Below are positions 1 to 64,000 of a stretch of DNA of 64,000 nucleotides, one piece after another. Each line of letters starts with the position of its first letter. The first letter of the stretch is position 1. Origin of the DNA: Liolophura sinensis (lineage: Eukaryota > Mollusca > Polyplacophora > Chitonida > Chitonidae); contig NC_088295.1 in the NCBI RefSeq assembly GCF_032854445.1, positions 2,668,501 through 2,732,500 of the forward strand. Reading direction: 5' to 3'. The notes below the pieces were generated by a model. It was not told the origin of the DNA, ran no database searches, and was given only the letters and a program-made list of their open reading frames with translations. The translations under genes were made by a program, and so were the position numbers.

Positions 1-300
1 ACCAGACATTTTAACATGGAATACACTACTTTGAACTTTCTACCAACCAGACATTTTAATATGGAATACACTACTTTGAACTTTCTACCAACCAGACATT
101 TTAATATGGAATACACCACTTTGAAGTTTCTACCAACCAGACATTTAAATATGGAATACACTACTTTGAAGTTTCTACCAACCAGACATTTCAACATGGA
201 ATACACTACTTTGAACTTTCTACCAACCAGACATTTTAATATGGAATACACCACTTTGAACTTTCTACCAACCAGACATTTTAATATGGAATACTACACT
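1..300. repeat. 45-bp minisatellite, end of array (left allele)
   Basis: Tandem 45-bp units, each containing 'ggaatacactactttgaac' and 'taccaaccagacatt'. The window opens inside the array, so its true length is unknown. Because 45 is a multiple of three it reads as a 15-residue peptide repeat on the plus strand; I regard that as a by-product. It lies in the last STUB1 intron and matches the end of the array at 12853-14262. Confidence 0.95.
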
Positions 301-520
301 TTCAATACTTTTTTCATTTTTACTTATGCTACTTAAGTTCACATGTTTTTTTTTTTCTTTTTGGACATTCATAAACACCTTCAGGGAAGTTAGTAAACAA
401 ATATGAAGGATATGGTAAATGGTTTATAACATGTATAAAGTAAAGAAGTTATTCTTTTTTTTTAAATTTCAAACTGTAAGATAATGTGCTTATTAACATG
501 CTTTGAATTTATTCATAATT

Positions 521-610
521 TGCTGGCAGACCTTGCCATGTATGACTGGAGAGAGGCTCCTGGGTCACTGCACGGTGCTGGTACACTAATCACTATGCCG
601 TACAGGCCCC
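521..610 (+). mobile_element. SINE tail fragment
   Basis: The stretch 'tgctggcagaccttgccatg' followed by 'gaggctcctgggtcactgca' matches the distal half of the repeat family also seen at 48025-48185, and its head is seen at 48615 and 56091. I associate the family with mollusc genomes from memory. The same fragment sits at about 14487-14576 in the second allele, so it predates allele divergence. Confidence 0.6.
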
Positions 611-884
611 AACATGCATTGAAGTACACAAAGAGTAATAAGCTACATGGTCTGTAATCAGAGCAAACTGAGAAGTCAAGCCTAATTTCCAGGCTGCGTA
701 TTTGTCCTTATTGACATATGTATGTAGATTAAGGCATCAAAATCAACTCCAGACAGGAACCTGGAGTTCTTACTAGAAAGCATTAATAAAGTGTTTATTC
801 TTCTTACTGCCTACCCAAAACAGATGAGCGATTACAATTACTTATTAACTTGCAACACCATACTCAAGAATTTTTCATGAACAA

Positions 885-1099
885 ATGACAGTCAGTATTA
901 TGGATGGAGGGCAATATGAGCATCATAAACAGCCTACTGTTGGCAAAGACCCCCCTGTAGTAACAGTAGGGCAAAGCAAAAATGCACTGTTCAAAACTGC
1001 ACTTAAACAAAGAAAAATTAAGACGTTACGATGTTTGCAGTGGGCTTACTTACAACAGATGAATGCATTAGTTAATGCTATAACTAATGATAAGACACC
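885..1099 (+). other. possible unrecognised exon, plus strand (left allele)
   Basis: An open frame of about 70 codons, rich in Lys, Gln and Asn, ends at a strong donor (acacc/gtaagt). It lies antisense inside the last STUB1 intron. I do not recognise the protein and see no partner exon downstream. The frame is kept in the other allele (14871-15067) apart from a one-base indel near the N-terminus that shifts the first few codons. It could be a nested gene's exon, a decayed transposon piece, or chance. Confidence 0.25.
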
Positions 1100-1168
1100 G
1101 TAAGTAAACTATGTTCAAAATACCTGTAACAGTTTGTTTTATAGGTGTGGAGAGAAAATGGGTCTCAC

Positions 1169-4100
1169 CTGCAAATGTTCTACGATATCTTTTCTGTCAT
1201 AGGTAATACCACTAGGTGTAATCACAGGTTCACGCATCAGCTCAAAGCTTATCTTCCCACACAGGTAGTCAGGTACATCCCGCTTCTAAAGAGAGGAAAT
1301 AACACAGAGCCTGATTAGAGTGCTACAGGTAAAACAGCTTATCTTCCCACACAGGTAATCAGGTACATCCCGCTTCTAAAGAGAGGAAATAACACAGAGC
1401 CTGATTAGAGTGCTACAGGTAAAACAGCTTATCTTCTCACACAGGTGGTCAGGTACACTCTGCTTCTAAAGAGAGGAAATAACACAGAGCCTGATTAGTG
1501 TGCTACAGGTAAAACAGCTAATCTTCTCACACAGGTGGTCAGGTACACTCTGCTTCTAAAGAGAGGAAATAACACAGAGCCTGATTAGAGTGCCACAGAT
1601 AAAACAGCTAATCTTCACACACAGGTGGTCAGGTACACTCTGCTGCTAAAGAGAGGAAATAACACAGAGCCTGATTAGAGTGCCACAGATAAAACAGCTT
1701 ATCTTCTCACACAGATAGTCAGGTACATCTACCTTCTAGAGAGAGGAAATAACACAGAGCCTGATTAGTATGCTACAGGTAAAACAGCTTATTTTCTCAC
1801 ACAGGTAGTCAGGTACATCTACCTTCTAGAGAGAGGAAATAACAGAAGAGCCTGATTAGTATGCTACAGGTAAAACAGCTAATCTTCTCACACAGGTGGT
1901 CAGGTACACTCTGCTTCTAAAGAAAGGAAATAACACAGAGCCTGATTAGAGTGCCACAGATAAAACAGCTTATCTTCTCACACAGATAGTCAGGTACATC
2001 TACCTTCTAGAGAGAGGAAATAACACAGAGCCTGATTAGTATGCTACAGGTAAAACAGCTTATTTTCTCACACAGGTAGTCAGGTGCATGGTACAGATTT
2101 TGTGGTGAACACATTTGCGCGAAAATAAGTGCCATCGCATATAAAACCCATGTAAGAAATTTATTAATGTAACATGTGTTACAGTTATAAATTTGTTAAA
2201 TTTGTTAAAAAGCACTACAGTTCTATCATTTTTTCAAACACATTAATTAGAAATACATAATTAGAATGTATTCCGGCTTTCACAAATCCAGCTTAAATGA
2301 TCGTCAGTTAATCTTGCTGTCTTTTAAGGAGGCTTAGCTCCGTTCAAGGATCGCCACAATGCGACATTGTTGTTGTTTATTTATTGCCGCGGTTGGAGGC
2401 ATACAAAGTGATACGATATACATACGATGAGAGAGGCTGTTTTTTTATCGACTGTACTTGCCTTCCAGTCAGATCACCTTTCAGACGCGCCCAACACATA
2501 GTTCGGGAGTTTCTGCGCTTCAAACTTCCTTTTCATAATGATGATTTGTGAGAAATTTACTCATATCTGTCACAGTTCACTCAAAGTTTCACTCACACTG
2601 CTGATGCACGAGAATTAAACAGTGGGATTTGTATATATCACATTTAATCCTTCGTCGTCTCCAGGAGTGAGTGACATGAATATTTGCTCACACAGCAGGT
2701 AAGGGGTTCATCTTATAAAGATTAACAGTCTTTAAAAGATTAAAACCTTAGGAGGATTAACTTCCTTTGTCTGATCAAGTTACTGTACTGTATAGAATTT
2801 TTGTCACGTCTCACAGCTACAAAAAAGTTTAAACGATAGCACTGTTACTTGAATGATTGAGTCATTTTATTACTTGACGTTTCTGTATTGGAGTTTGATT
2901 TTCGTTTGTCCAAAAATCAGTTGTCCAAAAATTCTGTTAAGATTTGTGAAAGTTGATTCCTCGAATGTGTCTTCTTACCAAATCTGCAAAAGTTTATGAC
3001 CGAGAATAAAAAGGCATTTACAGTATCTTCCCACATAGGTAATCAGGTACATCCAGCTTCTACAGAGGTGAAATAACAGATGAGCCTGATTAGCATGCTA
3101 CAGGTAAAACAGCTCATCTTCTTATGCAGGTAATTAGATACATCCAGCTTCTACAGAGGGGAAATAACAGAAGAGCCTGATTAGCATGCAACAGGTAAAA
3201 CAGCTCATCTTCTCACACATGTAATCAGGTACATTGAGCTTCTAGAGAGGGGAAATAACAGATGAGCCTGATTAGCATGCTACAGGTAAAACAGCTTAGT
3301 TTCTCACACAGGTAATCAGGTACATTTTGCTTCTAGAGAGAAGAAGTAACAGAAGAGCCTGATTAGTATGCTACAGGTAAAACAGTTCATCTTCTAACAC
3401 ATGTAATCAGGTACATACATTTTGCTTCTAGAGAGAAGAAATAACAGATGAGCCTGATTAGCATTCTACAGGTAAAACAGCTTATCTTCTCACACATGTA
3501 ATCAGGTACATCCCACTTCTACAGAGGGGAAATAACAGATGAGCCTGATTAGTATGCTAGAGGTAAAACAGCTTATCTTCTCACACAGGTGGTCAGGCAC
3601 ATCCAGCTTCTACAGAGGGGAAATAACAGATGAGCCTGATTAGCATTCTACAGGTAAAACAGCTTATCTTCTCACACATGTAATCAGGTACATCCCACTT
3701 CTACAGAGAGGAAATAACAGATAAGCCTGATTAGCATGCAACAGGTAAAACAGCTTATCTTCTCACAAAGGTAATCAGGTACATCCAGCTTCTAGAGAGA
3801 GGAAATAACAGAAGAGCCTGATTAGTATGCTACAGGTAAAACAGTTCATCTTCTAACACATGTAATCAGGTACATACATTTTGCTTCTAGAGAGAAGAAA
3901 TAACAGATGAGCCTGATTAGCATTCTACAGGTAAAACAGCTTATCTTCTCACACATGTAATCAGGTACATCCCACTTCTACAGAGGGGAAATAACAGATG
4001 AGCCTGATTAGTATGCTAGAGGTAAAACAGCTTATCTTCTCACACAGGTGGTCAGGCACATCCAGCTTCTACAGAGGGGAAATAACAGATGAGCCTGATT

Positions 4101-7100
4101 AGCATTCTACAGGTAAAACAGCTTATCTTCTCACACATGTAATCAGGTACATCCCACTTCTACAGAGAGGAAATAACAGATAAGCCTGATTAGCATGCTA
4201 CAGGTAAAACAGCTTATCTTCTCACAAAGGTAATCAGGTACATCCAGCTTCTAGAGAGAGGAAATAACAGAAGAGCCTGATTAGTATGCTACAGGTAAAA
4301 CAGTTCATCTTCTAACACATGTAATCAGGTACATACATTTTGCTTCTAGAGAGAAGAAATAACAGATGAGCCTGATTAGCATTCTACAGGTAAAACAGCT
4401 TATCTTCTCACACATGTAATCAGGTACATCCCACTTCTACAGAGGGGAAATAACAGATGAGCCTGATTAGTATGCTAGAGGTAAAACAGCTTATCTTCTC
4501 ACACAGGTGGTCAGGCACATCCAGCTTCTACAGAGGGGAAATAACAGATGAGCCTGATTAGCATTCTACAGGTAAAACAGCTTATCTTCTCACACATGTA
4601 ATCAGGTACATCCCACTTCTACAGAGAGGAAATAACAGATAAGCCTGATTAGTATGCTACAGGTAAAACAGCTTATCTTCTCACACATGCAATCAGGTAC
4701 ATCCAGCTTCTACAGAGGGGAAATAACAGATAAGCCTGATTAGCATGCAACAGGTAAAACAGCTTATCTTCTCACAAAGGTAATCAGGTACATCCAGCTT
4801 CTAGAGAGAGGAATAACAGAAGAGCCTGATTAGTATGCTACAGGTAAAACAGTTCATCTTCTAACACATGTAATCAGGTACATACATTTTGCTTCTAGAG
4901 AGAAGAAATAACAGATGAGCCTGATTAGCATTCTACAGGTAAAACAGCTTATCTTCTCACACATGTAATCAGGTACATACCACTTCTACAGAGGGGAAAT
5001 AACAGATGAGCCTGATTAGTATGCTAGAGGTAAAACAGCTTATCTTCTCACACAGGTGGTCAGGCACATCCAGCTTCTACAGAGGTGAAATAACAGATGA
5101 GCCTGATTAGCATTCTACAGGTAAAACAGCTTATCTTCTCACACATGTAATCAGGTACATCCCACTTCTACAGAGAGGAAATAACAGATAAGCCTGATTA
5201 GTATGCTACAGGTAAAACAGCTTATCTTCTCACACATGCAATCAGGTACATCCAGCTTCTACAGAGGGGAAATAACAGATAAGCCTGATTAGCATGCTAC
5301 AGGTAAAACAGCTTATCTTCTCACAAAGGTAATCAGGTACATCCAGCTTCTAGAGAGAGGAAATAACAGAAGAGCCTGATTAGTATGCTACAGGTAAAAC
5401 GAATATCTTCTCACACAGGTAGTCAGGTACATCCAGCTTCTAGAGAGAGGAAATAACAGAAGAGCCTGATTAGTATGCTACAGGTTAAAAAGCTTATCTT
5501 CTCACACAAGTAGTCAGGTACATCCCACTTCTAGAGAGTGGAAATGCCACAAGAGTCGGATTAGTTGCAACACGTAACACAGGAAACAGAGAGCCTGATC
5601 GTAACATGGATAATCACTCCAGATCATTCCATGTTGTAGAAGAGCTGGTCATGTAACTTAAAAATATCGAATGACTAATTCATAGGAGCTCAACTTCCAG
5701 AATATTTAATGTTGGCAGTGAGTTTTGTGTGTGGAAGAATTACAGTGCTCGGAGTAATGTCGGCCATCAGTTTTGTGTGTGGAAGAATTACAGTGCTCGG
5801 GGTAATGTTGGCCGTGAGTTTTGTGTGTGGAAGAATTACAGTGCTCGGAGTAATGTTGGCCGTGAGTTTTGTGTGTGGAAGAATTACAGTGCTCGGAGTA
5901 ATGTTGGCAGTGAGTTTTGTGTGTGGAAGAATTACAGTGCTCGGAGTAATGTTGGCGGTGAGTTTTGTGTGTGGAAGAATTACAGTGCTCGGAGAAATGT
6001 TGGCAGTGAGTTTTGTGCGTGGAAGAATTACAGTGCTCGGAGTAATGTTGGCAGTGAGTTTTGCGTGTGGAAGAATTACAGTGCTCGGCGCAATGTTGGC
6101 CGTCAGTTTTGTGTGTGGAAGAATTACAGTGCTCGGAGTAATGTCGGCAGTGAGTTTTGTGTGTGGAAGAATTACAGTGCTTGGAGTAATGTTTGCCGTG
6201 AGTTTTGTGTGTGGAAGAATTACAGTGCTTGGAGTAATGTTTGCCGTGAGTTTTGTGTGTGGAAGAATTACAGTGCTTGGAGTAATGTTGGCAGTGAGTT
6301 TTGTGTGTGGAAGAATTACAGTGCTCGGAGTAATGTTGGCCGTGAGTTTTAATGTTGGCCGTGAGTTTTGTGCGTGGAAGAATTACAGTGCTCGGAGTAA
6401 TGTTGGCAGTGAGTTTTGTGTGTGGAAGAATTACAGTGCTCGTAGTGATGTTGGCCGTCAGTTTTGTGCGTGGAAGAATTACAGTGCTCGGAGTAATGTT
6501 GGCCGTCAGTTTTGTGTGTGGAAGAATTACAGTGCTCGGAGTAATGTTGGCAGTGAGTTTTGTGTGTGGAAGAATTACAGTGCTCGGAGTAATGCTGGCA
6601 GTAAGTTTTGTGTGTGGAAGAATTACAGTGCTCGGAGTAATGTTGGCAGTGAGTTTTGTGTGTGGAAGAATTACAGTGCTTGGAGTAATGTTGGCAGTGA
6701 GTTTTGTGTGTGGAAGAATTACAGTGCTCGGAGTAATGTTGGCAGTGAGTTTTGTGTGTGGAAGAATTACAGTGCTCGGAGTAATGTTGGCCGTGAGTTT
6801 TAATGTTGGCTGTGAGTTTTGTGTGTGGAAGAATTACAGTGCTCGGAGTAATGTTGGCAGTGAGTTTTAATGTTGGCCGTGAGTTTTGTGTGTGGAAGAA
6901 TTACAGTGCTCGGAGTAATGTTGGCAGTGAGTTTTAATGTTGGCCGTGAGTTTTGTGTGTGGAAGAATTACAGTGCTCGGAGTAATGTTGGCCGTGAGTT
7001 TTGTGTGTGGAAGAATTACAGTGCTCGGAGTAATGTTGGCCGTGAGTTTTGTGTGTGGAAGAATTACAGTGCTCGGAGTAATGTTGGCCGTGAGTTTTGT

Positions 7101-10100
7101 GTGTGGAAGATTTACAGTGCTCGTAGTAATGTTGGCTGTAAGTTTTGCGTGTGGAAGAATTACAGTGCTCGGAGTAATGTTGGCTGTGAGTTTTGTGTGT
7201 GGAAGAATTACAGTGCTCGGAGTGATGTTGGCGGTGAGTTTTGTGTGTGGAAGAATTACAGTGCTCGTAGTAATGTTGGCTGTGAGTTTTGTGTGTGGAA
7301 GAATTACAGTGCTCGGAGTAATGTTGGCAGTGAGTTTTGTGTGTGGAAGAATTACAGTGCTCGGAGTAATGTTGGCAGTGAGTTTTGTGTGTGGAAGAAC
7401 TACAGTGCTCGGAGTAATGTTGGCAGTGAGTTTTGTGTGTGGAAGAATTACAGTGCTCGTAGTAATGTTGGCCATCAGTTTTGTGCGTGGAAGAATTACA
7501 GTGCTCGGAGTAATGTTGGCCGTAAGTTTTGTGCGTGAAAGAATTACAGTGCTCGGAGTAATGTTGGCAGTGAGTTTTGTGTGTGGAAGAATTACAGTCC
7601 TCGTAGTAATGTTGGCCGTAAGTTTTGTGCGTGGAAGAATTACAGTGCTCGGAGTAATGTTGGCAGTGAATTTTGTGTGTGGAAGAATTACAGTGCTCGG
7701 AGTAATGTTGGCCGTGAGTTTTGTGCGTGGAAGAATTACAGTGCTCGGAGTAATGTTGGCCGTGAGTTTTAATGTTGGCCGTGAGTTTTGTGCGTGGAAG
7801 AATTACAGTGCTCGGAGTAATGTTGGCAGTGAGTTTTGTGTGTGGAAGAATTACAGTGCTCGGCGCAATGTTGGCCGTGAGTTTTGTGCGTGGAAGAATT
7901 ACAGTGCTCGGAGTAATGTTGGCAGTGAGTTTTGTGTGTGGAAGAATTACAGTGCTCGGAGTAATGTTGGCCTTGAGTTTTGTGTGTGGAAGAATTACAG
8001 TGCTCGGAGTAATGTTGGCCGTGAGTTTTGTGTGTGGAAGAATTACAGTGCTCGGAGTAATGTTGGCCGTAAGTTTTGTGCGTGGAAGAATTACAGTGCT
8101 CGTAGTAATGTTGGCCGTAAGTTTTGTGCGTGGAAGAATTACAGTGCTCGGAGTAATGTTGGCCGTGAGTTTTTTGCGTGGAAGAATTACAGTGCTCGTA
8201 GTAATGTTGGTGATGAACTGTCCAATTTCAGACCTCAACTCTCACAACATGAGAAAAATAGAAAAAAATGGAAAAAGAAGAATTCCTGTATTTCACCTAG
8301 AGTTTGGCATGTGAATGTTAAATATCACTTTCAGAAGCACAGTCAGGCCTGAGATGATACTTCAGATGTCAACACAGTTACACTAAGTTTTTCTGACAAA
8401 GAATTAATCAAACTTAAAAGTAAACTCTTAGGTGGCCATATAATAAAGGTATGGGAATCAATGATGATGTGCCAGTTGAGAAAAGAGAATCCAATAATGT
8501 CTTACCCGTCTTCTCTCATCCAGCTGGGCAAACAACTCATTTACTTCCACAAGGCGCCTTTGCTAAAAACAGACAGTATATTTCATATTTACATTATTTG
8601 ATTGTTGTTTTATACCAGAGTAAGGAGTGAAGAACAACATATACAAATCCCTGAAAAACCTTAACACTCAGAACTTCAAGTACTGAATAAACTTAACCAC
8701 AGACATTTTCTTTACAAATGAGGAAAACTCTACACACCACAGTTGACTGACCGGTGTATGATGAAATGTGTGGTTTCATTTTACTCTGGTTCCCTGCTAT
8801 GCAACATGTTTACACTGGACACTACTAACAAGGGGAACCTCTTCAGTGACCTAATGGTTTTAGTGTCCACCTTGATGTGGGGATATCTGGGATCACCCCC
8901 GGGTTGCATCATACCAAAGACCTTGAAAATGTTACTTGTTTCTGAATTGCCTGGCGCTCAGCACTGGGAGGTTTGAGATTCCTTACAGGGCTGGCTGGCT
9001 CTGTGTCACTATAATGTGGCTGGGTGTGGGGTCAGGCAATATGCAACTAGGTTAGGTGGGGTGGGGTGCCCTGTCTGGTGTATTAGACATTATACTTCAA
9101 TGGTGGCTCCACATTGGGGGCATGGACTGGTCCTGCCACTAGAAGACACAATATATGTACACAAACCTAATAACTCCTCAACATCATATGACTGAAAAAT
9201 TATTATAAAGTATGATGTAAAAAAGCCTACATACATATTTATTAACAATTATTAATATATGTAAAATGTTGCATATGTAAAATCATTGATATGACCTTAT
9301 AAAACAACTACAGAAGTGAGCACACTACATTAGGGAGACAAGAACAAACAAGCTGAGCATTCCTATTTTAAGATAACCCCACAATATCTTAAAGGTATAA
9401 AACAGCGCTGACAAAATCCTTTTCTAAAATTGATTCCACACATTAGAAAATGGCATAAAGAGACTTACATGTTCTTTTTCTATTGTTTCAATCTCATTTG
9501 ATACATCTTCCTCCCCAACTATCTCCTCCACTGCTTCGACATGCCTGGTAAAACAGATCAGATCACATGTAAACAAGTAATGCATGTAGTATGCATAGCA
9601 CCAATATTGCTCATGTTTCTGCAGCAGCTTTCAGAAAGTTCAAAACAAGACAATACATGGAAGGCAGTACTAGAACCTCGTTTCACCACACTTAATAAGT
9701 GAAGTAAATTAGCATTTTTTTCCCATGTCCACTATGCAGTGTTTCACAAAAAAATTTGTCAGACACAATTAAATATGGTATTATGTTGCTTATGCAAATC
9801 ATGTTTGCTCAAGCAAAAAAAAAATAAACTTTTGGCAAATTTGTGAAACCATGACCCAAATAGCTATTTGAAAAAACACTTCCTAGCTTCTGAATTGAAG
9901 AGAATCTGGTGCTGAAAATTATCCAACACCTCTCTGGGTTTGGAACCAGCTACCTCAGAATCTGCTTCACTCTAAGGTTGCTCATTTACAAGTTTTTCAT
10001 TTTTTGGCACTCGACTGTCCCTGAGAGCATCATCTCAAAATTTACAACCGTTACCTTATCCACTTTCTATTTGATATCCACCAGTCTAGTACATGTCCAT

Positions 10101-11375
10101 AATGATAATATTTCTGCTGTTTACCTTAACAACCACAACCTTCACCAAAACAATGCCCACTTACTTACCTATTTCTGTCGTCTAAAATGAGTTTATTTAT
10201 GTAAGACTGCAAGTCAATCTCTTGTTGTATTCGTTTTTCTTCAATACTGTTCCACTTCTTCTTTTTGGCCACGCGCATTGCACTCGCAATATCATCTCCG
10301 AAGTTCAGTTTCTGTTCTTTGGCCAAGTCAAAGGCTGAAATGGACACATGAAGACACTCCGCACAGTAAGCAAACCAATCAGTACCATCAAGTCTGTCAT
10401 TTTCTTTCAAGTTCTATGCAATATCAATAATATGAAGTCAATGAATGATTGGTGCTTAAGCGATACATGAAAAGGAACACCGAAGCAAAGATCATGGTTT
10501 CAAGGGAAACAATAATGCCAAATTAATGCCAAAACAATAAAGAAAAAATTCCTATTTTTGACCTCTTTCAATAACAGCTCTCTACTTCATACATATTTTC
10601 CATCAACAGGCATTTTAACAAATGACATCATTGATGAACATCACACCTGCAGGCAATTTTAACAAATGACATCATAGATCAACATCACACCTGCAGGCAA
10701 TTTTAACAACTGACATCATCGATCAACATCACACCTGCAAGCATTTTAACAAATGACATCATTGATCAACATCATACCTGCAGGCATTTTAACAACTGAC
10801 ATCATCGATCAACATCACACCTGCAGGCATTTTAACAAATGACATCATTGATCAACATCACACCTGCAGGCATTTTAACAAATGACATCATCGATCAACA
10901 TCACACCTGCAGGCATTTTAACAAATGACATCACCGATCAACATCACACCTGCAGGCATTTTAACAAATGACATCATCGCTCAACATCACACCTGGGACC
11001 TTATATAAACTGTAGTTTCCAGCCATTACAATACTAAAAGAAGTTAGTTTATGCTGCTCAACTAACTGTGTAAATAATTTTCTTGTATTCCACAAAAGTG
11101 CGGAGATGCTGATGATAAGTGACTAAATGTGTCAATACTTCACATGTGGTAGGGTTCTCACTGTATGATGGTTTACCTCTCTTTAAGCTCCCTACTCCCT
11201 CATCGAATACACCCAGCTCGACCAGCGCCTGACCCAGGAAGAAGTGACCCTTCACCAGGGCTCTATCTAGGTCCAGTGCATTCCTACAGTCTTGTGCTGC
11301 CCTCTCCCACTGCTTCTTCTTCAGGTAACACAACGCCCGGTTTGTGAAGTATGTTGGTGTGTTTGGACTCTTCAT
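1169..11375 (-). CDS. STUB1: STUB1/CHIP co-chaperone E3 ubiquitin ligase (left allele, partial)
   Basis: Hsp70/Hsp90-binding TPR protein with a U-box E3 domain that ubiquitinates chaperone clients. Exons in transcript order: 11177-11375 (TPR 2-3, '[19 protein letters not shown]'), 10169-10334 (third TPR end and helical linker, '[16 protein letters not shown]'), 9469-9544 (acidic coiled coil), 8506-8562 ('[13 protein letters not shown]'), 1169-1285 (U-box start, '[15 protein letters not shown]'). All junctions are GT-AG and phases match. Exon 1 is missing on the right (sequence stops at the N gap) and the last exon lies before position 1. The intron between the last two listed exons is 7.2 kb and filled by 48-bp and 90-bp arrays. 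Near-identity to 15137-27502 suggests the same gene on the other haplotype. Confidence 0.92.
1286..2085 (-). repeat. 90-bp array built from the STUB1 U-box exon acceptor, block 1
   Basis: About nine tandem 90-bp units adjoin the true exon 1169-1285. Read on the minus strand each unit holds a pyrimidine tract, the acceptor ('cctctctttag'), and roughly the first 37 nt of the U-box exon ([12 protein letters not shown]-like), then switches to an intronic 'ctgttttacctgtag'. The array therefore consists of copied intron-exon junctions lying upstream of the real acceptor in the transcript. The first units have 90-bp spacing (1261, 1351, 1441, 1531). Confidence 0.93.
2086..3014. other. non-repetitive spacer inside the 90-bp array
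   Basis: About 930 bp of non-repetitive sequence splits the 90-bp array into two blocks. It is present at the same place in the other allele (about 16055-16985). I see no reading frame, SINE or RNA gene in it. It may be a piece of original intron that the expanding array jumped over, or an insertion into the array. Confidence 0.6.
3015..5560 (-). repeat. 90-bp exon-acceptor array, block 2, with higher-order structure
   Basis: About 28 diverged 90-92 bp units, all carrying the decoy acceptor and exon start of the U-box exon. A variant unit with 'gttcatcttctaacacatg' recurs at 3385, 3844, 4303 and 4852, giving higher-order periods of 459, 459 and 549 bp (five, five and six units). Edges decay into single-copy sequence near 5560. 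Confidence 0.92.
5706..8212. repeat. 48-bp VNTR in STUB1 intron (left allele)
   Basis: About 52 tandem units of 48 bp ('gtgtggaagaattacagtgc' core, then 'tcggagtaatgttggc'). The unit lacks stops in several frames on both strands, which creates spurious frames of up to 471 codons; no start context, domain or splice logic supports coding. Partial units ('gttttaatgttggcc') interrupt the register at intervals. The array in the right allele is six units longer. Confidence 0.96.
8790..9225 (+). mobile_element. tRNA-derived SINE (left allele)
   Basis: The sequence resembles the mollusc tRNA-SINE pattern I know: a tRNA-like head with 'gtgacctaatggttttagtg' (A-box region) and 'ccccgggttgcatcatacc' (B-box region), a body with 'ctggctggctctgtgtcact' and 'atgtggctgggtgtggg', and a tail with 'catcatatgactgaaaaatt'. 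It lies in STUB1 intron 4. The 77-codon frame inside it is not a gene. Edges are approximate. Confidence 0.7.
9545..10168. other. STUB1 intron 3, nothing recognised
   Basis: A 624-bp intron between the coiled-coil exons. The plus-strand frame at 9909-10190 is low-complexity intron and overlaps the real antisense exon; I do not consider it coding. Confidence 0.5.
10348..10364 (-). other. 17-bp allelic indel beside a STUB1 splice acceptor
   Basis: The left allele has 17 bp here that are absent from the right allele. The segment begins about 12 nt upstream of the acceptor AG of the exon starting at 10334, so it lies in the pyrimidine tract/branch region. The flanks share 'cac', fitting a microhomology deletion or slippage. 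Confidence 0.85.
10607..10995. repeat. 43-bp minisatellite in STUB1 intron 2 (left allele)
   Basis: Nine units of about 43 bp containing 'aacaaatgacatcat' and 'gatcaacatcacacctgcag'. Copy number is the same in the other allele (about 24849-25238), unlike the 48-bp array. Confidence 0.93.
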
Positions 11376-11379
11376 CTAA

Positions 11380-12652
11380 ACAGACAGACACCACACTACA
11401 ACAACCAGACAATGTATCTACCATGTTGTTTATCAAGCGAATTGCAAATAAATGTGAGAGAATACAGATGCCTGTCATTATATAAGATACAATGACACCT
11501 TCCATCAGGCCCAGTTCAGTTGTCTAACACACTATAATTTCTAGTCCAAGTACGCTGACTAGTAGATTGAGAAATATTTGGATATGCTATAACCACTGCT
11601 GTTCAACCTTTAGCTGAAGGCCCTACCGCTTGTTGGTGTTGCCAAATACATGTCATAACATCTTCTTTTCCCACCCACAATTTTTGCAGGGGTAATCCAT
11701 TTCTCAGGAGAAACCATGTGGTACCACCATATTTTCAAGACTGCTGAGATACGATTAAACAGATGAATACAATGTTGGGAACTTTTTTTTGGAGGGGGGG
11801 GGAGATTTTTGATTTCTTGAATATTTTTGCCAAACAATCTTAACTTTTTGGAAACGGATTATTTCTAGAATCCTAGTTTTGCACTATCTGTAATAAAATC
11901 AAATACCAATTATGGAATCTAAGAGTTTGGTTGACGTTGACGATTCAAATGGTGGCTGTCTTGAAATCAATGGAGAGAGCAGTCTGGAGAGCCATTCTTT
12001 GTTGGATTATCCTACCATGTTGTGTTGTGGTAATGAGAAGGGGAGATGTTATGACTTTGTTTTGTCGCCCTGCCACAAGAAGAAACACTATATGTACCCA
12101 CACCCACTGACTCCTTGTCGTCATATGACTGAACAATTTGTAAGTACAACATAAAACCCCAAGCATTCATTCATTCATTGGCACTCAGGTGAAGGGCAGG
12201 ACATAATATTTCTCAGACTCAACCTGACTGTGCTTCAGTCAAACTATAGTATTCAAACTAAACATAATTTCTGGTTATTGACAGAATGATGTCCAATGTT
12301 TTTAATTTGTTTACACATTGTTGTCAATGTATAAGATGACACTGCTGTCATCTAGCCGCTTAGTTGCGCAGTGGGGTAAATCTGATTGACCAACGTAGTT
12401 GTGCAAGTTACAGCTCCGCTGCACATATTCCTACAAATGAACTAACCTTTCCTTAGGTTGGCCTAACCAAACATATTCCATAGGGATAACACAAACTGAC
12501 AAAAGAGAAGGAGATTTTCAGGGTTTACTGTAGCCTAAAGTTCCTACCGTAACGCCCAGCTTCGCTCATATGGACTTCCACATGGACAATTGCTCAAAAA
12601 AACAAAACTCACAACAGGTTAGTAAATTACAGAGACCACACGGTTTAGGTCA
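11380..12652. other. STUB1 intron 1, left contig end
   Basis: Intronic sequence running into the assembly gap. It carries a G homopolymer near 11790-11805 that differs in length between alleles and a SINE tail at about 12050-12185. The frames on both strands here are not coding by any evidence I can see. Confidence 0.6.
12050..12185 (+). mobile_element. tRNA-SINE tail fragment (left allele)
   Basis: The run 'gactccttgtcgtcatatga' followed by 'acataaaaccccaagcattc' and a (attc)n end is the 3' tail of the SINE family seen at 8790-9225. Only the tail is present. The same fragment lies at about 26297-26432 in the other allele. Confidence 0.65.
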
Positions 12653-12852
12653 NNNNNNNNNNNNNNNNNNNNNNNNNNNNNNNNNNNNNNNNNNNNNNNN
12701 NNNNNNNNNNNNNNNNNNNNNNNNNNNNNNNNNNNNNNNNNNNNNNNNNNNNNNNNNNNNNNNNNNNNNNNNNNNNNNNNNNNNNNNNNNNNNNNNNNNN
12801 NNNNNNNNNNNNNNNNNNNNNNNNNNNNNNNNNNNNNNNNNNNNNNNNNNNN
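12653..12852. other. 200-N scaffold gap
   Basis: Exactly 200 N, a fixed-size scaffolding gap rather than a measured one. The last base before it corresponds to about 26899 in the right copy; the first bases after it are inside the 45-bp array that also opens the window. The two contigs therefore overlap in content by about 12.9 kb. Confidence 0.98.
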
Positions 12853-14262
12853 ATATGGAATACACTACTTTGAACTTTCTACCAACCAGACATTTAAATA
12901 TGGAATACACTACTTTGAAGTTCCTACCAACCAGACATTTCAACATGGAATACACTACTTTGAACTTTCTACCAACCAGACATTTAAATATGGAATACAC
13001 TACTTTGAAGTTTCTACCAACCAGACATTTTAATATGGAATACAACCACTTTGAACTTTCTACCAACCAGACATTTAAATATGGAGTACACTACTTTGAA
13101 CTTTCTACCAACCAGACATTTTAATATGGAATACACTACTTTGAACTTTCTACCAACCAGACATTTTAACATGGAATACACTACTTTGAACTTTCTACCA
13201 ACCAGACATTTAAATATGGAATACACTACTTTGAACTTTCTACCAACCAGACATTTAAATATGGAAAACACTACTTTGAAGTTTCTACCAACCAGACATT
13301 TAATATGGAATACACTACTTTGAAGTTTCTACCAACCAGACATTTAAATATGGAATACACTACTTTGAACTTTCTACCAACCAGACATTTAAATATGGAA
13401 TACACTACTTTGAAGTTCCTACCAACCAGACATTTCAACATGGAATACACTACTTTGAACTTTCTACCAACCAGACATTTAAATATGGAATACACTACTT
13501 TGAAGTTCCTACCAACCAGACATTTTAACATGGAATACACTACTTTGAACTTTCTACCAACCAGACATTTAAATATGGAATACACTACTTTGAAGTTTCT
13601 ACCAACCAGACATTTAAATATGGAATACACCACTTTGAACTTTCTACCAACAGACATTTTAATATGGAATACACCACTTTGAACTTTCTACCAACCAGAC
13701 ATTTTAATATGGAATACACCACTTTGAACTTTCTACCAACCAGACATTTAAATATGGAATACACTACTTTGAACTTTCTACCAACCAGACATTTAAATAT
13801 GGAATACACTACTTTGAACTTTCTACCAACCAGACATTTAAATATGGAAAACACTACTTTGAAGTTTCTACCAACCAGACATTTAAATATGGAATACACT
13901 ACTTTGAAGTTTCTACCAACCAGACATTTAAATATGGAATACACTACTTTGAACTTTCTACCAACCAGACATTTAAATATGGAATACACTACTTTGAAGT
14001 TCCTACCAACCAGACATTTCAACATGGAATACACTACTTTGAACTTTCTACCAACCAGACATTTAAATATGGAATACACTACTTTGAAGTTTCTACCAAC
14101 CAGACATTTTTAATATGGAATACACCACTTTGAAGTTTCTACCAACCAGACATTTAAATATGGAATACACCACTTTGAACTTTCTACCAACCAGACATTT
14201 AAATATGGAATACACCACTTTGAACTTTCTACCAACCAGACATTTTTAATATGGAATACTAC
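12853..14262. repeat. 45-bp minisatellite (right allele)
   Basis: About 31 tandem 45-bp units, the same family as 1-300. Two common variants alternate (gaacttt versus gaagttt or gaagttc; cattttaat versus catttaaat), and a few units differ by 1-2 bp in length, which breaks the frames. Starts at the gap, so the left edge is truncated. Confidence 0.96.
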
Positions 14263-14486
14263 ACTTTCAATACTTTTTTCATTTTTACTTATGCTACTTA
14301 AGTTCACATGTTTTTTTTTTTTCTTTTTGGACATTCATAAACACCTTCAGGGAAGTTAGTAAACAAATATGAAGGATATGGTAAATGGTTTATAACATGT
14401 ATAAAGTAAGAAGTTATTCTTTTTTTTTTAAATTTCAAACTGTAAGATAATGTGCTTATTAACATGCTTTGAATTTATTCATAATT

Positions 14487-14576
14487 TGCTGGCAGACCTT
14501 GCCATGTATGACTGGAGAGAGGCTCCTGGGTCACTGCACGGTGCTGGTACACTAATCACTATGCCGTACAGGCCCC
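14487..14576 (+). mobile_element. SINE tail fragment (right allele)
   Basis: Allelic counterpart of 521-610, with the same borders and near-identical sequence. Confidence 0.6.
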
Positions 14577-14870
14577 AACATGCATTGAAGTACACAAAGA
14601 GTAATAAGCTACATGGTCTGTAATCAGAGCAAACTGAGAAGTCAAGCCTAATTTCCAGGCTGCGTATTTGTCCTTATTGACACATGGTATGTAGATTAAG
14701 GCATCAAAATCAACTCCAGACAGGAACCTGGAGTTCTTACTAGAAAGCATTAATAAAGTGTTTATTCTTCTTACTGCCTACCCAAAACAGATGAGCGATT
14801 ACAATTACTTATTAACTTGCAACACCATACTCAAGAATTTTTCATGAACAAATGACAGTCAGTATTATGG

Positions 14871-15067
14871 ATGGAGGGCAAATATGAGCATCATAAACAG
14901 CCTACTGTTGGCAAAGACCCCCCTGTAGTAACAGTAGGGCAAAGCAAAAATGCACTGTTCAAAACTGCACTTAAACAAAGAAAAATTAAGACGTTACGAT
15001 GTTTGCAGTGGGCTTACTTACAACAGATGAATGCATTAGTTAATGCTATAACTAATGATAAGACACC
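14871..15067 (+). other. possible unrecognised exon (right allele)
   Basis: Counterpart of 885-1099, ending at the same gtaagt donor. A one-base insertion (ggcaaatatg versus ggcaatatg) moves the upstream ATG out of frame; an alternative ATG keeps the rest open. Indel tolerance at the N-terminus argues mildly against a constrained start codon. Confidence 0.25.
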
Positions 15068-15136
15068 GTAAGTAAACTATGTTCAAAATACCTGTAACAG
15101 TTTGTTTTATAGGTGTGGAGAGAAAATGGGTCTCAC

Positions 15137-18100
15137 CTGCAAATGTTCTACGATATCTTTTCTGTCATAGGTAATACCACTAGGTGTAATCACAGGTTCA
15201 CGCATCAGCTCAAAGCTTATCTTCCCACACAGGTAGTCAGGTACATCCCGCTTCTAAAGAGAGGAAATAACACAGAGCCTGATTAGAGTGCTACAGGTAA
15301 AACAGCTTATCTTCCCACACAGGTAATCAGGTACATCCCGCTTCTAAAGAGAGGAAATAACACAGAGCCTGATTAGAGTGCTACAGGTAAAACAGCTTAT
15401 CTTCTCACACAGGTGGTCAGGTACACTCTGCTTCTAAAGAGAGGAAATAACACAGAGCCTGATTAGTGTGCTACAGGTAAAACAGCTAATCTTCTCACAC
15501 AGGTGGGTCAGGTACACTCTGCTTCTAAAGAGAGGAAATAACACAGAGCCTGATTAGAGTGCCACAGATAAAACAGCTAATCTTCACACACAGGTGGTCA
15601 GGTACACTCTGCTGCTAAAGAGAGGAAATAACACAGAGCCTGATTAGAGTGCCACAGATAAAACAGCTTATCTTCTCACACAGATAGTCAGGTACATCTA
15701 CCTTCTAGAGAGAGGAAATAACACAGAGCCTGATTAGTATGCTACAGGTAAAACAGCTTATTTTCTCACACAGGTAGTCAGGTACATCTACCTTCTAGAG
15801 AGAGGAAATAACAGAAGAGCCTGATTAGTATGCTACAGGTAAAAACAGCTAATCTTCTCACACAGGTGGTCAGGTACACTCTGCTTCTAAAGAAAGGAAA
15901 TAACACAGAGCCTGATTAGAGTGCCACAGATAAAACAGCTTATCTTCTCACACAGATAGTCAGGTACATCTACCTTCTAGAGAGAGGAAATAACACAGAG
16001 CCTGATTAGTATGCTACAGGTAAAACAGCTTATTTTCTCACACAGGTAGTCAGGTGCATGGTACAGATTTTGTGGTGAACACATTTGCGCGAAAATAAGT
16101 GCCATCGCATATAAAACCCATGTAAGAAATTTATTAATGTAACATGTGTTACAGTTATAAATTTGTTAAATTTGTTAAAAAGCACTACAGTTCTATCATT
16201 TTTTCAAACACATTAATTAGAAATACATAATTAGGAATGTATTCCGGCTTTCACAAATCCAGCTTAAATGATCGTCAGTTAATCTTGCTGTCTTTTAAGG
16301 AGGCTTAGCTCCGTTCAAGGATCGCCACAATGCGACATTGTTGTTGTTTATTTATTGCCGCGGTTGGAGGCATACAAAGTGATACGATATACATACGATG
16401 AGAGAGGCTGTTTTTTTATCGACTGTACTTGCCTTCCAGTCAGATCACCTTTCAGACGCGCCCAACACATAGTTCGGGAGTTTCTGCGCTTCAAACTTCC
16501 TTTTCATAATGATGATTTGTGAGAAATTTACTCATATCTGTCACAGTTCACTCAAAGTTTCACTCACACTGCTGATGCACGAGAATTAAACAGTGGGATT
16601 TATATATATCACATTTAATCCTTCGTCGTCTCCAGGAGTGAGTGACATGAATATTTGCTCACACAGCAGGTAAGGGGTTCATCTTATAAAGATTAACAGT
16701 CTTTAAAAGATTAAAACCTTAGGAGGATTAACTTCCTTTGTCTGATCAAGTTACTGTACTGTATAGAATTTTTGTCACGTCTCACAGCTACAAAAAAGTT
16801 TAAACGATAGCACTGTTACTTGAATGATTGAGTCATTTTATTACTTGACGTTTCTGTATTGGAGTTTGATTTTCGTTTGTCCAAAAATCAGTTGTCCAAA
16901 AATTCTGTTAAGATTTGTGAAAGTTGATTCCTCGAATGTGTCTTCTTACCAAATCTGCAAAAGTTTATGACCGAGAATAAAAAGGCATTTACAGTATCTT
17001 CCCACATAGGTAATCAGGTACATCCAGCTTCTACAGAGGTGAAATAACAGATGAGCCTGATTAGCATGCTACAGGTAAAACAGCTCATCTTCTTATGCAG
17101 GTAATTAGATACATCCAGCTTCTACAGAGGGGAAATAACAGAAGAGCCTGATTAGCATGCAACAGGTAAAACAGCTCATCTTCTCACACATGTAATCAGG
17201 TACATTGAGCTTCTAGAGAGGGGAAATAACAGATGAGCCTGATTAGCATGCTACAGGTAAAACAGCTTAGTTTCTCACACAGGTAATCAGGTACATTTTG
17301 CTTCTAGAGAGAAGAAGTAACAGAAGAGCCTGATTAGTATGCTACAGGTAAAACAGTTCATCTTCTAACACATGTAATCAGGTACATACATTTTGCTTCT
17401 AGAGAGAAGAAATAACAGATGAGCCTGATTAGCATTCTACAGGTAAAACAGCTTATCTTCTCACACATGTAATCAGGTACATCCCACTTCTACAGAGGGG
17501 AAATAACAGATGAGCCTGATTAGTATGCTACAGGTAAAACAGCTTATCTTCTCACACAGGTGGTCAGGCACATCCAGCTTCTACAGAGGGGAAATAACAG
17601 ATGAGCCTGATTAGCATTCTACAAGTAAAACAGCTTATCTTCTCACACATGTAATCAGGTACATCCCACTTCTACAGAGAGGAAATAACAGATAAGCCTG
17701 ATTAGCATGCAACAGGTAAAACAGCTTATCTTCTCACAAAGGTAATCAGGTACATCCAGCTTCTAGAGAGAGGAAATAACAGAAGAGCCTGATTAGTATG
17801 CTACAGGTAAAACAGTTCATCTTCTAACACATGTAATCAGGTACATACATTTTGCTTCTAGAGAGAAGAAATAACAGATGAGCCTGATTAGCATTCTACA
17901 GGTAAAACAGCTTATCTTCTCACACATGTAATCAGGTACATCCCACTTCTACAGAGGGGAAATAACAGATGAGCCTGATTAGTATGCTAGAGGTAAAACA
18001 GCTTATCTTCTCACACAGGTGGTCAGGCACATCCAGCTTCTACAGAGGGGAAATAACAGATGAGCCTGATTAGCATTCTACAGGTAAAACAGCTTATCTT

Positions 18101-21100
18101 CTCACACATGTAATCAGGTACATCCCACTTCTACAGAGAGGAAATAACAGATAAGCCTGATTAGCATGCTACAGGTAAAACAGCTTATCTTCTCACAAAG
18201 GTAATCAGGTACATCCAGCTTCTAGAGAGAGGAAATAACAGAAGAGCCTGATTAGTATGCTACAGGTAAAACAGTTCATCTTCTAACACATGTAATCAGG
18301 TACATACATTTTGCTTCTAGAGAGAAGAAATAACAGATGAGCCTGATTAGCATTCTACAGGTAAAACAGCTTATCTTCTCACACATGTAATCAGGTACAT
18401 CCCACTTCTACAGAGGGGAAATAACAGATGAGCCTGATTAGTATGCTACAGGTAAAACAGCTTATCTTCTCACACAGGTGGTCAGGCACATCCAGCTTCT
18501 ACAGAGGGGAAATAACAGATGAGCCTGATTAGCATTCTACAGGTAAAACAGCTTATCTTCTCACACATGTAATCAGGTACATCCCACTTCTACAGAGAGG
18601 AAATAACAGATAAGCCTGATTAGTATGCTACAGGTAAAACAGCTTATCTTCTCACACATGCAATCAGGTACATCCAGCTTCTACAGAGGGGAAATAACAG
18701 ATAAGCCTGATTAGCATGCAACAGGTAAAACAGCTTATCTTCTCACAAAGGTAATCAGGTACATCCAGCTTCTAGAGAGAGGAATAACAGAAGAGCCTGA
18801 TTAGTATGCTACAGGTAAAACAGTTCATCTTCTAACACATGTAATCAGGTACATACATTTTGCTTCTAGAGAGAAGAAATAACAGATGAGCCTGATTAGC
18901 ATTCTACAGGTAAAACAGCTTATCTTCTCACACATGTAATCAGGTACATACCACTTCTACAGAGGGGAAATAACAGATGAGCCTGATTAGTATGCAACAG
19001 GTAAAACAGCTTATCTTCTCACACAGGTGGTCAGGCACATCCAGCTTCTACAGAGGTGAAATAACAGATGAGCCTGATTAGCATTCTACAGGTAAAACAG
19101 CTTATCTTCTCACACATGTAATCAGGTACATCCCACTTCTACAGAGAGGAAATAACAGATAAGCCTGATTAGTATGCTACAGGTAAAACAGCTTATCTTC
19201 TCACACATGCAATCAGGTACATCCAGCTTCTACAGAGGGGAAATAACAGATAAGCCTGATTAGCATGCTACAGGTAAAACAGCTTATCTTCTCACAAAGG
19301 TAATCAGGTACATCCAGCTTCTAGAGAGAGGAAATAACAGAAGAGCCTGATTAGTATGCTACAGGTAAAACGAATATCTTCTCACACAGGTAGTCAGGTA
19401 CATCCAGCTTCTAGAGAGAGGAAATAACAGAAGAGCCTGATTAGTATGCTACAGGTTAAAAAGCTTATCTTCTCACACAAGTAGTCAGGTACATCCCACT
19501 TCTAGAGAGTGGAAATGCCACAAGAGTCGGATTAGTTGCAACACGTAACACAGGAAACAGAGAGCCTGATCGTAACATGGATAATCACTCCAGATCATTC
19601 CATGTTGTAGAAGAGCTGGTCATGTAACTTAAAAATATCGAATGACTAATTCATAGGAGCTCAACTTCCAGAATATTTAATGCTGGCAGTGAGTTTTGTG
19701 TGTGGAAGAATTACAGTGCTCGGAGTAATGTCGGCCATCAGTTTTGTGTGTGGAAGAATTACAGTGCTCGGGGTAATGTTGGCCGTGAGTTTTGTGTGTG
19801 GAAGAATTACAGTGCTCGGAGTAATGTTGGCCGTGAGTTTTGTGTGTGGAAGAATTACAGTGCTCGGAGTAATGTCTGCAGTGAGTTTTGTGTGTGGAAG
19901 AATTACAGTGCTCGGAGTAATGTTGGCCGTGAGTTTTGTGTGTGGAAGAATTACAGTGCTCGGAGTAATGTTGGCTGTGAGTTTTGTGCGTGGAAAAATT
20001 ACAGTGTTCGACGCAATGTTGGCCGTGAGTTTTGTGTGTGGAAGAATTACAGTGCTCGGAGTAATGTTGGCCGTGAGTTTTGTGTGTGGAAGAATTACAG
20101 TGCTCGGAGTAATGTTGGCAGTGAGTTTTGTGTGTGGAAGAATTACAGTGCTCGGAGTAATGTTGGCAGTGAGTTTTGTGTGTGGAAGAATTACAGTGCT
20201 CGGAGTAATGTTGGCGGTGAGTTTTGTGTGTGGAAGAATTACAGTGCTCGGAGAAATGTTGGCAGTGAGTTTTGTGCGTGGAAGAATTACAGTGTTCGGA
20301 GTAATGTTGGCAGTGAGTTTTGTGTGTGGAAGAATTACAGTGCTCGGAGTAATGTTGGCAGTGAGTTTTGCGTGTGGAAGAATTACAGTGCTCGGCTCAA
20401 TGTTGGCCGTCAGTTTTGTGTGTGGAAGAATTACAGTGCTCGGAGTAATGTTTGCCGTGAGTTTTGTGTGTGGAAGAATTACAGTGCTTGGAGTAATGTT
20501 TGCCGTGAGTTTTGTGTGTGGAAGAATTACAGTGCTTGGAGTAATGTTTGCCGTGAGTTTTGTGTGTGGAAGAATTACAGTGCTTGGAGTAATGTTGGCA
20601 GTGAGTTTTGTGTGTGGAAGAATTACAGTGCTCGGAGTAATGTTGGCCGTGAGTTTTAATGTTGGCCGTGAGTTTTGTGCGTGGAAGAATTACAGTGCTC
20701 GGAGTAATGTTGGCAGTGAGTTTTGTGTGTGGAAGAATTACAGTGCTCGTAGTGATGTTGGCCGTCAGTTTTGTGTGTGGAAGAATTACAGTGCTCGGAG
20801 TAATGTTGGCCGTCAGTTTTGTGTGTGGAAGAATTACAGTGCTCGGAGTAATGTTGGCAGTGAGTTTTGTGTGTGGAAGAATTACAGTGCTCGGAGTAAT
20901 GCTGGCAGTAAGTTTTGTGTGTGGAAGAATTACAGTGCTCGGAGTAATGTTGGCAGTGAGTTTTGTGTGTGGAAGAATTACAGTGCTTGGAGTAATGTTG
21001 GCAGTGAGTTTTGTGTGTGGAAGAATTACAGTGCTCGGAGTAATGTTGGCAGTGAGTTTTGTGTGTGGAAGAATTACAGTGCTCGGAGTAATGTTGGCCG

Positions 21101-24100
21101 TGAGTTTTAATGTTGGCTGTGAGTTTTGTGTGTGGAAGAATTACAGTGCTCGGAGTAATGTTGGCAGTGAGTTTTAATGTTGGCCGTGAGTTTTGTGTGT
21201 GGAAGAATTACAGTGCTCGGAGTAATGTTGGCAGTGAGTTTTAATGTTGGCCGTGAGTTTTGTGTGTGGAAGAATTACAGTGCTCGGAGTAATGTTGGCC
21301 GTGAGTTTTGTGTGTGGAAGAATTACAGTGCTCGGAGTAATGTTGGCCGTGAGTTTTGTGTGTGGAAGAATTACAGTGCTCGGAGTAATGTTGGCCGTGA
21401 GTTTTGTGTGTGGAAGATTTACAGTGCTCGTAGTAATGTTGGCTGTGAGTTTTGCGTGTGGAAGAATTACAGTGCTCGGAGTAATGTTGGCCGTGAGTTT
21501 TGTGTGTGGAAGAATTACAGTGCTCGGAGTGATGTTGGCGGTGAGTTTTGTGTGTGGAAGAATTACAGTGCTCGTAGTAATGATGGCTGTGAGTTTTGTG
21601 TGTGGAAGAATTACAGTGCTCGGAGTAATGTTGGCAGTGAGTTTTGTGTGTGGAAGAATTACAGTGCTCGGAGTAATGTTGGCAGTGAGTTTTGTGTGTG
21701 GAAGAACTACAGTGCTCGGAGTAATGTTGGCAGTGAGTTTTGTGTGTGGAAGAATTACAGTGCTCGTAGTAATGTTGGCAATCAGTTTTGTGCGTGGAAG
21801 AATTACAGTGCTCGGAGTAATGTTGGCCGTAAGTTTTGTGCGTGAAAGAATTACAGTGCTCGGAGTAATGTTGGCAGTGAGTTTTGTGTGTGGAAGAATT
21901 ACAGTCCTCGTAGTAATGTTGGCCGTAAGTTTTGTGCGTGGAAGAATTACAGTGCTCGGAGTAATGTTGGCAGTGAATTTTGTGTGTGGAAGAATTACAG
22001 TGCTCGGAGTAATGTTGGCCGTGAGTTTTGTGCGTGGAAGAATTACAGTGCTCGGAGTAATGTTGGCCGTGAGTTTTAATGTTGGCCGTGAGTTTTGTGC
22101 GTGGAAGAATTACAGTGCTCGGAGTAATGTTGGCAGTGAGTTTTGTGTGTGGAAGAATTACAGTGCTCGGCGCATCGTTGGCCGTGAGTTTTGTGCGTGG
22201 AAGAATTACAGTGCTCGGAGTAATGTTGGCAGTGAGTTTTGTGTGTGGAAGAATTACAGTGCTCGGAGTAATGTTGGCCGTGAGTTTTGTGTGTGGAAGA
22301 ATTACAGTGCTCGGAGTAATGTTGGCCGTAAGTTTTGTGCGTGGAAGAATTACAGTGCTCGTAGTAATGTTGGCCGTAAGTTTTGTGCGTGGAAGAATTA
22401 CAGTGCTCGGAGTAATGTTGGCCGTGAGTTTTTTGCGTGGAAGAATTACAGTGCTCGTAGTAATGTTGGTGATGAACTGTCCAATTTCAGACCTCAACTC
22501 TCACAACATGAGAAAAATAGAAAAAAATGGAAAAAGAAGAATTCCTGTATTTCACCTAGAGTTTGGCATGTGAATGTTAAATATCACTTTCAGAAGCACA
22601 GTCAGGCCTGAGATGATACTTCAGATGTCAACACAGTTACACTAAGTTTTTCTGACAAAGAATTAATCAAACTTAAAAGTAAACTCTTAGGTGGCCATAT
22701 AATAAAGGTATGGGAATCAATGATGATGTGCCAGTTGAGAAAAGAGAATCCAATAATGTCTTACCCGTCTTCTCTCATCCAGCTGGGCAAACAACTCATT
22801 TACTTCCACAAGGCGCCTTTGCTAAAAACAGACAGTATATTTCATATTTACATTATTTGATTGTTGTTTTATACCAGAGTAAGGAGTGAAGAACAACATA
22901 TACAAATCCCTGAAAAACCTTAACACTCAGAACTTCAAGTACTGAATAAACTTAACCACAGACATTTTCTTTACAAATGAGGAAAACTCTACACACCACA
23001 GTTGACTGACCGGTGTATGATGAAATGTGTGGTTTCATTTTACTCTGGTTCCCTGCTATGCAACATGTTTACACTGGACACTACTAACAAGGGGAACCTC
23101 TTCAGTGACCTAATGGTTTTAGTGTCCACCTTGATGTGGGGATATCTGGGATCACCCCCGGGTTGCATCATACCAAAGACCTTGAAAATGTTACTTGTTT
23201 CTGAATTGCCTGGCGCTCAGCACTGGGAGGTTTGAGATTCCTTACAGGGCTGGCTGGCTCTGTGTCACTATAATGTGGCTGGGTGTGGGGTCAGGCAATA
23301 TGCAACTAGGTTAGGTGGGGTGGGGTGCCCTGTCTGGTGTATTAGACATTATACTTCAATGGTGGCTCCACATTGGGGGCATGGACTGGTCCTGCCACTA
23401 GAAGACACAATATATGTACACAAACCTAATAACTCCTCAACATCATATGACTGAAAAATTATTATAAAGTATGATGTAAAAAAGCCTACATACATATTTA
23501 TTAACAATTATTAATATATGTAAAATGTTGCATATGTAAAATCATTGATATGACCTTATAAAACAACTACAGAAGTGAGCACACTACATTAGGGAGACAA
23601 GAACAAACAAGCTGAGCATTCCTATTTTAAGATAACCCCACAATATCTTAAAGGTATAAAACAGCGCTGACAAAATCCTTTTCTAAAATTGATTCCACAC
23701 ATTAGAAAATGGCATAAAGAGACTTACATGTTCTTTTTCTATTGTTTCAATCTCATTTGATACATCTTCCTCCCCAACTATCTCCTCCACTGCTTCGACA
23801 TGCCTGGTAAAACAGATCAGATCACATGTAAACAAGTAATGCATGTAGTATGCATAGCACCAATATTGCTCATGTTTCTGCAGCAGCTTTCAGAAAGTTC
23901 AAAACAAGACAATACATGGAAGGCAGTACTAGAACCTCGTTTCACCACACTTAATAAGTGAAGTAAATTAGCATTTTTTTCCCATGTCCACTATGCAGTG
24001 TTTCACAAAAAAATTTGTCAGACACAATTAAATATGGTATTATGTTGCTTATGCAAATCATGTTTGCTCAAGCAAAAAAAAAATAAACTTTTGGCAAATT

Positions 24101-27100
24101 TGTGAAACCATGACCCAAATAGCTATTTGAAAAAACACTTCCTTGCTTCTGAATTGAAGAGAATCTGGTGCTGAAAATTATCCAACACCTCTCTGGGTTT
24201 GGAACCAGCTACCTCAGAATCTGCTTCACTCTAAGGTTGCTCATTTACAAGTTTTTCATTTTTTGGCACTCGACTGTCCCTGAGAGCATCATCTCAAAAT
24301 TTACAACCGTTACCTTATCCACTTTCTATTTGATATCCACCAGTCTAGTACATGTCCATAATGATAATATTTCTGCTGTTTACCTTAACAACCACAACCT
24401 TCACCAAAACAATGCTCACTTACTTACCTATTTCTGTCGTCTAAAATGAGTTTATTTATGTAAGACTGCAAGTCAATCTCTTGTTGTATTCGTTTTTCTT
24501 CAATACTGTTCCACTTCTTCTTTTTGGCCACGCGCATTGCACTCGCAATATCATCTCCGAAGTTCAGTTTCTGTTCTTTGGCCAAGTCAAAGGCTGAAAT
24601 GGACACAGTAAGCAAACCAATCAGTACCATCAAGTCTGTCATTTTCTTTCAAGTTCTATGCAATATCAATAATATGAAGTCAATGAATGATTGGTGCTTA
24701 AGCGATACATGAAAAGGAACACCGAAGCAAAGATCATGGTTTCAAGGGAAACAATAATGCCAAATTAATGCCAAAACAATAAAGAAAAAATTCCTATTTT
24801 TGATCTCTTTCAATAACAGCTCTCTACTTCATACATATTTTCCATCAACAGGCATTTTAACAAATGACATCATTGATGAACATCACACCTGCAGGCAATT
24901 TTAACAAATGACATCATAGATCAACATCACACCTGCAGGCAATTTTAACAACTGACATCATCGATCAACATCACACCTGCAAGCATTTAAACAAATGACA
25001 TCATTGATCAACATCACACCTGCAGGCATTTTAACAACTGACATCATCGATCAACATCACATCTGCAGGCATTTTAACAAATGACATCATTGATCAACAT
25101 CACACCTGCAGGCAATTTTAACAAATGACATCATCGATCAACATCACACCTGCAGGCATTTTAACAAATGACATCACCGATCAACATCACACCTGCAGGC
25201 ATTTTAACAAATGACATCATCGCTCAACATCACACCTGGGACCTTATATAAACTGTAGTTTCCAGCCATTATAATACTAAAAGAAGTTAGTTTATGCTGC
25301 TCAACTAACTGTGTAAATAATTTTCTTGTATTCCACAAAAGTGCGGAGATGCTGATGATAAGTGACTAAATGTGTCAATACTTCACATGTGGTAGGGTTC
25401 TCACTGTATGATGGTTTACCTCTCTTTAAGCTCCCTACTCCCTCATCGTATACACCCAGCTCGACCAGCGCCTGACCCAGGAAGAAGTGACCCTTCACCA
25501 GGGCTCTATCTAGGTCCAGTGCATTCCTACAGTCTTGTGCTGCCCTCTCCCACTGCTTCTTCTTCAGGTAACACAACGCCCGGTTTGTGAAGTATGTTGG
25601 TGTGTTTGGACTCTTCATCTAAACAGACAGACACCACACTACAACAATCAGACAATGTATCTACCATGTTGTTTATCAAGCGAATTGCAAATAAATGTGA
25701 GAGAATACAGATGCCTGTCATTATATAAGATACAATGACACCTTCCATCAGGCCCAGTTCAGTTGTCTAACACACTATAATTTCTAGTCCAAGTACGCTG
25801 ACTAGTAGATTGAGAAATATTTGGATATGCTATAACCACTGCTGTTCAACCTTTAGCTGAAGGCCCTACCGCTTGTTGGTGTTGCCAAATACATGTCATA
25901 ACATCTTCTTTTCCCACCCACAGTTTTGCAGGGGTAATCCATTTCTCAGGAGAAAGCATGTGGTACCACCATATTTTCAAGACTGCTGAGATACGATTAA
26001 ACAGATGAATACAATGTTGGGAACTTTTTTTTTGGGGGGGGGGGGGGAGATTTTTGATTTCTTGGAATATTTTTGCCAAACAATCTTAACTTTTTTGGAA
26101 ACGGATTATTTCTAGAATCCTAGTTTTGCACTATCTGTAATAAAATCAAATACCAATTATGGAATCTAAGAGTTTGGTTGACGTTGACGATTCAAATGGT
26201 GGCTGTCTTGAAATCAATGGAGAGAGCAGTCTGGAGAGCCATTCTTTGTTGGATTATCCTACCATGTTGTGTTGTGGTAATGAGAAGGGGAGATGTTATG
26301 ACTTTGTTTTGTCGCCCTGCCACAAGAAGAAACACTATATGTACCCACACCCACTGACTCCTTGTCGTCATATGACTGAACAATTTGTAAGTACAACATA
26401 AAACCCCAAGCATTCATTCATTCATTGGCACTCAGGTGAAGGGCAGGACATAATATTTCTCAGACTCAACCTGACTGTGCTTCAGTCAAACTATAGTATT
26501 CGAACTAAACATAATTTCTGGTTATTGACAGAATGATGTCCAATGTTTTTAATTTGTTTACACATTGTTGTCAATGTATAAGATGACACTGCTGTCATCT
26601 AGCCGCTTAGTTGCGCAGTGGGGTAAATCTGATTGACCAACGTAGTTGTGCAAGTTACAGCTCCGCTGCACATATTCCTACAAATGAACTAACCTTTCCT
26701 TAGGTTGGCCTAACCAAACATATTCCATAGGGATAACACAAACTGACAAAAGAGAAGGAGATTTTCAGGGTTTACTGTAGCCTAAAGTTCCTACCGTAAC
26801 GCCCAGCTTCGCTCATATGGACTTCCACATGGACAATTGCTCAAAAAAACAAAACTCACAACAGGTTAGTAAATTACAGAGACCACACGGTTTAGGTCAG
26901 TTTATGCTAATTAAGATTTAGCAGTAAATGTTAAATACCGTCAAACTGACAAATTTGGGGCCGTTTCTCTCTGCAACTCTTGCAAACTGTGTTGCTTGAT
27001 GAGAGTTACCCCATATCACAAATAACAGTTACTTGCCACTACCTTATGTGAGTAATGTGAGGGGAAGTGCGCTTTCTCGAAACTGAATGAATCTAACTTG

Positions 27101-27502
27101 AATAAATGGACACGCAGAAAGCCTTATCACTGTGACTGCCACCTGATCTGAAAAATTCCCTAAGGACTGCTGAAATTTACTTTGGCTTCTGTGCCTTCGA
27201 CCAACGTTTTCAGCATGGATAACTTTCAAAATTAAGTTAGTACAAGCATTGCATGTAACATCGACAGGCTTTAGACCATGCCTCTTGCCACAAAATATTG
27301 GTCGTACAGAAAGAGACTGCCACCTTGCCGTAATGCGCTTCGAGGAAAGCGGTCATTGGTGTCAAAGTTTAGTGAACGCGGGTTTATGGGGACCCCTGTT
27401 TTCGATACTTACTATCGCTTTGGAATAACAAGAAATTGCGTCGTCATATCGTCTTCCTGCAAAGAATTTGTTTCCTTGATCTTTCAAATCCATTGCATTC
27501 AT
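15137..27502 (-). CDS. STUB1: STUB1/CHIP co-chaperone E3 ubiquitin ligase (right allele, 5' complete)
   Basis: Same protein as 1169-11375 but with exon 1. Exons in transcript order: 27413-27502 (30 codons, TPR 1, '[20 protein letters not shown]'), 25420-25618, 24428-24593, 23728-23803, 22765-22821, 15137-15253. Together 705 nt = 235 codons with phases 0, 1, 0, 0, 0; the known family needs about 45 more residues (U-box end and C-terminal Tyr), expected before position 1 and not found between the gap and 15137. Start chosen at 27502; an ATG three codons later is equally possible. Human CHIP is 303 aa, so about 280 aa is reasonable. Acts in cytosolic protein quality control. The gene is unusually repeat-rich: introns 1 to 5 hold SINE parts, 43-, 48- and 90-bp arrays. 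Confidence 0.93.
15254..16055 (-). repeat. 90-bp exon-acceptor array, block 1 (right allele)
   Basis: Allelic counterpart of 1286-2085 with the same number of units, differing by point changes and single-base indels (for example 'aggtgggtca' near 15505). Each unit again contains an acceptor plus the start of the U-box exon on the minus strand. Confidence 0.93.
16056..16984. other. non-repetitive spacer in the 90-bp array (right allele)
   Basis: Counterpart of 2086-3014. I see no gene or named element. Confidence 0.6.
16985..19531 (-). repeat. 90-bp exon-acceptor array, block 2 (right allele)
   Basis: Counterpart of 3015-5560, with the same higher-order order of variants and the same copy number; net length differs by only about 3 bp. 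Some 'gctagagg' units of the left allele read 'gctacagg' here, which looks like conversion between neighbouring units. Confidence 0.92.
19677..22471. repeat. 48-bp VNTR (right allele)
   Basis: About 58 units; exactly 288 bp (six units) longer than the left allele, judged from flank offsets of 13971 before and 14259 after the array. The extra units are near 19860-20400. All long frames in it are repeat translations. Confidence 0.96.
23049..23484 (+). mobile_element. tRNA-derived SINE (right allele)
   Basis: Counterpart of 8790-9225, essentially identical. Confidence 0.7.
24849..25238. repeat. 43-bp minisatellite in STUB1 intron 2 (right allele)
   Basis: Nine units matching 10607-10995; the alleles differ only by point changes and a 1-bp variation ('gcatttaaac', 'gcaatttta'). 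Confidence 0.92.
26297..26432 (+). mobile_element. tRNA-SINE tail fragment (right allele)
   Basis: Counterpart of 12050-12185. Confidence 0.6.
26900..27412. other. 5' part of STUB1 intron 1, present once
   Basis: First sequence after the end of the duplicated segment (about 26899). It joins smoothly to exon 1 at 27413. No repeat or gene recognised. Confidence 0.6.
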
Positions 27503-28025
27503 GCTATTGTTATATCTAACAAATAAAAAGTTTGTTTTCTCTTCTTCCCAACCAAAAAGGATGAAAATCACCAACGAGTGCAACCCAAATCCTCATCACG
27601 GATCCATGACGTATCCCATAATACCCCACTCAGGTCAGCTGTTAGAGGTCTGTTTCTCCGACAACGGACGTGAGGCAGTGACGCCACACCGATCATACGC
27701 CATTATGTATGTTAATGTTTGGCTTATCTGTCCAGATTAAAGACACTTCATATTCTAGAACATTCTACATCGTAATGTGTTTAAAGTTGTGCCTTGCGAG
27801 TTCACGACAGTAATGAAACAAATTAAAATAGAAATACGTGCAGTTCCACGGCTTCCAAATACATGTAGGCGCACAGGTAGTCCCCACACCCGGATTTTGG
27901 CTTCTGTTTAAGTAGGCCTACGGATGATTTTCACCGTGAACGATATTTGGAGCTGTCGACGGAAGAACTACGGTAGCAGTATTGTTAAGATACACAGCCT
28001 TTTTAAGGCTCAAGTTCGAGTTAAT
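27503..28025 (-). promoter_or_regulatory. probable STUB1 upstream/promoter region
   Basis: About 520 bp between the STUB1 start codon and a 45-bp array. It contains a CRE-like 'atgacgtatcc' near 27607, 'cagtgacgccac' near 27679 and a palindrome taggccta at 27913. No TATA box is clear. Assignment rests on position only. Confidence 0.3.
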
Positions 28026-28029
28026 ATGA

Positions 28030-30655
28030 GTTGAGCGCATTCGCTCCTCGTCAGAAGATAGACGTCATACAGGCCTAGGCTTACATGGCTCCTCGTCACA
28101 AGATAGACGTCATACAGGCCTAGGCCTACAATGTTCCTCGTCACAAGATAGACGTCATACAGGCCTAGGCCTACATGGCACCTCGTCACTAGATAGACGC
28201 CATTCAGGCCTTGGCCTACAATGCTCCTCGTAACAAGATAAACGTTATACAAGCCAGGACCTACATGGCTCTTCGTCACAAGATAGACGTCATACAGGCA
28301 AAGGCCTAAATGGCTCCTCGTCACAAGATATACGTCATACAGGCCTAGGCCTACATGGCTCTTCGTCACAAGATAGACGTCATACAGGCAAAGGCCTACA
28401 TGGCTCCTCGTCACGAGATAGACGTCATACAGGCCTAGGCCTACATGGCTCCTCGTCACAAGATAGACGTCATACAGGCAAAGGCCTACAGGGCTCCTCG
28501 TCACAAGATAGACGTCATACAGGCCTAGGCCTACATGGCTCTTCGTCACAAGATAGAAGTCTTACAGGCCTAGGCCTACATGGCTCCTCGTCCCAAGATA
28601 GACGTCATACAGGCCTAGGCCTACATGGCTCTTCGTCACAAGATAGATGTCATACAGGCCTAGGCCTACATGGCTCTTTGTCACAATATAGACGTCATAC
28701 AGGCCAAGGCCTACAATGCTCTTCATAACAACATAGACGTCATACAGGCCTAGGCCTACAATGCTCCTCGTCACAAGACAGACGTCATACAGGCCTAGGC
28801 CTACATGGCCCCTCGTCACGGGATAGTCGCCATACAGGCCAAGGCCTACAATGCTCCTCATCACGAGATAGACGTCTTACAGGCCTAGGCCTACATGACT
28901 CTTCGTCACAAGACAGACGTCATACAGGCCTAGGCCTACAATGCTCCTCGTCCCAAGACAGACGTCATACAGGCCTAGGCCTACATGGCTCCTCGTCACA
29001 AGACAGATGTCACACAGGCCTAGGCCTACAATGCTCCTCGTCCCAAGACAGACATCATACAGGCCTAGGCCTACATGGGTCCTCGTCACAAGACAGATGT
29101 CATACAGGCCAAGGCCTACAATGCTCCTCGTCACAAGATAGACGTCATACAGGCCTAGGCCTACATGGCTCCTCGTCACAAGATAGTCGCCATACAGGCA
29201 AAGGCCTACATGGCTCCTCGTGACAAGATAGACGTCATACAGGCCTTGGTCTGCATGGCTCCTCATCACAAGATAGATGTCATACAGGCCTAGGCCTACA
29301 ATGCTCCTCGTCACAAGATAGACGTCATACAGGCCTAGGCCTATATGAGTCCTCGTCACAAGATAGTTGCCATACAAGCCTACACCTACATGGCTCCTCG
29401 TAACAAGATAGACGTCATACAGGCCTTGGCCTGCATGGCTCCTCATCACAAGATAGACGTTATACAGGCCTACACCTACATGGCTCCTCGTCACAAGATA
29501 GATGTCATACAGGCCTAGGCCTATATGGGTCCTCGTCACAAGATAGACGTCATACAAACCTAGGCCTGGATGGGTCCTCGTCACAAGATAGTCGCCATAC
29601 AGGCCTACACCTACATGGCTCATCGTCACAAGACAGACGTCATACAGGCCTTGGCCTACATGGCTCCTCGTCACAAGATAGATGTCATACAGGCCTAGGC
29701 CTATATGGGTCCTCGTCACAAGATAGACGTCATACAAACCTAGGCCTGGATGGGTCCTCGTCACAAGATAGTCGCCATACAGGCCTACACCTACATGGCT
29801 CATCGTCACAAGATAGACGTCATACAGGCCATGCTTCTCGTCAGAAGATAGACGTCATACAGGCAAAGGCCTACAATGCTCTTCGTCACAAGAAAGATGT
29901 CTTACAGGCCTAGGCCTACAATGCTCCTTGTCACGAGATAGACGTCTTACAGGCCTAGGCCTACATGACTCTTCATCAAAAGATAGACATCATACAGGCA
30001 AAGGCCTACAATGCTCTTTGTCACAAGAAAGATGTCATACAGGCCTAGGCTTACATGGCTCCTCGTCACAAGATAGACGTCTTACAGGCCTAGGCCTACA
30101 TGGCTCCTCGTCACAAGATAGACGTCATACAGGCCTAGGCCTACAATGCTCCTCGTCACGAGATAGACGTCATACAGGCCTAGGCCTACAATGCTCCTCG
30201 TCACAAGATAGACGTCATACAGGCCTTGGCCTGGATGGGTCCTCGTCACAAGATAGACGTCATACAGGCCTAGGCCTGCATGGCTCCTCGTCACAAGATA
30301 GACGTCATACAGGCCTAGGCCTACATGGCTCTTCGTCACAAGATAGACGTCATACAGGCAAAGGCTTAGATGGGTCCTCGTCACAAGATAGACGCCCTAC
30401 AGGCCTAGGCCTACAATGCTCTTCGTCACAAGATAGACGTCATACAAGCCTAGGTGTACATGGGTCCTCGTCACAAGATAGACGTTATACAAGCCAGGGC
30501 CTACATGGCTCTTCGTCACAAGAAAGACGTCTTACAGGCCTAGGCCTACAATGCTCTTCGTCACAAGATAGACGTCATACAGGCCTGGGTGTACATGGGT
30601 CCTCGTCACAAGATAGACGTTATACAAGCCAGGGCCTACATGACCACGATAGAGG
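28030..30655. repeat. 45-bp minisatellite upstream of STUB1
   Basis: About 58 units of 45 bp, consensus parts 'ggctcctcgtcacaagatag', 'acgtcatacaggcctaggcc', 'tacat'. Each unit holds an ACGTCA half-CRE and the palindrome aggcctaggcct or a variant. Units fall into subtypes (cctaggcc, caaaggcc, cttggcc, ctacacc) that recur in blocks: 29443-29634 and 29626-29815 share the same order of variants, indicating recent segmental duplication. Open frames on both strands (for example '[13 protein letters not shown]') are a consequence of the 3n period. Confidence 0.96.
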
Positions 30656-31024
30656 TCATACAGATACTGCATGGCCCTTTCTAAAAGGACATTTTGGGGC
30701 GGAGAAAGTATAATTTGGAAGTAGCTACTGTTAATTTGCCAATTCATGACGGCACTGACGATCGGGCATGCAGAAGCCCCTACACGAATCAATGAGATTA
30801 TATCGTAACCCCTATAGAACATATGATTGGTCATTTAAACTTGGGTCAGTGGTGGGGGTGTCTGGGTTTATTCCAAAAATTTTTGTCAACTAATCACCGC
30901 TTTTTCCTCTTCCAACAAAGGCAGTATTTCACTGGTTACGTTGATCGTCACTGCTCGGGTTCTGCTATCTGTGCTGAAAGTATTTTATAATACAGCGAAG
31001 ATGTACTGCTAGGAAGAAACCTAC

Positions 31025-31442
31025 ACACCATGACGGAGGTTTACTGATCTGGAGAATCCGGCGCCACAACGAAGGCTTACTGGTTAGAGAAAACCTGTGC
31101 CAAAAAGAGGAATTAGTGGTGCCACAACGAAGGTTTACTGGTAAAAGGTAAGCTGTGTCAAAACAAAGATTTACTCGTGCCAAAAACGAAGGTTTACTAG
31201 TAAACGGCAAGCTGTGTCAAAACGGAGGTTACTGGTAAACGGCAAGCTGTATAAAATTGAAGGTTTACTGGGTAAAAGGAAAGCAGCGTCAAAAGAAATG
31301 TGTACTGGTAAAGGGAAGTCTATGTCAAAACAAATATATACCACAGGGAAGGTTTACTGGCCAAAGGAAAGCTGTCAAAACGAAGGTTTACTGGGTAAAA
31401 GGAAAGCTGTGTCAAAACGAAGGTTTACTGGAAAGAGGAAAG
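31025..31442. repeat. degenerate ~36-bp tandem repeat
   Basis: About eleven loose copies containing 'gaaggtttactggtaaa' and 'gctgtgtcaaaac'. Spacing drifts between 34 and 40 bp. Read as peptide it gives overlapping Lys-rich frames that I reject as genes. Confidence 0.85.
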
Positions 31443-33000
31443 GTGTGGTGAATACCCCTGAAGTGCCCCGAGCCCGGAGAACCGTGCCGCTGCAGTGTAG
31501 GCAAGGTGACATGTACACAGATACTGCATGGCCCTTTGGGGCCAGCTTAGGGTCCTTACTCCCACTCCCATTCGGTCTGTTCCCTACACCCCCGCCCCCA
31601 TTCGGTTTGTCCCCCACAGAGTTCTTTTTAAACAGGGATCATTGTTGACGTCACTGCTGCAAGCTATTTAATTTCAAGACTGACAGCTGGGATCTGAAGA
31701 AAACTGTACTCTGAAGCCATTTTTACCACCCAAAGTCAAAGGTGAAAAATTTGTGTGGACTGTTACATGTTATCACACATGATAATCTGCTCATTTAGAA
31801 ATAAAACCAACGCGTTTCCTGTATCCTTTAAGTAGCGGTACACTGTAGATATACTCTAGCTGTATGCGGGCACTTACTTGATTGGTACCTAATCACCTGC
31901 ACAAGTGGCTAGGTTTTACCAGTGGAGGAAAATCGGAGTTACCTGAGTGAACCACTCAACTTCGCTAGGAAACCTGACAAAACCTGAGCATCTAGAGCTG
32001 GTTCTGAACACACAACCTCATTGGTCAAGGACCTGATGATTGCATCGAGCCAGTGCTTCACGACCATGTGACCCAGAGGCTCTCTCTACATAGCACTGAG
32101 GATAAGGGCAGATAAGCGCTATCACATTCCCGTCCGTGTTTTACACAATATCTAAAACTAATACACTGAGAAAGGCAACACCGAAAATCATGTTATAAAA
32201 ATTTACTTCCAAAATGTTTCGTACAAAAGGAAGGCTGTACAAAATGTGTTAAATATGAAACCCATGAACATTAACCTATCCAATTCTTCACACGCTGCCC
32301 AGTGCAGTTAACCGATCCGCTCATCCCGCCAGTAACACATTACTCAGTTTCTGTATGAATCACGCCTCACATGAGAAGACTTATTTTTGGTTTCATCACA
32401 ACCTGCTCTTCACAGAAGCACAATTTACCAGCATATCCATGTGATGTTCCAGAATCTGAGCAATGACATCTAAAACTAAAATGATTTTTATTTACAGAGG
32501 TAATGCAACGTGGTAAATACATAGATTTACCAGGTTTTCTTCTCTAAAAACTACCTACATACAGATTTCCTTATATCATACATTATTCACTTGATAGGGC
32601 CAAGGAATATCGTACATTAAATATACATAGAACGATTGGGTTTTAAAAAATGTCATGTAAACAAATAGCTATAGATTACTGAGGATGATAACCATAATTT
32701 GACCAACACTTGGCTGGAGGAATGTAAGACTATTTACAATATTCATTGATCTCAGGAGTTTTAGAAGCAGGAAAGGTCTACACGTATACTGTATATATAT
32801 ATATACATATATTGACACACCTGACACCCATTGGGGCCATGCTTTCAAAAATATTTACAATGTGTACATCTTGATGTTGAACATCCCAGTAATGAGCTTT
32901 ACTCAGATGTATTATTCTCATCTCATTATGAGATCTTAAAGATTCACTTGAGATGAAGTAATTTTGTTTATTTCACACAAATTTATGAATCAGGTTAAAA
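31443..33000. other. intergenic region between STUB1 and the Ly6-like gene
   Basis: AT-rich intergenic sequence. 'acagatactgcatggccctt' at about 31518 repeats a sequence found at the end of the 45-bp array (30660). A SINE-like segment lies at about 31865-32095 and an AT microsatellite near 32793-32812. No gene found. Confidence 0.5.
31865..32095. mobile_element. possible dispersed SINE-like repeat
   Basis: The organisation ('cttacttgattggtacctaa' at one end, 'ctggttctgaacacacaacc' and 'gcttcacgaccatgtgaccc' at the other) resembles retroposed tRNA-like elements and shares 'cttgattggt' with the repeat at 48615. Only one copy is in the window, so the call is uncertain. Confidence 0.35.
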
Positions 33001-33007
33001 ATAAACA

Positions 33008-33790
33008 TTTGATATTAATTCCCAATTAACTCTGTAAGGCTGTCATTATGTATACTGATCACAGCCCTGTCTTGTTCTATAAGTTTAGCTTGAATACCTC
33101 TTTACTTCCCATGCTGGCTTTGATATACTACTGCTGGGCAGCAAATAATTAGCCTGTCCGTATCAGCTATCAGTTCCAGGCAGGTGTTCACATATGTTAT
33201 CACTAATAAATCCACACACGGCCGAAACTAGTGGAAACTTGATAAACTCCAACGGCCATGTTTGAGTGCGTACTCTACACAGAGGAGTGAATCATGTAGG
33301 CCTATACAATTATCACTGCTAATGTTAGGCAAGTTAGACCTTTTGACACGCATACTGGCTGACTGTTTAGGATCAGTCTTACCAGTACTGACATACAGAG
33401 AACCCATAATCAACATTGATGAATAGAAAGATTTCTCAAACAATTAAAGAATAGATTAAACAAGATGTACATATCTTGTTAAACATATCTTGTTAAACAT
33501 ACTAATTGCTAGTAATGTCAGTAGTTATCTCCCGAGTATGGGCTGTGAGGAGTATGATTCAAACATGGCGGTTGGAGTTAGAATTTATCCAGTCCCCACT
33601 AGTTTCATGCTTGTGTGGATTTGATGACTGATGGGAACACCTACCTGAAATGGATGGCTGAAATGACTATGACTATGGACAGACAAATTATTTGGTGCCC
33701 AGCAGCTTATGGAACAAAACTTGGTTGTGACAGTATACCTAATCACAGCCCTACAGAGCTAATTCCCAATGTGTCACGTGGGACTTGTAA
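33008..33790. mobile_element. foldback (inverted-repeat) element
   Basis: The left arm (about 33012-33260) and right arm (about 33560-33785) are imperfect reverse complements: left 'aaactagtgg' and 'aaatccacaca' pair with right 'ccactagttt' and 'tgtgtggattt', and left 'gcagcaaataatta' pairs with right 'aattatttggtgcccagc'. The 300-bp loop shows no transposase. Fits a non-autonomous hairpin DNA element; no target duplication identified. Confidence 0.6.
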
Positions 33791-34243
33791 CAATACCTTT
33801 CTGTGAGAGTGGTAACATTATCTTTCTGTGAGAGTGGTAACAATACCTAAATGTATGCATTTACAACCTTAAACAGGAAATTAAAAATTGAAAACAAAAC
33901 TGATCTTTTAAAATGAGGTCAAGGCTTGAATATGAAGGGGGAGGAAGCATGTAAGAAATGTAGAGGAAAAATGGTTAGGTCTTCTTGAAATGGTTTACAA
34001 GTGCATACTTAATTAGTCACCAGTGTAAAGCCTAGCACTTCATTTCCACCTTCACCCAGTGCATATAAGAAAGGCTGAGTCAATTCATTTTACTGGGAAG
34101 TAAAACTTAAAATTAACTGAGAGCACCACACCGTAATTATTTACTTATTGTATTTAAAATGCCAACAACCAACACTGCAGTCAATGAATACGATGAAAAG
34201 CTCAATGGCATCAGGTGATCTGTTAATAATGGAAGAGTAATGA

Positions 34244-36080
34244 CTATCTTATAATGTATAAGGTAAGGGCTGTAAATAAGAGGAGAGGCCAGCTCAGGTG
34301 AGAGAGTCCAGGTGAGCTGTTACAGTCATCATGCCAGCAGGTATACACACAGGCCTGGTACATCCGGTCATGGTCGGGGTACATGATGTACTGACACTGG
34401 TCTCCCATGTCCTTGGCACTGCAAAAACGGTGTGTGGCAACAATACCTGTCAACATAATCAACATGATCAATATCAGAAAAAAGCTTTGTTAAGAAAGAA
34501 AAAAACAAAAAACACACAACTAACTTGGTTAAATTTGACCCTGTAGTTCTAGAGAAAAGGTGATTACATGGCTAATAATAAAATTTCCTACTAGTAACTT
34601 GTGGCAACCATCAGAAAGTAATAACATTTCCTACTAGTAACTTGTGGCAACCATCAGAAAGTAATAACATTTCATACTAGTAACTTGTGGCAACCATCAG
34701 AAAGTAATAACGTTTCCTACTAGTTACTTGTGGCAACCATCAGAAAGTAATAACATTTCATACTAGTAACTTGTGGCAACCATCAGAAAGTAATAACGTT
34801 TGCTACTAGTAACTTGGGGCAACCATCAGAAAGTAATAACATTTCCTACTAGTAACTTGTGGCAACCATCAGAAAGTAATAACGTTTGCTACTAGTTACT
34901 TGTGGCAACCATCAGAAAGTAATAACGTTTCATACTAGTAACTTGTGGCAACCATCAGAAAGTAATAACATTTCCTACTAGTTACTTGTGGCAACCATCA
35001 GAAAGTAATAACGTTTCATACTAGTAACTTGTGGCAACCATCAGAAAGTAATAACATTTCCTAATAGTAACTTGGGGCAACCATCAGAAAGCTTCATATT
35101 AAAATAATGACAGATAAGTACACAAAATGTCGACAAATTTGTCATTTCTTCATGCTGAAACCAACTACTTTCATTCAAAATTTGAATTTGTATGAATGAA
35201 AATATTACAAGAATAAGAATATAGAAATATTTGAAGGAAACCTCTCCAGACATATGCCAGTTTTTCTTAATCTCAAGGTAATAAAACTTGAAATCCAACT
35301 TCTCAGTGTATCATTCGTATCCCTACAATGTTTTCTGAATCTCCATCAACCATCATCAATACTAATTTTTAATTACATGTACAAGATAGGATAGAGCAAG
35401 CTCTGTATACGGTACACTGGTTAATCAATGAATCAATAAATAAAGTAGGCCTACAATTACATTTTCAGCAGGTAAGTCCTCCCAGTTCTTGTACAGACAA
35501 GGTTGCTGTCTCTGGTGGACGCTGATCCACTTCTCAAATATTTGTTGTGAAAAACAAATTGAATAAACTCATGTCACTTTATCACTTGACAGCTGACCTT
35601 AACTTTACAAATCTCTCTCTGTCACATGAATCATGTATGTAAATATATACATTACTGCTGTTTGCTTACCTCCCCAGATGCCCGTCGTTTTGATACAATA
35701 TTTTGCCTCATACAGGTCACAGTAAGACGCCGTTAGGGGGTTGTTACCGCTGTCATGGTCGAACATTTCTTGACAGTTATAGTCCAAACTAGAGTTACAC
35801 TGGTAGCACATCAGAGCAGAGGCTGAAATAGATATAACAGTTAAAATGACAAGGCTAAAGCGGCGACTATATTTATGATGCCAGTAAAACATGGTTAGCT
35901 GGTACTTGATCATACTGTGATATGGACTGTAGGCCTATACACGGTGTACTGTTCAAGGAATGTTAACCCCAACTGGGGTTTCTGAGGACAGACATACAAC
36001 TTGTAACTCCGCTTACCTGTGTTTGCTAGCCCCAAGAAGGCGACACAGCTATATATTACACTCCAATGAGAGAGACCCAT
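34244..36080 (-). CDS. Ly6/Quiver-Sleepless-like GPI-anchored protein
   Basis: Three exons: 36017-36080 (signal peptide, 'MGLSHWSVIYSCVAFLGLA'), 35670-35822 (starts 'ASALMCYQCNSSLDYNC'), 34244-34446 (starts 'GIVATHRFCSAKDMGDQC', ends with stop). Junctions are GT-AG with phase 1 at both; the product is 139 aa. Ten cysteines in the mature part follow the Ly6 pattern, beginning C-x2-C and ending in a Cys-Asn pair (DDCN). A C-terminal hydrophobic run ('WPLLLFTALTLYIIR') after SSPG fits a GPI-attachment signal. Family members are cell-surface three-finger proteins; Sleepless regulates K+ channels and nicotinic receptors in flies, but the ligand here is unknown. An in-frame upstream ATG at 36131 would add 17 residues; I prefer 36080 because it begins the signal peptide. 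Intron 2 contains a 43-bp array. Confidence 0.85.
34575..35092. repeat. 43-bp minisatellite in the Ly6-like gene intron
   Basis: About twelve very uniform 43-bp units with 'ctagtaacttgtggcaacca' and 'tcagaaagtaataac'. Variants (aacattt/aacgttt; tagtaac/tagttac) alternate in pairs. The array begins about 130 bp upstream of the last exon in the transcript sense. Confidence 0.94.
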
Positions 36081-36131
36081 GCTTGAAAATTTACACACGG
36101 TCAGAAATCCTGAAAACGCTTCTTCCAACAC

Positions 36132-39100
36132 AGGATAAACTTCACCAACAAAATGGCTTCACCTTTGAAATAGTTCACCTGGGCAAGAGTGAAAATCCGG
36201 ATCGCGAAATGTTATCTAAACGGATTGTCAATCAGAGAACGATAGCTGTGCCTAATCTACCGGAAAAACAGGTCTTATACCTTTTCTTTCAGAATGTGGA
36301 AATGCGAACAACATTTCTTTGCATTTGACTTTCTAGCAAAAGTTCATAAGAGTTTAGTCAGGCACACCCAAATTTTCGTCCTCGGCAACGATCCACGACG
36401 TGAGCGCGTCACCTACACTTCAGGTAAATTGGGTCAACATACCTGGCTGATGATTCAAAGCCAAGGGAGGTAAATCAGTGGACCTATTTACCAGTACTCA
36501 TAACGACTTTGCAAAAACATAGTTGTCACACTCTTGTGTTTAACCATTTCCGTTTACTACAGATTAACAACACTATAACCATGTAGGCCTATTACTACTT
36601 GCATGTAATTATGTACCCTACACACATGGCCTACATAGGCCTACAGGGCCTACACAAAGGGCCACAAATTGTATATCGTTATGAACAGAATTAAAGCAGT
36701 CATATTGATATATCATATACCAGGGATACATACCCTGGCGTGTATCGGCACGAGTCAGTGTGTACAGTGTACTATAAAATCTAGTCTTTCCTTCGTCATA
36801 TGTAAATATGGCATTTGTCATGATTGTTTTCTTAGCACATAGCGTCTCAAGCTGAGGGTGGGAACATAGAGGCATTAACTCTCCCCCGACCCACGTGTCT
36901 TTTTTCTCCCATCCCACCAGTTTGACTTTGGATGGTCTCCTAGATTAAATCAGATCTGAACTGACTGATAGAAGCCACTTAAATATGTACGCTAAATATT
37001 GTACAAAAATATTCTCTGCATTGGCCATACATTGATCCTTGCACGCGATCCAGAGGCGTGCGGCTTCCGAGGCCCAGGAACTTTGCCTAATCAAGGTTTG
37101 TCGTGATTGTCGATCTGCACACCACCACCTTCCCATTCCAAAATCAAAAAGACTGTTTGTTAACATGTTGTCAATAATCCTTCTCACTCCACGCTGGATG
37201 GCACCAACCTCTTGACTTCATCTTAACGTATTTGGTGGTTATGTACTATACTCAAGACTTTCACTTTCCTTTTAATATCTATGGCTGTTATTTGTTAGTC
37301 ATTATGTTTGATAACGATACTAGTATTCATGCTGAAATATAGCAGCTGTTATCCATGTATAACCTCGTTATGATATCCAACTCCGCTGGTAAATTCCACT
37401 GAAAGAAGTCATAGAGAAAGGAAGTTTATAGGCCTACGTTAACGCTCACCCGTTACGTAACAGCCGGGGAAACCCCTGTTATGTTGACGCTAGTTCGACG
37501 CATGGGGATCCCAGGGATTTCCTCAACCGAGCTTTCCCCGCAACTTTCCTGCTTTACGTAATCCACGACACAAGGCCGCGACGGACAGTTAAGTCGACTT
37601 TCCATGCAATCCGAACATAACTCTAAGGTCACCTGGGGCACAGGTATCTGTTCTATCCTCTGATTAGGAAAAGTTTCATGACGTCATCCCTGGAGCTGAC
37701 AGAAGACGGCATCGTTTGTAGAGTATCTCAAGTAAGCGGATTTGTTTGGTTGACTCAAGGAAAACCTTGGTTTAAGATGCAAAGGAACAAGTTTGTGTGC
37801 AAGGGGTCAAAAAAAATAAGAGCAGTCGTGTATTGTCATGTGGGCCATATCGGCCGGCCCAGAGCCTCCTAATCTTGTAGGGCAATTGTACAAGAAACTA
37901 AGAAAAAGAAAGAAGACATCAGACAACATTAGAAATGGTAGCAACGGTATCAAACAGCTCGCCTGTATAGGAGGCACATGAATGCAAAACTTCAGCTCAA
38001 GCCATAACGTACTAAAATCGTGAATTTGGTCATTTACAGTAATTAATATGCCCGATGGAATATCACCTCATTGTGTTATATATGCATGTAAAACTTCAAG
38101 TCAATACATACAATATTTTTAAGATACCAACCCTAACATTTTGTTTAGCGGTGGTTTCAATACACAGGAATTCAGGATTTCAGTAATTTGCGGTATTTAA
38201 TATGCACACCCAATCAACGATGGAATATCGCACTCGTGTCATTGTGCTCTACATGTGAGTAAACCCCGATCTCAGTACATGCAACACTTTTTGAGAAACC
38301 ACCATTTTCGGATACCACCCGCACCATGTTTAATATTCCCCTCCCTGCAATTGGACACGGACACCGTCACTTGGGTACGACATAAACTAATGTAGACCTA
38401 CAGGTGAGCTAAAATTTGGAAATCCAAATTGGGCGTAGGGTTCCCACACTGGAGCCAGATTTGCAACTTTTAATTGGGAAGTCATGTATACTAAGCTTCA
38501 ATTTGATATGATGAACCCTACAGAAAGTCCAGAAAGCAGGTCACGGACTAACAGGCGGAATGTAAACCTCAAGTTCTCCCTTCCCCCATAGGTATACCGG
38601 CAGGAGACTAATAAATACAACCAACAACACACGTGCTACTGTTCGTTGTCCAGGTCGCAATATTACTCGACGATACACAGATCATACCACACAAAGGAGA
38701 AATCTACACCGTTTTTTATGGCTTAAAACCAAAACAGTCATCTAAATACAATCTTAACATAATCAATTCCATATGTCGAAGAAATAGTTTCACACAGATT
38801 AATTTCAAGAAACACAGTGGCCAACGTTCTGTATCAATGGTGCACTTTGTTTATTTGGCAGTACCTAGTATCTGCATGTAGTATTCAGTTTCGAAGCAAA
38901 AAGAGTCGTTGTTCAAAGTAGCAATCAGTGATAAATTCATAACGTTGAAGTCAGCTACAGAATTCAGTAAACTAGTACTGTGTGAAAAGACTTGAAAGTC
39001 TGAAAGTGAATGATGGTTCAAAAGCCAGGTGAAATTAGTAGCAGAGGTCGATAGTTAACAACTTTGAGGACAAAAAAAAATGCGAGAACGTCTGGATAAG

Positions 39101-39350
39101 GCCTCACTCAAAAGGATATTAAAAGTATAAGTGACTAAAAGTCACTAAAATGACTAAAAACGAGATCATTGACTATTTTAGAATGGCGGTCATTTTCATG
39201 CTGTATAAAACTGCTGTGCCACCTAGGAACAAACCATGAAACAGAACAACCTTTTACCCGCTAAGCATGCTATATTTTTAGATTTAAAAAGGTGGATGAG
39301 GACTGATTTCCAAATAACACCAAGGGGCAGCTCATAAACGGCGTATGAGC
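36132..39350. other. intergenic region upstream of the Ly6-like gene
   Basis: No gene recognised over 3.2 kb. A full CRE palindrome (TGACGTCA) sits at 37679-37686 next to a relatively CpG-rich stretch (37440-37640), which could be a promoter. A minus-strand Cys-rich frame at 37453-37641 lacks an ATG. The palindrome taggccta recurs at 36584, 36636 and 37429. Confidence 0.4.
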
Positions 39351-39361
39351 GCTGTCGATCA

Positions 39362-40325
39362 GGGTACTTAGAGAACTATGGAAACATTGGCTGAACTGAA
39401 CTGTATACGAGTGCTGTCGACCAAAGTACTTAGAGAAGTGAGGAAACATTGGCTGAACTGAACTGTATACGAGTGCTGTCGACCAAAGTACTTAGAGAAC
39501 TGAGGAAACATTGGCTGAACTGAACTATATATGAGTGCTGTCGACAAAGGTACTTAGAGAACTGAGGAAACATTGGCTCCTGAACTGTATACGAGAGCGG
39601 CCGATCAGGGTACTTAGAGAACTGAGGAAACATTGGCTGAACTGAACTGTATACGAGTGCTGTCGACCAAAGTACTTAGAGAAGTGAGGAAACATTGGCT
39701 GAACTGAACTGTATACGAGTGCTGTCGACCAAAGTACTTAGAGAAGTGAGGAAACATTGGCTGAACTGAACTGTATACGAGTGCTGTCGACCAAAGTACT
39801 TAGAGAAGAGAGGAAACATTGGCTCCTGCACTGTATACAAGCCCTGTCGACCAAGGTACTTATGGAACAATAGAGATATTAACTATTAAACGGCATACGT
39901 CGACCAAGGCACTTATAGAACAATGGAGACATTAGCTCCTGAACGGCATACGAGCGCAGTCGACCAAGGCACTTAAAGAACAGAGGAGACAAGAGTTCCT
40001 GAACAGCATAAGAACGCTGTCGACCAAGGCACTTATAGAACAATGGCGGCATTAGCTCCATAACGGCAAAAGAGCGCTGTTGACCAAGGTACTTACACAA
40101 CAGAGGAAAAACGGCAAATGATCGCTGTCCACAAAGGCACTTACACAACAGTGGAGACATTAGCTCCTAAACGGTGTCGCACTGTCGACCAAGGCACTTA
40201 CACAACAATGGAGACATTAGTTCCTGAATGTTGTCGCACTGTCGACCAGGGCGCTTACAGAACAGTGGAGACATTAGCTCCTGAACGGCATACGAGCACT
40301 TACAGAACAGTGGAGACTCGAAAAA
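39362..40325. repeat. 62-bp minisatellite, decaying to the right
   Basis: Eight clear 62-bp units to about 39870 (tacttagaga at 39365, 39427, 39489), containing 'gaggaaacattggctgaact' and 'acgagtgctgtcgaccaaag'. Beyond 39870 it continues to about 40325 as more diverged copies ('aatggagacattagctcctg', 'ggcatacgagcgcagtcgac'). The gradient suggests older units on the right. Confidence 0.92.
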
Positions 40326-40842
40326 TAATAGCCCGATGTTGAGCATAATGCCAGGCGCAGATCGACCTTGCCGCTCGCGGCAAATAGGTTTCCTACTGAT
40401 AAATTTTCGCGATTATAGCGTATCTTTGTTTCTGAACTATTTTCAGACTGATCAAAAGTGAAAGAATTAGCAAATATGACCATCCTGTAAGACTTCGGCG
40501 GCACCAAGGCCACAACTAATCATATTTCACAGACAGAATGCCTCAGAAAGCAGGAGGGTATAAATGTAAAAAAAAACAGAACAAATGAAGTTTTTAACTT
40601 TTCCCAAATATTGAAAAAGTCTCAGCAATTTTGCCTCTTAAAGTCATGTTTACTTGAAGAAAACCATTCAAAACAGGAAACCAAAAAAATGTTTTTTTAT
40701 TTTATTCAGGCTTTAGATATTTCTGTGTTAGCTAACACATGAATCACAAATCAAAATTGGTGTTCCCTTACTCATAAAAGAAAAAATTTCTAGCTCCAGA
40801 CCAAACATACATCCAAAGACAAGTTTGTAACTTTTAGGTTGC

Positions 40843-40848
40843 TTTATT
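40843..40848 (-). terminator. candidate TSEN54 polyadenylation signal
   Basis: AATAAA on the minus strand (tttatt on plus), about 1 kb beyond the TSEN54 stop and past the 108-bp array. Another tttatt lies near 40697. Position and strand fit; nothing else supports it. Confidence 0.25.
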
Positions 40849-41129
40849 TTGATATGCAATCAACCCAACCCAATACCTGCAGAAGACACTGGGCCAGCCT
40901 ACAAACATGTTCTCTGCAGAAGACACTGGGCCATCAACAAAAATGTTCTCTGCTGACTGGGAGAATGCTCACACAATTCGGCTCACAAAGTTAACAACAA
41001 TATCGCCAAATTAAATCATTTAAATCGGCACTTATTTTACTGAAGACACTATTAAAAATATTAAATAAATTAAACTCTATTTCTGTCAATCATCATCATA
41101 AACAGGTCTTAAATGCAACTTACACCATA

Positions 41130-41855
41130 ACATCCTAAGCTGCACTGAAGGTATACAGGGCTATGTCACCTGAATCAACCACAGCACAGAGTAAAGAGAC
41201 ATCCTCGTCTGTGATCTACCCCATACTGATATCTACAGGTAGACAGACTGGACTGAAGGTATATAGGGCTATGTCACCTGAATCAACCATGGCACAGAGT
41301 GAAGAGACATCCTCGTCTGTGATCTACCCCATACTGATATCCACAGGTAGACAGACTGGACTGAAGGTATACAGGGCTATGTCACCTGAATCAACCATGG
41401 CACAGAGTGAAGAGACATCCTCGTCTGTGATCTACCCCATACTGATATCCACAGGTAGACAGACTGGACTGAAGGTATACAGGGCTATGTCATCTAAACC
41501 AACCACAGCACAGAGTAAAGAGACATCTTCCTCTGTGATCTACCCCATACTACTATCCACCGGTAGACAGACTGGACTGAAGGTATACAGGGCTATGTCA
41601 CCTGAATCAACCACAGCACACAGTAAAGATCCTCGTCTGTGATCTACCCCATACTGATATCTACAGGTAGACAGACTGGACTGAAGGTATACAGGGCTAT
41701 GTCATCTAAACCAACCACAGCACAGAGTAAAGAGACATCTTCCTCTGTGATCTACCCCATACTACTATCCACCGGTAGACAGACTGGACTGAAGGTATAC
41801 AGGGCTATGTCACCTGAATCAACCACAGCACACAGTAAAGATCCTCGTCTGTGAT
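41130..41855 (-). repeat. 108-bp array copied from the TSEN54 stop-codon exon
   Basis: Seven extra copies lie immediately 3' of the TSEN54 stop. Spacing of actgaaggt: 41144, 41252, 41360, 41468, 41576, 41680, 41788, then the true exon at 41892, i.e. 108 bp with two 104-bp units. On the minus strand each 108-bp copy encodes the last part of the protein again ('DSGDIALYTFSPVCLPVDIS') and the same stop. They therefore form 3'UTR or downstream sequence, not coding. Confidence 0.93.
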
Positions 41856-44800
41856 CTACCCCATACTGATATCTACAGGTAGACAGACTGGACTGAAGGT
41901 ATACAGGGCTATGTCACCTGAATCAACCACAGCGCAGAGTAAAGAGACATCATCATTTAACCTGGTAGCAACCTCTGTAATCTGTGACAGTGTTGGGGGT
42001 GGGTCACTCTGTCTGTAATAGAGTAAGAGTGTGAGTTTATTGACTGATTCACTAAATAGATGTGACTGCTTGGTTAAACGTCAGAAATTATACACAATAT
42101 TCATGCAGTTGCAGCTTCAACAAATCCCATCTCAGTCAAAGATTTTGGAAGGAAAATAGTCTTGGCTAAAGCAAGCTCACTTTCTAAGGAAGTGCAATAA
42201 GCATTTAGTTCTTCCTTTCTTAAATGTATTCTTGAATAATGAAAATCTTGAACACTAAATATACATGTAACTCTACAACAGTTTGATATTTCATAAAATA
42301 TTTAACGTATCACAGGTATATCTGATTAGAAAGTGTGAATTCTAGAGAAATTCCTGTCAACGTTTCACTTCTCCTTAGCACTTACTTCTGTACATGAATT
42401 CTGCAGTGAGGTATACCTGGTGTGGACTTCTTAAACTTGGAGTCTGGGTAATAGACATCAAAGGCGACCTTGAGAGAGGAATCTACCTGTGTTGTGCTGT
42501 AAACATGAAGATGGGAAATCAACATCACACTAATACCCTCTTTCTGGTCAAGTCTGATGTACATGTATTTGGGGATTGACATCAAAGGTGACATTGGTAG
42601 AGGAATCTACCTGAGTTGTGCTGTAAACACGAAGATGGGAAATCAACATCACACTAATACACACTTTTCTGGTCAAACCTGATGTACATGTATTTGGGGA
42701 TTGACATCAAAAGTGACCTTGATAGAGGAATCTACCTGTGCTGTGCTGTAAACATGAAGATGGGATTTCAAGGTCACACTAATACATACTTTTCTGGTCA
42801 AACCTGGTATACATGTATTTGGGGATTGACATCAAAGGTGACCTTGATAGAAGAATCTACACGAGTTGTGCTTTAAACATGAAGATGGGAAATCAACATC
42901 ACACTAATACACACTTTTGTGGTCAAGCCTGATGTACATGTATTTGGGGATTGACATCAAAGGCGACCTTGATAGAAGAATCTACGTGTGTTGTGCTGTA
43001 AACAAGAATATGGGATCTCAAGGTCACAGGTACTTTATACCCTAATTCTTCACTCTTTTCATCTGTCACCAATATTTTGAAACCTTCTGAGAAAACAATG
43101 GCATCTTTAGTGTCTTAAACATGTCATTCTAGCATCATTTTGATAATAATTGTGTGCTTAAATTTCAGTGAAAGACTTACAGTATATGTGTTCGGTGACA
43201 GACATCAAAGGTGACCTTGACCTAGGAATCTACCTGCACAGTGCTGTGAATACGATGATGAGAGATTAAGGTCACAGGTACTAATACCCATTTTTGTGTT
43301 CAAGCATGATGTACTGTAGCATACACATGTACAAGTAAGCACAAATACAAACTGTTACCCTGAAGTGAATGATAGAGGCTTCTTATTACTGCATGCTCAC
43401 CTTTTAACTGCCTGCACATCAAACTCCTTGATGACACGAAGTCTCTGCTGGATGTTTGCTGGAACAAGGATAATATACAGGCAATGTACATCATACATGT
43501 AGCTAACATAGTGATTATCGGGATATTCTAGACTGACACTTATGCAGGACACTTAACCTACGTGTATTCAGAACAGACTGATTTTCACGCAGGACACTTA
43601 ACCTACATTTATTCAGACTTTTCTACACATTCGCTCCAAATTCACAATTATAGCCAGCATTAATATAAAAGCATGACCTAGACCAATATGTTACTGCTAA
43701 AGAATTTTTTACTTGCGACAAGAGTGTTAAACAAGTCACGGCTAAACAGCAAATTCATTTCAGCACTGGGACATTTAATCAGCAAATGTTACCTGTGCAC
43801 GACGCATCTTGAGGTCTAATGAGAGGAGTTATCTCCCTGGTCCAGAGGTGTGCTACTGGGGAATTCTCTGGGCAATTCAACTTTTGATCTTTTAACTGTT
43901 TTGCTAATTTATACTCGTGCCAATTTTTGGCCTTGATTCCTTTATATGCAGATTTCAACATGAAGTGTGGGAATGAAAATTCAAGGTTGACTTCATTTTC
44001 TGAGTCTTCTAGATGTAACATGGATTTCTTCTCCTTTGCGAGGTTAATTGGGAATTGTGAAATACTGACATGTCTATCACTGGGGTACACCACATTTGTA
44101 GGTAACAGATTTGGCGATGGTGATTTCCAGACAACCTTGTTTTTACCACATACAGACGGTAGTTCAATGTCTGAAAAGTCTACAAAACAAGGTGTGATGC
44201 GACTGTTGGTCTTTGGCAGATTCCATGTTGACAGAGGCTCTTCACTGTCCATCATCTTTTCATCAGTACACAACTTCTTAGTTTCATGAGCGGTGCTATT
44301 TGCAGGTGTTGTCAAAAACTCTGTCTCCTTGTTTGTTGCTGTGTGTGGATTGACACTGCTGGGGTTCGTTGAATCCTTTCTGGTCACCTTAGGTAATAAA
44401 CTCTTATTATCTTCAACACCGTCATTTTCACAACCTTTTCCTTCCAATTTTCGTTTACGTTTTGTTTTTCTTGTGTGCTGATCAAGACGAATCTGTCTTT
44501 CATATCTTGTTGCTCCATACCTAGCGAATGAACGAATGAACGTTTGGCTTAGACACAGCATCACCAATATCACACCCCTATCAAAACATTTACATGTATA
44601 AATGCCTGAATTTGAAACAGTAATTAACCACCTACATTACCCAATTGATTAGCATGAACTAGTCTCTTATCGTTTCTTAAGTGATCTCTCATACATTCAT
44701 CTCAAAAGGCTGGGTAGTTGGTTGATAAAAAAAATCTACTAAATTATAAGTGATTTACAGTATGTATATACAGAATGCTCTTACTGTCCTAAGTGGCGAA

Positions 44801-47800
44801 TGACAACAAATCCCAAGCGTCGTAAGTGCGCATACACCTGGTACTCGTCCAATGTGATGGCCCTTCCCAGGAAACACGAATACGCCTGCTGAATGCTCAC
44901 CGGAACACCTCTGTACCAAACCTCCAGAACGTTCTGTCAACATCAACCATAATGCTCACCCAAAACTGAATCCCACATTCACTAAATGTAGGTCTAGCAG
45001 TTATAGATTTTCTATGGTTCACCTAAAATGATGATATTAACCCATGATTAGCCCAGGGCGACTGAATTGGTGAGAGTCTCCTGGCGTGATATCACTTTGA
45101 CCATGGAGGCTCCACTGTATGTGCTGGGAAGGCAACTTGTGTGTGCTAGGAAGGTAACTGTATGCGCTGGGATGGCAACTGTATGTGCTGGGATGGCAAC
45201 TGTATCTGCTGGGATGGCAACTATGTGCTGGAAAAGCAATTGTATGTGCTGGAAAAGGAACTGTATGTGCTGAGAAGGCAACTGTATGTGCTGAGAAGGC
45301 AACTGTATGTACTGGGAAGGCAACTGTATGTGTTGGGATGGCAACTGTATCTGCTGGGATGGCAACTATGTGCTGGAAAAGCAATTGTATGTGCTGAGAA
45401 GGCAACTGTATGTGCTGAGAAGGCAACTGTATGTGCTGGGAAGGCAACTGTATGTACTGGGAAGGCAACTGTATGTGCTGGGAAGTCAACTGTGTGCACT
45501 GGAATGGCAACTGCATGTGCTGTGAAGGCAACTGAATGTGCTGGGAAGTCAAATGTATGTGCTGGGAAGTCAACTGTGAATGGCAACTGCATGTGCTGTG
45601 AAGGCAACTGTATGTGCAGGAAAAGCAACTGTATGTTCTGCTAAGTCAACTATATATGCTGAGAAGGCAACTGAATGTGCTGGGAAGGCAACTAAATGTG
45701 CTGGAAAGGCAACTGTATGTGCTAAGAAGGCAAATGTATGTGCTGGGAAGTCAACTGTATGTGCAGGAAAAGCAACTGTATGTGCTGGGAAATCAACTGT
45801 ATGTGCTGGGAAGGCAACTTTATGTGCTGGGAAGTAAACTATATGTGCTGGAAAGGCAACTGTATGTGCTGGGATGGCAACTGTATGTTCTGGGAAAGCA
45901 ACTGTATGTTCTGCTAAGTCAACTATATATGCTGAGAAGGCAACTGAATGTGCTGGGAAGGCAACTAAATGTGCTGGGAAGGCAACTATATGTGCTAAGA
46001 AGGCAAATGTATGTGCTGCAAAGGCAACTATATGTGATGGGAAGGCAGCTATATGTGAAAGGAAGGCAACTGCATATGCTGGGAATGCAACTGTATGTGC
46101 TGGGATGGCAACTATATGTGATGGGAAGGCAACTGCATATGCCAGGAAGGCAACTGTATGTGCTGGGATGGCAACTGCAGGTGATGGGAAGTCAACTGAA
46201 GATGCTGAAAAAACCTAAAACTAACCTAGGGAAGTCTTCAGTGTTGCACACATAACTTAGACCTAACTTGACGTGTATTTGTCTGTTTGCCATCTGATCG
46301 GTTCTGCACATTTAGTATCTGTTTGTTTACCATCTGATCTGTTCTGTACATTTAGTATTTGTCTGTTTACCATCTGATCCATTCTGTACATTTAGTATTT
46401 GTCTGATTACCATCTGATCTGTTCTGCACATTGTATATTTGTCTGTTTACCACCTGATCCGTTCTGTACATTTAGTATTTGTCTGTTTACCATCTGATCC
46501 ATTCTGCACATTGTGTATTTGTCTGTTTAAAATCTGATCCGTTCTGTACATTGTGTATTTGTCTGTTTACCATCTGATCTGTTCTGCACATTTAGTATTT
46601 GTCTGTTTACCATCTGATCCATTCTGTACATTTAGTATTTGTCTGTTTACCACCTGATCCGTTCTGCACATTGTGTATTTGTCTGTTTACCATCTGATCC
46701 GTTCTGTACATTTAGTGTTTGTCTGTTTACCATCTGATCCGTTCTGCACATTGTGTATTTGTCTGTTTACCATCTGATCTGTTCTGCACATTGCGTATTT
46801 GTCTGTTTACCACCTGATCTGTTCTGCACATTGTATATTTGTCTGTTTACCACCTGATCCGTTCTGCACATTGTGTATTTGTCTGATTACCATCTGATCC
46901 GTTCTGCACATTTAGTATTTGTCTGTTTACCATCTGATCCGTTCTGCACATTGTGTATTTGTCTGTTTACCACCTGATCCGTTCTGCACATTGTGTATTT
47001 GTCTGTTTACAATCTGATCCGTTCTGTACATTTAGTATTTGACATCAACATCTGATCCGTTCTGCACATTGTGATTTGTCTGTTTACCATCTGATCCATT
47101 CTGCACATTTAGTATTTGTCTGTTTACCATCTGATCCGTTCTGTACATTTAGTATTTGACATCAACATCTGATCCATTCCGCACATTTATACTTATGCCC
47201 ACATCAAACTGGGTTTCACTGCTCTCGACTCACCGTTTCCATCAGGAAGAGGGCTTCCTCTGGGTACAGCCATTTTCTCTGCTGATTCACAAAGCCCATG
47301 TAAGCCCAAAATTTACCCTGCATGAATACAAAGCCATTACATACACAAATACCAACAGGCATAGATTTTGCAAGACACTGAAATCTGGATGTCTCATTAT
47401 TTTCCCTACTTTCTTACATGTACATGTATCTATGATTTCACCAGAATAAGTTGTCTTCAACACACTGTAACACCACTCTGTACGCCGTAGCTGTCTCAGT
47501 TAAGATTTGGAACATTTGAAAAGTAGTTTTGGTGAACAATACCCTGCCAAATCAGCCAAGCGAACTTAGCAGATTTGGAATGTGAATGGTTTGTTAGGCC
47601 CTCAACTTACCAATTCTTTCTCCAGCTCAACGAGGTCCTTATCTGGGTTCCACTGTCCTCTAACAAGGCTGCCACTGAAACAGGCAAGACTATACTTAGA
47701 TGTGCCCCTAACTTATCTCAATCATATGACACTGAAAAGGAAAAGCATTACTTCTATTATATCTTACAGTCATAGGCATCTCAATGGCCGTAGCTATCGC

Positions 47801-50800
47801 GGTCAAAATCCTTCTGTAATTATTTTCAAAACTGTTTTCTTTGTTATTTTAAAATAAAACTCAAATGCTGTAATCTTAGATTGTGAAACAGTCAGGCCTT
47901 CAGCTGTGTCTAGTTCACAGCAGTGTTCATAATTGAAAAGATATTTGTATTATTCACACTGTTTTGTGCTTAAAGAGAACATAAAGTCTACCAGTATATA
48001 TACATAGAAAATATGATATAGGAGACAGTTATCACTGGCAGACCTTCCCACGTACGGCCGCAGAGGAAGCCAGCATGCGTTGGACTTGACCTCTTAGCAA
48101 CCGCATTGCTCAGAAGCTCCTGGGTTACGAAAGCTAGTGGCCTGCAAATTTTGAAGGACACACAGGCATATCCACTTAACATTGGTTGCTTTCTCCTGAC
48201 CCTTGTCTCTAAAATGTCGAAGATAAAACATGTAAGTATATAATACAGGCTTTTCTGGAGATATACTCATGATAATGTGCGCTTTTCTGGGGCTAAAAGT
48301 ATGATAATGGGCACTTTTCTGGGGCTAAAAGGATGATCATGTGGGCTTTGACCAGGCTAAAAGTATGATCATGAGGGCTTTGATGGGGCTAAAAGTATGA
48401 TCGTGTGGGCTTGGATGGAGCCAGCCTTACAGTTTCTCCACTCGTTGCTCTGCCAGCAGAGCTCTCCTCTCTTCCCAAAACAGCTCCCTGCGACGCCCAT
48501 CCAGCCAAGATCCATCTGGGCAATAATCCTTCACTCCTTTTTTGGGGAGGCATTTCTCAGTGGGCTTTCTATGTGCAAACAACTGCTTGGAACTGAGGAC
48601 AAATAATAAAAAAAAAAATTTATTTATTTATTTACTTGATTGGTGTTTTACTCCGTACTCAAGAATATTTCACTTATACGATGGCGGCCAGCATTATGGT
48701 GGGAGCAAACCGGGCAGAGCCCGGAGGAAACCCACAACCATTCCCAGGTTGCTGACAGACCTTCCCACATACGGCGAGAGGTCAAAAAAAAAAATATATA
48801 TATATATGCATTTCTAGAAGAAATGAATGGAAATGGGAAAATCAATAAAGACATACGGTTGTGAAAAACAGGATTACTGTATTTCATGTAAAGACTATCA
48901 TTTTTCATGTGATATGTTTTGCTTGATTTTGACTGATTCATCCATATTATGGGGTCGTTTAAATCCTTTCTTGTTAAATTTGATCAAATTCTCACCAAAA
49001 CACTTAAGTGTTGGCGACAAAAGGTACATGTAGCAACAAATGAAATGGCTGACTAAGCTTTGCTGGTGCTCGCTTAGTCATGGATTGCTCCCATTCATCG
49101 CTACATGAAGCAGCGTAAAATTTCGGAAAACAGTCAATTACTAACATCCGCGGCCTGTCCAGTTATTTCTTTACAATGCTTAGCGCCCCACCTGACTGTA
49201 ACAATGCCGAGAGGTTGATCACCCCAAAGGTAAATATTCATCCATATTTCAGCAATTTCAACTTCTCCGTTCACTTGAAATTCACAAAGATGGTTGCCCA
49301 TCACATATGCCAGCCGGGTTCCTGGGACACAGTCAATGTCCATCGTTTGCAATTGCGAGGCCTGGGAAACAGCTGCCATTTTGGCAATTTGGAATCAAGC
49401 GACAGGTTGAGCTTGCTGAAATATGGATGGATATTTTACCTTTGAGATGATCGAAAGCTCGGTATTTTAACAGTCAGATGCCCTGGGGCACTAAGCATTG
49501 TAAATGAATAACCGGACAGGCTGGGGAGGTAAGTAATTAACTGTTTTCTGAAATTTACAACAGTTCCATGTTAGAGGTGAATGCAAACAGCCCATGACTA
49601 TGGAAGCTCCAGTGAAGCGTAGTCATCCAGGGCTATGACATGCTCGGCTTTTGTCAAGAGTTTTTAATCAACACTTTGCAACTTGATGGGAAAATTCACA
49701 GACATTCACATATCTACTCCTCTGTTACTATCACCAGTTGTAGTAACTATAGTTGTAGGCCAGGACTGAGCTAGGCAAAGAATAGCCAAAGAGTTTGGCA
49801 GTTGTAAAGAGTTGGTTGATACTTTTGTCAGTGAATAAGCCTCATCTCAGATTTTAACTCTGAAAATCTGTTTGCTCAATGAACTGATGTCACAATACCA
49901 CGCCACAGCAGCTTGAAGCTTAAATATCCCCAATCATTAGTATATAACATCAATTTGTCTAATTCAATGCTTTGTGCCCAGGTGTATTAGACTCGTTCTC
50001 CATTAAGTGGGAAAATTCTATGGGCATGTTTTACTTAAGACTTAAGCTCAAAATGTTTCATTCTGTGCTTTTCCAACAGACTAATATATTAAGGAAAAGT
50101 TGCCAAAATGGCTGCACCCGGAAATAGGCACTTTCAGCTATAATTCAGGAAGAAGTTCATCCAATTTCCCCCATGTTAACAGATACATTACTACGTCAGT
50201 TTTCAAAATAACACAAAGACAAAGCAGATGAAAGAAAGGTGAATACAAACACCTTGAATGTGAAATACAATATCAGTTTTTGGTTAGATCCCACGGGTGC
50301 ATGAGCCGGCCCTGCATATTGTATTTTTGACAGGCATACAAGTATCTACACCACATATTTTACTATATAAACAATGACCATAAGTTCAAAACACATTCAT
50401 TTTACTTTCATACTATTGTCTGTGATGATATAACCAAACATACACTGTATTTATTATAAACTGATAAGTTGTGATTTCGTGTGACAGTTGCTCAATAAAG
50501 CACTGCTTTCGACAACCTGTGCATCACTCATCCTGTACTATTGGCTAACATGACACGTATCTGTTCCAAATTTGGTCAATCACAACTACAGCCTTGTTTG
50601 TCCTGATCTTGTCATAAACACATTGCCTTAATCACCTGAATGACAAAAAACTGCCCTTACTTGCCATTTACAAAGAGAACGATAAAGTGAAAAGTTAATA
50701 AAACAAGGATGGTGATAACGTATCTATATTTAAGTCATGATCCTTAGTGTAGCAGCTGTATTTCAAGCATAACCTGTATGACAGTTTCAACATCTGGTAG

Positions 50801-52943
50801 GGAGCAGTACTGCTGTGAATGTCCTATACCTACAGGATCCATGATTGGGGTTAGCATTTCACTGAAGAAAACCCAGATTTCATCTGGTCGTGAAGGCAAC
50901 TTTAGATGGAGTTTACCTCACATTATATGCCTGGACAAGACACCAAGGTATCACGATCACTGACATCAACCTCTATTACTTTCCCCAATATACCAATCAA
51001 TGTCATATAAAGCCGCATATCAACTATAATTTTACATTGGATTGTCTGTTGCATTTCATTGTTGTCAACGTTTTTGATGAACCGTGAACACAACAGAAAC
51101 GAGAAACCCCAGCTTCTTCATTGAAAAGAGACATAAAGCAGCATTTCTGGATAATACTACCGGTGTTAACTCCATTAATTATAGGATGTTTCTGGGATGT
51201 ATTATATCTGAAAGATGAACGAGTCTCAGACAAAACAGCGTTTCCTAGTTGAAGTCCTTTCATCATGGAACAAGGCATGCCACGTGGATTAACGCCATCA
51301 TTTCTCTGATCATGAACAGTTTTGGATTTTGGCCTCAGATTCATGACTTTAGCCGTATTTGACGGTTGACCTGTATTTGAGTAGACAGTTTCTCGAAACG
51401 ATCTTGAAAACGTCAGGCATTTTTAGTTTCAGTTCTCAACTTAGTATTCACCTTTTGGATCTCCCCTCTGGCCTTTCTAAGCACCTTGATCTTCTGACGC
51501 GCAATCTTACATGGTAGTTAGACTGAGACGACTGAGCTGCTGACATCATTAGGCTGTCAAACCAGGGATTGTGCAGATTCTGTTAGAGGTTCTGCATGTT
51601 GCGCTTTACCACGGCCTTTTTTAGGTGCTAAGACAATAGCCTTTGGTTTTTTTTTGCAAAGATCTTTCAGTTTCTTTTGGATAGTGCAGCACGGACTCTG
51701 TACTTGGTCTGGTGCTGAGATTCTTTCTAAAGTTAAGAATGGCCATAGTGAACCTAAATATTTTAAAACTGCCTTCCTTAGTAGCCTGAAAAGGACTGCA
51801 AGCAAAATATACGCCGCGACGGAACATGTAACGTGTACTTCCTATTTTGCTAGGAAACTGTAACCCAACAGATATGTTACCAAGATTAACAAGAAATACG
51901 TTACCAGGTTTTCGCAAAGCACAACATGTGTGGAGACACAAGTAACATATTACTTCATTTTATCATTTCCTGATTTCCTAAAATATGACTACATTTTGTA
52001 TTCTTTATGAAATATCTTGTGTTCTTATGCTATATTCCAACAATGCAAGCATTTTTATTGCAAGATTACATGGATTGATATCACAACTCCCTTCAACGTT
52101 AGGACGCGACAATCTATAGAAACGTATCTGTGTGTCACGTATCTGATTAACCAAACCATATTTCGGTGAATCGATCCTCGTAATGTGTCTGTGACATGAG
52201 ATGTAGACACCGTATACACAAGTGCTGAGCATACCATAATTGCAAACCATCGGCAAATGGTTGCGATCACTTCCGTGTATGAGGTGTGAGTCCATCCCCG
52301 GTGACCTGCCTAAAATCCAAAGTACTATTATCATTACAGGTATCTGAGTAACTGCTTATAGGTACAAACTGGACATCGAAAAAATGTACTCTGTAACCTG
52401 AAGGTATGGGCTCAAATTCTGTATGTACAATAAAATTTCAGACATAATCAATTTACTAGGCTACCTGGTTTTTGGGCAACGTATCTGTCATACAAATTGA
52501 GGACAACTACACTAACAGAGAGACAATAACTGCTCTAAATAGTCCAGGTCTTGGAAAATATAGCATCCTTGACAAGAATTACATGATACACAGCACTTGT
52601 ACACCCAAGCTGAAAACAGGTCATTTGTGTCAACTTTTGTTATGATAAACAGACTGAGGGCAGCTAAAATGGTATTACTGTTAACATATAACTTGTAATT
52701 TACGGCAAACAGAGGTGTGGCGTATTTAGACAGCATTTGTTTAAAAACTGACAGGCTTTTTGTGTTCCCAAAGTTTTGTGACACATAATAAACGCTGCTT
52801 TCACAAATAGTTCAAAATGAACCATTACACTGACAGTACTTTATTAGATCACCAGTTTCCGATACGAACCTTAACAAGTTCTCATTGAGTACACCATTGC
52901 CTTCTTCGCTGCCTGGTGACAGTGAATCTGTTGACACATCCAT
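41856..52943 (-). CDS. TSEN54: TSEN54, tRNA-splicing endonuclease subunit
   Basis: Structural subunit of the nuclear endonuclease that removes introns from pre-tRNA; it pairs with the TSEN2 catalytic subunit and has no catalytic triad. Nine exons: 52870-52943, 48431-48592 ('KDYCPDGSWLDGRRREL'), 47611-47674 ('GSLVRGQWNPDKDLVELE'), 47234-47317 ('GKFWAYMGFVNQQRKWLYPE'), 44785-44933 ('ITLDEYQVYAHLRRLGFVV'), 43793-44520 (long low-conservation linker), 43401-43458, 42386-42496 ('FDVYYPDSKFKKSTPGIP'), 41856-42012 ('AVVDSGDIALYTF', stop). All junctions are GT-AG, phases agree, and the sum is 1587 nt = 528 aa, close to vertebrate TSEN54 (about 526). The N-terminal Sen54 domain and C-terminal endonuclease fold are both present. 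Exon 1 is the least certain (no homology, but start, phase and promoter position fit). Divergent from the KATNIP-like gene. Confidence 0.92.
42550..43275 (-). repeat. 125-bp array copied from the TSEN54 exon 8 acceptor
   Basis: Five to six units spaced 125 bp (attgac at 42575, 42700, 42825, 42950; a diverged one near 43200) lie in intron 7 just upstream of exon 8. On the minus strand each carries 'tttacag' acceptor plus the first 40 or so nt of exon 8 (Thr-Thr-Gln-Val-Asp-Ser ... Phe-Asp-Val), then intron. They are decoy splice junctions; 125 is not a multiple of three and some copies have stops. Confidence 0.9.
45115..46205. repeat. 21-bp minisatellite in TSEN54 intron 4
   Basis: About 50 units of 21 bp ('ctgtatgtgctgggaaggcaa'). 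Stop-free in several frames on both strands, giving overlapping pseudo-proteins (for example repeated Gly-Lys-Ala-Thr-Val-Cys-Ala). On the minus strand each unit ends in 'cccagcacatacag', which looks like a splice acceptor. Confidence 0.95.
46285..47175. repeat. 40-bp minisatellite in TSEN54 intron 4
   Basis: About 22 units of 40 bp ('tttgtctgtttaccatctga', 'tccgttctgcacatttagta'), with variants gcacattgtg/gtacatttag interspersed. It directly follows the 21-bp array and ends about 60 bp from exon 4. Confidence 0.95.
47675..48235. other. TSEN54 intron 2
   Basis: The intron contains a SINE tail at 48025-48185. Nothing else recognised; the frames here are intronic. Confidence 0.5.
48025..48185 (+). 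mobile_element. SINE distal-half fragment
   Basis: Contains 'gcagaccttcccacgtacgg', 'agaggaagccagcatgcgtt' and 'gaagctcctgggttacg', the distal half of the family whose head is at 48615-48785. Together these two fragments cover most of the element. Confidence 0.65.
48240..48415. repeat. short ~31-bp tandem repeat beside TSEN54 exon 2
   Basis: Five degenerate units ('ggggctaaaagtatgatcat', 'g(t/a)gggcttt') end about 15 bp from the exon 2 donor on the minus strand. Confidence 0.8.
48610..48785 (-). mobile_element. SINE head fragment abutting TSEN54 exon 2
   Basis: Contains 'gattggtgttttactccgta', 'gcggccagcattatggtggg', 'gagcccggaggaaacccaca' and 'gcagaccttcccaca'. An (aaataaat)n tail on the minus strand shows the element is oriented minus, the same as TSEN54. 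Its tail and the adjoining poly-T supply the pyrimidine tract of the exon 2 acceptor (AG at 48593-48594). Confidence 0.65.
49060..49640. mobile_element. foldback / MITE-like inverted repeat
   Basis: The left arm read on minus (from 49390 down to 49060) and the right arm read on plus (from 49405 to 49640) run in parallel: 'ttgctgaaatatggatg', 'cactaagcattgtaaa' or 'gctaagcattgtaaag', 'aactggacagg' or 'aaccggacagg', 'gactgttttc' or 'aactgttttctgaaattt'. Arms are about 230-320 bp. A partial third copy of the arm lies at about 53545-53640. The 81-codon minus frame at 49134-49379 is inside the arm, so I do not call it a gene. Confidence 0.6.
49650..52860. other. TSEN54 intron 1, no gene recognised
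   Basis: Several minus-strand frames of 80-110 codons (51024-51344, 51557-51941, 52005-52334) overlap one another in different frames and show no domain I recognise. 'KKLKDLCKKKPKAIVLAPK' at about 51600-51660 has coding-like composition and may be a decayed gene or transposon remnant. Confidence 0.4.
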
Positions 52944-54664
52944 GTTTGAACGAAAACAATGAAACGCTAATGACAAGCTTATTTTAGATAAATATTAGCA
53001 TTTTGTCTCAGAACTAGATTAGCGCATTCACTGATATCTCACGTTACGCACATGCGCATCATCACCGGAACAGAGAACTATCGGAATGTCAATGTAAACT
53101 GATCGGTCAGAAAGTGGTTGTCACCTACCACAGAATGCTGATTTTTATCAGAGATTGTGTGTGAAAGTTCCCAGAAATGAAAGTCGTTTGGAATCTGTGA
53201 TTGCATGGTGTTGAAAATAGGCAGTGGGGCAACTAGAATGAGCTGTACGTATACTTTTCTGTTAGACCTCAAGGAAACAACAACAACCACAACATTGTTC
53301 ACACTTCAGTCCTGTGTTTACCAAGTTTTTACGAATACATTTTGTGACAAATAATAGCATGCTCGTAGCTAGATCTGGATATTGCTCTGCGTCTATCAGT
53401 CTTTAGACGATACTGGGATGGCGAAATCTAGTCCTGGACACTATGACTGTGTCTTATATTTTAGGTAGCTGTGGATGACTATTTTTCGCTTTTTATGTTT
53501 GTACAGGCGCTCGCATGGTTATTGCTGAATTCCATTTATCCTGGTAGGAAGCATCGTAAAATGTCGGAAAACAGTCTATTACTAATCTACCCGCCCTGTT
53601 GAATTAATTCTTTACTATGCTTAGGGTTCTATACCGCCAGACAGATGCGGGCCATCTTACAGAATAGCTGGGCAAAAAATGCATTCCTCTCGACTACTAC
53701 AGCACGTGCCAGAATATCGCCACAACCATCATAAATGTGAGCAATAAAAAAGGCAATGATCCCTGTCAGAAATTATAACCCTGTCAGGCCGAAGCGATGC
53801 TGTTTCAAGTTGATGTATTAAAACAGTGAAATCTCCAACTTGTTCTTGGACACAGTGATTAACATTTTCACGCTGTTCCAAGACTCTTTGATATCTGAAA
53901 AGCATTCCCCTTACCTTCCCTCAGCTGATAAATATATAGTATGAAAAGCAAAAAACCGAATGTGGACATACATAATCAAATGCTCCCAGAAAATGGCAGT
54001 GAAAATGCACATGCCCAGATGTAGTTTGCAGCCAGGTACATATGTGTCCATTTTAAAACATTGAGTTGAAATCGTTGATACAACCCTTCTGAGGAATTTG
54101 CTGATGTATAAATATGTCTTATCCAAGTGACTTTACTCCTGCACCAAATTTGAAGTGGTTTGGGTGATATCCTATGCATCGGGTTTCAAACTTCTGCATA
54201 ATTTTCACTCTTTGAATGCATGACTATGGCTGAATGCCACATCGGCAATATTTCAGCCATATTATGGCGCATTCACTCTTTGAAGAAATATCTCTGAAAG
54301 GTGTACATCAAGTGATGATTCCAATCCTGAAATCAGGAACAATTTGGCGTGATGTAATACGATGATGTTGTAGAGTGTTCAAGTCAGACATATTGTAGCC
54401 TAATGACCTCTGATAAACCAATCTAAAGCTTTAGATTTAGCTGTGCATTGCACTGGCTATATTTGAAATTTGTTTTATCAAACAGAGCTAAAATGTATAA
54501 GGTGCTATTATAAGGTAATATAAATAACTATCTGGTACCTGATCAGTGTACATGTCTGCAGTTGAACGTTCTTTGTACTAAATATGAATTTGTGGGTGAA
54601 TATATAGCTCATGTATGTACTTTTTTTTTTAGTAGATTCAAAAGAAGGAAACTTAGAGAGGATC
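52944..54664. promoter_or_regulatory. divergent TSEN54/KATNIP-like upstream region
   Basis: A 1.7 kb head-to-head spacer. An NRF1-like site (cgcacatgcgca, 53047-53058, one mismatch to the YGCGCAYGCGCR consensus) and an ETS core (ccggaa, 53065-53070) lie about 105-125 bp upstream of the TSEN54 ATG, typical of housekeeping promoters. A pyrimidine-rich acceptor ('ctttttttttttag') just before the KATNIP-like ATG implies an upstream non-coding first exon, probably inside this spacer. Confidence 0.45.
53545..53650. mobile_element. partial copy of the 49060 foldback arm
   Basis: 'gaagcatcgtaaaatgtcgg' and 'aaaacagtctattactaat' closely match 'gaagcagcgtaaaatttcgg' and 'aaaacagtcaattactaac' at 49108-49147, showing that the arm is a dispersed repeat. 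It lies inside the divergent spacer. Confidence 0.55.
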
Positions 54665-57600
54665 ATGTCAGACTCGTCAATGGCTGTAAGTTTCATGATA
54701 AGTGTCTTGCAATAACAGTCTTGGTTCCTATCAGCAACCTAAAACATACATGTAAGCCCATCCCAAAAAAATTCTTTGATTCATGTCCCAGAGATTTGTT
54801 TTTAGTTTCTTTTTTAATTTAAAAAATATTCTATTAAACTGTGCTAAATGTATAAAAACTAGATGGGTTTAATTTGATCAGCAAACAAATTTTGTCACTG
54901 TTTAAGAGATTTTATCAACAGACACACCAATGCTGTCTGATATCAAAATAGATACTTAGATTCAAGCCTTTGTCAAGGCTACAATTTGAAAACAATACAG
55001 TCTGTATGTGTAACAGTCAGTACTACATTTTCAGATCATTAGTGATAAGTGTGAAAGTCATTTTTACTTTAAAATTTTATTGATTCAGCTTGGTAAATTT
55101 GCAGGCTCAAATTGCGAAGGAGGAGATTATGCCAAATTATGAAGAGTATCTAATGCTTTTACAAGAAAAGAACAGGTAAACAGTAAATTTACTTAGCAGT
55201 AGTTACCAGGTTTTTATGATGTAGAAGAAAAAAGCCCTGTGTAAATGTAGGTACATGTATAATACAGCTAACGGTCACTTTGATAACAACCATTTACAGT
55301 GTGATTTGTGTGGAAGTTGTGTGTGCCCAGCTTTATATTTACACCCTCTGCCTCTTGGTCTACTTACATGACTGATATTGGTCTATGCTGGTACATGTTT
55401 AATGTTATAATACAGGGTCTGATTTGTACAACAACTGGAGATCAGAATGTGGCCGTCAGAAAGGCTGAATGGACTACATGCTAATTAACATCAGTTTTGT
55501 CCAAAAAAAGGAATGTGTAACATGCATCTTGTAAATTTTTCTACAATACATTGTCAGAAAGACGTGTACAAGTAATGTGTTTATGTATTATATCAATATG
55601 TTGTTAACTTGCAAGGAATTGGCTAATGTTTTCGTTTCAAGGCTTGTGAAGAAATTGAAAGAAAAGGACAAAAAGCAGATAGTTTTGGAAAAGAGGGAAA
55701 AAGGCTTTTCTCTGTATGTGAATGGTGCTAATGCAAGGTGCAAGCCAAGACCCAAGGTTAACCAGATTTCACCAAACCAGTATCGACCCAAAACAAGGCA
55801 GGCCAAGACTGCAGGAGGTAAAGTTTGGTTGACTGTACCATTGATTTATGCTGGTTGAATTTTAATCTGGGTGCTTTTTTGGATCAAACGGATTAGTAAA
55901 TCTATTAAATGCATTTACTCAAGTATAGATTTGAACTGCTGGATTATGCCCGTCTCTATACGTACTGTACATGCACATGTAGGACAAAGCATATTTGACA
56001 GCTTTACATAAGGTAAAGATGAAGTACTCTTTATTTAACAGCAGCTTTTACAACAAGAGAACATTCATAACAAGTGAAACGTTAACTGTTAACTTGATTT
56101 ATTTATTTGATTGGTGTTTTACGCTGTTCTCAAGAATATTTCACTTATACGACGGTGGCCAGCATTATGGTGGGGGGAAACCAGGCACGGCCGGTGGTGG
56201 GGGGGGACCCACAACCAAAGTTAACTGTTTTTGTAGAGCTATTCTCACTGACAATGCAACTGTTGTAGACCAACCTCGTCTATTGGGGATCAACCCTGCA
56301 GACCTGTATCTGATCCAGCAAGAGGAGGCTAAACAAAACGCGAGTAGAGAACGTGTGAAAACAGCTCCCATCAAAGGTAGAAGGAACTGGGCAGTTAGGT
56401 CTATTGACATCCAAACTGCCAGGGGTGTGAAGGAAAGACTAAAGGCACCTCGTGAGTCTACAACTGAAAATAAGAATCGAATATTAAAATTTCAAGTCAC
56501 TTACATCAGCACATGTAGTGCTCAACAAAAACAGAGCCTTTTGCCAGAGCTGATGTCTAGTACAGCACTGTAAAATGTTTCAACCAGGATACAGAATTTA
56601 AAATGCTTGTGTACCACAGTTTTTCACAGTCACATTATTTTTGTATTCTTGACTATATACTATTTTGATTCTTTAACACAAAGAACATCTATGTTTGATT
56701 TTATATTTCTGGTATTTGCCTGTACATTTTGTTCACATTTCTATGGCAAAGATATTGTCCTCTTTGGTTTGTTGGAGATTCCATGATCTGCTTGTATACA
56801 AGCTTGTTTTGTGATAGGAGACTCTTTTCATTATTTTATAAAGTGTGGATGATTGCTAAAATTGAATACTTACTTGATTAACAGGTGAGTTGACAGGGAA
56901 TTATGAGGATGACTTTGAGTCAGATGGCAGTGAGGAAGGCTCAGAAAGGTCTGAGGTAAGTGTATATGTGGTGAGAGTAGTTATGTTATATGAAGAAAAC
57001 ACCAGATTTGGGTCAGATGGCAGTGAGGAAGGCTCAGAAAGGTCTGGGGTATGTGTACATGTGGTGAGGGTAGTTTTGTTATACGACAGAAAACACCTGT
57101 CATATAATGTAGCACATATGTAGAGCACAGTAACACAAGGGGGATATTCCATCGTTGATTCCATGTGTACACATTAAATACTGTGAATTACCAAATATCT
57201 GACTTAGTGTAGTGTGTTTTAGAATCAATGTTAAACAAAATGTTTTTCAGGCATTTATTGGCCTGAAGTTTGACATAGTTTAATAAGGTACAAGGGGGAT
57301 ACTCCATCGCTGATGCTCTTTGTATATAAATATATTACCGTAACTTACCAAATTCATGTTTTAAATACTTAATGTACTGAGCTGAACTTTTGCCTTCGCG
57401 TGCCTCCTACAGGCAAGCTCTTTGGTAGCCTTACTATAGGTTGTTTTTGGTTGGTGTGCAGTGTTCAAATGTCATGGCTGTACATTTTGTATGGTACGTG
57501 TACTTCACGAAGTTCTTATGACGGTTTGTTATACTGTTACTTTATTGCCTTTGCCTTTGTCTTGTGATCATGAAGGTAGAATGTTCTCAGGATCTTGGTC

Positions 57601-60600
57601 TGTGAATTTCAGGTTGTAAGAAGCATGGCTGTGTCACTGGATGGAGAGATTGATTCTGAAGAGGAAATACAGATTGATGCTGGGAAATTTACATCTCATC
57701 CAGAGAGAAAACTAAACAAGAGACAACCAATGACAAATAAAAAGAGATTCAAATCAAAGTATTTAAGACGTAAAGCAGAGATTGAAAACAACAACAACAA
57801 TCATTGTGATGATGGGGAAGATGGGGATCAGTTAATTATGAATCTCACTGATGTGCGGGTGAGCCCTTAACGAGGATTCAGTGATCTACCAATTTATCCT
57901 TAATGTAGTTAGGATCCACTGATTAAGATTTAGCCCTTCAGAAGGATCCACTGATTTAGTCCTTCTCTAGGATCCACTGATTTGGTCCTTCACAAGGATC
58001 CGCTGATTTGGTCCTTCATAAGGATCCACTGATTTAGTCCCTATAGACAGAAGGCAAGATTCTCTGACATAGTCCTTAACTAGGTCCACTAATAATGATT
58101 TAGTCTAATAGTTAGTTGCCACATAAGGCCCTGGACTAGCATCCTCTGGTTAAATTTAGTTCTTAACTACATGTATGATCCTCTGGTTAAATTTAGTTCT
58201 TAACTACGTGTATGATCCTCTGGTTAAATTTAGGTCTTAACTACATGTATGATCCTCTGGTTGAATTTAGTTCTTAACTAAATGTATGATCCTCTGGTTA
58301 AATGTAGGTCTTAACTAAATGTATGATCCTCTGGTTAAATGTAGGTCTTAACTAAATGTATGATCCACTGGTTAAATGTAGGTCTTAACTAATGTGTGAT
58401 CCTCTGGTTAAATGTAGGTCTTAACTAAATGTATGATCCTCTGGTTAAATGTAGGTCTTAACTAAATGTGTGATCCTCTGGTTAAATGTAGGTCTTAACT
58501 AAATGTATGATCCACTGGTTAAATTTAAATCTTAACTAAATGTATGGTCCTCTGGTTAAATGTAGGTCTTAACTAAATGTATGATCCACTGGTTAAATTT
58601 AAATCTTAACTAAACGTATGGTCCTCTGGTTAAATGTAGGTCTTAACTAAATGTATGATCCTCTGGTTAAATGTAGGTCTTAACTAAATGTATGATCCTC
58701 TGGTTAAATGTAGGCCTTAACTAAATGTATGATCCACTGGTTAAATGTAGGTCTTAACTAAATGTATGATCCTCTGGTTAAATGTAGGTCTTAACTAAAT
58801 GTATGATCCACTGGTTAAATTTAAATCTTAACTAAACGTATGATCCACTGGTTATGCTTTAGTTCTTAACTAGAATCCATTCATTTAGCCCTGTAATAGC
58901 TGAGATCCACTTACTTAGATCAAATTTCAAACATGTTACAGAAGCTTTAATGCCTAACTAAAGGCATGAATGAACAATATCAGTATAACTTGTGATCATA
59001 AGACTCAAAATTAAAGTATAGCCCATACCTATCTGTTGAGGTGGTTTAAGATTTGACGTCTTGTACATAACAGTTGAGTTGATGCACGGTTTTAAATTTG
59101 GCTCTGACTTTTTGTTCACAGAAATTACGTCAGAGTTTGGAAAGGAATGCGAGTATTCGACGGAGCCTGGCCCATGAAGTCAGCAGTGTAAGTACTATAT
59201 GTGTTCAGACAATTATGACGTGGACAGGCACCGATATTGTTCACACCTGCAAAGTGGTAAGAAAGACAGTACCAAGTGGCAAAGATTGGAATGAAGTAGA
59301 CTGGTTTCTCCATTGATTTTAATGTCATTGCAGCTAAAATTAGCTGATTTGATCTGTAATATGTGTATGCTTTATTCATCAGAAATGTGTATGACAGTGG
59401 ATTTTTGACAGATGAGTTTGAATACATTTATAGTTGTTCTAAATTGTAAGTGTCACAGTTTGAAAAAACATCATCCATTTTGTTAGTTAAGGTCCCTTAA
59501 TATGGTTCGGAATAATTCTAGATTTTCTCGTTTGTTTTCTGTCTATTTCTGCTCTTTGGAATTGAAGAGAATTCTGTAAGGAACATGCTGGTTAACCTAT
59601 TTTTTTTCCGTGTTCTGATTGCGACTATTTTATCACTTGCCAGTCCTCACTACCTAAACTCTCTCCAGCCAGTGGCCACAACTGTGCCACCTACGGTCGA
59701 TTTCGTCCTCAGGTATCCTGCCTTGTTCATCAGTCTCTCATGTACATGTACTGCTGGGATGGGCAAAGCTTCTGGTCACGGGTCATGTTATATACTGCAT
59801 GCTTTTAACAAACAAAATTAAACGTCATGTACATGGGTCTCAAGTTTGGATTTCTGTTGGAAAGCTTTGTTTTCTGTTTTATAGATTTGGGTATTTGTTT
59901 AAGTTTATATTTGACAATTATTTCACGTCATTTAGCATCTGCATTGGTGATCAGTTAAATCAAGTTTTGTTTTAGTTAGCGTTTGGAAAAAGTAAATTCT
60001 TTGTATGTATGGACACGCATGTGTTGATTGCATGTCTGTAACCGTGCGTGCGGTCATATTGACAACATGTAATTGTTTTATTAAGAGCAGCTGTTAACTT
60101 CTTTTGTATTATGACTAATGTTTGTTCAAGTAGGTGTGGTACCCTCAGTATATACAGCAACGCTTGACAGGTGTATATTGCATGATGGTTATTGAGAGAT
60201 ACCTCAGTACATGGTTGTGGTAATAGGCTTGCATACATTTACTTGTAGATCAGTCTTTCTCGACTCTTGGGCTTTGGTATCTACATAAATGCAGAACTCA
60301 TTCATCGTCTTCCTGTAATGTTTATCTTTCATCGGAAAACTCAAAATTTCTCCAGCCCTTTCCTGCTGAATACTCCATACTAACATTTATCATATTGCCT
60401 TCTCCATGTTTACCTATATATAGACATGTGTTCCTCTATATGTAGACATTTATTCCCACACACAGAAATGTACTCCCATATATACACATGTATTCCCATA
60501 TACAAACATATATTCCCATATATACACATGTATTCCCATATATACATGTATTCGTGTATTCACTGCTGCTTTGTGCAGGTTTCCTGTAAAAATGGTTTGA

Positions 60601-63600
60601 GCATTACATGTATGTGCGGGTAACTGCTGTGGTAACATAACGCCTAGATGACCTGTATTGGCTGAAATTGTAGTTACAGATTCATATAGTCATTGTTCTA
60701 GCTCTTCTGTACGGGTACTGTATGTAGCCTATACATTGTATGCGACTTTGCTACTTTCCTGGCGAGTGAGTATGTATACATTGTATGCGACTTTGCTACT
60801 TTCCTGGCATGTGAGTATGTATACATTGTATGCGACTTTGCTACTTTCCTGGCAATTGAGTATGTATACATTGCATACTACTATTCTGCTTTCCTGCGAG
60901 TGAGTTGTGATCAGTAAATATTGTTTACATCTGTAAAGTGTGCAGTTGTGGCATCCAGAAAGCAGTAAAGAATAAATAAATTATAGATATTCCTCAGTTT
61001 TGTTAATATCACAATTTACATGCATCACCTGTATTCATTAATGTTTTGTGCAGCTGTAGGCAAAGTTATATCAAGCGCATGTTTTATCTTTTTCTCTTTG
61101 GGTCACTTCACACAGTTGTTGTGACACAGTTATACAAGGGGCGATATATATAGGCATGTAAAGTGTATGCTGCAAAAAGACTTGTACCTGAGGGATTATG
61201 TTTAAACGCCAAGACAACAACTGGCTAAAACAATTCTATCAAAAGCAGGATTCTCAGGCTTTCTAAAAAGTATCATACTTTATTATTTTAATGAGATGTC
61301 ACTGAATAACATGTAGAACAGAATGTCTGTACTGCACAAATGGCTAGTGTGAATGGAGGCAGCCATGTTGAGAAGTTTATCCAATCTAACCATAGCCTAA
61401 GCTGTGACATAGACTTTACCCCTTCACTCCATGAAGTGACATATATGATAACACAGAACTACTGCATAAGACATCATTTTGAGATCGTTTGCAATGATTT
61501 AGTTACATGTAGCCAGGGGGCCAACTCACACACTGTTGTGGAACAGGTCTGTTTCATTTACGAACCAATACAAGCATAAAATTAGTTGATTTACAAGTCG
61601 TGTAATATTCAACGACGGTCTCACAAATTATGTCAGACAGTAGCATACCGTCTCAGCCCAAACCGCATTCATCTCTCCAGTAAACCCTAGACCAACTTAG
61701 ACAGGCTGTTCAAATTATACACATACTTTTTGTCCTTCGTTTTACCATTTAGTCAGCAGTTTCTAAATAACGAATGTCTGAGCTATGAAGAAATCATTTG
61801 GGATGCCGATGAATGAATAAGACTCGCATCTCACCTGACAGTGCTTCAAATTAATTAAATTTTATATGATTTCTTTTGTTTATGACAATTGAAGAATTTA
61901 AATTTTGCTCCTTTTTCTTTTTTGCATGCAAGGGATGATTTTTTTTTCTATTTTCTTTTATAAAATACAGTAAAATTTTTGAAATGTTGTGTACAAGCTG
62001 AGGTGATTTCTCTTACGTCAGCGATAACTAGGTCAGCTCTGCTCTGATCTTAGAAACCACCACCTCAAAACTGAAGCATGCATCTGCAGGCTACTTCAAC
62101 TGTAAATGATATAGCAGGCTTACAGTTCAAGCAGTGGAAGAAATATTCCGTCGGCCTGTCCTATTTCCAAAACACATATTTATCTCTTGGACATTCATTG
62201 CCAAAGTCCACAATTTTTATCTGCCATAGGTTACTGCTTTGACTATAATACGGAAAATAACTTTGACGTTATAGAGCTAGAGTATAAGGGGACGTCACCT
62301 TGCTGTTGATAATGGGGACGCGCTGAAGCGGTATCAACACGAAGTTTCACTAAAACTTGAAAAAAAAAAATGAAAAAAATATTTAATGCGGGTTTAAAGA
62401 TACCTTGAATGGTAGGTTTTCATTTGACATAAACAGTCATATGCTGTCTTTCACTTAAAAAAAAACCGCCGCATTCTAATTAGGTGTATTTATTTTATTT
62501 GTAATGCACTAATGTATTGTTTCTGTGCACATTGCTAATCAGGAATCTGAGGAGGAGTCTGCCATTGCTGAGGAGCCTGAGGAAGAAATAGAGGAGGATC
62601 TGACTCCAGCCATGGGGAGTCTGAAGCTGAGTGCTGAGGAGAACTTGCTGAAGCCGGGCGACACCATAGTGTTAGAGCTGGCCACATCACACAACAGTAA
62701 ACAGCCATACTATCATAGCTATAGTTAATCAGGCATTTAGCATTGGCCTGACGCTACATTGGAAATGTATCAGCTGATAGATTTACATGTAGTGTTAAAA
62801 CGATAACTAGGAATCAAACATTTGACAGTTTCAGAAATAAAAATGGTAAGCAGAATAGTTTTGACAGAGTTTACAGGATGTTTATAACTGTGTTGTTTCA
62901 GTGAAGGTACAGAAAAACTTGAGTGTGGCCAGGAAGCCATTGGTGGATGAGCTGGACACATCAAGGTTACAGAATCACATGAAGACACCAGTAGTAGAGG
63001 CGCTGCCGACACAGACAGGTGATCAGGAGCTTAAAGGTGTGTGTGATTGAATTCATGGTAGATGAAATGATAATAGTCAGCCCCCCTGATATTTATGGTG
63101 TTGAATTTCATTTTAGTTTGTTCAGATACTTAACAACCTTTTTTTTAATTACTACTCTGTATAGTAGATTTGAATGATGTTTTCAGATCAGAACTAATAA
63201 GTGCGTGCATATCAGTGAAATGTAGGATCACTCTACAGCTCATTGCCGAGTCAGGCCATTAGGTTGATTTTAGTTCCTATGTTCCTAACAAATCAGTTCT
63301 GGACATTGAGGATGATTTTAGATGAGCATGATCTGAAATAACTTGATTCTGTCTCCTTAAACAGAGAAATAAGCAACATCCATTCATCGTATGCTGTGTA
63401 GCTTGATCAGTTTCTGGAGTATGTCGCTAATGTACATTTCTTGATTCTGTCTCCTTAAACAGAGAAATAAGCAACATCCATTCATTGTCTGCTGTGTAGC
63501 TTGATCAGTTTCTGGAGTATGTCGCTAATGTACATTTCTTGATTCTGTCTCCTTAAACAGAGAAATAAGCAACATCCATTCATCGTATGCTGTGTAGCTT

Positions 63601-64000
63601 GATCAGTTTCTGGAGTATGTCGCTAATGTACATTTCTTGATTCTGTCTCCTTAAACAGAGAAATAAGCAACATCCATTCACCGTATGCTGTGTAGCTTGA
63701 TCAGTTTCTGGAGTATGTAGTTAATGTACATTTCTTGATTCTGTCTCCTTAAACAGAGAAATAAGCAACATCCATTCACCGTATGCTGTGTAGCTTGATC
63801 AGTTTCTGGAGTATGTCGCTAATGTACATTTCATGCTTTGTTTTTGATTTAGAGCTGTTGATGTTTGAGTGAGTCAAATCTGTGTTAATCCAGGAAAGTC
63901 CCTGAGGAAGGTTAGCCGACCACTGTCTGGGTGTAAGAAGAGTAGCAGAGGAGAAAATGTGAAGCAGGACACCCAGTCTGAGGCTCAGGCTGTGTTAGAG
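54665..64000 (+). CDS. KATNIP: KATNIP (KIAA0556)-like protein, 5' part
   Basis: Likely katanin-interacting, cilium-base microtubule protein. Exons: 54665-54685 ('MSDSSMA'), 55105-55175 ('PNYEEYLMLLQEKN'), 55642-55817 ('EKREKGFSLYVNGANARC'), 56239-56451 ('DQPRLLGINPADLYLIQQEE'), 56885-56955 ('GNYEDDFESDGSEEGSERSE'), 57613-57858, 59122-59187 ('LRQSLERNASIRRSLAHEV'), 59644-59712 (probable, 23 codons, phase 0), 62543-62696 (acidic), 62902-63036, 63894 onward. GT-AG sites and phases agree throughout; 443 codons are visible. The 'GFSLYVNGAN' box and the 'YEDDFE' and 'LRQSLE' segments are what suggest KATNIP, from memory; human KATNIP is about 1600 aa, so most of the gene is beyond the window. The third-to-fourth exon phase requires the acceptor at tagag/CT, two bases past the first AG. 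Confidence 0.65.
56091..56219 (-). mobile_element. truncated SINE with 10-bp target duplication
   Basis: Head of the 48610 family ('gattggtgttttacgctgtt', 'gtggccagcattatggtggg'), with the (aaataaat) tail on the minus strand and 5' truncation at a G-rich point. The direct repeat gttaactgtt at 56081-56090 and 56220-56229 is a target-site duplication. It inserted about 20 bp upstream of the exon 4 acceptor of the KATNIP-like gene, antisense to it. Confidence 0.75.
56920..57105 (+). repeat. 93-bp tandem duplication of an exon end plus donor
   Basis: Two copies, starting tcagatgg at 56920 and 57013. Each contains the end of the acidic exon (Ser-Asp-Gly-Ser-Glu-Glu-Gly-Ser-Glu-Arg-Ser) and a donor (gtaagt at 56956; gtatgt at 57049), then about 55 bp of intron. 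The frame is open across both copies, so the second donor would add exactly 31 codons. Confidence 0.9.
57870..58065. repeat. ~28-bp repeat next to a KATNIP-like donor
   Basis: Six or so loose units 'aggatccactgatttagtcc' with 'ttc' spacers begin within 15 bp of the donor at 57859. The first, most diverged unit includes the donor-proximal intron. Confidence 0.75.
58130..58860. repeat. 37-bp minisatellite in KATNIP-like intron
   Basis: About nineteen 37-bp units ('aactaaatgtatgatcctct', 'ggttaaatgtaggtctt'). Variants cctctgg/ccactgg and gtaggtc/ttaaatc recur with a two- to three-unit higher-order pattern. Confidence 0.94.
60425..60560. repeat. ~22-bp repeat
   Basis: About six units 'cacatgtattcccatatata', partly palindromic (tatata, acatgt). 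Confidence 0.85.
60735..60900. repeat. 45-bp repeat, four copies
   Basis: 'cattgtatgcgactttgcta' and 'ctttcctggcgagtgagtat' repeat every 45 bp (tgcgactt at 60741, 60786, 60831, then a diverged copy). A young, short array. Confidence 0.9.
63344..63835 (+). repeat. 98-bp repeat with acceptor-like sequence
   Basis: Five near-identical 98-bp units (tgattctg at 63344, 63442, 63540, 63638, 63736). Each contains 'ctgtctccttaaacag', a good plus-strand splice-acceptor match, in the same orientation as the KATNIP-like gene and just upstream of its next exon (63894). No source exon is visible in the window. Confidence 0.92.

Follow-up and report, generated by a model that had tools for sequence, protein, structure and literature searches.

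Tandem repeats with units that cross a single exon-intron boundary recur in several unrelated genes of the chiton Liolophura. We regard them as probably being mirage-type minisatellites, in which random local duplication is coupled with selection and the recurrence is mainly a matter of survivorship. Mirages are tandem repeats spanning exon-intron boundaries, which were named in the Adh3 gene of amphioxus and found in globin genes (PMC3087553). The extract of a further study adds amphioxus PGBD5 and troponin C as mirage cases (PMC3902484). An earlier note on the DNA studied here had described such arrays at four places in three genes, and considered that a genome-wide mechanism favoring duplication at splice junctions would be new; the architecture itself is not novel, having been named as above in amphioxus (PMC3087553, PMC3902484). 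As far as our searches go, the chiton arrays are real and recurrent, and they bring an architecture that already has a name into a new phylum.

The window, i.e. the whole stretch of 64,000 nucleotides that was analyzed, corresponds to C1:2668501-2732500 of a genome of 609 Mb in 632 contigs. Tandem arrays detected by TRF with a period of at least 20 account for 38% of the window and for approximately 17% of the gene regions that we sampled.

Arrays at gene boundaries in the window

All four arrays named in the earlier note were recovered by TRF (Table 1). Three of these, namely those of STUB1, the TSEN54 acceptor and KATNIP, cross splice junctions, whereas the 108-bp array of TSEN54 crosses the stop codon only; the STUB1 array falls outside the range of 41130-57105 that had been assigned to all of them. 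The three gene identities hold. STUB1 was identified by its CHIP_TPR_N (6e-25) and U-box (8.2e-14) domains and TSEN54 by matches to Sen54 chains (2e-64). KATNIP was identified through nine plus-strand matches to DUF4457 (PF14652), located 2.1 to 41.7 kb past the right end of the window, of which the nearest is weak (8.4e-4) and the best reaches 8.5e-22; we take PF14652 to be a domain of KATNIP. No Pfam family was matched convincingly by the N-terminal KATNIP exons that lie within the window.

Table 1. Arrays and associated exons in the window, followed by the array-covered junctions of the sampled loci
Feature	Position	Strand	Description	Basis
STUB1 U-box exon	1169..1285	-	PF04564 match C1:2669645-2669776	splice-end calls
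STUB1 junction array	1246..2089	-	90 bp x 9.4, 91% match	TRF, unit alignment
Deeper STUB1 intron array	3024..5545	-	91 bp x 27.6, same unit family as 90-bp array	TRF, DNA matches to STUB1 query
Second assembled STUB1 junction array	15214..16059	-	in ~14-kb duplication, 96.0-96.6% identity	TRF
TSEN54 stop-codon array	41140..41951	-	108 bp x 7.6, 90% match	TRF, reading frames
TSEN54 last exon, coding part	41856..42012	-	ends ...VCLPVDISMG; stop 41856-41858	
TSEN54 penultimate exon (TTQVDSSLKVAFDVYYPDSKF...)	42386..42496	-		splice-end calls; aligned to Sen54
TSEN54 acceptor array	42454..43015	-	125 bp x 4.5, 89% match	TRF, unit alignment
KATNIP exon (ELTGNYEDDFESDGSEEGSERSE)	56885..56955	+	donor at 56955/56956	splice-end calls
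KATNIP donor duplication	56914..57097	+	93 bp x 2.0, 91% match	TRF, alignment
Clear mirage donors	L001, L003, L005 (two), L008, L009 (two), L020			alignment by eye
Clear mirage acceptor	L011			alignment by eye
Marginal cases	L015, L022, L027			alignment by eye
Probable miscall	L009:9109			alignment by eye

In STUB1, at the TSEN54 acceptor and in KATNIP, as also in the sampled genes described below, the unit straddles a single boundary and carries sequence of both exon and intron. The 90-bp unit of STUB1 takes in the first 40 or so bases of the U-box exon together with its acceptor and some 50 bases of the intron, with 40 exon bases lying inside the array; the acceptor (1285/1286) sits in the array copy closest to the exon, and AG is kept in all eight of the further copies upstream. 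Similarly, the 125-bp unit of TSEN54 comprises 43 bases from the start of the penultimate exon, the acceptor (42496/42497) and intron sequence, while the 93-bp unit of KATNIP is made up of the last 42 exon bases, the donor and intron sequence. The 108-bp unit of TSEN54 consists of the coding end, the stop codon and a few following bases, and inspection of the unit and its reading frames revealed no splice junction in it; the first in-frame stop falls in the array copy adjoining the exon body. At STUB1, KATNIP and both TSEN54 arrays the copy adjoining the gene body is the complete one. In 3 of 3 junction arrays of the window and 11 of 11 sampled arrays, the part lying in the exon falls short of a full unit, as expected if one intact junction alone is kept.

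Provenance of the units

The units of STUB1, KATNIP and TSEN54 were matched at their own loci only in genome DNA searches, in which 4/4 and 1/1 candidates were scored in two cases and 40/429 for TSEN54. These searches skip simple repeats and very common words, and hence fall short of proving that a unit is absent elsewhere. For the TSEN54 query, with 40 of 429 candidates scored, the listed matches outside the locus fall at query positions 1904-2044, which are not in the arrays. Thus, no unit was found elsewhere in the genome, as a dispersed repeat or transposon would be, among the scored candidates. On this basis the units look like local duplications rather than one repeat family, in agreement with the proposal of the earlier note that they have different sources and reflect a recurrent process. 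A short dispersed element at 43033-43173, with 42 outside matches among those listed, on many contigs, separates the 125-bp array of TSEN54 from a more diverged copy of the unit.

To the author of the earlier note, the two-copy KATNIP case looked the youngest. Around the junction its two copies are identical at 71/80 bases, as against 79/80 for neighboring STUB1 copies; elsewhere, both copies of L011 and two of the four of L003 match at 58-60 of 60 bases, and the remaining two L003 copies at 41 and 43 of 60, counted without gaps. Judged by these identities, KATNIP is not obviously the youngest case.

The STUB1 region is present twice in a row, as segments of about 13-14 kb (1-12652 and about 13964-26900) with 96.0-96.6% identity, and a gap of 200 Ns at 12653-12852 lies near the join of the two copies, which are probably two unmerged haplotypes. 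This setting of the STUB1 array, in a duplication and beside a gap, is what might be cited for the arrays being artefacts of assembly. We consider this highly improbable: joining of haplotypes would duplicate the locus and not create the array; 9.4 units are present in both assembled copies, taken here as haplotypes; similar arrays are seen in further genes located on different contigs; and the HiFi reads behind the assembly, with a mean of 8.3 kb in the excerpt of the Liolophura japonica report (PMC11068029), exceed the listed junction arrays in length.

The same duplication contains arrays of a 48-bp unit, which also has variants of 19 and 67 bp, at 5707-8210 and 19678-22469; these differ in copy number between the two STUB1-region copies (13.4 versus 20.4 units in the first block) and show long open frames on both strands. 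Since the unit length is divisible by three, these open frames are mechanical and are no evidence for a gene.

Array coverage and array classes in sampled genes

Stretches of 10 kb were picked by exon matches to the chaperonin (PF00118), myosin (PF00063) and kinesin (PF00225) families before their own sequence was seen. The sample consists of 21 stretches in which three or more matches to chaperonin or myosin fall and of the nine where kinesin matches are densest, labeled L001-L030. The first 20 were tested before the kinesin set was chosen, and L030, the 21st on the chaperonin/myosin list, was added after the result of the uniform-placement unit test given below. A simple score applied close to the ends of the matches, rather than transcripts, served to call the splice sites; in the first 29 stretches, 139 exon matches yielded 214 called junctions and 64 uncalled ends.

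Array coverage at these junctions is lower than random, with 13 of 214 lying inside arrays as against 31.4 by rotation (0/2000 rotations as low); for periods of at least 40 the corresponding values are 11 and 21.0 (47/2000 as low). Toward the exon, intron coverage declines from 0.169 at a distance of 400-800 bp to 0.062 at 0-20 bp, and within exons it is 0.051 in the last 20 bases and 0.020-0.035 further in, with no peak at the junction across the 214 sampled junctions. Inspection by eye of the 13 array-covered junctions resolved them into nine clear mirages, three marginal cases and one probable miscall, confirming that the same architecture recurs in other genes. The boundaries hit by the clear cases are eight donors and one acceptor (L011), and those of the window are two acceptors and one donor.

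Sorting the arrays by what they overlap is more informative than coverage. Arrays containing a whole exon number 1 as against 14.5 (9-21) by rotation, and those inside an exon 0 as against 1.2. Arrays crossing one junction number 15, of which two depend on the doubtful exon at L009 8707-9109 and another is at L029, as against 10.4 (5-17). Random placements with the exon overlap capped at 93, 48 and 16 give 9.0 (4-14), 5.2 (1-9) and 1.6 (0-4), respectively, to be compared with the 15 observed uncapped. We infer that selection removes the other classes of arrays because they are nearly absent. A plain depletion at junctions, read from coverage alone, was rejected as a description, since the class counts and the unit tests indicate that it lumps together the loss of whole-exon arrays and the tolerance of junction arrays.

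The sole whole-exon case, at L029 8584-8706, corresponds to kinesin residues 285-326 and may be a repeated piece of an exon, given that residues 272-326 are matched by the exon at 6868-7026. In the same kinesin gene, a 73-bp array at L029 6868-9035 coincides in part with two matches that hit the same stretch of the motor domain (residues 272-326 and 285-326). This is possibly a further mirage repeating most of an exon end; it was left uncounted, with its donor uncalled.

Unit-based tests and a local control

In the unit tests, every array contributed a single count, given by its unit, with the arrays collapsed in the coordinates. With uniform placement, 11 junction-spanning units were observed as against 3.5 expected (4/3000; 213 junctions), and with rotation 9 as against 3.1 (15/4000; 30 loci, 218 junctions). 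All three families lean the same way, with 2 versus 0.75 for chaperonin (694/4000), 6 versus 1.85 for myosin (31/4000) and 1 versus 0.42 for kinesin (1408/4000), myosin being the only one that stands out by itself. The likely miscalled L009:9109 was dropped before both unit tests and the edge test described below, and L027:3632, for which an acceptor outside the array fits equally well, before the rotation test. The non-redundancy rule removed L009:4041 (107 bp x 2), making the observed count smaller, and the marginal L022 was retained. In the window itself, placement at junctions does not go beyond chance by either measure, with 3 of 38 junctions inside arrays as against 14.6 by rotation, and 3 of 38 spanned by units as against 1.3 expected, a count that 667/4000 rotations reach.

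The roughly three-fold excess over the whole-locus null, in the same direction in three families, could be read as a mechanism tied to the junction itself (splicing, R-loops or AG/GT microhomology) that favors tandem duplication, as the earlier note had envisaged. We consider such a mechanism unlikely. With at least 10 bp required on either side, 9 of 218 junctions are spanned; when the sites are shifted by 40, 60, 80, 100 and 125 bp, 5, 6, 9, 10 and 6 are spanned out of 215-217, and shifts of 150-600 bp give 1-6 out of 135-214. With loci resampled, the density of units at the junction relative to that at 30-150 bp into the intron is 1.05 (95% 0.53-1.85), i.e. there is no sign of a hotspot specific to the junction over the adjacent intron, effects smaller than about two-fold being beyond the reach of this comparison. 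Thus, the enrichment looked for at junctions is present in the sample when units are compared with whole loci, but is not seen relative to the adjacent intron, and coverage is below random. The stop-codon array of the window, which has no junction, also speaks against a mechanism of this kind.

A further observation that could favor it is that six array edges lie 4-17 bases inside exons as against 0.66 expected; this baseline is too low, as its denominator still included positions past the following exon, and on account of it we do not rely on the nine-fold edge excess. At 490 strong pseudo-splice sites off known exons there is little edge excess, with two edges at -17 to -4 (ratio 1.45) and four at -4 to 5 (ratio 4.2), which again speaks against a mechanism tied to the junction.

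The local control with the adjacent intron indicates that the whole-locus excess reflects a rise in units close to exons and not the junction itself. Unit density at 30-150 bp exceeds that at 150-800 bp by a ratio of 1.84 (95% 1.16-2.92), again with loci resampled; the rise is mild, roughly two-fold, and the counts are small. One possible reading, to which we give some though clearly lesser credence, is that tandem duplication generally starts more often in the 150 bp or so next to exons, junctions included, through a link to transcription or chromatin, or else that deep introns only look poorer through dilution by young insertions. The ratio is mixed with the effects of intron length, insertions and unannotated exons, and the comparison of the junction with the deep intron (1.97, 95% 0.81-3.92) is less decisive. 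Such seeding is compatible with survivorship as the main explanation. Survivorship is itself weakened to an extent by the three-fold whole-locus excess, the exon-edge excess and the 15 one-junction arrays, which lie above every capped mean. A bolder version, which we regard as rather improbable, is that a process linked to exons seeds duplications about twice as densely within about 150 bp and thereby feeds mirages, with molluscs and cephalochordates gaining decoys at several per cent of junctions.

Decoy splice sites in the extra copies

Extra copies retain the splice dinucleotide, with GT or AG kept in 98 of 103 copies from 14 arrays; L015 alone gives 42 of these copies, and without it the figure is 58 of 61. 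In 73 of 103 instances (35 of 61 without L015) the score of the decoy equals or exceeds that of the used site. Strength would thus not suffice to tell the real site apart, and position is the more likely cue. Exon definition would provide a basis for a positional choice of splice site.

The alternative is that distal decoys are used at times, giving rise to proteins with extra in-frame repeats, of 31 residues per unit in KATNIP and 22 in one chaperonin. The second KATNIP copy also has a GT, and the resulting extension of 93 nt is in frame and open, as is one of 66 nt in L009. These are the only 2 of 9 donor arrays examined with in-frame, open extensions, and an insert at the L009 chaperonin exon would land inside the domain match. 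Further, amphioxus mirages are spliced regularly: one gene carries 3 and 6 mirage units in two haplotypes, with splicing undisturbed by RT-PCR (PMC3087553). We accordingly think it very unlikely that the decoys are used.

The array in question, in the L009 chaperonin gene (2195-2655), has seven 66-bp units with a GT donor in 6/6 extra copies; its first distal donor, if used, would add 22 residues in frame.

Origin and persistence of the arrays

In the explanation that we favor, that of random local duplication filtered by selection, short tandem duplications would arise more or less randomly in a repeat-rich genome, and some of the duplicated segments would by chance cross one exon-intron boundary. 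The exon-proximal copy would stay whole beside its exon, such that the old splice site could still close the old exon, while the extra copies, each with an exon piece and a decoy site, would end up in the intron, where unequal exchange may amplify them. Likewise, when a stop codon is duplicated, the first stop would be kept and later copies would go untranslated. Duplications inside exons or over whole exons would alter the protein and be lost. We infer, then, that splicing uses the proximal site, selection filters and unequal exchange amplifies. Duplication over one junction or a stop codon should leave the protein unchanged, by which all four cases of the window are covered without any targeting mechanism.

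With these arrays, mirage minisatellites are recorded beyond the cephalochordates, in a mollusc, together with a rough frequency and controls. They are natural tests of how splicing chooses among near-identical repeated sites, and also supply material from which introns may be gained or in-frame repeats in proteins may arise. For gene annotation, their decoy exon ends can mislead gene models. The exon-proximal rise in duplications merits a genome-wide count.

Comparison with known systems

Among the matches listed from the open-licence literature, for which mollusc-specific terms were used in part only, we found no mollusc mirage case or genome-wide junction test; the extract of a Conus paper only mentions microsatellites. 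The closest relatives are the amphioxus mirages, the units of which, according to the available sections of the two reports, measure 150-160 and 157 bp in the globins BflGb6 and BflGb9, 10-72 in Adh3, and 60 and 108 in PGBD5 (PMC3087553, PMC3902484). As in the chiton, the amphioxus units cross the boundary at either end of an exon, and many, though not all, of the copies keep AG/GT (same reports, same sections). The chiton arrays differ in being distributed over several unrelated genes, with a rough frequency of 9/218, and are known here from genomic DNA alone. Human segmental-duplication genes likewise show minisatellite expansion at exon boundaries that alters intron structure there; in the excerpt of that study these repeats are, unlike the chiton arrays, recent differences between paralogues with transcript-supported new introns (PMC2812944). 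Finally, a potato gene shares with the chiton genes a tandem duplication across an intron-exon boundary (PMC4974935); the human and potato cases illustrate where such duplications may lead. In potato this duplication gave rise to a new spliced intron, whereas the extra copies in the chiton appear to sit in an existing one.
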